Program-made: the position numbers and the translations under genes
Source: Microglena sp. YARC
Taxonomy: Eukaryota; Chlorophyta; Chlorophyceae; Chlamydomonadales; Chlamydomonadaceae
DNA: 64,000 bases
Assembly (NCBI GenBank): GCA_022414725.1
Contig: CM039463.1
Coordinates: 38,639,123-38,703,122, forward strand
Direction: 5' to 3'
Shown here: one piece after another, positions 1-64,000 of the stretch
Layout of the letters: each line of letters begins with the position of its first letter
Numbering within the stretch: position 1 is the stretch's first letter
Notes under the pieces: model-generated
Databases searched by the model: none
What the model was told of the DNA's origin: nothing
Seen by the model: only the letters and a program-made list of their open reading frames with translations

Positions 1-468
1 AACTCATGGCCCCCGTCGGTTAAACGATTGTTTGGGGTTCAGTTCATCAGTGCTTTTCTATGTTAGCCCCTCCTGTCACGGTTGGGCAAGTTCATTTAGC
101 CTATTTGGACCACGACTGGACTGTTACAAAATATACAAATAAGTTGCTTTAGGTTGTGCGTGCTTGCTTTAGTTGTGCACCATTTTGACCTCCCAAACAT
201 GGCATGAACAAGTCCTATGCAGCGTCGCAAGCGACGTGGAAAGCGAGTTAGTTACGCGACCGTTGGCTGACGAGTCAGGCTTCAATTATTTTTCGGTCGG
301 ACAGACAAACGGACAAATGGGTAAATATGGGGGCTCCCGCCCCCTTGAAGAGGGGGCTCTGCCAAAAAACCAACAAGAACTTGCACTTGTGTGAGAGCCA
401 GCCTGAGGAGCTGCTAGCTTGTGTGTCTGCCAACTTGTGTGACACTTACTTGACTTCTAACATGTGCG

Positions 469-593
469 CGATATGGATATGGATATGGATATGGATATGG
501 ATATGGATATGGATATGGATATGGATATGGATATGGATATGGATATGGATATGGATATGGATATGGATATGGATATGGATATGGATATGGATA
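469..593. repeat. TATGGA hexanucleotide microsatellite
   Basis: About 20 uninterrupted GATATG/TATGGA units. The copy-B counterpart at 43275-43313 has about six. It creates spurious Met-Asp and Ile-Trp reading frames that are not genes. Confidence 0.95.
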
Positions 594-596
594 AAG

Positions 597-1930
597 TCGG
601 CCCAGTAGCGAGGCATGAGGTTGGCAAGAGCTACTGCTTCATAGCCTGAATTTTAGCCTTTTAAAGCTCTCAACCCAAAGCTCATAACCCTAGATACTCT
701 AGATAGTTCCCCTGATCAAATTGCGTGGTACTTACTTGACTTCCGACGTGTCAGGTAATGGAATTTAAACCTCTTTCGGCTCTCAACCCAAAGTTCATAA
801 CCCTAGATACTCCAGGTAGTTCCCCTGGTCACATCGCGCGGCACTTACTCGACTTACAATCATTGAACGAAGAAAGTGCCGGGTTTGAATCTATACGGGT
901 GCCCTTTAGTGTTCGTTGTCGCTGTCAACCGCCATGGTTGCTTTGACCAGGTAAAGTAGCAGCCCGTTCCCTACTGCCGGAAGACGCTCCTAGCAACCTA
1001 AATAGAAGCTCCCTAAATACCATGCCCCACCAGGCGTTTTCATTATGACTTCAGACGTGTCAGAGTTACGGATGAAGTTGGCCCAGTACTGAGGCATGAG
1101 GTTGGCAAGGGCTACTTCTTCACAGCCTGAATTCTACATCCCCAAACACAAATTACAGAAAAATAGGCAGATAGTTCTCAGGCCGGTGGTACCGGCTTGC
1201 CAGCCCGATCACATTACATGCTTGACACTCAATTGACTTCCGACATGTCAGAGTTACAGATGAAGTCGGCCCAGTAGCGGGGCATCAGGTTTGCAAGAGC
1301 TAATGCCACGCTTCACAGCCTGGATTTTGTCCTTTTACAGCTCTCAATCCAAAGTTCATAACCCTATATACTCTAGATAGTTCTCCTAATCACATTGCGT
1401 GGCACTTACTTGACCTCCGACATGTCAGAGTTACGGATGAAGTCGGCCCAGTAGCGAGGCATCAGGTTGGCAAGGGCTACTGCTTCACAGCCTGAATTCA
1501 GTGCCACCTCTAGCAAGATGACATCGAACATGAGCGTCTCGATGGAAGCTTGTGTCTTGGTCAGCTTAGGCTGCAAGGCTGTTGCCACCGCTTGTGACTC
1601 ATCCCGACCAAGCCAAATGTTGTTGAGTACAGCAGGAAAACCACCTGTAATGTAACGGGGCATGGTGTTGGTGCCAAGAATGAGGGGTGCATGTCTTGGT
1701 CAGTTTAGGCTGTAAGGCTGTTGCCAACGCTTTTGACTCATCCTGTCCAAGCCAAATGTTGTTAAGGACAGCAGGAAAACCACCTGTAATGTATCGGGGC
1801 ATGGTGTTGGTGCCAAGAATGAGGGGTGCATGTCTTGGTCAGTTTAGGCTGTAAGGCTGTTGCCAACGCTTTTGACTCATCTTGTCCAAGCCAAATGTTG
1901 TTAAGGACAGCAGGAAAACCACCTGTAATG
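597..1930 (-). pseudogene. Tandemly duplicated exons of an unidentified gene, copy A
   Basis: I do not recognise the protein. On the minus strand a unit encoding GGFPAVLNNIWLG..DES.A.ATALQPKLTKT recurs near 1645-1560, 1790-1690 and 1925-1835. Two more copies lie beyond the Copia insertion at 6683-6900. Each begins right after a good 3' splice signal (CATTACAG). The copy at 1406-1645 reads on into a segment ending LMPRYWADFIR, followed by a GTAACT donor-like site. That second segment is itself repeated near 597-650, 1066-1132 and 1256-1325. These look like duplicated exons with their intron edges rather than one long CDS. Several copies have lost their frame continuation, so a fragmentary or decaying gene is likely, although some exons remain open. 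Confidence 0.5.
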
Positions 1931-1976
1931 TAACATGGCATGGTGTTGGTGCCAAGGATGAGTGGTGTTTGTTTTG

Positions 1977-1981
1977 GTCAG
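1977..1981. repeat. Target site duplication GTCAG, left
   Basis: GTCAG lies immediately left of the LTR and recurs at 6678-6682 immediately right of the second LTR. Copy B has a single GTCAG at 44693-44697 in otherwise matching sequence. This confirms a 5-bp target duplication. Confidence 0.95.
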
Positions 1982-2362
1982 TATTAGCTTTGATAACACT
2001 CCGGATGAGTGGACTTTGTGTGTGCAGCACGCCAATCTATATATGCAGAGACGAGAGTAAGTTACAAGCACAGGAGACCCATTAAGGGGCACCAGTGGAG
2101 GAAGAAAGAAAGGTAGGCTATACCCTGATAAGGGTTAGACACTATACAGTCAATGTCAGAGGAAACCGGGCAGCCGGGAAACTATCAGGGTAAAGGCAAG
2201 ACCGGTGAAGTAGCTGACAGGAACCTATCACTGAGTCACTCAATGACTCAGGCTAAGGGAAACTGTCACTACGGGAAGCTGTTAGGGCCGATAGTTCTAA
2301 GGGAGTACAGAAGTAGTCACCAAGTCATAAAACGCGTGAGAGCAACGCAATTCATGCTGACA
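1982..2362 (-). repeat. Copia element 1, 3' LTR
   Basis: 381 bp, reading the same as 6297-6677. The flanking interior at 2363-2380, read on the minus strand, gives a purine-rich ATAGGTGGAG directly abutting the LTR. This is a plausible polypurine tract and is shared with element 2 at 13122-13131. Confidence 0.93.
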
Positions 2363-3912
2363 CTCCACCTATGACACAGGTGACATACAATACTACTACT
2401 CCACCTATGGCACTGGTGACATAGAACTATAAACTGGTAGCAAACAAAAGTTATGAAGGAACGGCGGAAAAATCAGGAAACCAGAAGAAAGCCTTGTCTA
2501 AAATAAAAGGATGAGAAAGGATGAACCAAAAACCACTGTAGTACTCCGAAAATGTAGCAGCAAAAAAAACTTGGGTCATACCGAGCAGAGCTAAGACCAA
2601 AACGGAAATGTAACCATCCATGGTAAGCGCAAAAATACTATTCATCCAGAATAGGAGGCACCAAACCAGAAATCACAGGGAGGCCAAAACAGAAATCAAT
2701 CCCAAATACCAAAGGAAGGGGAACAACGGTGACTAAAAGAACCGAGAACGTAACCTAAAGAGAAGACTGAAAAAACGTATATCAAAGTTGGGGAACAACG
2801 GTATAGAAAACCCGATCCGGGTATAGGAACCTAACGCCAATCAATGATAACCAAAGAGACGGATTGAAATATCGTGTGAGAGCAGCACACGAGAGAATCA
2901 AAACCTAAAGGACGCAGACAAGAGGACACTAAAGACTACGATGGAAAAATAAAGTCGATGGAAAATCCACTACCTTAAAAACTATTCTTAGCTTAGAATT
3001 CATGACTAGGTTGGGATGAAAAAACCATGATGAACTGGTTTCTTACTCAAAGATGGAAGTAAGAAGATTTATGAAAGTTAATTATCATAAATCCCAGTTA
3101 CGGCACTAACTAAAACATTCAGGATAATTATCATAAATCCCCAGTTACGGCACTAACTAAAACATTCAGTTACGGCACTAACTAAAACATTCTAGGAGGT
3201 GGGTATCGCACCGCAAAGAACTCATGCACTCAAGACAAACCAAGCACCTAACCACAAGCAAACTACACCTGCAGCAACTGAAAATCCAAAGGATGCGGAG
3301 ATAAATCTCAAGAAACTTGTAACCAACAAAGGAAACACAGCTCAATGAACAATAGGAGTTTAGACGTACAAACACAGTACAGAAAACTTAATGTCCACTT
3401 GAAAAATAGTAAACGCAGAAAAAAGGACGTCAAAGAATTGACTGCAAAGGATGGACTGAAAGGGCGCTTGAAATACACTCGGAAAACAAGAAAGAGGTGA
3501 GCGGCGGTACATCTGCAAGTACAACTGCAAGATTACCCAGCCCACCAATTCACAGTAAAATCCGAAGGGAAACAACTACTACACTCCACAAAAAGTTCCA
3601 ATCACATGAGGGGCTGGTGATCTAAAAACAGTTTGGAGTAAAAAGAAATAGCTAATCTATGATGAGCTCCACCGAACGAACCATCTGCCTATGGAACTAA
3701 GAGTCAGAAACCATCAAGACGCTATAACGGTGGTCTGAATTAATTACCACCTTCCACCAAAACCAAGAAAGACAGCTGAAAGGAAGCTGCCTAAACAAAG
3801 CGTCGTAACGCTCCACCAATCTAGACTACCCTATAAGTCAGTCTAGGCGGTGCTGAGGAATAGGCACCCACACATAGGGCCATGTTAACCTACGTATGAG
3901 AACCATCAGCAC
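2363..3912 (-). other. Non-coding interior of Copia element 1
   Basis: This is where RT and RNase H should lie, but no RT motif is visible in any frame. It contains a local tandem repeat at about 3078-3195, where a unit ending in CGGCACTAACTAAAACATTC occurs three times. Small A/G-rich reading frames here look like chance. Its first ~70 bp match the 3' interior of element 2. Confidence 0.7.
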
Positions 3913-5125
3913 CTAAAACAATGAATCCTGGGTTGACTGTAACACCCCAGCCATACGCAGTATCAAGCTAGTAACCGGTAGTATAGCCCCCAGCGCAGAA
4001 CTGCTGCCTGGTTGAACAGGGCCGGCCTTATTTGCCTCTATATCAACGAAGCCTGAGTCGACTGTAACACCCCAGCCGTACGCAGTATCGGAACCCGACC
4101 AGTGTTCTAAATCATCACTTGCCCAGTCAGCAACGGCTACATCATCCCCAGGCCGGGACCCGAGTGTTCCACCAGGGACAACGGGAGGCGTCTGAATGAA
4201 CGACACCTGCGAGTCATTCAAGGTGGTCGGAGGGTGGGGACTATTAGGCAATGGACCTGATCCAGATACCACTATGATTGAAGGCTGTCGTACACCTAAA
4301 GCTTCACCGACGAGCGACGTATTGGAGATCCCAGCGACCCCCTGAGATTCGGCTAAGATTTTATCTGAAAGGACCGCAGAATCTCGCTGACCCAATGCCT
4401 TCACACGCAATACAGCACCATCAGCCCCTGACCTGGGGCGCAAGGTCATCCCATGGAAGGGCATCCCATGATCAGGGCAGCGGTCGACAATTGGGGTTAG
4501 CAAAGGGTCAAGGGAATGAACCGCAGGCACATGCATATGTCCGTTGATTGCGGCAGGGATGCAAGTGTAATACGGAGACCCGTCATAGGGAGATAACCCA
4601 GGTATACAGTTATGCTCAAACTGCTCATAGAAGAGTATATCACGACTCTCTACTACCTCGCGCAACTTTGGAACCCAAACAAAATAACCCTTACTCACCA
4701 GGGAATACCCAACCAGTCTTCCACATAGCGCCCGCTCGTCCAGCTTGTTGCGCTTCTTCCCATTTACTAGCGTAACGTAGCAAGGGCAACCGAACACACG
4801 CAACATCGACACATCAGGCTGAACCCCAAAGAAAAGCTCGTAAGGAGTCTTCTCTCCCTGATTGGGCAAGCGATTAACTAGGTAACAAGCAGCGAGGAAG
4901 GCATAGGGCCAGAAAGACTTAGCAAGTTTGGACTCCAAGTGGATGCTCCTAGCTATAGACTGTAAGACCCCATTGTACCTTTCCACAGTTGCATTCTGCT
5001 GTGCAGTGTATGCCAAAGATAACTCATGCTCCTCCCCAACCGATATCAGCCAATCCTCAAACCACTTTACTATAAAACCCCTTAGCCCTATCAGAACTCA
5101 AACACTCGAACCCAAACGCACGTTG
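3913..5125 (-). pseudogene. Copia integrase C-terminal fragment (element 1)
   Basis: The open frame 3913-5016 matches the integrase C-terminal half of element 2. It includes NATVERYNG with the catalytic Glu, followed by the Copia-typical stretch FWPYAFLAACYLVNRLPN. Just upstream (5017-5125), in shifted frames, are VKWFEDW and SDRAK, which carries the second catalytic Asp. The first Asp and the HHCC zinc finger are absent, so the integrase cannot be active. After the integrase the frame runs through a linker and stops without reaching RT. A short stretch ending in a CAGCC(A/G)TACGCAGTATC motif is locally duplicated (about 3925-3965 and 4050-4090). Confidence 0.85.
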
Positions 5126-5954
5126 CTAAGGCATACACCTAAGGGGGGAACCAGGGGCACGGGAAGACAAAGAAGTAACCTCTGTCGAACCACAGAACGC
5201 ACCCAGGGGTCACAAGGAGCCTAAGAGAGAAAAATATCCAAAGATATCATGCCAAAGATCCTCCACGGCCGCTGGACTAGGGCCAGGACGGCGTCCACTT
5301 CGGCCTCCACTTCGGCCTGTAGCATGGGCGAAGTCCGGCGCTGCGAGACCTGGGATCACAGAAGGTGGGGAAGCGTTAGGCGAAGTCGAGATTAGAGGTA
5401 TGGGGGAAGAAAAAAAAAAGAAACGAGAATGACAGTGCAGCAAGTCGCACCTGGTGCAGAAAATCGCACCAATGGCAGAAAATCGCAAATCGCAAGGGCA
5501 GAATTCGAAAATTTATCGCTAGGATGCGAAGAGCAGAGCCGAGGCATGCAAAGGTCCTAATATTCCGCCGTCGATGAGCAGTCAATCCAAGTCCCCCCTC
5601 TATCGCTCGACTCACCCGGATGGGGGGTAGAGGGAGCAGCACCCGAGTGGTGCTGACCATACCCCCCTGCTTCCTACCACCTCAAGAATCTCCAGGTCCA
5701 GACGCGTAGGTCGTCCTCCTGTGGCGAACCCTACGGCAGTGCCGGCGATCCGCCAGCTTGATCGAAAAAAATTCTCCAGAAGGTAGCACATAGCCACTAG
5801 AGTGCAAAGGGGGGGGGCAAAGACGACGTAGACATCAGCAGGGAGCTTGGTCGGCTTGGCAACCTCCGGTATGCAGGCAGAGCCTCAAACACCGGAGTTA
5901 GCGACATCAAGGACGCGAGCAGACGAAGACGGGGTATCTCCACCGATGTCCAGG
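5126..5954. other. Unassigned interior of Copia element 1
   Basis: No similarity to the pol of element 2 is visible. Several overlapping minus-strand frames of 60-94 codons exist, but they are compositionally odd and carry no recognisable motif. This is probably decayed gag linker or sequence acquired when pol was deleted. Confidence 0.4.
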
Positions 5955-6260
5955 CTAGTCGCCGACTTGAGTCTGCACGTCAAAGTCGTCTACGACAGAC
6001 GGTAGCTGAAGGAGCGCAAAGGTAGAGGTATGATTGGGGGGGGTTACTTCCATGATGGCGGAAGGACTCTCATAACCGCCAGCAGAGGTCGCTGGTGCAC
6101 AGACGTCTAGCCAATCGTCTTGAGAAACCGCGTCCTCCTTGGGAAGGACACGGTCGCAGCCATTACTTATAATAACGCTGCGCATCCCGCGCGACCAGGA
6201 TTCTCCATTCTTGTCATGGAGTTTCTCAAATGTCGCCGGGGGTCCTCGCGGAAGTTGCAT
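5955..6260 (-). CDS. Truncated Copia Gag N-terminus (element 1)
   Basis: Gag builds the virus-like particle of LTR retrotransposons. This ~100-codon frame starts with MQLPRGPPATFEKL and aligns with the start of Gag in element 2 (MQLPRGPPAGFEKL). Shared blocks include SWSRGM, SNGCDR, DWLD and ESPSAIME. I chose the Met at 6260 because element 2 starts at the same place, although the open frame continues upstream into the LTR to 6407. The frame stops after about 100 codons, whereas element 2 Gag exceeds 600. The capsid and nucleic-acid-binding parts are therefore gone. What remains may be kept for its RNA packaging signal rather than its protein. Confidence 0.75.
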   Translation of the reverse strand: MQLPRGPPATFEKLHDKNGESWSRGMRSVIISNGCDRVLPKEDAVSQDDWLDVCAPATSAGGYESPSAIMEVTPPNHTSTFALLQLPSVVDDFDVQTQVGD

Positions 6261-6296
6261 TTCAAAGCAGTGGTAGAAATGAGGGGCCGGATAACC

Positions 6297-6677
6297 TATT
6301 AGCTTTGATAACACTCCGGATGAGTGGACTTTGTGTGTGCAGCACGCCAATCTATATATGCAGAGACGAGAGTAAGTTACAAGCACAGGAGACCCATTAA
6401 GGGGCACCAGTGGAGGAAGAAAGAAAGGTAGGCTATACCCTGATAAGGGTTAGACACTATACAGTCAATGTCAGAGGAAACCGGGCAGCCGGGAAACTAT
6501 CAGGGTAAAGGCAAGACCGGTGAAGTAGCTGACAGGAACCTATCACTGAGTCACTCAATGACTCAGGCTAAGGGAAACTGTCACTACGGGAAGCTGTTAG
6601 GGCCGATAGTTCTAAGGGAGTACAGAAGTAGTCACCAAGTCATAAAACGCGTGAGAGCAACGCAATTCATGCTGACA
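6297..6677 (-). repeat. Copia element 1, 5' LTR
   Basis: 381 bp, identical to 1982-2362 as far as I can read by eye. It is followed by the right target duplication GTCAG at 6678-6682. As the 5' LTR it should hold the promoter for minus-strand transcription. Confidence 0.93.
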
Positions 6678-6682
6678 GTCAG

Positions 6683-6900
6683 TTTAGGCTGCAAGGCTGT
6701 TTCCAACGCTTTTGACTCATCCCAACCAAGCCAAATGGTGTTGAGCACAGCAGGGAAACCACCTTTAATGTAACGTGGCATGGTGTTGGTGCCAAGGATG
6801 AGTGGTGTTTGTCTTGGTCAGTTTAGGCTGTAACTCATCCCATCCAAGCCAAATGTTGTTGAGGACAGCAGGAAAACCTCTTGTAATATAACATGGCATG
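6683..6900 (-). pseudogene. Remaining exon copies of the duplicated gene fragment (copy A)
   Basis: Two further copies of the exon with GGFPAVLNNIWLG-type coding, near 6690-6770 and 6815-6890, each next to a splice-like ATTACA or TATTACA signal. The first was split by the Copia insertion. The second is shorter (DELQPKLTKT), having lost about ten codons. Confidence 0.5.
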
Positions 6901-7354
6901 GATGTGAGGTTTCCCCCCCCAAATGCACCAAAAAAGCTACAAATAGCTATAAAAAGCACTAAGAAACCTGTCCCTAGAGGAGGCCTAAAAACATTAAGCT
7001 AGAAAAAAACCGCTTTCAGATTTGAAAGAGAATCACTGGGTGGCACAAGTAAGACTGAATGAGATAGCTGATCAGAATCAGTTATTGGACTAGCATGGGG
7101 ACTAGCACATCCATTACTTGACCCCTACGCCTGGACTGTAATAACATTTAATAGTGTTTATTACACCAACCATTGTGTTACTGTCTTCAGTTTTTATTTT
7201 ACCAACCATTTAATTCCTGTCTGTAGCCGTCTGTAGTGTTTATTACACCAACCATTTAATTCCTGCCTGTAGCCGTCTGTAGTGTTTATCATACAAACCA
7301 TTCATCTCTGTCTGCAGACAATGAGCATGGATGGTGTTAGTTTGGATTAATTTC

Positions 7355-7520
7355 CAGGGTTGTCAATAAGGTTGGTGTCAATCTCCATAGTATCTCCATG
7401 GTACAGGGTTGTCAATAAGGTTGGTGTCAATCTCCATAGTATCTCCATGGTACAGGGTTGTCAATAAGGTTGATGTCAATCTCCATAGTATCTCCATGGT
7501 ACAGGGTTGTCAATAAGGTC
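7355..7520. repeat. 49-bp minisatellite, three units plus partial
   Basis: The unit starting CAGGGTTGTCAATAAGG recurs at 7355, 7404, 7453 and 7502, giving a 49-bp period. Copy B has one more unit (45364-45575). Confidence 0.95.
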
Positions 7521-7539
7521 CTCCCTCCCTCCCCTACCT

Positions 7540-7639
7540 TCTAGATTCTGCGCTACTTGGATGTATCAGTCCACCAACACATACCGCAGTTGTGTAACCT
7601 CATTTTTTATCTCCACCACCAGTACAGGGATGCAACATC

Positions 7640-7671
<32 letters not shown>

Positions 7672-7719
7672 CACAAACGACAAGAACAAGCAATATCACC
7701 ATAGGCACCAAAAGCATGA
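7540..7719 (-). pseudogene. Single coiled-coil-type exon copy with CAC repeat (copy A)
   Basis: This matches the start of the exon array in copy B (45600-46718). The minus strand reads an EI..EV.QL..VLVDRYI pattern, followed at lower coordinates by a TTCTAG-bordered donor-like region. It ends in a CAC/CAA trinucleotide run. Only one unit is present here, against six or seven in copy B. Confidence 0.45.
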
Positions 7720-7734
7720 AGTTTTTTTCTTTCT

Positions 7735-7783
7735 TTCAAGTGCGCTGAAGTGCTGGCCAATTTTGTCCATGGAAGTGCCCTGG
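7735..7783. mobile_element. Truncated end of a hAT-like MITE
   Basis: About 50 bp matching the right end of the MITE at 42430-42604: GTGCGCT.AAG.GCTGGCCAATTT and the terminal TGGAAGTGCCCTG. The left part is absent. It sits at the breakpoint of segmental duplication copy A. Confidence 0.75.
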
Positions 7784-8018
7784 TTTGACCAGGTGAAGAG
7801 CCACTAAGTGGCAACCCAGTGGGATGTCATCCGGATCAAGGGCAACATGAAAATCTGCCCCGGTATGAAAGCCTCTGGCTGTGACGATGTGCAAGGGGGT
7901 GGCCTGGATGAGCTCTCTACCCGAGGAACTCCACGAGGTGGCGGCCAAGTCGAGAATTGCCTTTCTTAGCTTGCTTGCTGCATTGAGTGGCCGCTCACCA
8001 TGTTCTAGAACGGCAATA
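7784..8018 (-). CDS. Unidentified coding fragment between two MITEs
   Basis: A minus-strand frame stays open for about 78 codons between two MITEs. It includes ERPLNAASKLRKAILDLA, then SGRELIQATPLHIVTARG and LDPDDIPLGCHLVALHLV. Composition and amphipathic helix patterns look protein-like, but I recognise no family. The frame extends into the MITE ends on both sides, which replaces whatever splice sites were there. It may be an exon remnant of a host gene or a piece of a transposon ORF. Confidence 0.35.
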
Positions 8019-8225
8019 AGCTCGGTGTGAGCATTATAGCAATGCAGGGGATGAACTGGACAAAATGTTTCCGCGAGAACTCGTACTTTGTACTAAGTCC
8101 AGAAATTTGGCCTGGAAATCCGAAAATTCTCGACAATTTGGCCTGGGATTCTCGACAATTCTCGACGAAGTACGAAACGTTTGTCCAGTTCATCCCCTGA
8201 ATTGCTATAATGCTGACACCGCTTA
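8019..8225. mobile_element. MITE with long terminal inverted repeats
   Basis: The ends are near-perfect inverted repeats of more than 40 bp. The left has GGTGTGAGCATTATAGCAAT, then GGGGATGAACTGGACAAA, and the right carries the reverse complement up to about 8225. The interior is a further imperfect palindrome with CTCGACAATT repeats. No coding capacity. I could not define a target duplication. Confidence 0.8.
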
Positions 8226-9280
8226 GAGAGTTTCTGCTGCCCCCCCCCCCCACACACACACACCCACCACACCACACCCACACCCCTACCTACACACCCA
8301 CTTTCATCAGTGTTCTAGTTGGATATCCTCGATGTCAATTTCCAAGGGATTAAAGGTGGGAGAGGTCTGTAAAGAAGGGTATGGGTTTTGAAGTGAAAGG
8401 GATACTTGGTATGCTTGAAACGGGGTTATCTGAATATGGTTCTGCAGGTAGGAAGATTGGTTTGTTAACTGAAAAGAAAAGCTACATGAGTAGCTCTGGA
8501 TCAATTTTTATGCGGAGCCCCCTCTTCAAGGGGGCAGGAGCCCCCAGCTTCTGGCCCCAGGGTTACGACAGAATGGCGGCGGAATGGCGACGCAGTTGTC
8601 CAAAGAAAAAAAGTCACGGCAGCAAGAATCGCCTTGGTGGCGGCATTACATGGTCAGGACAGTCTCCCTGACAGCATCAAAATGCCTGAAATGAAGTAGC
8701 GGTTTCTGAATCTGTTTTGGCCGATGGAAAATATGAGATTTGACTCCACATTGGTCATAAATAGGGACCGGCATCACTGTTTTTCTTTTCTGATACAAGC
8801 AGCAGCTTCTAGGCAGCTCCCCTGGCTGTCTAATCAGCCAAACCTAAAGCAACCTAGTGCACCTTGAAGCTGACGGAATCAGCTGTCTAGAGCTGCTGAA
8901 TTTGTGAGGCCTAGCCCAGTGGCTGGCTCAGCTATCATATGATGTTGACCCCTATCATATGATGTTGGCCAGAAGCGAGTATGGTATCATCTGATATAGT
9001 ATATAAATGGTAACTTTAGCCTAGTCAGACTGCCGGCATCATATGATATCATATTGGTGTTCCCTAATCATGAATGGTTTGAAAATCTTGCCCCCAGCCT
9101 CTATTTCCTTTTGGGGCTAGAGAGAGAGAGAGAGGGTTGGTTACCAAAATTCAGCAAATCATTGCCAAGACAGGACAGCAGCAATGGCTACCTACCATCC
9201 AATTTTTTAACATGAAGCATGATGGTTTTTGAGGCACCCCCACAAACCTGAAAAACAAACTAGGAGCCCCCGGTCACGGT
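8226..9280. other. Repeat-rich stretch without a recognisable gene
   Basis: It contains a poly-C/CA tract (8240-8300) and a palindromic GGAGCCCCCTCTTCAAGGGG motif near 8515 that resembles one at 337-355. A fragment of the AGCAGCTTCTAGGCAGCTCC MITE family lies at about 8800-8935. Several ATCATATGAT motifs occur at 8935-9055, and there is a short GA repeat at 9117-9134. Open frames are short and lack protein-like features. Confidence 0.6.
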
Positions 9281-9473
9281 TGTTTTTGGGGGCTATGCGT
9301 AGCAGCATCTAGGCAGCCCCTCTCCCCCGTCCTAGGTTCCAACCTGAAGCTAGCTAGTGCGTATGAAAGCTGACATGGCAGGCATTCCAAAGCAGCTGCG
9401 AGCTTTAAGATTGACACAGCCGCTGGCTAATAGAGCTGGACAGAAGCTGCCATGCGTAGCCCAACAAATAAAC
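9281..9473. mobile_element. MITE, GGGCTA(C/T)GCGTAGCAGC family
   Basis: The terminal inverted repeats read TGGGGGCTATGCGTAGCAGC at the left and the complementary GAAGCTGCCATGCGTAGCCC at the right. A related copy lies at 33054-33242. The interior shares motifs with the larger AGCAGCTTCTAGGCAGCTCC family. Confidence 0.75.
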
Positions 9474-10346
9474 AGTGGGGGCAAGAAAAAACAACAGGGG
9501 GGGGCAAGAAAAAAGCTGCCGTACCGCACCTTCGCTTTGGATAGAGGCTATCCTCAAACTATAAAAACAAAACAAAAAATTGGCCAAAAATGAAGTTGTA
9601 CAATTAAGTTAGAGGGGTCCAAAGTTTTTTTCAACCAAAGCGGCCCAAATCTTAACTTCGCGATAAGTCACGTTTGGGCAACCCCATGAAAGATGTAAGA
9701 GCATAACTGGAATGGGCCATAAAAGATCTTTCGAATGACCCCCATTTTAGGGGGGGTAGGGTGAGGTAATCGGGTTTTAGGAGGGGGGTCTGGGGGGGGG
9801 TAAAAAAACTTGTTCCCAACTTAATTTCCCCCCTCTTTTTGTATGAAACTTCCACAATTCCAACACCCATCTGAATCGGACACCATATCGAAGGTGCGGT
9901 CCAAAATCTGTCTTCCTGCCCCCCCCCCCCCCCCCCCCCCCCCTGATCCCCAGTGTAGAATCTGTTGATGCCTTGTGTGCATTTGTGCGTGTACGTGTAC
10001 GTGTGTGCGTTTGTTGGGTACAACTTGAATAAATAATACTACGCCTTGTAAGGAGGCGTGAGGTTGAGGGGGCAAGCCTGTTTGCTTGCACTGGGGCCAA
10101 CCACCTACAACTTGAACTTGTTTATATGGCTCCAGCCTTTAAGGCTGCTCCCCGTCTTCTGCAGTAACACACCCAATTCAAAACAAAGCATTATTATTTC
10201 CAAAGATTGTTCTTCAAATTGTTACAAGGTTCTATACGCCAGGTATGGCGTCTAACCGTCTGCACAATGCAGTTAACAATACCCCCGTGCGATAACCACA
10301 GAAACTTGTTCTTCAAAGAAACCAAAGCATACGATTCTATGTGTAC
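9474..10346. other. Low-complexity stretch, no gene seen
   Basis: Contains a pure poly-C tract at about 9920-9942 and G-rich runs at 9748-9800. A dispersed hairpin motif around ACGCCTTGTAAGGAGGCGT lies at 10030-10060; its relatives are at about 23367-23390 and 35812-35840. Confidence 0.6.
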
Positions 10347-10534
10347 CAGGGTACTACTTCTTGCTAAATTGGTCAGCGCTTAAAGCGCACAAACGTCAAA
10401 TTGGCCAGCGCTTTTTAGTGCAAAAAGCGCAAAAACTGCGCGCTGCGCCCACAGGGGGGGTGAATAAACTGCGCGAAACGCGCATAGGGGCTCAAAAAGG
10501 CAGCGCGGCACTGTGCGCGCTTAGTAGTACCCTG
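10347..10534. mobile_element. hAT-like MITE with 8-bp target duplication
   Basis: 188 bp, beginning CAGGGTACT and ending AGTACCCTG, with GC-rich inverted subterminal motifs (GCGCTTT, AAAGCGC). The flanks carry a perfect 8-bp direct repeat, ATGTGTAC, at 10339-10346 and 10535-10542. An 8-bp target duplication with CAGGG-type ends is characteristic of hAT transposons. There is no transposase, so it is non-autonomous. Confidence 0.88.
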
Positions 10535-10542
10535 ATGTGTAC

Positions 10543-11300
10543 TGAGAGTGTTGTTGGCTTAAAAAAAAAGTTAGTGTCCATCGGGGTGTTGCGAGGAAGA
10601 TTTTTGCACATGCCTATGTTGGATTTTTTTGTAATCTGCCTTACCCTCCCCATATCTCCTTCAGAAATTGCAATTTTGGGGTCAAAGTAGGGTCTATAGT
10701 AATCCCCTCGACAAGCTCTATCCATTTGTGGTCGTACATCTGGATTTTAGCAAAGTTGGACAACATGGTCGAGCAAGCACCCTTTTCCTAGCCCTGATTC
10801 TGAACTGAGCTAGCAAGTTTTTTTGTTTGAGAATTTGAAGGTGGTGTGTAGCCTGAGTTGCATGCCTAAGTACCCTCCATATACCCAAGAATTCTGGGGA
10901 GGACATATTGAGTTTCTGGTTTGGCCCAACTTTCACACGGTTTACTTGACACATTTACTCATCCCCAAAACAAGCGCGGACTCGGAATGCTCTCGCCAAA
11001 CCAGCTTCATATGTATGCTTAACTTCGTCAGATTGGTGAGGATGTTACGAAGATGTTTCCGAAACCGGCTCGACCCCTGTATGAGGATCTGCCAGGGGCC
11101 TTGACTTGGACCTTGAGGACCACGCCTCCATATTGACCCTTTGTCGGAAATAACTAAATACCGGTAAGCGAAGATTCGGAAAGGTCTCGTCGAGCCCGTG
11201 CCCCATTTCTGCTGAACTTTATCAGAAACCAAAAGCTGTGGAAGTTTCGACCCCAAACAGATTTCACCAGAGGAAATTTCTGAAAGCAGCTGGACTGGAC

Positions 11301-11332
<32 letters not shown>

Positions 11333-12183
11333 AGGGTGGTCGATATCTACTTCTCCCGCAGGTCGCCACATGTTTACTTCTCCCCATCAATTTTTCTGAT
11401 AATGGAGCTGTAATGGCATGTAATATGGCGATACTATGAGACATTTTCCAGGTCATTCTAAGCACCTCATTTAGTGTGTGTGTGTGTGGGGGGGGGGGGG
11501 CAGCCCTCAGGGTTTTTTCGAACTTTTTACTCCAAATGACATTCTGAGACCACCCATGACTAGGCCTTGGCAAGGGCAGTCCATTGGCACCACTTTGGAA
11601 TTCGTGCAATAGGTATCTACCCCTTGGGAGGGTGGGTGGGTGAATGGGTAGGAGGCTAGGTGGATGAGTGGGTGGGTGAATGGATGAGTATGGGTGGTAT
11701 GGCCCCAGCCCTGTGGGAATTCCGAGGATGCCATTGTGTGCGCCATATTGTACAGAAAAAACTTCGTTTTTCGATTTTGATGTTTTTCCAGGTACCCCCT
11801 TAGATCTCAGCCCCCAGACACTCGAGGTGCAGGGTAGACGTACCGGTCGGTATTCCGGTATTGGAGTTTTCCAGTTCGGTATACCGGAGCCGTAAAATCC
11901 CTCGTTGAGTTGTAGGGTATAGCACATACTGGTCGGTATTCCGGTATTGGAGTATTTCAGGTCGGTATACCTTCTTGAACTTGGTTACTATTTTTCTTTT
12001 TGAACTTGGTTACTATTTGTATTCTTGAACTCGGTTACTATTGTTTTTCAAAGTAACTCATGTATGCCTTGTGCATTGGAACCAGGTGGTGAGCAACAAC
12101 TTTGGAAAGAAGAGCATCATGGTGGATGGCCCACACCTCGGAGATATGGAGATATAGACGGTTTTACTTCAGTGGAGCCATAC
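10543..12183. other. Non-coding, repeat-bearing stretch
   Basis: I see no gene. A poly-C tract lies at about 11299-11326 and a TG/G run at 11468-11500. A repeated GGTCGGTATTCCGGTATTGGAG motif (two copies, about 11847 and 11930) has ACCGG inverted repeats nearby. A 23-bp unit CTTGAACTTGGTTACTATT occurs three times at about 11974-12045. Confidence 0.6.
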
Positions 12184-12391
12184 CTTTTCTTTTCAGCTAC
12201 GAGCAGCAGCTTCTAAGCAGCTCCCTGAGCCAGACTCTAGGCCAAGCCCCCAGATGTCAACAGTGCATGAAAGCTACTTGTGTCAGCTTCAAGGTGTACT
12301 AACCAGAAGCCTATAGGCTGGATCAGGTTTGGCTGAATAGCCAGTTAGGGGAGCGGCCTAGAAGTTGCTGCTCATAGCTAAAAAGAAAAGC
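12184..12391. mobile_element. MITE, AGCTxxxAGCAGCAGCTTCTAxGCAGCTCC family
   Basis: The left end reads TTTTCTTTTCAGCTACGAGC followed by AGCAGCTTCTAAGCAGCTCC. The right end is its near-complement (GAGCGGCCTAGAAGTTGCTG, then CTCATAGCTAAAAAGAAAAG). About 208 bp with no coding capacity. Relatives, whole or partial, occur at about 8800, 20040, 25045, 27680, 32530, 33320 and 33414. Confidence 0.82.
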
Positions 12392-12413
12392 TATGTGTAG
12401 CCTTCCATTAACC

Positions 12414-12726
12414 CCTTCCCATCCTCCTCCCCCTTCTTCTTCTCCTTCCCCTTCCCCTTCTTCTTCTCCTTCCCTTCCCCTTCCCTTCCCCTTCCCCTTC
12501 CCCTTCCCCTTCCCCTTCCCTTCCCCTTCCCCTTCCCCTTCCCTTCCCCTTCCCCCTTCCCCTTCCCTTCCCTTCCCCTTCCCCTTCCCCTTCCCTTCCC
12601 CTTCCCCTTCCCCTTCCCCTTCCCTTCCCCTTCCCCTTCCCCTTCCCCTTCCCCTTCCCCTTCCCCTTCCCTTCCCCTTCCCCTTCCCCTTCCCCTTCCC
12701 TTCCCTTCCCCTTCCCCTTCCCCTTC
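12414..12726. repeat. CCCCTT microsatellite, left part
   Basis: A long TTCCCC-type tract with occasional shortened units. It continues at 19781-20008 on the other side of Copia element 2, which split it. Confidence 0.95.
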
Positions 12727-13121
12727 TATCAGCTATTAAGCACTTCTAAGAGTGGACAGAGATGTATGCAGCGGAGACAGACGCGCCAATCTATACACAG
12801 AGACGAGAATAAACGTTACAAGCAAGGACGTACACTAAAGGACACCAGCGGTGGGCGAAGTGGATGCCTGTAACCTGAATAGACCCTAAGCCCAGATCTT
12901 GTCACCCTGACACCGTTTAACACAGGAAATGTCAGGGAGAGACCGATAAGACACAGAGAGACAGGCAGTCAATAGGAAGCTGACACTGAGTCACTAAAGG
13001 ATGACTCAGTTCTACGGGAAGCTATCACTATGGGAAGCTATCAGGGCCGATAGTTCTAAGGGAGTACATAAGTAGTCACCAAGTCATAAAACGCTTGAGA
13101 GCACCGCAATTCATGCTGACA
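12727..13121 (-). repeat. Copia element 2, 3' LTR
   Basis: 395 bp, beginning TATCAGC and ending GCTGACA on the plus strand. The adjacent interior (13122-13131, minus ATAGGTGGAG) is a polypurine-like tract shared with element 1. Confidence 0.92.
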
Positions 13122-13449
13122 CTCCACCTATGACACAGGTGACATACAATACTACTACTCCACCTATGGCACTGGGGACATAGAACTATATGTAACAGAT
13201 TAAAAAAAAAAATTAAAGAACTCCGAAAAAACGAGAGAACTTCAAATGTAACCCAAAGGGTGTAAATGAAGGAATGGACCAAGGCAAAATACCAAAGAGT
13301 GCCAAGGGAGAAAAGAGGATAACCGAATATCAATGACGGGTAACAACGGTATAGAAAACCCGATCCGGGAATAGGAACCTAATGCCATACAATGATAACC
13401 AAAAAAACAAGAAACGTATGTAACCAAAAAAAAAACTAAAAAAATGACC

Positions 13450-14097
13450 CTAAGAAGTAGCGGTCATTCCAAGCATACGAACAAACCGCCAGAACACAGC
13501 AGGATCAAGGGGCTTGGTGAAGGGGTCAGCACAGTTATCCACAGTGTTAACATAGGCAACAGCCAGTTGGCCATCCTCCACCAGCTCCTTGATGTAGTGA
13601 TGAATAACATCAATGTGCTTGCTGCGAGGCAGAAGCTGCCAGTCAGTGGCCCAACTCAGGGAACCTAAGTTGTCACCCTGAATTGTAACCAAAGCACAAG
13701 GCAGACCCAGATCCACCCTCAATTTCTTCAACAATTGGACCTCCCTGGCAGCCTGGGACAGGGCCTGATACTCAGCCTCACTAGAGCTAATAGCAACAGT
13801 AGTCTGTCGCTTGCTCATCCAGTTAACAATGCACCCACCAGCTAGAACTGCAAAGCCAGTCTGAGATCTCCTGTCAGACCCATCATCAGCATAAGATGAG
13901 TCACTAAAGACAGTAAAAGTGAAATCAGGGCTGTGGGTGTAAGTGAGACCCAGGTGAGAATGTGTTCTCAAATACAAGAGTAACCGTTTGGCAGCCCCCC
14001 AGAGAGGGACTGTAGGGTGAGCAGAGAACCTGGATAAATAGCTAACAGCAAAAGGAAATATCAGGCCTGGTGCAAGTGGCCAGGTATAGCAAAGCAC
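13450..14097 (-). CDS. Copia RNase H (element 2 pol, C-terminal part)
   Basis: RNase H degrades the RNA strand of the RNA-DNA hybrid during reverse transcription. The 215-codon frame carries the Copia order of acidic residues: SDSSYADD (Asp about 66), SSSEAEYQAL (Glu about 107) and GDNLGSL (Asp about 142). It continues with SKHIDVIHHYIKELV and ends near RMLGM, as usual at the C-terminus of Copia pol. It is separated from RT by a frame break near 14100-14150, where a few tens of codons are lost or out of frame. No independent start is expected, since Copia pol is one polyprotein. Confidence 0.9.
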   Translation of the reverse strand: MLCYTWPLAPGLIFPFAVSYLSRFSAHPTVPLWGAAKRLLLYLRTHSHLGLTYTHSPDFTFTVFSDSSYADDGSDRRSQTGFAVLAGGCIVNWMSKRQTTVAISSSEAEYQALSQAAREVQLLKKLRVDLGLPCALVTIQGDNLGSLSWATDWQLLPRSKHIDVIHHYIKELVEDGQLAVAYVNTVDNCADPFTKPLDPAVFWRFVRMLGMTATS

Positions 14098-14147
14098 CTA
14101 CAAGAGAGAGGTACTGGCTATTAGACGGCAGGGGCTCTCCAGGGGCG

Positions 14148-15404
14148 TCAGAACAGTGGATTTGGCCATGGTAGCAGCAAACTTGGGTGGGGCAGCAGCA
14201 GTAAGACCAAACTGCTCCACCAGATCAACAATGTAGGTGTGCTGAGAGAGATTGATCTGAACACACCTGCTTCAGAGTCAAGGGTAACATCCATGTCCAA
14301 AGAGAGGAACTGAATTGGAACACCCATCTCTTTGACCTCCCAGCCAGCTGCTTCCATTGCCTGGATCAGCAACACATACCTATCCAGCTCACTAAAAGCA
14401 CAGATAAAGTCATCAACATAGGTCAGGACATAGCTCCACCCACCATCAGAATCCTTCCTAAAGTACAGAGCAGGTTCTGCCTTGCACATAGTAAAGCCAT
14501 GAGCAACCAGAACCCGCTTGACATCCCTACTCCAAGCTCTGGGTGCCTGCTTCAATCCATAAAGGGACTTGATCAGTTTGCAGACAAGTGGAACACCGTT
14601 AGGACCAAGGTGCCTAAAGCCCTCAGGCTGGTGGAAGTACAGGTCCAGACCAGGCTCCAGCTTGGCATTTAGGAATGCAGTCTTGATGTCTAGCTGCCGA
14701 ACAAACATCTTCCTATGAGTGATGGCAGCCAGGAGCACCCTAAGACCTGCTTTGGAGGAGACAGGGGCATATACATCATGAAAATCCAGCCCAGGACGCT
14801 GCAGAAAACCACGGACCACAAAACGTGCCTTGAAGCGTATAGTACCATCAACACCAATCTTCTTCACAAATAACCACCTGCCAGACAGGATCTTCTGCTT
14901 ACGAGGCTGTGGAGTGAGAACCCATGTACCATGGGCATGAAGGGAAGCCATCTCATCCTTCATGGCAAGAAGCCATTGATCCCTGTCAGGGTTGGTATGC
15001 AACATGGCAGCTTTGTAGGTCAGTTCAGTGGTGGATGCAACAGATGCTCCCACGTACAAGCAGTTTACTTGTACATGGGCAGCGGGGGTATCAGCAGTAT
15101 CAGCAGTAACCATTAGGAAAGCCCCCAGTGCAGAACTACTGCCTGGTTGAACAGGGCCGGCCTTCTTTGCCTCTAAATCAACGAAGCCTGGGCCGACCGG
15201 AACACCCCAGCCATACGCAGTATCGGAGCCTGACCACGGTTCAAGATCATCACTTGCATCATCTGCAACGGCTACATCATCACCCGGACTCCTGAGTAAT
15301 CTATCAGAGACGGCAGGAGGTGAAGCGTTCACCAACTCCATCGAGCTATCAGTGATGATGGGAGTATGATGACTAGTAGGCAATGGATCTAACAAAGGAT
15401 CCAC
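14148..15404 (-). CDS. Copia reverse transcriptase (element 2 pol)
   Basis: A 418-codon frame. Residues 1-110 are a linker with acidic and Pro-rich sequence. RT begins near residue 140 with DQWLLAMKDEMASL, then GRWLFVKKIG, RFKARFVVRGF and DVYAPV. QLDIKTAFLNA holds the first catalytic Asp (about 239), SLYGLKQAPRAW is the Copia hallmark, and YVDD lies at 329-332. All three catalytic Asp are present. The end diverges (LLLLPHPSLLLPW), which marks a frameshift before the RT C-terminus. The integrase frame ends upstream at 15487, so an intact pol is not readable here. Confidence 0.93.
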   Translation of the reverse strand: MDPLLDPLPTSHHTPIITDSSMELVNASPPAVSDRLLRSPGDDVAVADDASDDLEPWSGSDTAYGWGVPVGPGFVDLEAKKAGPVQPGSSSALGAFLMVTADTADTPAAHVQVNCLYVGASVASTTELTYKAAMLHTNPDRDQWLLAMKDEMASLHAHGTWVLTPQPRKQKILSGRWLFVKKIGVDGTIRFKARFVVRGFLQRPGLDFHDVYAPVSSKAGLRVLLAAITHRKMFVRQLDIKTAFLNAKLEPGLDLYFHQPEGFRHLGPNGVPLVCKLIKSLYGLKQAPRAWSRDVKRVLVAHGFTMCKAEPALYFRKDSDGGWSYVLTYVDDFICAFSELDRYVLLIQAMEAAGWEVKEMGVPIQFLSLDMDVTLDSEAGVFRSISLSTPTLLIWWSSLVLLLLPHPSLLLPWPNPLF

Positions 15405-15486
15405 TATGGTCTGAGTTGGTGTAAATCCAACGACTTCACCGACGGAATGTGACGCAGAGGAGGGCCTGGCGACCCCTGAGATTCGG

Positions 15487-16821
15487 CTAAGATTTTGTCC
15501 GTAGGAGCCGCAGAAACTCGCCCGCCCAGTGTGTTCTCACGCAAAACAGTACCACTGGCCCCGACCTAGGTCGCAGAGTCATCCTATGGCCAGGACAGTG
15601 GTCAACAATTGGGGAAGACAAAGGGTCCAGGGAATCAACCGCAACCTCAGGCATGTGTCCGTTGATGGCGGCAGGGATGCTAGAGACATATGGCGACCCA
15701 TCATAGGGAGTTAGCCCAGGAATGCAGTTATGATCAAACTGCTCATAGAAGAGTACATCACGACTCTCTACTACCTGGCGCAACTTAGGAACCCAAACAA
15801 AATAACCCTTACTCACCAGAGAATACCCAACCAGTCTACCAGATAACGCCCTTTCGTCTAGCTTATTACGTTTCTTCCCATTGACTAGAGTAACATAGCA
15901 GGGGCATCCAAACACACGTAATAACGACACATCAGGTTTCACCCCATAAAACAACTCAAAGGGTGTCTTGCGTCCCTGGTTAGGCAGACGGTTTCTAAGG
16001 TAACAAGCAGCCAGGAAGGCATAGGGCCAAAAGGACTTAGTAAGCTTAGACTCCAAGTGGATACTCCTAGCTATATTCTGAAGGACCCCATTATACCTTT
16101 CCACAGTTGCATTCTGCTGTGCAGTGTATGCCAAAGACAACTCATGTACTGCCCCAACCGATTCTAACCAATCCTCGAACCATTTAACTATAAACTCTTT
16201 AGCCCTGTCAGATCTCAGACACTTAAAGGCAAACCCCTGCAGCTGATTTGACCATCTGAGGATGATAGTCTGGACTGCTAAGGGAGCTTCATCCTTGGTC
16301 CTCAAGCACAATACCTCAGCATAGCCAGAGAATTGGTCTACAAGGCACAAGATATAAAACTCCCCACGAAGACCCCTAATATGAACCGGTCCCATGATAT
16401 CCAAGTGAAGGCGTTGGAGGGGTGCAAGGACCTCAGTCATGCTTTCTTTAGGAAAAGGGAAACGCTTTCCCTTAGCCTTTTGACAAGCATCACATGGGAT
16501 CTTACCCATCTTTTGTACTTGATGAAGGCTGAGGGGTAAGTTCTTAACCATACCACGCTTGACAAGGTTGTGCAAGGCATCATAACCGGGATGAACCAGT
16601 CGCCTATGCCACAACCATGCAGGAGTGGTAGGGATAATAACTCCACCGTCCTCATCAACATCAAGTGCAAAAGCTGGATAATATTCAGCAACCCTCAAAC
16701 AACGACTGGAGGTGTGACAAGGCCTACATGCAAACTTATACACACCATCACTGGAAGCAGGAAAGGACCAGAGCACAGAAGAGCCCTGAGTGGCAGTACA
16801 ACTAATACTATCAAAAAGCAA
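15487..16821 (-). CDS. Copia integrase (element 2 pol)
   Basis: A 444-codon frame with the full integrase core. The pre-integrase zinc finger is H72-x4-H77...C110-x2-C113 (WHRRLVH, CDAC). The catalytic triad is D141 (HLDIMGP), D205 (RSDRAKEF) and E241 (NATVERYNG). Downstream comes the conserved FWPYAFLAACYLRNRLPN and the segment RVFGCPCYVTL. It inserts the cDNA into the genome. The end of the frame (RPRSGPVVLFC...) departs from the element-1 sequence, which indicates a frameshift before the integrase-RT linker. Confidence 0.93.
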   Translation of the reverse strand: MLFDSISCTATQGSSVLWSFPASSDGVYKFACRPCHTSSRCLRVAEYYPAFALDVDEDGGVIIPTTPAWLWHRRLVHPGYDALHNLVKRGMVKNLPLSLHQVQKMGKIPCDACQKAKGKRFPFPKESMTEVLAPLQRLHLDIMGPVHIRGLRGEFYILCLVDQFSGYAEVLCLRTKDEAPLAVQTIILRWSNQLQGFAFKCLRSDRAKEFIVKWFEDWLESVGAVHELSLAYTAQQNATVERYNGVLQNIARSIHLESKLTKSFWPYAFLAACYLRNRLPNQGRKTPFELFYGVKPDVSLLRVFGCPCYVTLVNGKKRNKLDERALSGRLVGYSLVSKGYFVWVPKLRQVVESRDVLFYEQFDHNCIPGLTPYDGSPYVSSIPAAINGHMPEVAVDSLDPLSSPIVDHCPGHRMTLRPRSGPVVLFCVRTHWAGEFLRLLRTKS

Positions 16822-17110
16822 TCTTGCAGTGGAGGGAATGAGCTACAGCATGTACGGACAGGAGATTTACTGGACAGTGGGGTATGTATAGAACATTGGT
16901 TAAGGTGATTGATGTTGGTAACCAATCACTACATAACACAATGGACCCCATACCCTCTGACCGTTGAATCACCCCATCAGCAAATCGAACTGCAGGCCCA
17001 ACAGCAGAGGATTCAAAACACAGTGAACAACGACCTATCACCTGTGATTGACATCCCAGCTCCCGAGTCCACATGCCAGATACCTTCAGAAAGACTTGGG
17101 CTGCAAATGT
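16811..17110 (-). pseudogene. Copia aspartic protease, frameshifted (element 2)
   Basis: On the minus strand near 17075-17050 one frame reads WHVDSGAGMSITGDRSLF, the Copia protease active site (DSG followed by Ala, with a Trp three residues before the Asp). That frame hits a stop soon after. The next frame (16811-17074) continues with VLYIPHCPVNLLSVHAV, the usual protease to pre-integrase junction. A single frameshift thus splits the protease after its catalytic motif. Confidence 0.85.
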
Positions 17111-17153
17111 TTGAGAACTTAGTCGTGCAAGAAAATAGGACAGAGCTTACCTC

Positions 17154-17528
17154 CTAGTTCTTTGAAATGGCGTACCCATCGATCTGAGCCTGCAAGGACG
17201 ACAGCTGCTTACGTGTAAGCGACCCTGGAAGGGCCAAAGCTACGGGCACCGGTTCAGAACCAGGTGCACGTCCCTTGGCCTTTCTGAGTTCCGAATACTT
17301 TGTGAAGCAGCGGTCTTCCGAGTGGCTCGTTTTCGAACGACAGGGTCCCCAAGTGCAATCCAAGCGCCTCTTGGTGCCCCCGGAACTCTGAGAACCAGAT
17401 CCCTTGCCCCGCTGGAAAGCAGCATTAGCAGGGATCTGGGGAGGGTCGCGGGACCAGCCAGGATGCCTTGGATCAGACCTGGGGAGAGACACATTTAAGA
17501 AATCTAACGATCTATAAACATCAGACAA
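17154..17528 (-). CDS. Copia Gag C-terminus with variant zinc knuckle (element 2)
   Basis: A 124-codon frame between the main Gag and the protease. It contains CTWGPCRSKTSHSEDRC, a C-x4-C-x5-H-x4-C arrangement. This resembles but is longer than the usual CCHC knuckle (C-x2-C-x4-H-x4-C) that binds the RNA genome. It is Arg/Lys-rich around the motif (GGTKRRLD, ELRKAKGRAPG), as expected of nucleocapsid. Confidence 0.7.
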   Translation of the reverse strand: MSDVYRSLDFLNVSLPRSDPRHPGWSRDPPQIPANAAFQRGKGSGSQSSGGTKRRLDCTWGPCRSKTSHSEDRCFTKYSELRKAKGRAPGSEPVPVALALPGSLTRKQLSSLQAQIDGYAISKN

Positions 17529-17561
17529 GACCAGTAGTCTACGGTCTTGTTCTGGTACAAC

Positions 17562-18104
17562 TCAAAGCCAAACTGGAGGCGCAGCGAATCGAATCGAGGG
17601 TGAGTGATGCCATTTGATTATAGTGTGCATCGCGTGACGCTGCGGCTGCGGGTATCCCGCACTGCGAAGATCAGTGCACAACTGCCGCACCCTGCGAAAG
17701 AACACATCCACGGGTTCAGAGTTGTTCATGGTCACACTACGAAGCTCAACAAGCATGAGGGGAACCCGAGCAGCAAGGGCATCAGAATGCTGCCTCTTGA
17801 TATGCAGTAAGATATCGCGAGGTGTGGCAAAATCCTGATACACCTGTACCATCGGTTCCGTCATGTGCGCGAGCATCATGGTGAGACACATGAACTCCTG
17901 GCGTGCAAGGGGCAGGGTACTAAATCCTAACAGTGCAGGATCTACACGAGTCTGACTAGGAGAGGCAGGTGGTGAGGCAAACAGGCGAAAACGGCGTGGC
18001 ATCATACATAGCGCGAACCGACAGAAAGTACTCGGCAGCGATGCCAGCATCATATGCACGCTGGTCATCAAGGTTCTCAATCTCATCCAAAGAACTTGCA
18101 ACAT
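17562..18104 (-). CDS. Copia Gag middle region, shifted frame (element 2)
   Basis: It continues Gag after a frame break near 17990-18000, where the upstream frame ...MYDATPF is followed in this frame by RLFASPPASPSQTRVD. The helical region includes LLHIKRQHSDALAARV and DVFFRRVRQLCTDLRSAGY, similar in style to the Copia Gag (UBN2-like) capsid fold. Another break near 17600 separates it from the zinc-knuckle frame. Confidence 0.75.
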   Translation of the reverse strand: MLQVLWMRLRTLMTSVHMMLASLPSTFCRFALCMMPRRFRLFASPPASPSQTRVDPALLGFSTLPLARQEFMCLTMMLAHMTEPMVQVYQDFATPRDILLHIKRQHSDALAARVPLMLVELRSVTMNNSEPVDVFFRRVRQLCTDLRSAGYPQPQRHAMHTIIKWHHSPSIRFAAPPVWL

Positions 18105-19350
18105 TTACGAGTAGCTCAAAATCTGGCCTAGGAGGTACAAAGCTGAGAGGAACTTTGGCAAACTGGTACTTGCGTAGATTTGCATTTCGAACTCCCAATC
18201 CACCAAAGGTAGCACCACCAGGAGGGGGGTAGTCAATCCCTGCCTGCACAGGCCCCAGATAAGCACGGCATGCATGACCCAACTCAGAGAACACCATCAC
18301 TCGCCTAGCCCGCCCCTTCGTATCTAGATTAGCCCGAGTGGCAGCCTGATCCATCCTACCGTACAAAGTGCGGTCCAAGGAGTCACCAGCTTTCTGCGCC
18401 TGGCGAATTTGGCGGCAACTCCGCACATCCATGCGCGAAGGTGTGGAGCCATCAAGCAGGTGCTCCCAGGATAAGCATCCCAGCGAGCGATTCGGGTAGT
18501 AGGGCAGGGGGGGAGGAAAAGGAGAAGGGGCAGGAGGCTGCTCCACCGGTGGAGGTGGAGGTGGATTCAGGGAGGGGCCAGCAGCATCGCTGTGGACACT
18601 CGAGGCAGCAGCAGCAGTCTCACGAGACCGCGTGTGGTAGCCAGCCAGAGCTCGCTCAGAAGGGTTGCGAACAAAGGGAAGGGGAGGAATCAAAGGACCA
18701 AGTGACGAGCTTCTCAGCAAAGTCGGCATAGCCAACTCAGGTACCGCAGGTGGATGCGGAGGAGCAGTCGGAGGCTTGTAGACAGGAGGAGGAGGAGGAG
18801 GAGGAGGAGCCGACTGGTGCTCAAACACCGGAGACTCAAAAACACGAGTGGCAGTGGAAGGTGTGACTCCACCGAAGTCACCACTCCGCGCACTCTGTAG
18901 GTCTTCCTCTTTGTCGTCATCGTCATCCTCAGTGTAGTAGCCATCTTCATGCTTATGGCGAGCCAGATCAGCATTGTCATACTCAAAACGGGCATCAGGA
19001 GGCGGAGGAGAAGACTTGTATTTGATGATCTGAGTCGAGACGCAGCATAGACGCATAAGAATATCCTCTACCTCAGGAAGGAGGCGTTGGACAAGAGGAG
19101 AAGGAGGGAGAGAAATGGAGGTTTGGTAGGGGGGGATGTCTTCCATGATGGCGGAAGGAGACTCATCTAAGGCAGCAAAGGCCGCTGGCGCACAATCATC
19201 AAGCCAATCAGTGGGAACACGAGTCTTGAACGGAAGAATGCGGTCGCAGCCATTGGATACAATGACGCTCTCCATACCGCGCGACCAAGACAAACCATTC
19301 TGTGGGGTTAGCTTTTCGAAGCCGGCAGGAGGCCCACGCGGAAGTTGCAT
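17956..19350 (-). CDS. Copia Gag N-terminal part (element 2)
   Basis: A 464-codon frame starting MQLPRGPPAGFEKL, 38 bp inside the 5' LTR boundary. The first 85 residues align with the Gag fragment of element 1. They are followed by an acidic block (YYTEDDDDDKEEDL, about 140-153), Pro-rich stretches and a structured part from about 290 (CLSWEHLLDG, RRVMVFSELGHACRAYL). The frame ends after MYDATPF through an apparent single-base frameshift and continues at 17562-18104. The long disordered Pro-rich insert is unusual compared with the compact Gag of plant Copia elements. Confidence 0.82.
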   Translation of the reverse strand: MQLPRGPPAGFEKLTPQNGLSWSRGMESVIVSNGCDRILPFKTRVPTDWLDDCAPAAFAALDESPSAIMEDIPPYQTSISLPPSPLVQRLLPEVEDILMRLCCVSTQIIKYKSSPPPPDARFEYDNADLARHKHEDGYYTEDDDDDKEEDLQSARSGDFGGVTPSTATRVFESPVFEHQSAPPPPPPPPVYKPPTAPPHPPAVPELAMPTLLRSSSLGPLIPPLPFVRNPSERALAGYHTRSRETAAAASSVHSDAAGPSLNPPPPPPVEQPPAPSPFPPPLPYYPNRSLGCLSWEHLLDGSTPSRMDVRSCRQIRQAQKAGDSLDRTLYGRMDQAATRANLDTKGRARRVMVFSELGHACRAYLGPVQAGIDYPPPGGATFGGLGVRNANLRKYQFAKVPLSFVPPRPDFELLVNVASSLDEIENLDDQRAYDAGIAAEYFLSVRAMYDATPFSPVCLTTCLS

Positions 19351-19387
19351 TATAAAGCAGTGGTAGATCGAGATGAAGCCCAGAACC

Positions 19388-19780
19388 TATCAGCTATTAA
19401 GCACTTCTAAGAGTGGACAGAGATGTATGCAGCGGAGACAGACGCGCCAATCTATACACAGAGACGAGAATAACGTTACAAGCAAGGACGTACACTAAAG
19501 GACACCAGCGGTGGGCGAAGTGGATGCCTGTAACCTGAATAGACCCTAAGCCCGGATCTTGTCACCCTGACACCGTTTAACACAGGACATGTCAGGGAGA
19601 GACCGATAAGACACAGAGAGACAGGCAGTCAATAGGAAGCTGACACTGAGTCACTAAAGGATGACTCAGTTCTACGGGAAGCTATCACTATGGGAAGCTA
19701 TCAGGGCCGATAGTTCTAAGGGAGTACATAAGTAGTCACCAAGTCATAAAACGCTTGAGAGCACCGCAATTCATGCTGAC
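19388..19780 (-). repeat. Copia element 2, 5' LTR
   Basis: 393 bp, differing from 12727-13121 by about three substitutions or indels (for example CCCGGATC versus CCCAGATC). The terminal A is missing next to the CCCCTT tract. Confidence 0.92.
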
Positions 19781-20008
19781 CCCTTCCCCTTCCCCTTCCC
19801 CTTCCCCTTCCCCTTCCCCTTCCTTCCCCTTCCCCTTCCCCTTCCCCTTCCCCTTCCCCTTCCCCTTCCCCTTCCCCTTCCCCTTCCCCTTCCCCTTCCC
19901 TTCCCCTTCCCCTTCCCCTTCCCCTTCCCCTTCCCCTTCCCTTCCCCTTCCCCTTCCCCTTCCCCTTCCCCTTCCCCTTCCCCTTCCCCTTCCCCTTCCC
20001 CTTCCCCT
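19781..20008. repeat. CCCCTT microsatellite, right part
   Basis: A nearly pure CCCCTT tract that continues the one at 12414-12726. Confidence 0.95.
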
Positions 20009-21900
20009 CCGCGGAAACTATACGAGATTCGAGACCTAGCTTTTCTTTTAGGCTATAGGCAGCAGCTTCTAGGAAGCTACCCAGGCTGGATATTCAGCCC
20101 AAACTAAAGCAAGCTTATGCTTTTGAAGCTGACATAATCATGGAGGGCGCAACTGGGCGTTACAGTTAGACGGAAAGATGAAATATAGTTATATATACCT
20201 TATGAGCCTTAAGTATTGGCAAACGGTATGGCAAACGACCCTTTGCCAAACCGGATTGGGGAATCAGCTTGAGACCACTCCAGTGGTTGGCTTTTGCCAA
20301 GTTACGGTTACCATGGTACTCTGTCTACTAAGCCCTAGCAGGTTAATTGTTCCTGATTTGAATTGCTACATGGTTTTCTTTTCAGCGAGCTAGGGCATAC
20401 TACTTTGTAAACATGTACTTGACCTAGAACTTGGTTACATGGCTCCAGCCGGCAATTTGGATGGCTGGAGCCATGTACCGTTCTGGCTACGTACTAAGCC
20501 CTAGCAAGTGTAATCCTCCTGGTTTGAATTGTTACATGGTTTTACAGCAAGCTTGGGCAGACAACTTGGTGAACATGTAACAAGGAAATGTGACAATAAC
20601 ATAAGACCCTTTACCAACTGTTTTTCAAGTCTGAGCTTGAGACAGTCAAAGCCATAGACCCCTTTGCCAAGTTAGTTTTGCCATGCTTTTCTGATACCCA
20701 CTTTTAGGGGGGACATGACATTTGCCAATATTTAATCTTGCCAATACTTAAGGCGCGTACGGGGTGGTTATCTAGGGTGCATATTTGATCAATTTGTAAC
20801 CGCGTTAAAAAAACAATCCACTACATTCTCTGGGTTTTAAAAATGCAGGGTACTAAAGGAGATGATTTGTCACAACGTGGGCTAGTTTGTATCAAAAATT
20901 TGTCCCCCCCCCCCCCCCCCCCCCCCCCCTCCTTCTCGACTCTTCCAACTTTTCTGCAGGGGTACCAGATGTTTTTCTTACGTCATCCTCCTGCTTTAGG
21001 GCTTAAAGACAAATAAAGACAAATAAAGACAACTGAACGGGTATGAATAAACATTGGTTCGATTTGGATAATGCTTATTTAAAATGGCTGTCCTGGTAAT
21101 GGAGCTATTGTGTGCTAGTGCACGGCCAGTGCAGGCAACCATACAGGCAATCCTCTGTGAGCTTAACGGATTCCGAGCCTGGTCCTGGAACGGAGGTACT
21201 GCCAATGGACACGTACTTCACGCGTATATGGTCTGCACGGCTCAGCAAGGGAATGTCGGGGCCGGGTCTTCAGGGTCCTTGGAGACTCGGGACTGGAGTT
21301 GACTGGGTCTTCAGGGTCTGGGCGGGGGGCGGGACTTTGTTGGGGCGAGTCAAGAAGCGATAAATACTCACGTGGAGAAAGGCAGGGACAGATTACCCCT
21401 AAACCCTAAAACCTGAACCCCCACCCCCGGTATAGCTTCACCCTACCGTCTTCAGGGTACTGAGACTCAGGTCTGAAGGTGACTGGGTCTTCAGGGTCTG
21501 GGTCTTTGGGGCGAGTCAAGATGCCATAGATACTCACGTGGAGAGAGGCAGGGACAGGGACAGAGAATAAGGAAATGCAAGTCAACTCAGCGTTACACCA
21601 CGTGAATTATAATGAATATTGTTACAATCTAGGCGTAGGCAAAATAGGCCAAAGGGACCGTGTAGGGCGTAAACGGAAAAAGCACTGATGAACTGAACCT
21701 CAAACAATTGTTTTATCGACGGAGGCCCTGAGTTCGTACTGCAGTGATCAGTTATATTATCATTAATTTATCTCAGGTCCCTTCTCTATTTATAGCATTT
21801 CATATGTCTATCAGGATCTTATGCAACTACAACTGTTCTACTTAGCCCCCCCAAAATATTCCTGGGCGGTACAGGTGAGTAAAAAAACGCCGGATTGTGA
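20009..21900. other. Intergenic stretch with local duplications
   Basis: A MITE-family half copy lies at 20040-20130. A unit around CTAAGCCCTAGCA...TTGAATTG.TACATGGTTTT is duplicated at about 20320-20430 and 20490-20590. Between them is a hairpin ACATGGCTCCAGCC...GGCTGGAGCCATGT (20445-20476). A poly-C tract lies at about 20906-20929. A GGGTCTTCAGGGTC...ACTCACGTGGAGA unit is duplicated at about 21265-21390 and 21450-21555. An inverted copy of the dispersed family seen at window position 30-60 lies at about 21665-21735. I see no convincing gene. Confidence 0.6.
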
Positions 21901-21903
21901 GGC

Positions 21904-22541
21904 TCAAGTAAAGCAAGATCCGGATTTACAATTGCAGTTGCTATCGCACTTGCATCCGCCGAGAGACTGCGACAAATTGCACTTGTCACAGTTGTTGCCG
22001 CCAGCGCATGGGGGGCGGTTGCACGTGCCGCACGCCCCAGCTGATGGGGAAGAGCCACCAGTTGGAGTTCCGGAGCCACCAGATGATGGGGATGAGCTTC
22101 CGGCACAAAGGTTGTTGTTGCAATGGGCAGCTGTGTTGCCACACCATCCACTTGTGCTGCAGCAGTAGCCAGACTGGCACTTGGCATTGCCAAAGTTCGG
22201 TCCGCACCTCCAGTCTGATCGGGAAGAGGCAGGGCAAGAGCCAGTTGGAGTTCCAGAGCCACCAGTTGGAGTTTCGGAGCCACCAGCTGGAGTTCCGGAG
22301 CCACCAGTTGGGTTTCCGGAGCCACCAGATGATGGGGATGAGCTTCCGGCACATAGGTTGTTGTTGCAGTGGGCAGCGGTGTTGCCACACCATCCACTTG
22401 TGCTGCAGCAGTAGCCTGACTGGCACTTGGCATTGCCAAAGTTCGGTCCACACCTCCAATCTGATCGGGAAGAGCCAGGGCAAGAGCTACCAGTTGGAGT
22501 TCCAGAGCCACCAGTGTTTGAGGATCCGGAGGATCCGGAAC
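21904..22541 (-). CDS. Secreted protein, last exon: two hevein (ChtBD1) domains and Cys-rich tail
   Basis: The third recognisable exon of a minus-strand gene. The reading frame has no internal Met, so a start-to-stop search misses it. It opens after CATTACAG with a Gly/Ser linker and then has two almost identical hevein domains with the signature CGPNFG, CQSGYCCSTSGWCG and HCNNNLC (22455-22340 and 22215-22100). Type 1 chitin-binding domains bind N-acetylglucosamine polymers through these aromatic and Ser positions. A linker of PTGG/GSGTP repeats joins them. The tail ACGTCNRPPC ... CKCDSNCNCKSGSC has 12 Cys and is unknown to me. The stop is TGA at 21906-21904. The entry phase matches the exon at 22959-23268. 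Confidence 0.88.
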
Positions 22542-22958
22542 CTGTAATGCGGAAATATTAGCTTAGCTTTCCAGAAGGACAGAGGATAGATACACCACCT
22601 CCCCAAGCAACTGTTTCCCATCCAGAAAGCAGCAGGAAATTTCAGGGAGACCTCTCCAAAGTGCACTCACCGCTTGTAGAGAAAGTGGGCCATATTACCC
22701 ACCCATCCCACCCTTCCCCCCACCCTGCAGGTACTTAGTATCCACCTTAGGCATGGCAGCAGTGTGGACTTGGTCACTAGGACCTTACATTGTCTTTATC
22801 CCACCCATCACCACCACCTCCAGGCCACAAACCCCACCCATAAACGCCACACACATCACCAATCATGCCATGAACCACCAACACGCACAACCCATAAAAT
22901 ACCCTCCCCCCCCTCCCCCCACCCCCACCCCTCCACCCTGCAGGTACATCGTATTCAC
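22542..22958 (-). other. Intron between DPBB and hevein exons
   Basis: The donor is CACCACAG|GTGAATAC and the acceptor CATTACAG|GTTCC. The upstream exon ends in phase 1 and the downstream exon begins with two bases, so the frame closes as TTG-SGSSG. The intron is rich in ACCC/CCACC repeats and duplicates part of its donor region (CCACCCTGCAGGTAC at about 22722 and 22933). Confidence 0.8.
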
Positions 22959-23268
22959 CTGTGGTGACGGGCGATATGGTTGTCAAGCTGTCAATGCTTC
23001 CAACCACCTTGTAGCACAGTGGCATGACAGATGATTCATCGGCCCCAGGACGCATTCCCACGGAGACGGGATAGCCCACGTTGTTCACATCAAACTTCGG
23101 GTTGCTTGGATCAAAGCCCAGCAGCTCACTAGCTGCCCACTTCTCAAGGTCGATCAACTTCCACTTCCTGTCCCCTGTGTTTGACTTACAGCAGCCTTCA
23201 CAGTCGGAGTCTGCACACACATCCAGCACTTGGACAGTCACGACTTTTGTGCTACCCTCAACCATCAC
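22959..23268 (-). CDS. DPBB (expansin/barwin-like) domain, second exon of the hevein gene
   Basis: A 310-bp exon between CCTTCAG|GTGATGG and CACCACAG|GTGAATAC. It encodes KVVTVQVLDVCADSDCEGCC, then a helix LIDLEKWAASELLGF and VNNVGYPVSVGMRP. The pattern of V.V.V.D.C..SDC.GCC, then a helix, then a final strand pair is that of a double-psi beta-barrel as in barwin and expansin-like secreted proteins that bind or loosen wall polysaccharide. Cys spacing suggests disulfides outside the cell. The first exon ends in phase 0 and this one starts in phase 0, so the two join as LLQKKLE-VMVEGS. Confidence 0.8.
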
Positions 23269-23841
23269 CTGAAGGCCAATGTGTCAGGTGTGATGTGTTA
23301 GGCTATCATGCTCTCTCTGCAAATTGAAAACCGTTATTTATTATTCGATTCGGGCTGGCCCCCTCAACCTCTCGCCTCGTAACAAGGCGTCCTATTAATC
23401 CATGTATTGATGTGTTAGGCCATTACGCGATTTCTGCAAATTGAAAACAAAACTGCTCACTCACACATAGGAGGTGGACACAAAGCCTGCAATACGGTTG
23501 CAGTACGCTCATTTTTGAACACCAGACTCCAAAGTTACAAACAACACTTATCACCCTGTCACCCCTCACCCTGTTACCACCGCTCCATAACAACCACCTC
23601 CACCCACCACCACCACCTACCTCCTACATCCACTCCCCTCCACCCCCCCACCCCCCGACCCAAACCACCTCCCCCCCCTCTCCACCCACCCACCCCAAAT
23701 CACCTGACATGCACCCACCCCAAACCACGTCTAGCTACCCACGTCCACCCCCCATCCACCTCGACCCCCCTTCATCCTCCTTCACCCCCACACTGCCCCC
23801 CCCCCCCCCCCCCCCTCCCCCCTCTCCACCCCTCGACCCAC

Positions 23842-24125
23842 CTCCAATTTCTTCTGCAGCAGTGATGGATCCCTACTATACGTTGATGCCATGCTCCAGC
23901 TCCTCACAGTCTCCTCCGGCCAGCGGCACTCCACAACACCCGTCCCGCCGTTCAACATCTTGGCACCTGGAGCGCAAGGTCCTTTTGCTGGCCCTGCAGT
24001 TACTGTAGAGAACTGGCCTGCCCAGCGGCAGCCACTATAGTCCACACACTCAACTGTGCCTGGTTTTGGCCAGCTGTCGTAGATGGTGCCCACTGCAGGG
24101 CTCCAGCCACTAGGGCAGATTGCTA
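23842..24125 (-). CDS. First recognisable exon of the DPBB-hevein gene
   Basis: It encodes ICPSGWSPAVGTIYDSWPKP, then GTVECVDYSGCRWAGQFSTV and TYSRDPSLLQKKLE. The GxxxYDSWPxPGxxECxxYxGCxWAGxF pattern is the N-terminal half of the DPBB-like family completed in the next exon. The donor is TTGGAG|GTGGGT at 23841-23842, and the acceptor is probably CCCCCAATAG near 24126. No signal-peptide exon could be found upstream because 24130-24890 is GT-rich low complexity. A partial copy of this exon start (NCPKALPRAPSIYDS) lies at about 24515-24560 and looks like a local duplication. Confidence 0.75.
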
Positions 24126-24129
24126 TTGG

Positions 24130-24900
24130 GGGCAGGTGTGGTTGGGCGGTTGGGTGTAGTTAGTTGGTTGCTGTTAGAAAAGGGTTGGTGTGGGTCGTGA
24201 GGGTGGCGTGGGTAGGTGGGGGTGGCGTGGGGGGTGGGGGGTGTTTGTGGAGTGTGTGTGTGTTTGTGGAGTGGGTGTGTGGGTGTGTGGGTGTGTGGTG
24301 TGTGGGTGGTGGTGGTGGTGGTGGTGGTGTTGGGGGGGGGGGAGTGGTGTGAGTAGGTAGGCGTGGCATGGGTGGTGGGGGGTGTTTGTGGAGTGTGTGT
24401 GTGTTGGTGGAGTGGGTGTGTGGGTGGGTGTGTGGGTGGTGGTGGTGGGTGGGGGGGGGGAGTGGTGTGAGTAGGTAGGGGAGGCATGGGTGGTGCGGAT
24501 GGGGGGGTGGTGCTGTCATAAATAGATGGTGCCCTTGGCAGGGCCTTGGGGCAGTTGTTTGCTGTTGGGGGCAGGGGTGTCATGGGTGGCGAGGGTGTCA
24601 TGGGTAGGTGTGGATGTAGTGTGTGGGTATGAGTGGTGTGTGTGGGGGGGTGATGAGTGGGTGTGCAGGTGGGTGGGTGACCGACGTGGGTAGGTAGGGG
24701 TTGGGTGGGGTGTGTGGGTGGAGGTGTGGGGGTGTCAGATGTGTGGGTGAGTGGTGCGGGTGAGTGGTGTGGGTAGGTAGGGGTCGCATGGGTGGTGCGT
24801 GGAGTGTGTGTGTGTGGGGGGGGTGGGATGGGGGGGTGGGGGTGGGGGTGGGGGTGGGGGGAATGGTAACTAGGGGTGGCGTGGATAGGCAGTTGCTTTG
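24130..24900. repeat. GTGG/GTGTG-rich low-complexity tract
   Basis: A long G+T-rich plus strand made of GTGGTG, GTGTGT and GGGTGGGTG units, with duplicated blocks ending in a truncated DPBB exon copy. It lies in the 5' intron or upstream region of the minus-strand DPBB-hevein gene. Long His/Pro/Thr frames on the minus strand here are artefacts of composition. Confidence 0.85.
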
Positions 24901-25044
24901 GTTGTTGTATGTTGGGAGCGTGGCAGGTGTATTTTGAAGGTAACTAGGGGTGGCGTGGGGTGGCGTGGGTAGGCAGTTGCTTTGGTTGTTGCATGTCTGA
25001 GTGTTTCAGGTGTATTTTGAAGGTAAAAAACAACATATTTTGTT

Positions 25045-25145
25045 TATGGCTGCATGCACCAGCTTCTATGAAGCTTCCCTGTCTAGCTATTCAGCCAGAC
25101 CTAAAGCAAGCTAGTGCATCTGGCAGCTGATAGCACCAGCTTGCC
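25045..25145. mobile_element. MITE-family fragment
   Basis: CACCAGCTTCTATGAAGCTTCC...AGCCAGACCTAAAGCAAGCTAGTGCA matches the left half of the family at 12184-12391. Confidence 0.6.
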
Positions 25146-25204
25146 ATAATAACTGAATACTGCAGGCTTAGCAGTTGGATGGCATGGGTAGGCAGTTGTT
25201 TGCT

Positions 25205-25310
25205 GTTGGTTGGTTGGTTGATTGGTTGGTTGGTTGGTTGGTTGGTTGGTTGGTTGGTTGGTTGGTTGGTTGGTTGGTTGGTTGGTTGGTTGGTTGGTTG
25301 GTTGGTTGGT
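25205..25310. repeat. TTGG microsatellite
   Basis: About 26 tetranucleotide units with one ATTGG variant near the start. Confidence 0.97.
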
Positions 25311-27660
25311 ATGGTGATGTCAAGTCCATGCCAGCTCCTTTGTCCATGCGTGTAAACAAGTTGTGAAGGTCAGCATGCATGTAGATCATATGGGTTGACT
25401 GAAACAGGTGCTTGTCTCCACACGAATGCTTGTGAAGCCATGCGAAGTGAAGGTCAGAATGCATGAAGATCAAATGGGTTTACTGAGGCTGGTGCTTGTC
25501 TCCATACGAATGCTTGGGAAGCCATGCGGTTTTTGTGAGTATACATGGTCTGGGATATACTTTTAATATGTATGTCTGTATCTCTTTGGACACAAGTCAG
25601 ACTCAGTTCAAACCCTCGGAGGGTCCTACTCTTGTGGTATCCGCACCTTCAGCGGAAACAAGCAACATGGCCAGGATGAAAAGTAGTGGCAAGACATCCA
25701 GCAGGGACAGGCTCCTAGACATTGTTGGACCTGTGTCAAGGATTGGCGGTGGGATATTTTCGAACTGATGATACTCCTTAGCAGGCGAAAGGCAAGGCAG
25801 CCGAGGGAAATCCAGCAACACTTTAAAACACATGGGAGATCGCACACACGACAATTGATTGAGTGCAGTGGGGGCTCCCTCCAATGTTCACACAACATCA
25901 GTCCATGGCTAGCTAATACCACCTTTCCCACCTCAGTTGCTAATTCGAACTATCTGGGCAAGAGGAATTGAATGATAACACTAACTTGCATTATTCCCAA
26001 CGGCCACATACACTGTCAGCAGGGCCATGCAAAATGCTTAGTTATGAATTTACTAAATTGGCACATTAATGCCAATTTAGTAAATTCAGGACACTGTCTC
26101 CTCACAACATTAAGCATGGTTGCTAGACAATTGCAAACCCAAGCTCAAATCCACCCTTGTTGAATCCGTTATCTATTGGGTGCCAATCACTTATGTTGTT
26201 GTTTTGACCCTAGCATGTAAGCTGAATCATGGCTCGCCTGTCAGGAATAATCTGAAGAATATCCATGCTGATAACCTCGTTACGCAGACACCAAGCCCTG
26301 CTTAAGTATCCCTCTCGACAGGCAGACGCGGCAGGTCCTCGCCACTCTGAGCGCGCGATACTCATCCCTCCAATATTCACAGTTAACACTTATACCGCAG
26401 ACCTGTCGCATATTGTGTGTCCTCCACCCCCTGCTCACGACAACGTGCTTAACCACCACCCACCCAACAACCCGCCCACCCAAGAACCCGATCACTAACA
26501 ACTCGCACCGCAACTCGGAACTCACAAAGCAACTAATAACTCGCTACGCGCACCGCAACAACTACCACTTCACAACTACCACATCGTATCTCCCACAGAC
26601 ATTTCACTCAGATCAGTGGTCACTCTGGTTGAGAATTTGCAACGCACCGGTCTTAATAATCGACAGTGGCCTCTGTCTGCTGGCGAGGAAAAGTTCCTGG
26701 ACTATCTGCGAGCGACACGTTGGCAAAGGAGTCTGTCAATGAAGAGCATTTGGGATACGTTGAGTGCGTGCGTGCGTGCGTGCGTGTGTGTGTGCTTTGC
26801 CTTGCCTTGCGTGCATTGGATGCGTTGGGACGAGGTGCAGGATGCAATCTAAGCGAGGATGGGGAGGGAGATCGGTCAATAATCTAGCGGGGTGCGATCC
26901 AGTCTGAATCATTCGAGTCTGCTAGGCCATGGAATTGAGTACGGATTTCCTTTTACAAAGCCACACAAATAGGTAGGGACGACTGCGAAATAGCTAAGAC
27001 TGAAGCAAATCGCGTCGTAGCAAAGAGCATTATCACACTGGGCTGGGCCAGGCTGGGCTGACGGATTTTACGCGAGAACGGGCAGCTACACAACCTGGCT
27101 GTGGACCAGCCCAGATATTGGGGCACCGTCGTACCTCCACACGTGACTGCCGGTTGTAGTTTGCCGCTGACGAGTGTTGGTGTTGTAATGTAAGGGAGAC
27201 TAGAGTTGCACCGACACCCTTCCCCAGGCACTTGCAAAAGCGAACAAAATAAAGAGTATCGGAAGCAGGTCGGAAGGACGAGGAACGAGTTGCCAGGGAG
27301 CACGACTTAGCGAGCCATATATAAACCGGCATGTATGGGCACGGGCACGGGAACAAGCATACGAACGTGCACGGTCGCTGCCTGCACCCGTTAACCGCGT
27401 GCGGGAGGGGAGGCCAGGATTCACTGTAATGCAGGCACAACATAGCATTCAAACTTACGCGTAGCTCTTGCGCAACAGATGGCTCCCAGGAGGGGTGGAG
27501 TCCAGCTCGATAGAAGATGCTGGATATTGATCGTGGTGAAGGCGCAGCTGGGCTTTTGTTGGTTGAAACAAAACAACTGCCAGGTCTAGATTGAGCTTCT
27601 GCGACCCGTTATATATGCAGATTTGCAGGCCTGCGATTGGTGAAAGAAGGTACTGGTATC
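25311..27660. other. Stretch with no recognisable gene
   Basis: It contains a short tandem duplication around TGCTTGTCTCCA(C/T)ACGAATGCTTG at about 25409 and 25491. A perfect 19-bp-arm hairpin lies at 26045-26088 and a GCGT/GTGT run at 26765-26790. Frames of up to about 140 codons exist at 26950-27450 on the minus strand but have no recognisable motifs. The frame at 25578-25768 on the plus strand has protein-like composition but no family I know. Confidence 0.5.
26045..26088. repeat. Perfect hairpin, 19-bp arms, 6-base loop
   Basis: TGAATTTACTAAATTGGCA, then the loop CATTAA, then the exact reverse complement. It could be the core of a small foldback element or an RNA stem. Confidence 0.9.
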
Positions 27661-27984
27661 GCACCCTTCACTTGCTGAATTGTGTGGCTGGCCCAGGGAG
27701 CTGCCTAGAAGCTGCTTCTAGTAGCCGAGAAGGAAAGCAGTGGCTTGTTGTCAATGTGTTCAACACCTATGTGTTCACATCACCGTGCCGCGGTCTAGCT
27801 CGCGCTCTGCTCTTGCTCGCGGTGCAATCTCACTGAATATTTCTCGGCTAACCCCACAACGCTGCACTGCATCTTTTGTGACGGTGCCCCCAGGGTCATC
27901 GCGTAGTCCGTTGGTCGGTAATGCATTATGCAATAACTAATGTGTAGCAAATGAAATATTGTTGTCCGTTTGGCCACAAGAAAC

Positions 27985-28110
27985 AAGTAACCCTGCCCCT
28001 AACTGTCGCGTACACCCTGGCTTTGGTCCGCTGCACTCGATTCCATTCACATGTCGCTCCGATAGCCAACACTCTCCGCAAAATTTCCTCGTCGCTTCCG
28101 ACGTGCCTGG
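27985..28110. repeat. Dispersed repeat family copy
   Basis: The segment around ACCCTGGCTTTGGTC.GCTGCACTCGAT ... TGTCGCTCCG ... CTCCGC matches 34845-34945 on the same strand and about 60865-60975 in the opposite orientation. Confidence 0.7.
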
Positions 28111-28204
28111 GACGTGTTCCAATCCAGTGTTGCAGAGGTGGCTCGCGAACAGGCTTCTGATCTGTTGTCCTGACTTGGATCATCACACTCACTTCCCAAC
28201 ATGA

Positions 28205-28301
28205 ATGGCTGCAGGCACAGGTGCTGATGACACTGGCATTGAGGCTCTGGAGGAGATCCCCACCAATGAGGCTGCTGTTGAAATCAAGTGCATGCTGCAA
28301 G
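28205..28301 (+). CDS. Exon of a small Cys-rich gene (5' part)
   Basis: The open frame from ATG 28205 reads ADDTGIEALEEIPTNEAAVEIKCMLQ and ends at a CAAG|GTACAG donor in phase 1. It may be an internal exon, because a GGCTGCAG|GCACAGG acceptor-like site overlaps the ATG. Joined to the exon at 28761 it gives MLQG-CTDL, in frame. I know no homologous family. Confidence 0.45.
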
Positions 28302-28440
28302 GTACAGTCAATGGCGCACGCGTTACCTACACGCCTAGAGTAGGGGGCTGCACACCAAAACCAATGCGTTGGCGTTTATTCACCTGCTGCTGCCACTGAT
28401 GACTGCCGTACTTGCCCTCCCTCTCCATACCCCATGCAAG

Positions 28441-28626
28441 CTGCACAGACCTAACCACTGTCAACAGCAAGGCTGTCTGCTCCTCTGGCTGCAACACCTA
28501 GAAGAGCCAGGGCAAGTGCACGAACGGCGACACTGTCCTTGGTGCAAGCGTCAAGGACGCAGTGTGCCGGGGCATGTGTGGCTCATGTGTTACAGGCGGT
28601 ACAGGCGATTCAAACAAGTATGATTT
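28441..28626 (+). pseudogene. Dead duplicate of the Cys-rich exon
   Basis: This copy matches the exon at 28761-28915 (CTDLTTVNSKAVCSSGCNT.KSQGKC...). It carries an in-frame TAG where the other copy has Trp, and it has lost a base at its acceptor (GCAAG|CTGC instead of CAG|GCTGC). Splicing it in would therefore break the frame. It retains a longer tail, CGSCVTGGTGDSNK. Confidence 0.7.
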
Positions 28627-28760
28627 TGCAAGGTAGTGTGTCCCCTATCTTGATCCACTTTGATTTTGTCCCGCTGCGCCCCTCGCCCTGAAATACACAG
28701 TGTTGGTGAGAGCAGGCTTAATCCATGCCCCTTTGCCCTCCCTCCCCATCACCCATACAG

Positions 28761-28915
28761 GCTGCACCGACCTGACCTCCGTCAACGGCCAGGCTGTATG
28801 CTCCTCTTGCTGCAACAGCTGGAAGAGCCAGGGCAAGCGCACAGACGGCAGCAATGTCCTTGGTGGTGCAAACCCCAAGAACACAGTGTGCCGGGGCAGG
28901 TGTGGCTCGTGTTGA
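28761..28915 (+). CDS. Cys-rich terminal exon
   Basis: It begins after CCCATACAG and encodes GCTDLTSVNGQAVCSSCCNS, then WKSQGKRTDGSNVLGG and TVCRGRCGSC, stopping at TGA 28913-28915. Seven Cys in about 50 residues suggest a secreted disulfide-rich protein. The family is unknown to me. Its acceptor phase fits the exon ending at 28301. A third, shorter acceptor-like remnant (CCCGATACAG|ACTGCCC) lies at about 29085. Confidence 0.55.
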
Positions 28916-31535
28916 ACAGGCGGTACAGGTGATTCGAACAGGTGTGATTTTGCAAGGTAGTGTGTCCCATATCTTGATGCGCTGTGATGCTGTCCTGCTG
29001 CACCCCTACCCCTGCAATACACCGTTTTGGTGAGAGCAGGCTTAATCCATTCCCCTTGCCCTTCCTCATCATCCCCGATACAGACTGCCCAACAACCCAC
29101 CCCAACCTACTCAGACCATCCAACCACCCAAGAACAAGCAACTGCACACCCACGCCACCCATGACACCTCCACCTCCACCCACACCACCCACATCACCCA
29201 ACAGCAAATTTGACTTCAATCCATCTTCCTTATCCATGGGCATACTTTATCCATATGTTCTCGAAGGCAACCGCAGCTGTTGTATGAGGTACCATTTGTA
29301 GGGGGTTCCGGTTCCACATACATGTTATCAACAATGTGGGGGCACCCCGCCCTACCATGTCGTCACTTACTGACTTGTTTATTACATAATGTATGTTGCA
29401 TTCTCTTGTATTCATTCTTGTAACTCATGAATCTACCTTCATCCATGCCCGCCTTATTTGCAGGGCAAACAGTTTAAGTAGCCATGGGCCGGTATCCATC
29501 TCCAGCCGCAAAACGACACGCTTACTACAGAGGACTGGTGGAAGTGCATGGAGCCTGGAGTTCCTTATATAGATAAGCTAAGATAATAGCTCAGATTTAG
29601 ATAGCATGTAGGACATTTGCAAGGCCTACATAGGCTAGTTAGTACTGACTTGCAGTTCTTGGTTATTTCCCTGAAATTTGAACTGTTACATGCTTTAAAG
29701 CAATTTGGGGCTGATCACCATCTTCCAATTCCAAGTCCCCCCGTGCGATACCCACGGAAACCAGGGATCACACTTAGCGGATTATATATAATAGTTTAAA
29801 AACTTGTCCGGGTCCCTAACTTGTCCTTCGTACATATCCTTACCATCGATCATTTGTGTTATTTTCAAGCTTTTAGCTAGCGTAGCCTTACATATATATA
29901 TATATATGTATACTGAGGTGGGGTCCGTGGGCTAATTATAGCACAAGTGCCCTTGGGAATTGTTTCGTCCATTGTGATGCTTACATGTTTCGCCTCGAAT
30001 TTTTGACGACTATTCTGTTCCCAAACCTATGTATACGCACAAGTTTAAGTTGTTCAAATTCGAAATGTTAGCTCAAAACACCCTGAAATCAAATTGTCAA
30101 CCGTTAATTGTAGCTTTTGGGCCCAACCTGAGCTCCTTTTCGTGAATTGCGATGCTCATATGTGCTCTGGTGAGAATTTGTCCGGTATAAATAAGTCTTA
30201 TAATTCATCAAAAATATAGAATGTTCAATTTTTTGTGTTTTTCATAGAACCTGAAAATTTGGTTGGTGACACACGGACGGACGAACGAACTAACAGACAT
30301 TTTATTGGGGCTAATCCCTCTTCAAAAAATCTGGAGATTTGTTTCATTCGGGTACTAGGTTTAAGTACTTATTGCACAGTAACAATTCATATTACACTGT
30401 AACATCAGCATGAATCTCCTGAACCCTGTCCCACGCCCCCCTAAATAATATATTACCCACTAAACGAGGGGGCTAAACGACCTCGGTTACTTCAACTAAT
30501 TGTTTCAGAAACTTTTGAGCATTGAGAGTGGATATTAAAGAAAGGGAAGTGCAAGCTTATATCACACTGTTGGATCAGAACATATATTCATGTGCCGTCC
30601 TGGTTCACTTGACAGACTATACGGGTCCAGCTACAGGAACTGTTAGTAATTCAGCAGTAGCATAAGGAGCAGCTGATAGCTCCCGCCTGCCTTCTGAACA
30701 GGAGAATAAAGCTCTGGCGCCCTGCCCAATGCCCAAGCTAACATTTATGTCGACAATCGTGCTCACGGCAACTGTCATTACTCAGGATGGTGACTATTTT
30801 GTTAGGAGGTCGCCCCTGGATCTGGATTCTTGCAATATCCGAGTTTCACTTATATTTGGATGCAGCACAGTTGGCTTGCGCTGCTTTATTCAGAAGGCGT
30901 CTTCCCGACGGACTAATGGATGTCCAGGCCAGCTCTGGTTGTCCGAACAGGAGGATACAGCTCTGGTGCCCTGCTCAATGCCCAAGCTAACATTTGTGAT
31001 GATCAAAATACATGCTTGCTGCGATCTTGCTTGCTTGCAACAATATTGCCTATCTGTTTTTGAGGATTAGTTAGAAGACCCTTCCTGGATGTTGTGGAGC
31101 GGGCTCGTCTTGGCTCCTCAATGGCCACTTGATGGAAACAAACACGGAATGGAATGTTATCGTGCCCACGGCACCTGTCATTACTTAAGATGGTGACTCT
31201 TATGAGGAGCTCGCCCTTATTTCTGAATTCTTGTCTCGTGCGGGTTTCACTTAATTTGATTAATCACTGAATTTAATTGTCACTTTAGCACTAACTCAGG
31301 CCCAACGTTGGTACAACGATTGTTTGGGGTTCAGTTCATCAGTGCTTTCCTTTAAAGCCCATCCTGCCATGGTTAGGCAAGTCTCTTAAGCCTATTTGGT
31401 CTACCCCTGGAATGTAGCAACTTATACATGGTAGTTAATCCAGGATCATCAGTCTTATGATCGGCTGTTACTTAAAAGCCGCTTGTCGACTGCTTCTAAC
31501 ATACACCAATCGTATATGCTCAATAAGCTATTCAG
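28916..31535. other. AT-richer stretch without a gene
   Basis: It holds a TATATA run at 29894-29908. A diverged two-unit tandem duplication spans about 30670-31265; its units contain GCCC(A/T)GCCCAATGCCCAAGC-type and CACGGCA.CTGTCATTACT motifs. A copy of the dispersed family seen at the window start lies at about 31270-31440 (CGATTGTTTGGGGTTCAGTT, then CATCAGTGCTTT). The plus-strand frame 30729-31070 overlaps the repeat and does not look like a gene. Confidence 0.5.
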
Positions 31536-32009
31536 CTGTCATACTGAAGACCATCACATCATTAAGGTAGATGAAAGCAAACCTACCTAAATAAGGCCTT
31601 AAAACTCCATCCATGATACGTTGGCATGTTTTTGGGGCATTGCTTAACCGCATGGGCCTCACAAGCCACGCACGAGTATTATATATATATACCCATATAA
31701 TATCTAGTGCGGAATGCCGTCTTGTGGATTTCTTCCTCTTTCATATGGATTTGGTGAAAGGCTAATGCCAGGTCCGTGCTAGTGTAATACTTAGCACCAT
31801 GCATCATGTATAAAAACTCATCTTCAATCACGGGGGAGGGGGTAGCGGTCCTTCACTGTGATCTCATGAAGGGCTCCATACTAAATGCAAAAACTAAGGG
31901 AGCCATCTGGCTTGCGAGCAAACACGATGGGTGCACCAAATAAACTAATTGAGGACCTAATCCACCCATTCAACACAAACTCATATAATTCATGCCGGAG
32001 AGATTCTAA
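31536..32009 (-). pseudogene. Ty3/gypsy reverse transcriptase remnant
   Basis: On the minus strand the classic RT fingers-to-palm order is readable across two frames: LRHELYEFVLNGWIRSS, FGAPIVFARKPDGSL, EITVKDRYPLP, then (shifted) KYYTSTDLALAFHQI, KTAFRT, RPMRLSNAPKTCQRIMDGVL and FAFIYLNDVMVFS. There is an in-frame TAG after SFCI and a frameshift after YPLP. The polymerase motif reads YLND where the family has YLDD. It is a dead fragment, and no other domains of the element were found nearby. Confidence 0.85.
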
Positions 32010-33053
32010 AACTCGGTCAGCAGGCCGTTGGTGACATTTTCCATATGCATACTGGCAGGCTGTGTAGTATCTAAGGGGAAGCCATGTGCCGTTATCTGCA
32101 AGTCAGGCAAAAATTCTGGAAAACCAGAAACAAAGCCATGATAAAAAATCAAAGCAAAGTGAGTGCAGCTCCAAAAGTCGTAAGGGAATGTCTCGTTCCA
32201 GATATATATAACTGCACTTTAGTTGACGGGAATAATTCAGGGCGAATGGGTGGTGGACCAGGGCAGATCTTTAACCACCTGAACCACCGTAACCACCTCG
32301 ACCAGGACAGATCTTTAACCACCTTCAACACCACCTACCACCACCAACCAAAGGAAGAAGCAGGGCACACATTTAAACTGTCTCATCCGCTTATTATACT
32401 CCCTTTTCCGTGGCTTCTGCACGGGGGAATTTGGAAATGGAAGACGGTGAGCAGCGCGGAGTTGGCTGAACAACCATGTAACAATCCAATCCAATAGCCT
32501 CAATCGCGAATGAGCATTGTTTTTTGGGGGGGGCTCTGCATGGCAGCTTTATGTCAGCTCCATAAGCCAGACACTGGGCCAAGCCCATAGCTTTCTGCTG
32601 CGTTAAATGCTCGTCATGTCAGCTTTCGGACGCACCACCAAACTTTAAGCTTGAAACATGGACAGGGGGGACGGGGGGGGGGGGGGGGGACGGGGGGGGG
32701 GCGGGGGTGGGGGGCTGCCCTGACGTTGCTACGTGTTGCCCAAAAACGATTAAGCACATGTGCACTATAGAGTTTGGTGTAGTAGTGTTCAAACTACCCA
32801 TGTTTACTCCGCAGGCGGCAAGCAGTCTGCAGGCTGATAGACCATGTAACCAACCCAATCAACACTTTATGCTACCCATATTTACTCTGCCCGCAGACCG
32901 TGAGTAACCTGCAGGCTGATAGACCATGTAATAAAATTCAGACCAAACCACAATCAGGTTAGGCATATTTATAAATGTTCTGCAAGTCTACCATAGTCAG
33001 TGGCTCGATCAGATTTGTCGACAACACTCATATTTATTTACCGCCCCCTGCTG
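32010..33053. other. Non-coding stretch with short repeats
   Basis: A CCACCTCGACC-type tandem at 32270-32345. A copy of the GAAGACGGTGAGCAG...GAGTTGGCTGAA repeat lies at 32438-32485, and a partial MITE copy at about 32535-32630. G-rich runs occupy 32665-32720. A GCAGGCTGATAGACCATGTAA unit is duplicated at about 32829 and 32910. Confidence 0.55.
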
Positions 33054-33242
33054 CTTCTTTTGTGGGCTACGCGAAGCAGCTTCGGGGCAGCTACTCTCCC
33101 CCGTCCTTGGGTCAAACTTGAATCTAGCTGGTGCGCCTGAAAGCTGGGATGACAGGCATTCCAATGCAGCTTTAATATTTTGGGTTGACTCAGTCGCTGG
33201 CAAATGGAGCTGGGTGGAAGCTGCTACACGTAGCCCAAAAAT
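33054..33242. mobile_element. MITE, GGGCTACGCGAAGCAGC family
   Basis: The left end GGGCTACGCGAAGCAGCTTC and right end GGAAGCTGCTACACGTAGCC are inverted repeats. Related to 9281-9473. Confidence 0.75.
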
Positions 33243-33413
33243 GAAACAGCGTACCGCCCTATACCGCCCCACAATAAATCCAGGAGCGACATAAGGACAA
33301 CAGGCGTACTGCTGGCAGCAGCAGCAGCAGCAGCTTCTATGCAGCTCCCTGGGCCAGACACTGGACCAGCCACTGGGCTAATCCTACACAATATTTTACC
33401 AATCTATGCCCAT

Positions 33414-33610
33414 GGCTTTCCTTTTTAGCTACAAGCAGCAGCTTCCATGCAGCTCCCAAGGCTTGCTACCCAACCAAACCTAAGGCAATGCAGTGCATTT
33501 GGAAGCTGACAGAATCGCCTTTCCAGAACTGTTAAAATCTTGGGGCTTAGTCCAGTAGCTGGCTCAGGGAGCTGCCTGGAAGCTGCGGCACGTAGCGGAA
33601 AATAAAAGCT
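33414..33610. mobile_element. MITE, AGCAGCAGCTTC family
   Basis: The left end is CTTTTTAGCTACAAGCAGCA. The right end is the complementary TGCGGCACGTAGCGGAAAAT, then AAAAGCT. The interior resembles 8800-8935 (CTAAGGCAATGCAGTGCA...GGAAGCTGACAGAATC). A shorter neighbour lies at about 33320-33385. Confidence 0.78.
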
Positions 33611-33689
33611 ATGCACTAAGCTCTCCTCCTTCCCCTGGACACTTCTTTAAGCTGTCTAATCAGTGTATTGTTCTCCCTGGTTTACGTTG

Positions 33690-33870
33690 GCATAGTACGG
33701 GGGGGCTTGGAATTTGAAGACAGTGAGCAGTCCAGAGTTGGCTGAAAAGCCATGTCACAAGGGAAGCTATGTTTTGTTTATTCTCACTGGGTTACGTGGG
33801 CATAGCACGGGGGGACTTGGAATTTGAAGACAGTGAGCAGTCCAGAGTTGGCTGAAAAGCCATGTAACCC
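33690..33870. repeat. Tandem duplication, about 105-bp unit
   Basis: The unit with GGCATAG.ACGGGGGG and GGAATTTGAAGACAGTGAGC is present twice (about 33691 and 33790). A related third copy lies at 32420-32480. Confidence 0.8.
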
Positions 33871-34293
33871 ACCCACCCACCCACCCACCCACAGATTCCA
33901 AGCCTACGTGGGAGCTTTCCTTCACTGCACTGAGCACCTCCCCCCCTCAGCCAACGAGAGCAACCTGCCCACGCCACCTGACCCCACTCACCCACCCACA
34001 GGCTGAAAAGCCATATCACCACAGAAGCTACGTTTTGTTAATCTCCGTTAGATTTTTGCCTCAAAGGGTGGGTCTCGCTGCTCCGGTCCTAGACTGGAAG
34101 GATAACATGTGATGTGGCGGAGCATGGCATGACTGCCGAAGATGGTTAGAACTCTCATCCTTTGTTTATCTCCCTCACAAGCCTGAGGCCTCACTCCCTT
34201 ACGGGCAGAGCCCGTAGGAGTAAGTACGGTCTCTAAAGAACCCCTCTACAGGACTCGCAGGCCCGCAGGCCAGATGCCTCCGTCGCAAGCCAG

Positions 34294-34373
34294 ATGTAGC
34301 AGGATAGCCTGCTACTAGTTTAAAAAGACAGACTCAAGATGTCAAGTTAGACTAGCAGCAGGCTATCCTGCTA
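34294..34373. mobile_element. Short MITE with 18-bp terminal inverted repeats
   Basis: TGTAGCAGGATAGCCTGCT at the left and AGCAGGCTATCCTGCTACA at the right enclose about 42 bp. No coding capacity. Confidence 0.8.
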
Positions 34374-34429
34374 CACCAGAGGCTTCACTCAAGGTCTCTT
34401 GACCATGGAGCCCATGGGAGATGTTCCAA

Positions 34430-34570
34430 TGGGCCTGCAAGGGTCAGTAGTGAAAGGGTAAGTAGTGTAAGGTTAAGTAGTGAAAGCTTAATAGTGTAGC
34501 GGTAAGGAGTGTAAGGGTTTGGAGTGTAAGGGTTTGGAGTGTAAGGGTAAGGAGTGTAAGGGTAAGGAGT
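34430..34570. repeat. Degenerate GTAAGGAGTGTAAGG tandem repeat
   Basis: About nine imperfect copies of a 14- to 16-bp unit. Confidence 0.8.
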
Positions 34571-34959
34571 GAAATGTTGAATATACTATCACAAGGACTG
34601 CCTCAGGAGATGGCAGGCAACAATCTCATTTAATTCTTATTTATTACTATGTGTCTGAAGCCAGCAAGGGTGAGTAGTAACAGGTACAATATATTGTTCA
34701 CAACCCTAGAGAGATAATTCCCAGGCCTGTGGTACCGGCTTTCCGGTAATTGGCGGAGCCCTCCCTTCTGGGGGGCTAAAGCCCCCAGGGTCAACCTATT
34801 GCCTGTTTGACTGTTTGTCGGCAACAAACCCTGGCCCTAAAAATGTCGCAAACCCTGGCTTTGGTCTCCTGCACTCGATCCGGTGCCACCTGTCGCTCCG
34901 GTTGCCAGCACTCTCTGCCAATTTCCGCGTCGCTTGCGACGCGCCTAAGACCTTTTCAT

Positions 34960-35680
34960 ATGACACTTGCTAGACAAACACACACACGCTGACACATACT
35001 TACATACACACACAGGCACAAACACATATTACATGACACTTGCTAGGCAAACACACAAACGCGCTCACACACACAGACACACACAGGCACAAACACATAT
35101 TACATGACACTTGATAGACAAACACACACACGCTTAGACACACACATACACACACAGGCACAAACACATACTACATGACACTTGCTAGACAAACACACAC
35201 GCTCATACACACAGACACACCCACACACACCCACACAGGCACAAACACATACTACATGACACTTGCTTGAAAAACCATACACGCTCATACACACTCGCAG
35301 ACACACACACAGCCACAAACACATATTACATGAAACTTGCTTGACACCCCCCCCCACACACACACACATACATACACACACATACACACACAGGCACAAA
35401 CACATATTACATGACACTTGCTCGACAAACACACACACACACGCTCACACACACTCAGACACACACACAGGCACAAACACATATTACATGACACTTGCTA
35501 GACAAACACACAAACACGCTCACACACACTCACAGACACACACATACACACACAGGCACACACATACACACACAGGCACAAACACATATTACATGACACT
35601 TGCTAGACAAACACACACACTCACAGAAACACACACATACACACACAGGCACAAAGACATATTAAATGACACTTGCTAGA
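34960..35680. repeat. CA-rich minisatellite with ATTACATGACACTTGCT core
   Basis: Eight or more units of variable length (about 70-100 bp). Each combines CACACA runs with a conserved ATATTACATGACACTTGCTA segment. Thr-His frames on the plus strand and Cys-Val frames on the minus strand are artefacts. Confidence 0.9.
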
Positions 35681-35906
35681 CTTCCTAAAGCTGATGATGA
35701 CATTAGACATCCAATGATGATGATTATTACATTTTCCCTGGTGCCTTACTGGACTCAAAATGTGCCCTCGGTTTGACGGAGTCCAGGGGGACTTCCATCG
35801 GTGGACCCCTCAACCTCACGCCTTGTAATAAGGCGTACTATTCATGTATTTATTTAGACATCGAGCAACCCCAGGGGGGGCTGCTGGGGATTTATTGATG
35901 TATTTG

Positions 35907-35914
35907 TCATGAAG
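35907..35914. repeat. 8-bp direct repeat TCATGAAG, left
   Basis: TCATGAAG directly precedes the YR retrotransposon. The same 8 bp directly follow the hAT-like MITE at 42605-42612. Confidence 0.85.
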
Positions 35915-36156
35915 GCCGCATTTCCCACACAGTAGTGGGTGAAATGGAGTATTCAGCCGCGCGACGTAAGATTCCGCAGGACGCATTCATATTTCAAATA
36001 CCCGTAAACCCCCGGGCAAAACCAGGAGTAACCACCGCCAGTGTTTTCCCAGCAGTACTGTCCTGCCCGGTATAAAATCAAGTGCACAGTCACTGGGGGC
36101 ACTAAATTCTTGGTGCCCCAAGCTGCTGAGCCTTGATCTGAACCAAATTTCGAGTT
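35915..36156 (+). repeat. Split direct repeat A1
   Basis: 242 bp, nearly identical to A2 at 41677-41918. It opens with a small hairpin (CATTTCCCACACAGTAGTGGGTGAAATG) and contains a TATA box. Confidence 0.93.
36071..36077 (+). promoter_or_regulatory. TATA box of the YR retrotransposon
   Basis: TATAAAA lies 95 bp upstream of the Gag ATG (36166) inside A1. The same motif sits in A2 at 41833-41839. Spacing to the ATG allows a start site near 36100 and a short leader. Promoter function is inferred. Confidence 0.65.
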
Positions 36157-36165
36157 TCGAATACC

Positions 36166-36499
36166 ATGGCCCGCACCAAGAAGACCGCGCGCATGGAGAC
36201 CGGCGGCAGGAAGCCCGCCCCACCCAAGAAGACCAACGCGCCTCCTACCAAGACCTCCAAGAAGGCCAAGATCGCTCCAGCCAAGGCCTTCCCAGCCAAG
36301 ACCGCCCCAGCCAAGACCAAGGGCTCCTCCAAGCCTCAAGGGTCCCAGCCGGGAGACTCCCTCCCCTCCAGATCTGTGACATCTGGATCCAAGCGCCCAC
36401 GCGAGGAGGACGCCTCCTCGGTCAACTCCGAACTGTTGGTGGAGGCCAACGGGATCATCAAGGACTTGCAAGCGTCCATCAAGGAGAAGGAGAGGAATG
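36166..36499 (+). CDS. YR element ORF1 exon 1: histone H3 tail mimic and basic disordered region
   Basis: The start ATG has a strong context (ACCATGG) just after A1. The protein begins MARTKKTARMETGGRKPAP. Counting after the Met, residues 1-4 (ARTK), 6-8 (TAR) and 11-13 (TGG) equal histone H3. K4, R2, R8 and T11 are kept, while Q5, K9, S10 and K14 are replaced. A Lys/Pro/Ala-rich stretch (about 15-55) resembles a linker-histone tail. SKRPREED (75-82) is a likely nuclear signal, and a helix with coiled-coil-like spacing occupies 86-110. No histone fold follows. The exon ends AAT G|GTGAGAGT. The codons are GC-rich, unlike pol. This is an unusual N-terminus for a retrotransposon Gag. Confidence 0.85.
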
Positions 36500-36765
36500 G
36501 TGAGAGTATTGCTTGCCCGTCTTCTTCCCTCTCTCCCCCCCCCCCTTTTGCACCGCGGACCGTAGTCGACCTTCGCGTTCTCCTTTTGCCTTCCTTTTCT
36601 GCTCAGTGCCTTTGCACAGCAGCCCTGTTAGCCCTGTAGGTTGCGTCGCCCTGCCCGTGCTAGCATTATCCCCCTACAGAACCCACCCGTGTTCATAGCC
36701 TTTTTCCAGATCTTTAACCAAGCCCCACCCCCCCCACCCCCACCCCCCCCTACCTGTCCGTTCAG
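36500..36765 (+). other. Probable intron in ORF1
   Basis: GTGAGAGT donor at 36500 and pyrimidine-rich CCTGTCCGTTCAG acceptor ending at 36765 (266 bp). Joining in phase 1 gives an open frame on both sides. Without splicing, the frame runs into a Pro/Leu-rich tail and stops at 36639. Confidence 0.65.
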
Positions 36766-37786
36766 ATCCCCACGTCGAAATCCTACCCGATGTTCCCGCG
36801 AACCGAAAGACGAACGCACACGGACCTTCGAAAAAAGATCGCACTCAAAAGCACCGCAATCCCAACCCATCGAAAGATGAGTGGGCAGCGCCAGGCTTAG
36901 TAGTCGACCTATCGAAAGTTCCGGATCAGGCCCTCGTTGACCTGCACGATCGACTTGCTAGCCCCAGGGCTCTCAAGAAACTCCGAGTTGAACGGCCTGA
37001 ACTTTACCAAACTATCGAAGCGGCTCTGGGTATCAAGGATCTGGGATGCGATCTCACCAGACCTACATGAAATGTGGTCAGGCGTTATCGGAGTTCCATG
37101 CAAAATCCCCAGACCTACCAGATGCCAGCCGATTTCCTGGATAAACTCATGGCCTTGAACTCACCATCGACAGCTCAGTGCAAGGTCAAGACGAAAGTCT
37201 CGGCCCTTGTCCAAGAGTGCGCCGATGGGGAGGGCAAACGGACGAGATCGTGTGGAATACCCTGGGTTTGTTCGCGTTCGATACCCCCAGGAACCTTATC
37301 AAGTCCATGCAGGACACGATTTGGACCCTGAGCACCTTGTACACCGCGGCACAGGCAGCAGGCAATTTCAAAACCTGCTTCTATGCTTTCTGGGCGTACA
37401 AGGCTGCCCGCGACCTCTATGAGGACCAGTGGAGTGCCCTGACCAAAGCCCTCGGGATTGAGAAGGCGCACGAGCTGTTGATCGAAAGAATGAAACCTTT
37501 CGGTGAAATTTCTAACGATCAGTGGGACAAGCTAGTAAGCTTGGCTAAGGGGGGTAAGTTCGAGGATGCATGCATCGCCCTCGCCCCGCAAATCAGACGT
37601 TCCCTGGATTACCAGAAGGAACAGGCTGAAGCGAAGGACGGAAGGCCGGTGCGCTGCAGCCACTGTGGCATTGAAGGCCACTCGGCTGAGCAATGCTACA
37701 AAGGCAAGAACAAGAGGCAGAGGAAATCGCCAAAGGGGATGACAAGAAGTGAGCCTTCTAACAAGGCCCTCCCTGCTTCATTGTAG
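36766..37786 (+). pseudogene. YR element Gag body with CCHC knuckle, interrupted
   Basis: After splicing, the frame encodes DLHDRLASPRALKKLRVERP and LYQTIEAALG, then meets TGA at 37068-37070. The same frame goes on with TYQMPADFLDKLMALNS and SALVQECADGEG until a one-base shift in a G-rich run at about 37225. The rest is open to 37786: EIVWNTLGLFAFDTPRNLI, a helical segment, and the zinc knuckle CSHCGIEGHSAEQC (C-x2-C-x4-H-x4-C). The knuckle is followed by the basic KNKRQRKSPKG. This looks like a DIRS-type Gag that binds the RNA genome. Whether the stop and shift are real or sequencing errors is unclear. Confidence 0.75.
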
Positions 37787-37799
37787 GTGAGAAGGGGGA

Positions 37800-38780
37800 G
37801 TGTGGGAATCTGGTAGATGAGATGTACCAACCCCATGACTTGGAAGACAGGGAAAAGTGGTTCAACTCGTCTGGGATCAAGCTGAATGCTGAGAGATGGA
37901 TATTCTGGGCGGATAAATTAGGAGTCCCCTGTCCTTTAGCAGCCTTAGGCCCTGTTTCTTGGGAATGGAAGACCACCCCTCCAGCCCCCATAGAGGTGAA
38001 CAACCACACCAGTGCTTTGCTCAACCTCCCCCCCTTGTCTCTGAGTTAGATAAGGCTGAGAAGCTAGGCTTGATAGAGTTCTTGCAGGCAGATCAGGACC
38101 AGGCAGACTTTGTTAGCTGCATCAACCCGTTTGGGGTTAGGATCAAGCCTAATGGCAAGGCTAGAATTCTAGTAGATCCCACCATCACTGGGGTAAATGG
38201 TTGTATGAACAAGCTACCTTGCTCACTCACCACCCCTGAAACATTCATGAAGACGCTCACCACAACAGATATGTTGGGTAAAAGAGATCTGACGAATGGA
38301 TTCTATCATGTTTCCCTGCATCCTTCAGCTAGGAGGTACATGGGATTCAGACACCCTGTGACAGGTAAAATTGGTAGATGGATAGCTCTCCCTCAAGGCA
38401 CAGCCCAGAGCCCCATTTTTTCTGTGAGTTGACCGACTTCTCCAAGTTGATTTTCAACCACAGTTTCAATGAGCATGGTGTCAAGGCCACCTGTGATGTC
38501 TATGTGGATGATTACCCCATCAGGGCTGATACACACGTAGACATGCAGAGGGCCTTCGAGATCATGGACAGAGAAGCTGAACTGCTAGGACTAGAGTTCA
38601 ATCCCTCTAAAGATGAAGGTGCCACCCAACCCACAACCAGACTGGAAGTGCTAGGGCTACTGCTAGATGCACCTCTCTTGAAAATGGACCTCCCGGCCCA
38701 CAAGAAGCAACTGTACAGAGCAGAAGTCCTTAAGACACTACAGTCAAGGAAGGAGGGAGGCATCCTCAGAAGGAAAGAAC
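37800..38780 (+). pseudogene. YR element reverse transcriptase (DIRS type), frame-broken
   Basis: The leader HDLEDREKWFNSSGIKLNAE runs to about 38030, where a poly-C run shifts frame into ELDKAEKLGLIEFL. RT motifs follow: CINPFGVRIKPNGKARILVD, TTDMLGKRDLTNGFYHVSL with the first catalytic Asp, GRWIALPQGTAQSP, a shift in a T-run at about 38405, then CDVYVDDYPI with YVDD at 38501-38512. The GFYHVSLHPSARRYMGF and LPQGTAQSP segments are typical of DIRS/PAT RTs rather than LTR elements. The thumb region ends near RRKELEM with another one-base shift at about 38785. Confidence 0.88.
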
Positions 38781-39856
38781 TTGAAATGCCTAGTGGGGAA
38801 GCTAGTCTGGGCGTCTAAGGTGACACCTTGGGGATACTTGCACATCCAACACCTGTTTGATGCCTTATATCCTGTCACCACCAACCATACCACTCACAAA
38901 CCAAAGGCTGTAATCCCTTGGACACAGGGCACACTAAGTGACCTGGAGTTTTGGGACAGGGCTCTGGAGATGGAGTGGCACGAGTCGGTAGGGGTACATG
39001 AAAGCATGTTGGCCAGAAAGGATGTACACGTGGACAGTAAAGCCTTCAAGGTCCACATGTACACAGATGCCAGCAAGGTATTCGGTGCAGGTGGAACTTT
39101 GGGCGATGACACATACTCCTATCCCTGGCCAGAAAACAGGCAACATGTGCATATAGGCATCCTAGAATCGAAGCATGCATGATTTGCTTACAGCACTGGG
39201 CACATGAACTGGCAGGAACGTCAGTACTTTGCTACATGGACAATGTCCAAGCTGTTTCAGCTGTGAATAAGGGGGGTTCTAGGATACCAGGCATCAGGGA
39301 TGCTCTGGCACAGATGGCACTCACAGGCCTTAAGTATGGGTTCACTGTCAAAGCCAAGCATGTTAAGGGAGAGTTAAACCCTGCAGACGCCCCCAGCAGG
39401 GGAAAAGCATGCAGCACCAACAACCATTACGTGTTCAAATTTTTTGACAGGCATAACAACCCCCCAGCCACCATTGACTGCTTTGCTGCAGCAGATGGGT
39501 ACAACAAGCATGACCGGTGCACAAAATGGTTCTCCATCCAACGCCCACTTGTATCACACTGGGAATCACTTTCTGGCCAAGTGTCTTGGGCCAACATCCC
39601 ATTCTCTGCATTAGGAACAACTCTGGATCTCCTGTATGCGGCTTGGGTAGCCTCACCCTCTGACACAATTTGCACAGCACTGGTGCCTAAATGGCCAGAT
39701 GCTATTTGGTTTAGGAAGTACCTTAGGGACAAGAACCCCAAGTTTAGGGTACTAGCAACTTACCCTGAGGGCGCCAGGATTTTCCTTGACCCCAGTTCAG
39801 GAAAAACCACAGGCCCAATTCCACACACCATGCTTGTGATCAGGTCTGCTCAGTAA
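38781..39856 (+). CDS. YR element RNase H and downstream DIRS domain
   Basis: Two overlapping frames, 38781-39182 and 39179-39856, join at about 39175 (LESKHA / MICLQHW) across one missing base. RNase H carries YTDASKVFGAGG (Asp), LESKHAM (Glu), YMDNVQAV (Asp) and the DIRS-typical GELNPADAPSRG. After it comes ATIDCFAAADGYNKHDRC, SLSGQVSWANIPFS and WPDAIWFRKYL, the C-terminal domain found after RNase H in DIRS and PAT elements (sometimes called methyltransferase-like). The frame stops at TAA 39854-39856, and the same frame resumes in the PHD-like finger. Confidence 0.85.
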
Positions 39857-39895
39857 CTTACCCCCCCTTTCTTCTTCCTCCCAACCCCCATAGGA

Positions 39896-40030
39896 TGTAC
39901 CATCTGCCAAGGCACCAAGGGAAGGATGCTTAGGTGCACCAATTGCGACCAGCACAGCCACCCCCAGTGCCTCAGCTTGGGCAGGAATGCCATGTCCTGT
40001 GGTACATTCAAGTGCCAGCCTGCATTTTAA
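39896..40030 (+). other. PHD-like C4HC3 zinc finger in the YR element pol region
   Basis: The segment reads C-x2-C-x9-C-x2-C-x4-H-x2-C-x9-C-x4-C (CTIC, CTNCDQHSHPQC, CGTFKC), then ends at TAA 40028-40030. Cys/His order and spacing fit the PHD class, with a short last loop and no Trp before the final Cys pair. It lies in the same frame as RNase H, separated by TAA 39854 and a pyrimidine-rich stretch ending CCCCATAG that resembles a 3' splice site. The recombinase follows in another frame. Many PHD fingers bind the free N-terminus and K4 of histone H3, the sequence copied at the start of ORF1 of this element. Confidence 0.75.
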
Positions 40031-41075
40031 TTGAGTGCAACCTCCACATCACTAGCGCCCAAGGCCAGCAAGGTGCCAGGAGGTTAGTGATGCTGGAGGG
40101 CTCAACCCTGGCTGTCAGTTTGCAAGACACTTATGCAAGTGCTCTTAAGCGGTACACCAGGTGCATGGCTGAGGTATACATAATTACTGAGCAGGAGGCA
40201 CTCCCCCCTGGCCCCAAGGAACAAGTGCCACTGACGCTAGTAAAGCTGTTCATGGGTTGGGCGGCAGGTCACTACAAACCTGCCACCATTCAAACAACCC
40301 TGTCAGCACTAGCAGAATGGCACAGGTCTAAGGGACTGGACCTTCACACTCTGAACTCCAGTGTTGTGGGACAGCTCTCACAGGCCATCAGGGTGTTCCA
40401 GGGGCCTGAGGGAGTCTCCTCTGGCAAGCAGGGCATATGTAAGTCCCTCATTATCAAGTGTCTGGAGACCATGAGGAAGCTGAAGACCCTGCAGCCCCAC
40501 ATGGAGGACTTGTTTACTAGAGACGCAGCTTGGCTAGTGATGGTTTCTTTGGCCTCCTTAGAAGGAGTGAGCTTATTGCTTTGCGTTTGTCAGATGTGGT
40601 GACTAAGAAGGATCATGTAGTTGTCCACATCAGACGCTCCAAAACAGACCAGGAAGGGAAAGGAGCCACTGTAGTGCTCCCAGCCCAATGTAGGTACTCA
40701 CTTAGAGTCAGGAGGATTATATATGCCCTCTTACAGCTTAGAACCCGTCAGGGCGCCACGCCAGAGGACCACCTCATCACCGCCTGGGACCTAGACTCCC
40801 TTAGCTTGTCTTCCTCCCCCCTTCTTTCAGGTCAGGCTTTGTCCTATCGACTAAAGTCTTATCTCACTGCTATTGCACACTCTCACCCCAAACTGGACAT
40901 AGATCCAGCTAGGTTTGCCATGCACAGCCTCAGACGGGGAGGTGCAGTAGCAGCTTGGGCTAATGGGGCAGACCTAGAGACTATTAGAACTCAAGGTAGA
41001 TGGAAATCAGATGCCATTAAGGCATATCTGATCCCAGACCTCTCGGTCAAGTTGAACTTTGCCTCCAGCCTCTGA
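40031..41075 (+). CDS. YR element tyrosine recombinase
   Basis: Tyrosine recombinase that should insert the circular cDNA. The N-terminal SAM-like part lies in the frame through 40602 (VSLQDTYASALKRYTRC, KLFMGWAAGHYKPATIQTTL). A one-base shift at about 40540 leads to the catalytic frame 40530-41075: LLRRSELIALRLSD (Arg 11/12), VVHIRRSKTDQEG (Lys region), MHSLRRGGA (H132, R135), GRWKS (W158 in the second His position) and IKAYLI (Tyr 166). The R-H-R-(H/W)-Y set is complete. The product ends just before B1, as in PAT elements. Confidence 0.9.
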
Positions 41076-41251
41076 GCCTAGCCTTTTTCCTTTCCCTCTC
41101 TTTTCTCTTGATACCCCATCACTTAGCCAAGCCTGCTGTCCTGTACATGCTCCTTACTCCTTCACCTTTCCCCCAGTCCCCCCTTGACACTCCTTTCTTT
41201 ACATGTGGGACTGATTTTTTATTATCCTGAGGGCACGTGTGTGTGAAATTG

Positions 41252-41676
41252 CAGTGACTCTTGCATATGGTAGAAGCACAAAGACAGACCTGAACAGTCT
41301 GGACTTACAAGCTAGATAGTGCAGTTGACTTTATTTAATGGTAAAAGCTGATGAGACCAGTAAAGCCAGCTAGTGGTGTGATATACCCCCTAATTAAGGG
41401 AAATATCACACTCAAAGCTAAAACTTTACAAGGCCCAGCATACACCTTAAATATGTCTACTAGCACTTGTACCAATGGGGGCCCCATCTGAAAGATCGCT
41501 GGACCTCTCGGGCAGTGTCTCAATGTCCAGCAAGCAGGCCCCCATACTTTTGCAAATATAAGTACTGACAATGATGAAGCCTGCATGTGCTTCATTTCCT
41601 CAACCCTTAAGGGTAAATTATATGTATTGGAAATATGAAAAAGCAACTGTAAGGAATCTGAGTCAACCGTCTGAAT
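41252..41676 (+). repeat. Split direct repeat B1
   Basis: About 425 bp, nearly identical to B2 (42008-42429), directly joined to A2 at 41677. Confidence 0.92.
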
Positions 41677-41918
41677 GCCGCATTTCCCACACAGTAGTGG
41701 GTGAAATGGAGTATTCAGCCGCGCGACGTAAGATTTCGCAGGACGCATTCATATTTCAAATACCCGTAAACCCCCGGGCAAAACCAGGAGTAACCACCGC
41801 CAGTGTTTTCCCAGCAGTACTGTCCTGCCCGGTATAAAATCAAGTGCACAGTCACTGGGGGCACTAAATTCTTGGTGCCCCAAGCTGCTGAGCCTTGATC
41901 TGAACCAAATTTCGAGTT
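41677..41918 (+). repeat. Split direct repeat A2
   Basis: 242 bp copy of A1 with a second TATAAAA at 41833-41839. An 89-bp spacer (41919-42007) separates it from B2. Confidence 0.92.
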
Positions 41919-42007
41919 CCCACCACCATCCCTCTGTCCCACAGGAGTTATATCTTCCAGAAGCTACCTGAGCCTCCCAGGGGAAGTGACTCTGTTATTA
42001 TTTGACA

Positions 42008-42429
42008 GTAGCGACTCTATTGGTAGTAGCACAAAGACAGACCTGAACAGTCTGGACTTACAAGCTAGATAGTGCAGTTGACTTTATTTAATGGTAAAAG
42101 CTGATAAGACCAGTAAAGCCAGCTAGTGGTATGATATACCCCCTAATTAAGGGAAATATCACACTCAAAGCTAAAACTTTTACAAGGCCCAGCATACACC
42201 TTAAATATGTCTACTAGCACTTGTACAATGGGGGCCCCATCTGAAAGATCGCTGGACCTCTCGGGCAGTGTCTCAATGTCCAGCAAGCAGGCCCCCATAC
42301 TTTTGCAAATATAAGTACTGACAATGATGAAGCCTGCATGTGCTTCATTTCCTCAACCCTTAAGGGTAAATTATATGTATTGGAAATATGAAAAAGCAAC
42401 TGTAAGGAATCTGAGTCAACCGTCTGAAT
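42008..42429 (+). repeat. Split direct repeat B2
   Basis: About 422-bp copy of B1, ending GTCTGAAT at the boundary with the hAT-like MITE. Confidence 0.92.
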
Positions 42430-42604
42430 CAGGGTACTTCCAAGCGCGCTGCCTTTTTGAGCCCCACTCCGCGTTTGGCGCAATTTTTTGCAACCCCCTG
42501 TGGGCGCAGCAAGCAATTTTTGCGCTTTTTGCACTACAAAGCGCAGTTTTTAATATTTCAAGTGCGCTTAAGCGCTGGCCAATTTGGTCAATGGAAGTAC
42601 CCTG
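42430..42604. mobile_element. hAT-like MITE abutting the YR retrotransposon
   Basis: 175 bp from CAGGGTACTTCCA to TGGAAGTACCCTG, with GC-rich subterminal inverted motifs as in 10347-10534. TCATGAAG follows its right end, but its left neighbour is B2, and the matching TCATGAAG lies 6.5 kb away before A1. The MITE was therefore there first. Confidence 0.88.
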
Positions 42605-42639
42605 TCATGAAGGCCTCAGGTTATTAAAATTAAATAAAT

Positions 42640-42716
42640 GTTACGAATGAATGATTGAATGAATGAACGAATGAATGAATGAATGAATGAATGAATGAAT
42701 GGATGAATGAATGAAT
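42640..42716. repeat. GAAT/AATG tetranucleotide microsatellite
   Basis: About 15 imperfect AATG units. Confidence 0.93.
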
Positions 42717-43274
42717 TTGTCAATTAGGCCACGCAGGACCACCTGCCGAACGTATGCATAGATTTAGCTATTAGGCCCGGACAATTAAATTTTCACTGTA
42801 GCACGAACTCATGGCCCCCGTCGGTTAAACGATTGTTTGGGGTTCAGTTCATCAGTGCTTTTCTATGTTAGCCCCTCCTGTCACGGTTGGGCAAGTTCAT
42901 TTAGCCTATTTGGACCACGACTGGACTGTTACAAAATATACAAATAAGTTGCTTTAGGTTGTGCGTGCTTGCTTTAGTTGTGCACCATTTTGACCTCCCA
43001 AACATGGCATGAACAAGTCCTATGCAGCGTCGCAAGCGACGTGGAAAGCGAGTTAGTTACGCGACCGTTGGCTGACGAGTCAGGCTTCAATTATTTTTCG
43101 GTCGGACAGACAAACGGACAAATGGGTAAATATGGGGGCTTCCGCCCCCTTGAAGAGGGGGCTCTGCCAAAAAACAAACAAGAACTTGCACTTGTGTGAG
43201 AGCCAGCCTGAGGAGCTGCTAACTTGTGTGTCTGCCAACTTGTGTGACACTTACTTGACTTCTAACATGTGCGC

Positions 43275-43313
43275 GATATGGATATGGATATGGATATGGA
43301 TATGGATATGGAT
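43275..43313. repeat. TATGGA microsatellite, short allele in copy B
   Basis: About six units, against about 20 at 469-593. Confidence 0.95.
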
Positions 43314-44930
43314 AAAGTCGGCCCAGTAGCGAGGCATGAGGTTGGCAAGAGCTACTGCTTCATAGCCTGAATTTTAGCCTTTTAAAGCTCTCAACCCAAA
43401 GCTCATAACCCTAGATACTCTAGATAGTTCCCCTGATCAAATTGCGTGGTACTTACTTGACTTCCGACGTGTCAGGTAATGGAATTTTAACCTCTTTCGG
43501 CTCTCAACCCAAAGTTCATAACCCTAGATACTCCAGGTAGTTCCCCTGGTCACATTGCGCGGCACTTACTCGACTTCCAATCATTGAACGAAGAAAGTGC
43601 CGGGTTTGAATCTATACGGGTGCCCTTTAGTGTTAGTTGTCGCTGTCAACCGCCATGGTTGCTTTGACCAGGTAAAGTAGCAGCCCGTTCCCTACTGCCG
43701 GAAGACGCTCCTAGCAACCTAAATAGAAGCTCCCTAAATACCATGCCCCACCAGGCGTTTTCATTATGACTTCAGACGTGTCAGAGTTACGGATGAAGTT
43801 GGCCCAGTACTGAGGCATGAGGTTGGCAAGGGCTACTTCTTCACAGCCTGAATTCTACATCCCCAAACACAAATTACAGAAAAATAGGCAGATAGTTCTC
43901 AGGCCGGTGGTACCGGCTTGCCAGCCCGATCACATTACATGCTTGACACTCAATTGACTTCCGACATGTCAGAGTTACGGATGAAGTCGGCCCAGTAGCG
44001 GGGCATCAGGTTTGAAAGAGCTACTGCTTCACAGCCTGGATTTTGTCCTTTTACAGCTCTCAATCCAAAGTTCATAACCCTAGATACTCTAGATAGTTCT
44101 CCTAATCACATTGCGTGGCACTTACTTGACCTCCGACATGTCAGAGTTACGGATGAAGTCGGCCCAGTAGCGAGGCATCAGGTTGGCAAGGGCTACTGCT
44201 TCACAACCTGAATTCAGTGCCACCTCTAGCAAGATGACATCGAACATGAGCGTCTCGATGGAAGCTTGTGTCTTGGTCAGCTTAGGCTGCAAGGCTGTTG
44301 CCACCGCTTGTGACTCATCCCGACCAAGCCAAATGTTGTTGAGTACAGCAGGAAAACCACCTGTAATGTAACGGGGCATGGTGTTGGTGCCAAGAATGAG
44401 GGGTGCATGTCTTGGTCAGTTCAGGCTGTAAGGCTGTTGCCAACGCTTTTGACTCATCCTGTCCAAGCCAAATGTTGTTAAGGACAGCAGGAAAACCACC
44501 TGTAATGTAACGGGGCATGGTGTTGGTGCCAAGAATGAGGGGTGCATGTCTTGGTCAGTTTAGGCTGTAAGGCTGTTGCCAACGCTTTTGACTCATCCTG
44601 TCCAAGCCAAATGTTGTTAAAGACAGCAGGAAAACCACCTGTAATGTAACATGGCATGGTGTTGGTGCCAAGGATGAGTGGTGTTTGTTTTGGTCAGTTT
44701 AGGCTGCGAGGCTGTTTCCAACGCTTTTGACTCATCCCAACCAAGCCAAATGGTGTTGAGCACAGCAGGGAAACCACCTTTAATGTAACGTGGCATGGTG
44801 TTGGTGCCAAGGATGAGTGGTGTATGTCTTGGTCAGTTTAGGCTGTAACTCATCCCATCCAAGCCAAATGTTGTTGAGGACAGCAGGAAAACCTCTTGTA
44901 ATATAACATGGCATGGATGTGAGGTTTCCC
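43313..44930 (-). pseudogene. Tandemly duplicated exons of an unidentified gene, copy B
   Basis: Same content as 597-1930 plus 6683-6900. Five copies of the GGFPAVLNNIWLG exon lie near 44360, 44505, 44635, 44775 and 44885, each next to a TTACAG-like acceptor or a degenerate version of it. Four copies carry the segment ending in LMPRYWADFIR. With the exon array at 45600-46718 it may form one minus-strand gene region. Function unknown. Confidence 0.5.
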
Positions 44931-45363
44931 CCCCCAAATGCACCAAAAAAGCTACAAATAGCTATAAAAAGCACTAAGAAACCTGTCCCTAGAGGAGGCC
45001 TAAAAACATTAAGCTAGAAAAAAACCACTTTCAGATTTGAAAGAGAATCACTGGGTGGCACAAGTAAGACTGAATGAGATAGCTGATCAGAATCAGTTAT
45101 TGGACTAGCATGGGGACTAGCACATCCATTACTTGACCCCTGGACTGTAATAACATTTAATAGTGTTTATTACACCAACCATTGTGTTACTGTCTTCAGT
45201 TTTTATTTTACCAACCATTTAATTCCTGTCTGTAGCCGTCTGTAGTGTTTATTACACTAACCATTTAATTCCTGCCTGCAGCCGTCTGTAGTGTTTATCA
45301 TACAAACCATTCATCTCTGTCTGCAGACAATGAGCATGGATGGTGTTAGTTTGGATTAATTTC

Positions 45364-45580
45364 CAGGGTTGTCAATAAGGTTGGTGTCAATCTCCATAGT
45401 ATCTCCATGGTACAGGGTTGTCAATAAGGTTGGTGTCAATCTCCATAGTATCTCCATGGTACAGGGTTGTCAATAAGGTTGGTGTCAATCTCCATAGTAT
45501 CTCCATGGTACAGGGTTGTCAATAAGGTTGGTGTCAATCTCCATAGTATCTCCATGGTACAGGGTTGTCAATAAGGTCCT
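45364..45580. repeat. 49-bp minisatellite, four units plus partial
   Basis: The CAGGGTTGTCAATAAGG unit starts at 45364, 45413, 45462 and 45511, with a partial unit near 45560. Confidence 0.95.
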
Positions 45581-45599
45581 CCCTCCCTCCCCTACCTTC

Positions 45600-46592
45600 T
45601 AGATTCTGCGCTACTTGGATGTATCAGTCCACCAACACATACCGCAGTTGTGTAACCTCATTTTTTATCTCCACCACCATTACAGGGATGCCAACATCAA
45701 CCACCACCACCACCACCACCAATAACAACAACAACACAAACGACAAGAACAAGCAATATCACCATAAGCACCAAAAGCATGAACTCATATCTATCCACCA
45801 AAAGCTGCCACAGTTGTATAACCTCATATTTCATCTCTTCCACTTTCACATGGCTGCCACCACCACCACCACCACCACAAACAACAAATAACAACAACAC
45901 AAACGACAAGAACAAGCAATATCACCATTAGTCTCTACCTTCTAGGTTCTGTGCTACTTGGATGTATCGGTCCACCAACACCTGTCACAGTTGTATAACC
46001 TCATCTTTTATCTCCACCACTTTAACATGGCTGCCAATATCAACCACAACCACCACCACCACCACCAACACCACCAACACCACCAACAACAACACAAACG
46101 ACAAGAACAAGCAATATCACCCTATGCACCAAAAGCATGAGCTCATATCTATCCACCAAAAGCTGCCACAGTTGTATAACCTCATCGTTCATCTCTTCCA
46201 CTTTCACATGGAACCACCACCACCACCACCAACACCACCACCACCAACACAAACGACAAGAACAAGCAATATCAACGTACGCACCAAAAGCATGAGCTCA
46301 TATCTATCCACCAAAAGCTGCCACAGTTGTATAACCTCAACGTTCATCTCTTCCACTTTCACATGGAACCACCACCACCACCACCACCACAACCACCACC
46401 ACCACCGACACAAACGACAAGAACAAGCAATATCACCCTATGCACCAAAAGCATGAGCTCATATCTATCCACCAAAAGCTGCCACAGTTGTATAACCTCA
46501 TCGTTCATCTCTTCCACTTTCACATGGCACCACCACCACCACCACCACCAACACGATCGACAAGAACAGGCAATATCACCATTAGTCCTTAC
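45600..46592 (-). repeat. Tandem array of coiled-coil exon copies separated by CAC runs
   Basis: At least five units of about 145-200 bp. On the minus strand each encodes a (V)KVEEM..EV.QLW.LLVDRY-type heptad segment, bordered by CACCAC trinucleotide runs and an ACAAACGACAAGAACAAGCAAT segment. The units resemble the better preserved exon at 46593-46718. The repeat is therefore an exon plus adjoining intron, not a simple satellite. Trp/Val- and His-rich frames through it are artefacts. Confidence 0.6.
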
Positions 46593-46718
46593 CTTCTAGG
46601 TTCTGCGCTACTTGGATGTATCGGTCCACCAACACATGACGCAGTTGAGTAACCTCATTTTGTATCTCCACCACCTTCACAGGGTTGCCGATGAATCGAC
46701 ACGTCCGGCTGAAGAGGC
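46593..46718 (-). CDS. Well-preserved exon of the duplicated coiled-coil gene
   Basis: A 126-bp exon on the minus strand between TTGTTGTCAG|GCCTCTTC and CTAGAAG|GTAAGG, both good splice sites. It encodes LFSRTCRFIGNPVKVVEIQN followed by EVTQLRHVLVDRYIQVAQNL, an amphipathic helix with heptad-like spacing. Related exon copies lie to the left (array), at 46830-46905 (FSQEFCDFIG) and across the satellite at about 60530-60600 (LFSRTCRFIRRP). I do not recognise the family. Confidence 0.5.
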
Positions 46719-46739
46719 CTGACAACAAGTATTGGATCT

Positions 46740-46826
46740 GCACGAGGTGCATGTGTGTGTTTGAGTTTGTCTGTGTGTTTGTGTATGTTTGAGTTTGTCT
46801 GAGTGTGTCTGTGTGTTTTTGGTTGA
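46740..46826. repeat. TGTGTTTGAGTTTGTCTG repeat
   Basis: A short GT-rich tandem between two exon-like copies, with TGTGTTTG/AGTTTGTC units. Confidence 0.75.
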
Positions 46827-46905
46827 AAGGGTCCTTCCCCATGCAAATGCCAATGAAGTCACAGAACTCTTGAGAGAACTCAGGTCCAGACAACAAGAAT
46901 TGGAT
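46827..46905 (-). pseudogene. Exon copy with damaged acceptor
   Basis: The minus strand encodes GPEFSQEFCDFIGICMGKDP. It is preceded by TTGTTGTCTG instead of TTGTTGTCAG, so the acceptor AG is lost. It abuts the satellite array. Confidence 0.5.
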
Positions 46906-46914
46906 CTGCCAACA

Positions 46915-49900
46915 ATAAGTAACAAGTATTGGATCTGCACAAGCCAAGACAATAGTGACCACCAGTTCCATAAAGTAACAAGTATTGGATCTGCACAAGC
47001 CAAGACAATAGTGACCACCAGTTCCATAAAGTAACAAGTATTGGATCTGCACAAGCCAAGACAATAGTGACCACCAGTTCCATAAAGTAACAAGTATTGG
47101 ATGCACAAAGCAAGACAATAGTGCACAAGCCAAGACAATAGTGACCACCAGTTCCATAAAGTAACAAGTATTGGATCTGCACAAGCCAAGACAATAGTGA
47201 CACCAGTTCCATAAAGTAAACAAGTATTGGATCTGCACAAAGCCAAGACAATAGTGACACCAGTTCCATAAAGTAACAAGTATTGGATCTGCACAAGCCA
47301 AGACAATAGTGACCACCAGTTCCATAAAGTAACAAGTATTGGATCTGCACAAGCCAAGACAATAGTGACCACCAGTTCCATAAAGTAACAAGTATTGGAT
47401 TCTGCACAAGCCAAGACAATAGTGACCACCAGTACAAGTATTGGATCTGCACAAGCCAAGACAATAGTGACCACCAGTTCATAGTACAGTATATTGGATC
47501 TGCACAAGCCAAGACAATAGTGACCACCAGTTCCATAAAGTAACAAGTATTGGATCTGCACAAGCCAAGACAATAGTGACCACCAGTTCCATAAAGTAAC
47601 AAGTATTGGATCTGCACAAGCCAAGACAATAGTGACCACCAGTTCCATAAAGTACAAGTATTGGATCTGCACAAGCCAAGACAATAGTGACCACCAGTTC
47701 CATAAAGTAACAAGTATTGGATCTGCACAAGCAAGACAATAGTGACCACCAGTTCCATTAAAGTAACAAGTATTGGATCTGCACAAGCCAAGACAATAGT
47801 GACCACCAGTTCCATAAAGTAACAAGTATTGGATCTGCACAAGCCAAGACAATAGTGACCACCAGTTCCATAAAGTAACAAGTATTGGATCTGCACAAGC
47901 CAAGACAATAGTGACCACCAGTTCCATAAAGTAACAAGTATTTGGCCAATCTGCCAAGCCAAGACAATAGTGACCACCAGTTCCATAAAGTAACATAAAG
48001 TAACAAGTATTGGATCTGCACAAGCCAAGACAATAGTGCACCAGTTCCATAAAGTAACAAGTATTGGATCTGCACAAGCCAAGACAATAGTGACCACCAG
48101 TTCCATAAAGTAACAAGTATTGGATCTGCACAAGCCAAGACAATAGTGACCACCAGTTCCATAAAGTAACAAGTATTGGATCTGCACAAGCCAAGACAAT
48201 AGTGACCACCAGTTCCATAAAGTAACAAGTATTGGATCTGCACAAAGCCAAAGACAATAGTGACCACCAGTTCCATAAAGTAACAAGTATTGGATCTGCA
48301 CAAGCCAAGACAATAGTGACCACCAGTTCCATAAAGTAACAAGTATTGGATTGCACAAGCCAAGACAATAGTGACCACCAGTTCCATAAAGTAACAAGTA
48401 TTGGATCTGCACAAGCCAAGACAATAGTGACCACCAGTTCCATAAAGTAACAAGTATTGGATCTGCACAAGCCAAGACAATAGTGACCACCAGTTCCATA
48501 AAGTAAACAAGTATTGGATCTGCACAAGCCAAGACAATAGTGACCACCAGTTCCATAAAGTAACAAGTATTGGATCTGCACAAGCCAAGACAATAGTGAC
48601 CACCAGTTCCATAAAGTAACAAGTATTGGATCTGCACAAGCCAAGACAATAGTGACCACCAGTTCCATAAAGTAACAAGTATTGGATCTGCACAAGCCAA
48701 GACAATAGTGACCACCAGTTCCATAAAGTAACAAGTATTGGATCTGCACAAGCCAAGACAATAGTGACCACCAGTTCATAAAGTAACAAGTATTGGATCT
48801 GCACAAGCCAAGACAATAGTGACCACCAGTTCCATAAAGTAACAAGTATTGGATCTGCACAAGCCAAGACAATAGTGACCACCAGTTCCATAAAGTAACA
48901 AGTATTTGGAATCTGCACAAAGCCAAGACATAAATAACAAGTGACCACCAGTTCCATAAAGTAACAAGTATTGGATCTGCACAAGCCAAGACAATAGTGA
49001 CCACCAGTTCCATAAAGTAACAAGTATTGGATCTGCACAAGCCAAGACAATAGTGACCACCAGTTCCATAAAGTAACAAGTATTGGATCTGCACAAGCCA
49101 AGACAATAGTGGACCACCAGTTCCATAAAAGTAACAAGTATTGGATCTGCACAAGCCAAGACAATAGTGACCACCAGTTCCATAAAGTAACAAGTATTGG
49201 ATCTGCACAAGCCAAGACAATAGTGGACCACCAGTTCCATAAAGTAACAAGTATTGGATCTGCACAAGCCAAGACAATAGTGACCACCAGTTCCATAAAG
49301 TAACAAGTATTGGATCTGCACAAGCCAAGACAATAGTGACCACCAGTTCCATAAGTAACAAGTATTGGATCATTGCACAAGCCAAGACAATAGTGACCAC
49401 CAGTTCCATAAAGTAACAAAGTATTGGATCTGCACAAGCAGACAATAGTGACCACCAGTTCAAAGTAACAAGTATTGGATCTGCACAAGCCAAGCATAGT
49501 GACAAGCCATGAAGACAATATTGGATCTGCACAACCAAGACCAGTTCCATGAAGTAACAGTATTGGATCTGCACAAGCCAAGACAATAGTGACCACCAGT
49601 TCCATAAAGTAACAAGTATTGGATCTGCACAAGCCAAGACAATAGTGACCACCAGTTCCATAAAGTAACAAGTATTGGATCTGCACAAGCCAAGACAATA
49701 GTGACCACCAGTTCCATAAAAGTAAACAAGTATTGGATCTGCACAAGCCAGACAATAGTGACCACCAGTTCCATAAAGTAACAAAGTATGATCTGCACAA
49801 GCCAAGACAATAGTGACCACCAGTTCCATAAAGTAACTAAGTATTGGATCTGCACAAAGCCAAGACAATAGTGACCAACCAGTTCCATAAAGTAACAATT

Positions 49901-52900
49901 TATTGGATCTGCACAAGCCAAGACAATAGTGACCACCAGTTCCATAAAGTAACAAGTATTGATCTACAAGCCAAAGACAATGTGACCACCAGTTCCATAA
50001 GTAACAAGTATTGGATCTGCACAAGCCAAGACAATAGTGACCACCAGTTCCATAAAGTAACAAGTATTGATCTGCCACAAGCCAATTGACACCAGCCAAG
50101 TTATTGGATCTCAAGACAATAGTGACCACCAAGAGTAACAAGTATTGGATCTGCACAAGCCAAGACAATAGTGACCACCAGTCCATGTAACAAGTATTGG
50201 ATCTGCACAAGCCAAGACAATAGTGACCACCAGTTCCATTAAAGTACAAGTATGGATCGCACAAGCCAAGACAATATGACCACCAGTTCCATAAAAGTAA
50301 CAATATTGGATCTAAACATAGTGGAGTCCATAAGTAACCATTGGATCTTGCACAAAGAGCGCAATCAGGTAAATTTCCATAAAGTAACAAGTATTGGATC
50401 TGCTATAGTGACCACAGTTCCAAAAAGAAGTAACAAGTATTGATTGCACAAGCCAAGACAATAGTTCCATCCAACAGAAGGACAAGTATTGGATCTGCAC
50501 AAGCCAAGACTTAGTGACACCACAAGTAACAAGTATCGATCTGCAACAAGCCAGTTGATCCAGAAGTAACAAGTTATTGGATCTGCACAAGCAAGACAAT
50601 AGTGACCACCAGTTCATAAGTAACAAGTATTGGATCTGCACAACGCCAGACAATAGTGACCACCACCAGTCCATAAAGAACAAGTATTGGATCTGCACAA
50701 GCCAAGACAATAGTGACCACCAGTTCCATAAATAACAAGTATTGATCTGCACAAGCCAAGACAATAGTGACCACCAGTTCCATAAAAGTAACAAGTATTG
50801 ATCTGCACAATGCCAAGACAAATAGTGACCACCAGTTCCATAAAGTAACAAGTATTGGATCTGCAACAAGCCAAGACAATAGTGACCACCAGTTCATAAA
50901 GTAACAATATTGGATCTGCACACAAGCCAAGACAATAGGTGACCACCAGTTCCATAAAGTTAACAAAGTATTGCCAAACAATCTGCCACAAAGCACAAAG
51001 TGACCTGGAATAGTGACCACCAGTTCCATAAAGTAACAAGTATTGGATCTGCACAAGCCAAGACAGATAGTAAATAAAACGGACCACCACATATATAGTG
51101 ACCACCAGTTCCATAAAAAGTAACAAGTATTGGATCTGCACAAGCCCAAGTCTTCCATATAGTACAACCAGTTCCATGAAAAAGTAACAAGTATTGGATC
51201 TGCACAAGCCAAGACAATAGTGACCACCAGTTCCATAAAGTAACAAGTTATTGGATCTGCAACAAAGCCAAGACAATAGTGACCACCAGTTTCCATGAAG
51301 TAACAAGTATTGGATCATTGCACAAAGCCAAGACAATAGTGACCACCAGTTCCATTAAAGTAACAAGTATTGGATCTGCACAAGCCAAGACAAATATAGT
51401 TGACACCACCAGTTCCATAAAGTAACAAGTATTGGATCTGCACAAGCCAAGACAATAGTGACCACCAGTTCCAAGAAATAACAAGTATTGATCTGCACAA
51501 GCCAAAGACAAATAGTGACCCCCAGTTCCACAAAAGAAGTCACAAGCCAAGACAATATGGATCTGCCAACAAAGCCCAAGAACAAATTAGTGAACCACCA
51601 GTTCCAAAGCCAAGACCAAAGTAACCAAGTATTGGATCTGCACAAGCCAAGACAATAGTGACCACCAGTTCCATAAAGTAACAAGTATTGGATCTGCACA
51701 AGCCAAGACAATAGTGACCACCAGTTTCCATAAAGTAACAAGTATTGGATCTGCACAAGCCGAAAAGACAATAGTGACCACCAGTTTCCATAAAGTAACA
51801 AGTATTGGATCTGCACAAGCCAAGACAATTAGTGAACCACCAGTTCCATATTGAAGTAACAAGTATTGGATCTGCACAAGCCAAGACAATAGTGACCACC
51901 AGTTCCATAAAAGTAACAAGTATTGGATCTGCACAAGCCAAGACAATAGTGACCACCAGTTCCATTAAAGTAACATTGAAGTATTGGATCTGCACAAGCA
52001 AGCAAGACAATAAGTGGACCACCAGTCCATAGCCAAGTAACAAGTATTGGATCTGCACAAGCAAGACAATAGTGCTCCACCAGTTCCAGTATAAAAGTAA
52101 CAAGTATTTGGACTGCCAACCAAGACTATAGTGCCCACCAGTTGAAAGTAACAAGTATTGGATGCACAAAGCCAAGACGACATAGTGACACCAGTTCCAT
52201 GAGAAGTAACAAGCCAAGACAATAGTGACCACCAGTTCCATAAAGTAAACAAGTATTGGATCTGCCACAACGCCCAAGCACAAGTTCCTAAAGACAATAG
52301 TGACCACCAGTTCCATAAAGTAACAAGTATCTTGGATCTGCATCAAGACAAACACCAGTTCCATAACAGTAACAAGTATTGATCTGCACAGCCAAACAAT
52401 AGTGACCAACCAGATTCCAATAGTAAAGTAACAAGTATTGGATCCGCACAAAGCCAAGACCAATAGTGACCACCAGTTCCATAAAGTAACAAGTATTGGT
52501 ATCTGCCACAAGCCAAGACAATAGTGACCACCAGTTCCATAAAGTGTAACAAGTATTGGATCTGCACAAGCCAAAGACAATAGTGACCACCAGTTCCAAT
52601 AAAGTAACAAGTATTGGATCTGCACAAGCCAAGACAATAGTGACCACCAGTTTCCATAAAGTAACAAGTATTGGATCTGCACAAGCCAAGACCAATAGTG
52701 ACCACCCAGTTCCATAAAAGTGACAAGTATTGGATCTGCACAAGCCAAGACCAATAGTGACCACCCCAGTTCCATAATAGTAACAAGTATTGGATCTGCA
52801 CAAGCCAAGACCAATTTAGTGACCACCAGTTTCCATAAAGTAACAAGTATTGGATCTGCACAAGCCAAGACAATAGTGACCACCAGTTCCATAAAGTAAC

Positions 52901-55900
52901 AAGTATTGGATCTGCACAAGCCAAGACAATAGTGACCACCCAGTTCCATAAGTAACAAGATCTAAGTATTGACACCAGTTCCCCATTGGGAAATGTATTG
53001 ATCTGCACAAGCCAAGACAATGTAGTGTGTTCCACAAGCACAATCTGCCAAGACAATAGTGACCACCAGTTCCATAAAGTAAACAAGTATTGGATCTGCA
53101 CAAGCAAGACATAAGACCAGTTCCATTAAATAACAATATTGGGATCTGCACAAGCCGAAGGACAAGCGCCACCAGTTTCCATAAAAGTAACAAGTATTGG
53201 ATCTGCACAAGCCAAGACAATAAGCCCAATATGACCACCAGATTGCACAGCCAAGAACAAAGTAACAAGTATTGGATCTGCACAAGCCAAGACAATAGTG
53301 ACACCAGTTCCCATAAAGTAAGCAAGTATGGAGTTTCGACACAAGCCAAGACAATAGTGGACCACCAGTTCCATGAAGTAACAAGTATTGGATCTGCACA
53401 AGCCAAGACAATAGTGACCACCCAGTTCCATAAAGTAAACAAGTATTGGATCTGCACAAGCCAAGACCACTCAAACAATAGTGACCACCAGTTCCATAAA
53501 GTAACACAGTATGTCGGCACCAAGCCATTAGCACAAGACCACCTATTCCATTAACGATCAATAGTGTTATACCATATGTATTGGATTCTGCCACATTTCC
53601 ATGAGGTAACATCTGCAAGTTCCATAAAGACAATAGTGACCACCAGTTCCATTAAAGTAACAAGTATGGATCTGGCCACAAGCCAAGTTCCATAAATAAC
53701 AATAGCTGAACCACCAGTATCCATAAGTAAGTTTAACAAGTATGGATCTGCACAAGCCAAGTCAATAGTGACACCAGTTCCATAAAGTAACAAGTATTGG
53801 ATCTGCACAAGCCAAGACAATAGTGACCACCAGTTCCAAAGTAACAAGTATTGGATCTGCACAAGCCAAACAATAGTGACCACCAGTTCCATAAAGCAAC
53901 AAGTATTGGATCTGCACAAGCCAAGACAATTAGTGCCACCAGTTCCATAAAGTAACAAGTATTGGATCTCAATAGTGACACACAAGAACAAAGTGACCAC
54001 CAGTTCCAAGTAACAAGTATTGGATCTGCACAACCAAGACAATAGTAGCACAAGTATTGGATCTGCACAAGCCAAGACAATAGTGACCACCAGTTCCACA
54101 AAGTCTGCCAGCCAGGATTAGGACCACAGCCCAATTCAAGACCTGCACAAGTATTGGATCTGTAGTGACCAAGTAACAAGTATTGGATCAAGTTCCATCA
54201 AGTAACAAGTATTATGCCAAGACATAGTGACCACCACCATTACAAGCCAAGTAGATCTGCACAAGCCAAGAGTCCACCAGTAACATCTCGACAGTATTGA
54301 TGTGCACAATAGTGGATCATGAGCCAACAGTCCTGCACTAATCTCCATTGACAATAGTGGATACAAGTATTAACAAGCCAAGACAATAGTGACAAGTTCA
54401 TAAAGTAACAAGTATGTGATGCACAAGCCAAACAATAGTGACACCAGTCCATAAAGTATTGGATCTGCACCAAGCAATGAAGTAACCAATAGAGTGACCA
54501 CCAGTTCCATAAAAATAACAAGTATTGGATCTGCACCACCAGTTCCATAAAGTAACAAGTATTGGATCTGCACAAAGCCAAGACAATAGTGACCACCAGT
54601 TCCACAATAACAGTAAGTAACAAAGTGACCACCAGTTCCATAAAGTAACAAGTATTGGAATCTGCACAAGCCAAAGTGGAGTTCCAATATTGGATCTGAC
54701 CACCAGTTCCCAAGTATTGGATCTGCAACAAAGCCAAGACAATAGTGACCACCAGTTCCATAAAGTAACAAGTATTGGATCTGCACAAGCCAAGACCAAT
54801 AGTGACCACCAGTTCCATAAAGTAAACAAGTATTGGATCTCTGCCACAAAGCCAAGACAATAGTGACCACCAGTTCCATAAAGTAACAAGTATTGGATCT
54901 GCACAAGCCAAGACAATAGTGACCACCAGTTCCATAAAAGTAACAAGTATTGGATCTGCACAAGCCAAGACAATAGTGACCACCAGTTCCATTAAAGTAA
55001 CAAGTATTGGATCTGAACAAGCCAAGACAATAGTGACCACCATTCCATAAAGTAACAAGTATTGGATCTGCACAAAGCCAAGACAATAGTGACCTACCAG
55101 TTCCATTAAAGTAACAAGTATTGATCTGCACAAGCCAAGACAATTAGTGACCACCAGTAAAGCCATAAAAGTAACAAGTATTGGATCTGCACAAGCCAAG
55201 AACAATTAGTGACCACCAGTTCCATAAAGTAAACAAGTATTGGATCTGCACAAGCCAAGACAATAGTGACCACCAGTTCCATAAAGTAACAAGTATTGGA
55301 TCTGCACAAGCCAAGGACAAATAGTGACCACCAGTTCCATAAAGTAACAAGTATTGGATCTGCACAAAGCCAAGACAATAGTGATCTGCCACAAGACAGT
55401 TCCATAAAGTAACAAGTATTGGATCTGCACAAGCCAAGGACAATAGTGACCACCAGTTCCATAAAGTAACAAGTATTGGATCTGCACAAGCCAAGACAAT
55501 AGTGACCACCAGTTCCATAAAGTAACAAGTATTGGATCTGCACAAGCCAAGACAATAGTGACCCACCAGTTCCATTAACAAGTAGATCTGCAAAGCCAAG
55601 ACAATATACCACCAGTTCAAAGTAACAAGTATTGGATCTGCACAAGCCAAGACAAATAGTGACCACAGTTCCATAAAGTAACAAGTATTGGATCTGCACA
55701 AGCCAAGACAATAGTGACCACCAGTTCCATAAAGTAACAAGTATTGGATCTGCACAAGCCAAGACAATAGTGACCACCAGTCCATAAAGTAAACAAGTAT
55801 TGGATCTGCACAAGCCAAGGACAATAGTGACACCAGTTCCATAAAGTAACAAGTATTGGATCTGCACAAGCCAAGACAATAGTGACCACCAGTTCCAAGT

Positions 55901-58900
55901 ATTGAAGTAACAGTAAAAGTATTGGATCTGCACAAGCCCAAGACAATAGTTGACCACCAGTTCCATAAAAGTAACAAGTATTGGATCTGCACAAGCCAAG
56001 TGACAATAGTTGACCACAAGACAGGTTCCATAAAAGTAACAAGTATTGGATCTGCACAAGCCAAGACAATAGTGACCACCAGTTCCATGAAAAGTAACAA
56101 GTATTGGATCTGCCACAAGCAAGACAATAGTGACCACCAGTTCCATGAAGTAACAAGTATTGGATCTGCACAAGCCAAGACAATAGTGGACCACCAGTTC
56201 CATAAGTAACAAAGTATTGGATCTGCACAAGGACAATAGTGCACCACCAGTTCCAGTTAACAAAGTAGTGACATCAGTATTGGATTCTGCACAAGCCAAG
56301 ACAATAGTGACCACCAGTTCCATAAAGTAACAAGTATTGGATCTGCACAAGCCAAGCAATAACAAGTTCCAAGACAATAGACCAATAGTGACCACCAGTT
56401 CCATAAAGTAACAAGTATTGGATCTGCACAAGCCAAGACAATAGTGACCACCAGTTCCATAGTAACAAGTATTGGATCTGCACAAGCCAAGACAATAGTG
56501 ACCACCAGTTCCATGAAAAGTAACAAGTATTGATCTGCACAAGCCAAGACAAATAGTGACCAACCAGTTCCATAAAGTAACAAGTATTGGATCTGCACAA
56601 GCCAAGACAATAGTGACCACCAGTTCCATAAGTAACAAGTATTGGATCTGCACAAGCCAAGACAATAGTAACCACCAGATCCATAAAGTAACAAGTATTG
56701 GATCTGCACAAGCCAAGACAATAGTGACCACCAGTTCCATAAAGTAACAAGTATTGGATCTGCACAAGCCAAGACAATAGTGACCACCAGTTCCATAAAG
56801 TAACAAGTATTGGATCTGCACAAGCCAAGACCAATAGTGACCACCAGTTCCATTAAAGTAACAAGTATTGGATCTGCACAAGCCAAGACAATAGTGACCA
56901 CCAGTTCCATAAAGTAACAAGTATTGGATCTGCACAAGCAAGACAATAGTGACCACCAGTTCCATAAAGTAACAAGTATTTGGATCTGCACAAGCCAAGA
57001 CAATAGTGACCACCAGTTCCATAAAGTAAACAAGTATTGGATCTGCACAAGCCAAGACAATAGTGACCACCAGTTCCATAAAGTAACAAGTATTGGATCT
57101 GCACAAGCCAAGACAATAGTGACCACCAGTTCCATAAAGTAACAAGTATTGGGATCTGCACAAGCCAAGACAATTAGTGACCACCAGTTCCATAAGTAAC
57201 AAGTATTGGATCTGCACAAGCCAAGACAATAGTGACCACCAGTTCCATGAAGTAACAAGTATTGGATCTGCACAAGCCAAGACAATAGTGACCACCAGTT
57301 CCATAAAGTAACAAGTATTGGATCTGCACAAGCCAAGACAATAGTGACCACCAGTTCCATAAAGTAACAAGTATTGGATCTGCACAAGCCAAGACAATAG
57401 TGACCACCAGTTCCATAAAGTAAACAAGTATTGGATCTGCACAAGCCAAGACAATAGTGACCACCAGTTCCATAAAGTAAACAAGTATTGGATCTGCACA
57501 AGCCAAGACAATAGTGACCACCAGTTCCAGAAGTTAACAAGTATTGGATCTGCACAAGCCAAGGACAATAGTGACCACCAGTTCCATAAAGTAACAAGTA
57601 TTGGATCTGCACAAGCCAAGACAATAGTGACCACCAGTTCCATAAAGTTAACAAGTTATTGGATCTGCACAAGCCAAGACAATAGTGGAACCACCAGTTC
57701 CATAAAGTAACAAGTATTGGATCTGCACAAGCCAAAGACAAGTTAGTGACCACCAAGTAGTCCATAAAGTAACAAGTATTGGATCTGCAACAAGCCAAGA
57801 CAATAGTGACCACCAGTTCCAATAAAGTAACAAGTATTGGATCTGCAGCACCAAGCCAAGGGACAATAAGTGACCACCAGTTCCATAAAAGTAACAAGTA
57901 TTGGATCTGCACAAGCCAAGACAATAGTGACCACCAGTTCCATAAAGTAACAAGTATTGGATCTGCACAAGCCAAGACAATAGTGACCACCAGTTCCATA
58001 AAGTAACAAGTATTGGATCTGCACAAGCCAAGACAATAGTGACCACCATCCATAAAGTAACAAGTATTGGATCTGCACAAGCCAAGACAATAGTTGACCA
58101 CCAGTTCCATGAAGTAACAAGTATTGGATCTGCACAAGCCAAGACAATAGTGACCACCAGTTCCAAAAGTAACAAGTATTGGATCTGCACAAGCCAAGAC
58201 AATAGTGACCACCAGTTCCATAAAAGTAACAAGTATTGGATCAGTGCAAAACAAGCCAAGACAATAGTGACCACCATTCCATAAAGTAACAAGTATTGGA
58301 TCTGCACAAGCCAAGACAATAGTGACCACCAGTTTCCATAAAGAAACAAGTATTGGATCTGCACAAAGCCAAAGACAATAGTGACCACCAGTTCATAAAG
58401 TAACAAGTATTGGATCTGCACAAGCCAAGACAATAGTGACACCAGTTCAGTTCATAAAGTAACAGAGTATTGGATCTGCACAAGCCAAGACAATAGTGAC
58501 CACCAGTTCCATAAAGCAACAAGTATTGGATCTGCCACAAGTGCCACCAGTCCACAATAAACAGTAGTGAATCTGCACAACCAGACATAGTTCCAGTATT
58601 GGAGTCCAAAGTAACACCAGTCCATAGTAACAAGTATGGATCTGCACAAGCCAAGACAATAGTGACCACCAGTTCCATGAGTAAACAGAGTATTGATCTT
58701 AAAGCCAAGTAACAAGTTCCTATTAACAAGAGATTCTCTGAACCACCAGTTCCATAAAGTAACAATTGGATTCTGCACAACCAAGACAATAGTGACCAAC
58801 CAAGGACAATTTCCATAAAGTAACAAGTATTGGATCTGCACAAGCCAAGACAATAGTGACCACCAGTTCCATGAAGTCCAACAAGTATTGGATCTGCACA

Positions 58901-60520
58901 AGCCAAGACAATAGTGACCACCAGTTCCATAAAGTAACAAGTATTTGGATCTGCACAAGCCAAGACAATAGTGACCACCAGTTCCATAAAGTAACAAGTA
59001 TTGGATCTGCACAAGCCAAGACAATAGTGACCACCAGTTCCATAAAGTAACAAGTATTGGATCTGCACAAGCCCAAGACAATAGTGACCACCAGTTCCAT
59101 AAAGAGTATTGGATCTGCACAAGCCAAGACAATAGTGACCACCAGTTCCATAAAGTAACAAGTATTGGATCTGCACAAGCCAAGACAATAGTGACCACCA
59201 GTTCCATTAAAGTTAAACAAGTATTGGATCTGCACAAGCCAAGACAATAGTGACCACCAGTTCCATAAAGTAACAAGTATTGGATGCTGCACAAGCCAAG
59301 ACAAATAGTGACCACCAGTTCCATAAAGTAACAAGTATTGGATCTGCACAAGCCAAGACAATAGTGACCACCAGTTCCATAAAGTAACAAGTATTGGATC
59401 TGCACAAGCCAAGACAATAGATCTGACCACCAGTTCCCATAAAGTAACAAGTATTGGATCTGCACAAGCCAAGACAATAGTGACCACCAGTTCATAAAAG
59501 TAACATCTGACAAGAGTAACAAGTATTGGATCTGCACAAGCCAAGACAATAGTGACCACCAGTTCAAACATGAAGTAACAAGTATTGGATCTGCACAAGC
59601 CAAGACAATAGTGACCACCAGTTCCATAAAGTAACAAGTATTGGGATCTGCCACAAGCCAAAGACAATAATGACCAAGACCAGTTCCATAAAGTAACAAG
59701 TATTGGATCTGCACAAGCCAAGACAATAGTGACCACCAGTTCCATAAAGTAACAAGTATTGGATCTGCACAAGCCAAGACAATAGTGACCACCAGTTCCA
59801 TGAAGTAACAAGTATTGGATCTGCACAAGCCAAGACAATAGTGACCACCAGTTCCATAAAGTAACAAGTATTGGATCTGCAACAAGCCAAGACAATAGTG
59901 ACCACCAGTTCCATGAAGTAACAAGTATTGGATCTGCACAAGCCAAGACAATAGTGACCACCAGTTCCATAAAGTAACAAGTATTTGGATCTGCACAAGC
60001 CAAGACAATAGTGACCACCAGTTCCATGAAGTAACAAGTATTGGATCTGCACAAGCCAAGACAATAGTGACCACCAGTTCCATAAAAGTAACAAGTATTG
60101 GATCTGCACAAGCCAAGACAATAGTGACCACCAGTTCCATAAAGTAACAAGTATTGGATCTGCACAAGCCAAGACAATAGTGACCACCAGTTCCATAAAG
60201 TAACAAGTATTGGATCTGCACATTAGAAGACAATAGTGACATAAAGTAATCAAGTAATCTGCACAAGCCAAGACAATAGTGACAACCAGTTCACAAGTAT
60301 TGGACTGCACAAGCCAAGACAATAGTGGCATAAAGTAACTCTACAGTGAGTTCCATTAAAGTAACAAGTTATTGGATCTGCACAAGGCCAAGACAATAGT
60401 GCACCATCCAAAGTAACAAGTATTGATCTTAGTATGACCACCACCCTGCACAAGTAACCTGCACAATGTGACCACCAGCCCTTACAAGTATTGATCTGCC
60501 ACAAGCCAAGACAATAGTAG
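46915..60520. repeat. 56-bp satellite array, about 240 monomers
   Basis: The consensus monomer (56 bp) starts CAAGTATTGGATCTGCACAA and ends CCAGTTCCATAAAGTAA. Spacing is exact where intact (46931, 46987, 47043). 46.9-49.9 kb and 55-60.2 kb are regular. 50-54.9 kb is heavily disturbed by one-base insertions and deletions and partial monomers. On the minus strand all three frames of the consensus are free of stops, which yields apparent ORFs of up to 1237 codons made of a hydrophobic 56-residue repeat. These are not genes on present evidence. The monomer resembles the intron segment next to the flanking exon copies. Confidence 0.97.
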
Positions 60521-60524
60521 CTCC

Positions 60525-60600
60525 ATTTTTTTAGTTGTGAAAGGACTTTCACTCCAGGAGGCGGGTCTCCTGATGAAGCGGCACGTTCGGCTGAAGAGGC
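60525..60600 (-). pseudogene. Exon copy on the far side of the satellite
   Basis: The minus strand after TTGTTGCCAG encodes LFSRTCRFIRRPASWSESPF, which resembles 46593-46718 in its first 11 codons and then diverges. Its 3' splice site is intact. Confidence 0.5.
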
Positions 60601-60860
60601 CTGGCAACAAGTATTGGATCTGAGAGCCAAGACAGGGTTGATCATCAGGTCCATACCTCCTTAGGTAATGACGCCCGGTGGGACGCGGTATAAGGTAAGG
60701 GCATCCCATCTTACGGCGGTAGAGCCAAGACATGTGTGATCATCAGTTCCATACCTCCCAAAGTAATGACCCCTGGTGGGACACGGTATAAGGTAAGGGC
60801 GTCCCATCTTACGGCGGTAGAGCCAAGACATGTGTGATCATCAGTTCCACATCCCCAATT
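60601..60860. repeat. Proto-satellite units of about 95 bp
   Basis: Units containing AGAGCCAAGACA.G..TGATCATCAG.TCCATACCTCC occur at about 60629, 60722 and 60818, separated by GGTGGGACRCGGTATAAGG segments. The first directly follows AACAAGTATTGGATCTGAG. Aligned to the 56-bp monomer they share CAAGTATTGGATCTG, GCCAAGACA, GA.CA.CAG.TCCATA and AGTAA in the same order. Confidence 0.8.
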
Positions 60861-61141
60861 CCCCGTTCATCGAAAGGCTCAAGGAAAATTGTCGGAGAGT
60901 GTTGGCTACGGAGCGACAAGTGGCACCGGAATCGAGTGCAGCGGACTGAAGCAAGGTTTTTCGACATGGCCAGGATCCAGAAAGGGCCAGTGTAACATGC
61001 CCACAACAACATTTCTGTTCAACGAATGGCTCAATGGCTGAGCTCCTTGAACGACAAAGGTGCCCGGTTCGAATCCCTACAGGTGCGCCTTAGTTAGTGT
61101 TCGCGGTCGCCGTCAGCTGCCATGTAGCTTTGTTTAGGTAA

Positions 61142-61322
61142 TGTAGCAGCCCGTTCTTACCGCCCATACTATAGACAGGGCTCCCTTAATACCACGCCCC
61201 ACCAGGCGTTATCATTACTTCTTTATCAGCTCCATACCTCCCGAAGTAATGATAATGCCTGGTGGGACGTGTTATTAAGGGAGCCCTGTCTATAGTATGG
61301 GCGGTAAGAACGGGCTGCTACA
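61142..61322. repeat. Long hairpin with 79-bp arms
   Basis: The left arm (61142-61220) and right arm (61244-61322) are about 95% complementary around a 23-bp loop. Arm ends are TGTAGCAGCCCGTTCTTACC and its complement. A diverged single arm is at about 955-1050 and 43675-43770. Confidence 0.9.
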
Positions 61323-61565
61323 TAGATTTTTAACATAGATTTTATACATAGATTTTATACATAGATTTTATACATAGATTTTATACATAGACTTTATACA
61401 TAGACTTTATACATAGCTTTTATACATAGATTTTAAACATAGATTTTATACATAGATTTTAAACATAGATTTTATACATAGATTTTATACATAGATTTTA
61501 TACATAGATTTTATACATAGACTTTATACATAGACTTTATACATAGCTTTTATACATTACATTAC
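61317..61565. repeat. 13-bp CATAGATTTTATA tandem array, left
   Basis: About 18 units with minor variants (CATAGACTTTATA, CATAGCTTTTATA), ending in an ATTAC run. It begins in the last bases of the hairpin arm. Confidence 0.95.
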
Positions 61566-61915
61566 ATTACATTACATGTTAAAGTCTACTTGACACCGCG
61601 AGGGTGTATGAGACTCTGTGCTTTAAACAAAAAGAAAAAGCACCCACAAAGCAAAAAACCCCATTACATCAGGGGTGTGTCGAGGACAAACAAACCAAAC
61701 TCCCAACCACCGTTTTGGTGGCGTAGGTATTAAACCCCCTAGAGCAGGACCCAGATCTCAACCACTTACAGTGGCGGAGGTAAGAAGCTAACAAATGAGA
61801 AGTCACAAGAAGAAAAAAAGGGATAATAAATTACGGTGCCACTAAGCAGTCCAGGGGCTTCCTGTCTTGCTCTTCTACAAGTAGAAAGATAGTCGGCTAG
61901 GTTGCTCCAAAAGAC

Positions 61916-62666
61916 TTAGTGCCATTTCCATTCATAAAGGTTCTGAATGTGGAATCGCAGAATTTCCACATTCCATACGGTTAAGTCGGTATCCTCATGG
62001 ACATGCCTATAAATATCTGTAAACAGCTTCTGGTAGCGAAGGCGAATATCACTATAAAAAAGGGCACTCAAACATATGCATTTCATCCTCAGGTTTTTGG
62101 AACCCACACATTTGACAGTGTCTCATTGAGCGAGGGATGTGTGCTCTATCCACCACCCTCATTCTTTCTGTGTTCAGCCAATGGGAACCCATTCTAAACT
62201 GTGCTATAGAACGAATCTGATCCTGCTTATGTAAGGCGGATGTAAAGGGAATCAAGCCATTCTCATCATTGCTGTTGGCTGCGAACCATTTTTGGTATCG
62301 GAGGCGTTTAAAGCCAACCCTTCTCTCATCAGGGATGTCTCTAACTGCATTGGTGTCACTTGGGTACTTAAACCTCCATGACTCAAAAACTTCAGACATA
62401 ATACCTTCGACATCGACAGCCTCCAAAATGTTGATGTTTTTACTGGATCCTAGCTTGTGGAGAGCACAACGCAAGTCATGAACCCAGCCAGTGTTGGAGT
62501 CAAAAGATTCCTCAAGAGCCATTTTAATGAGATCCTCAGGTTCTTTATGTATGGTCTTGTTCCAGAAGCGCAAAGCTTGTTTAAGCCAAGCAAAACACAA
62601 CGGGGTTCTACCCAGCTCTTCCATGATAATATTAGATGTAGTAGATTGGCCATAGATTTTAAACAT
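61916..62666 (-). pseudogene. LINE-type retrotransposon C-terminal fragment
   Basis: The frame at 62052-62666 carries the post-RT region and C-terminal zinc motif common in non-LTR retrotransposons: RYQKWFAANSN, IAQFRMGSHWLNTERMRVVD, then CQMCGFQKPEDEMHMFEC (C-x2-C-x9-H-x3-C). It stops from a one-base expansion in a T-run (ECPFL). The adjacent frame continues FYSDIRLRYQKLFTDIYRHV and ends ...YEWKWH at 61916. RT and endonuclease are absent. It is bracketed on both sides by the same 13-bp array. Confidence 0.8.
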
Positions 62667-62792
62667 AGATTTTATACATAGATTTTAAACATAGATTTTA
62701 TACATAGATTTTATACATAGATTTTATACATAGATTTTATACATAGATTTTATTCATAGATTTTATACATAGATTTTATACATAGATTTTAG
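62647..62792. repeat. 13-bp CATAGATTTTATA tandem array, right
   Basis: About 11 units of the same monomer as 61317-61565, on the other side of the LINE fragment. Confidence 0.95.
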
Positions 62793-62814
62793 TGTGTGAT
62801 ATCAGGTCTTCCGT

Positions 62815-62940
62815 CATACCCTTACAATTTGTTAGGTACCAAATCATTTAGCGCTTTGATAATAGCCCCTGCAATTCCTCTCATCATCTGAGGTTAGGCA
62901 AGTCCATTTAGCCTAATTAGCTTTCCCCTGGACTGTAACA
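62815..62940. repeat. Dispersed repeat copy related to the window start
   Basis: AGGTTAGGCAAGTCCATTTA, then GCCTAATTAGCTTTCCCCTG and GACTGTAACA, parallels 80-127, 31370-31410 and 42880-42930. Confidence 0.65.
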
Positions 62941-63535
62941 TACAGACAGACATGCCCAGCACACAAGCCCTGGACTGTTACACACTCTCCCAGAATACTA
63001 CCCCGACAACATACTAACCCAGGATACTAACCCAGCAAAGTACCCCAGCATACTACCCCAACATACTAACCCAGCATACTACCTCTGGACTGGAACATAC
63101 AGACCGACATGCCCAGCACACAAGCCCTGGACTATTACACACTCCTCCAGAATACTACCCCAACATACTAACCCAGCATACTAACCCAGCAAAGTACCCC
63201 AGCATAGAACCCAGCATACGACCTCTGGACTGTAACATACAGGCATACATGCCCAGCACACAAGTCCTGGACTATTACAAACTCCCCCAGAATACTACCC
63301 CAACATACTAACCCAGCATACTAACCCAGCAAAGTACCCCAGCATAGAACCCAGCATACGACCTCTGGACTGTAACATACAGGCATACATGCCCAGCACA
63401 CAAGTCCTGGACTATTACAAACTCCCCCAGAATACTACCCCAACATACTAACCCAGCATACTAACCCAACAAAGTACCCCAGCATACTACCCCAACATAG
63501 AACCCCAGCATACTACCTCTGGACTGGAACATAAA
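62930..63535. repeat. 140-bp tandem repeat, four units
   Basis: The unit beginning GGACTG(T/G)AACATACAG starts at about 62930, 63087, 63227, 63367 and 63520. Inside each are subrepeats of CATACTA(C)CCCAG. The two middle units are almost identical. Confidence 0.92.
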
Positions 63536-64000
63536 GACAAACATAAGAGGGGAAGTGGGTGAATGTCCTCAAGACTCCTAGGCCAGGTTAATGCAGGTAT
63601 GGCATGCAGTATGGGCTGTGTGGGAAATCAGGTTTTCCCCCCTTTTCTCTCACCCACCCACCCACCCCCACCGCCACACACAAATACAAATATGAGGGGA
63701 AATGCGTGAATATCTTCGAGTCTCGTAGGCCAGGTTAATGCAGGCAAATTTCGCTATTCGCAGCCAGGTTTTTTATACCGCGAGTGTAATGGAATCGCAT
63801 GGAACGCAAACAATGGAATGCAAACAATGGAATGGTAACAATGGAATACACTGGATGAGATGCAAACAATCAAATGCAAAAAATGGAATTCAAACGATGA
63901 AATGCAAACAACGAAATCATATGGAATGCAAACAACGAAATCATATGAAATGCAAACAAGGAAATCATTTGGAATGCAATCAACGAAATCAAATGGAATG
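63536..64000. repeat. Duplicated segment and AATGGAATGCAAACAA repeats
   Basis: A GAGGGGAA(G/A)TG.GTGAAT.TC segment occurs twice (about 63547 and 63696). From 63787 to the end of the window the sequence is an irregular repeat of TGGAATGCAAACAA(C/T)GAAATCA units. No gene is seen. Confidence 0.85.

Follow-up and report, generated by a model that had tools for sequence, protein, structure and literature searches.

We analysed a stretch of 64,000 nucleotides from the green alga Microglena sp. YARC (assembly GCA_022414725.1, contig CM039463.1, positions 38,639,123 to 38,703,122; referred to below as the window, with positions counted from its first letter), which carries a retrotransposon on the plus strand. 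The element has two pairs of split direct repeats, A1 (35906-36156) with A2 (41669-41918) and B1 (41268-41676) with B2 (42021-42429), and each pair is 98.8% identical. As features of the element, A1 takes up 35915-36156 and opens with GCCGCATTTCCC (the same letters are found in the window copy and in five other copies inspected), with a TATA-like box at 36069; B1 takes up 41268-41668 and runs directly into A2, and B2 closes the element with CCGTCTGAAT. Split direct repeats were also found in three other copies (L202, L204 and L205), and inspection of their flanks by eye revealed no obvious target-site duplication. In another copy (L203, 5714-7898), the 3' end of the element carries an array of A2-spacer-B2 modules in tandem, with a period of 754 bases.

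Between A1 and B1, all on the plus strand, we were able to identify a spliced ORF1, Pol, a PHD finger and a tyrosine recombinase (YR). Exon 1 of ORF1 (36166-36499, ending in phase 1) encodes a histone H3-like tail, a Lys/Pro/Ala stretch, a KRPREED signal and an end that, judged by eye, resembles a helix. This exon is separated by a 266-base GT-AG intron (36500-36765) from Gag exon 2 (36766-37786), which keeps the frame and contains a CCHC knuckle (CSHCGIEGHSAEQC; the zf-CCHC match is weak, with E of 0.36 in copy L206). Pol (37787-39853) contains the reverse transcriptase (RT), followed by RNase H-like and methyltransferase-like regions, which have no Pfam match and were read by eye. The PHD finger (39894-40023) comes after a polypyrimidine-AG acceptor-like site and precedes the YR (40024-41072). 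The window copy is frameshifted in Gag, Pol and PHD-YR (in the PHD finger, at the last CxxC); the longest open frames in other copies reach 703 codons for Pol and 412 for YR. An Rfam scan gave nothing at the gathering threshold.

The RT of the window copy matches PF00078 in two pieces (E of 4e-4 and 0.01) and the YR matches PF00589 (E of 1.6e-5, 25.2 bits, cut-off 27.1); both fall below the curated cut-offs, and we counted them as an RT and a YR. In an alignment of 22 YR rows the RRSE and HSLRRGG columns are invariant. The structure model of a PHD-YR relative (P0007, pLDDT of 86) gave Foldseek matches to Cre and Xer; its best 50 matches were recombinases and included no PHD chain. Since the split direct repeats occur together with these RT and YR matches (both below the curated cut-offs), the element is by its sequence features a PAT-type tyrosine-recombinase retrotransposon, as the type is defined in the parts of PMC3266345 drawn on here. 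A sequence-only reading of this DNA had already proposed a PAT/Kangaroo-type element, and the split direct repeats bear this out. The element shares with PAT-like YR retrotransposons (PAT, TOC, Kangaroo) the A1..B1A2..B2 repeats, a Gag-like ORF, an RT and a YR, as well as the lack of an obvious target-site duplication. Relative to the elements described in those parts of PMC3266345, the H3-like Gag start, the PHD finger on the YR and the ORF1 intron are extras of the window element.

The ATG at 36166 is the first one after the TATA-like box and has the context ACCATGG. ORF1 is spliced as modelled, from exon 1 to Gag exon 2, because four intronless copies (L193, L194, L195 and L199) lack precisely the 266-base intron; these represent at least two loci, since L193-L195 sit in one array. 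That array (G000:C6:13990700-14005600) holds three copies with intronless ORF1 starts, 6,746-6,748 bases apart, and Gag is truncated in two of them when read further (L207). Among the gene models in the protein collection, P0055 and P0059 begin with MARTKK, and the partial model P0060 (12 members) is without the tail and begins at Met10. P0059 and P0060 make the same exon 1-exon 2 join as modelled here, and P0055 joins exon 1 deeper into Gag.

Acceptor-like sites before Pol (37786/37787) and before the PHD exon (39893/39894) both fit the phase of exon 1, as checked by hand. A member of a sister family (L244 3391-3405, G000:C758) shows precisely the predicted exon 1-Pol join, and the two sides of the join are 98.6% and 99.0% identical to L241 of that family. 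We did not take this as proof of exon 1-Pol splicing, since a 7-base direct repeat (GGTGAGA) occurs at both sites in L244 and a plain deletion through this repeat could have produced the join. Splicing of exon 1 to the PHD exon is compatible in phase, but a search of the genome for such a junction with up to 2 mismatches gave 0 matches, and this candidate was set aside. A fusion of Pol to PHD-YR by splicing was rejected because the phases are incompatible (by hand).

The opening block of ORF1 is MARTKKTARMETGG (36166-36207, plus strand), and the translation from 36166 reads MARTKKTARMETGGRKPAPPKK. We compared it with the N-terminus of histone H3, ARTKQTARKSTGG, which is also present in the H3 chains of PDB matched by phmmer. 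Ten of the 13 residues after the Met are identical, which we count as an N-terminal tail of the H3 kind. In H3 numbering the start reads A1 R2 T3 K4 K5 T6 A7 R8 M9 E10 T11 G12 G13, with the changes Q5>K, K9>M and S10>E. The probability of at least 10 H3 residues out of 13 is 1.6e-9 to 4.5e-9, as calculated from the composition of exon 1. Among 77,552 stop-free 13-mers in the six frames of the window, the ORF1 start has 10 H3 matches and all others have at most 6. When a 22-residue ORF1 query was searched against PDB using phmmer, the best 60 of the 126 matches were all H3 or H3-derived chains (best E of 0.004). The sequence-only reading had described a 10/13 likeness to H3 with K4 and its context kept and the K9/S10 pair changed; the translation, the composition statistics, the window scan and the PDB search all uphold it, and the changed pair is K9M/S10E.

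Clear likeness to H3 stops at residue 14, and both features said to follow it, the Lys/Pro/Ala stretch and the KRPREED signal, are present in the translation. The same reading had found no histone fold behind the tail. Our Pfam search of ORF1 agrees with this, as no family was matched at E up to 0.1, and ORF1 is thus considered to be without a histone fold.

A degenerate MARTKxTAR pattern gave at least 129 matches in viral and prokaryotic contigs (12 viral and at least 117 prokaryotic). Among the matches listed, four score 13/13, namely three H3-like genes and a piece of 38 residues that is H3-like; apart from these the maximum is 9/13. We note histone H3-like genes at L050, L090 and L112 on GTDB contigs filed as bacterial genomes; these contigs are probably eukaryotic contamination. 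A divergent H3-like start (9/13) is found at L142.

We searched the genome G000 (568 Mb, 2390 contigs) at the DNA level and obtained 113 candidates, of which 40 were scored; these copies are 84-100% identical, and all 40 were read. The block MARTKKTARMETGG is exact in 28 of the 40. One copy has GTG for ATG with the remainder of the 14-residue block intact, 7 have one or two replacements in the block, and 4 have it disrupted by frameshifts; all 36 copies with the block in frame have Met at position 9. The sequence-only reading had named a chance histone fusion in this copy alone as one way in which its proposal could fail, and this is excluded because the start is shared by many copies.

ORF1 evolves under purifying selection. 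On the internal branches of a tree of the 40 copies, exon 1 has 13 nonsynonymous (N) and 19 synonymous (S) changes (dN/dS of 0.22, p of 3e-5); the terminal branches have 97 N (including 5 stops) and 61 S (dN/dS of 0.52). From the internal value compared with the terminal one, ORF1 looks selected during the spread of the copies and decaying afterwards. For the 14-residue block itself, the counts are 0 N and 2 S (internal branches) and 16 N and 12 S (terminal branches). Among four proteins aligned over exon 1 (107 gap-free columns), there are 0 replacements in residues 1-21 and 14 variable columns elsewhere (P of 0.04); between the window and P0003, 14 of 86 sites differ in residues 22-112. Between the window and copy L198, codons 1-21 differ by 0 N and 2 S, and codons 22-111 by 11 N and 9 S. 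A tighter constraint on the block than on the rest of exon 1 is only weakly shown: the extra constraint on the 14 residues alone has P of 0.12, and the longest invariant run of exon 1 is not unusual (P of 0.5).

Protein searches with ORF1, including a profile search at E up to 10 that scored 7989 candidates, retrieved only P0001-P0003. Since these searches covered proteins of 86-275 residues, longer Gags may have escaped them, including complete ones from other species; P0055 and P0059 did escape them and were recovered through the PHD-YR search. P0001-P0003 are 96-97% like the best copies in G000 and probably come from this species or one very close to it, and the H3-like motif was found in one genome only (with its copies there or very near). 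In viral contigs, the ORF1 profile had 0 relatives among 94 stretches, the Gag piece had 0 relatives of 1, the YR piece gave 23 loci, 0 of them with another piece of the element, and the PHD-YR profile gave 2 weak loci.

A genome search with the RT piece, in which 150 of 168 candidates were scored, gave at least 143 matches, some of them from families that are 67-78% identical. In the sister family L241, Gag is homologous (52.5% identity over 316 residues) and starts with MTRNTQKTRVSRSKAPKPAPKPAKK, which is basic and has 4 of the 13 H3 residues. Upstream stretches were inspected for six RT relatives (L241-L246): L244 is without an L241-like start, and L242, L243, L245 and L246 gave no ORF1 start; none was found in L247-L249 either. 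As far as seen, the motif is thus private to the window family, and a PAT-type element does not need it, since L241 has a homologous ORF1 start without it. An H3-like start as a general trait of Kangaroo/PAT-like elements is not supported by these results.

The sister family bears on two alternative explanations. The first is that the tail simply serves as a nucleic-acid-binding start of Gag, basic, disordered and rich in Lys/Pro/Ala; its H3 likeness would be convergent and would not lead to recognition as H3. L241 is equally basic without the motif (16 K+R in the first 60 residues vs 17 in the window family), as this explanation would have it; however, a P of about 4e-9 given the protein's own composition, an ordered ARTKxTARxxTGG match at the very N-terminus and a block kept exactly in 28 of 40 copies speak against it, and we regard it as rather unlikely. 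According to the second, an ancestor captured part of an H3 gene, which has no H3 role now and is kept as the start of ORF1. Of the four agreements of L241 with H3 (R2, Q5, R8 and S10, by hand), two (Q5 and S10) fall where the window family has other residues; this faintly suggests an ancestor with an H3-like start (P of about 0.03, hand estimate), but the agreements can also be chance. The selection on ORF1 and the end of clear likeness at residue 14 also count against such a capture, which appears improbable to us.

The YR frame of copy L206 opens with a C4HC3 PHD finger, CTICQGTKGRMLRCTNCDQHSHPQCLSLGRNAMSCGTFKCPAC (L206 4150-4278), a feature that the sequence-only reading had overlooked. 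It matches the full length of PF00628, scoring 22 bits within the ORF against a cut-off of 24, and 27.4 bits as a cut-out piece, and we counted it as a PHD finger. The eight zinc ligands are complete in 7 of 9 other copies fetched, and the remaining L200 and L207 are without the PHD region. The nearest solved chains are the PHD fingers of KMT2D, KMT2C, KDM5, DPF, AIRE, PHF21A (BHC80) and BAZ2, among others. PHD is a domain type that often reads the H3 tail, and those of KDM5, AIRE, PHF21A and BAZ2 are H3-tail readers that prefer K4me0. PHD fingers that read H3 use acidic or aromatic residues for R2/K4 and often have CDGC; the finger of the element has a net charge of +4 and CTNC at this place. 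A PHD-like pattern was seen in 17 of 63 PHD-YR relatives, many of which are too short N-terminally to tell. In P0008 and P0031 the pattern occurs twice (tandem), and the first finger of each is of the CDGC kind; P0008 is filed under a Spirochaetia MAG and probably comes from a eukaryotic contig.

A literature search for a PHD finger combined with a retrotransposon and a tyrosine recombinase found none among open-licence papers. Ginger1 transposases have a PHD finger attached to a DDE transposase, as an extra domain at the C-terminus, according to the parts of PMC2836005 consulted. A PHD finger on the integration enzyme is common to both, and the window element differs in having a tyrosine recombinase with the PHD finger in front.

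As a PHD finger precedes the YR both in the window and in 7 further copies, tail and finger may form a private pair, in which the Gag tail would be the ligand of the element's own PHD-recombinase and would package or hold the recombinase until its release on chromatin. The H3-tail readers among the nearest solved PHD fingers and the pattern in the YR relatives would suit such a pair. Against it, the reading of an H3-like tail by this finger is weakened because the finger is basic and without the usual acidic residues, no ORF1 relative was found outside the window family, so that the PHD-YR relatives are not known to carry the tail, and no exon 1-PHD junction occurs in the genome; we consider the pair quite improbable. 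A still more elaborate scheme, which is at best a long shot, would give the element a histone code of its own. In it the K4-side tail of Gag would be the ligand and the PHD finger of the recombinase the reader, a shared leader exon could put the tail on both Gag and Pol (perhaps also on the recombinase), and the integration enzyme would be held in the particle by the false tail and handed to the real H3 on chromatin.

Because the element has a near copy of the H3 tail together with a PHD finger on its own recombinase, we consider it likely that it contacts or deceives chromatin proteins by mimicking a histone. The reading we prefer, with a probability of roughly 0.4, is that the tail acts as a functional mimic of the K4 side of H3, so that proteins which recognise the free A1-R2-T3-K4 end of H3 would either dock on it or be lured away by it. 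After removal of the first Met, the protein would have a free Ala-Arg-Thr-Lys end (tail peptide ARTKKTARMETGGRK), and multimers formed through the exon 1 end and the Gag portion would display many such tails. Host K4-side factors (in Chlamydomonas, MUT11/SET1 and the H3T3 kinase MUT9) could then be engaged, and the particle would be tethered to chromatin or silencing factors would be drawn off; docking and decoy would both fit. Because of Met9 and Glu10, the tail would be exempt from K9 methylation and would not be read by chromodomains.

Support for a K4-side mimic comes from the 10/13 match with its low probability, the H3 chains in the PDB search, the 28 exact copies, the internal dN/dS of exon 1 with no replacement in the block, the invariant residues 1-21, the start at the first ATG in good context and the K4-side silencing factors of Chlamydomonas. 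In the parts of PMC6952782 that we used, MUT11 interacts with SET-domain enzymes, SET1 (H3K4me1) acts in the silencing of a transgene and TOC1, MUT9 phosphorylates H3T3 and is required for heritable silencing, and knockdown of SET3 (H3K9me1) did not release dispersed elements. By analogy, such K4-side factors might recognise the residues kept in the tail. The reading is weakened by the restriction to one genome, the 4/13 score of L241, the weak extra constraint on the block, the 16 N and 12 S on its terminal branches, and the start of P0060 at Met10.

As for the K9 side, the parts of PMC5030085 consulted report that K9M peptides bind the SET domains of Clr4 and G9a more strongly and inhibit Clr4, and that Clr4 binding is strongly reduced when K9M is combined with phospho-S10 or S10D. 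Given the reduced Clr4 binding of K9M-S10D, we see more promise in the K4 side, and the tail is more likely a K4-side mimic that would not be silenced via K9. An H3K9M-type trap, in which Met9 behind T-A-R would lock host H3K9 methyltransferases and blunt silencing, would agree with the Met9 of all in-frame copies and with the kept Arg adjacent to Lys that G9a requires (PMC8541646, as far as consulted), but the S10D result, with Glu at 10 here, lowered it as a lead reading, and together with the SET3 knockdown makes it very improbable. The tail shares with oncohistone-type H3K9M the Met9 after T-A-R, and differs in having Glu at 10 and in not being part of a histone.

Histone H3 tail mimics are known, for example, in G9a and influenza NS1, which have in common with ORF1 a short H3-like sequence in a non-histone protein. 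The mimic of the window element differs in being N-terminal and K4-sided, in carrying K9M/S10E, and in belonging to a retrotransposon Gag. Taken together, the H3-like start is confirmed, occurs in many copies and belongs to an ORF under selection, in an element of known type with two unusual parts that relate to chromatin; their function is what we infer from sequence. If the tail is read as H3, this would be a mobile element that uses histone mimicry at a free N-terminus, and the way in which tyrosine-recombinase retrotransposons reach chromatin and avoid being silenced could then be put to the test; the PHD finger of the recombinase is a ready candidate binding partner for the H3-like tail in vitro.

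Other repeats found in the window include a MITE-like repeat (42430-42604, ends CAGGGTACTTCCA/TGGAAGTACCCTG) that is inserted at the outer end of B2 and has a related stretch at 10347-10507; TCATGAAG flanks both sides of the element plus this insert. Copia-like polyproteins are seen by eye in the ORF list on the minus strand at 3913-5016 and 13450-19350. A long repetitive region (46582-60654), with repetitive ORFs of up to 1237 codons, is probably a satellite.
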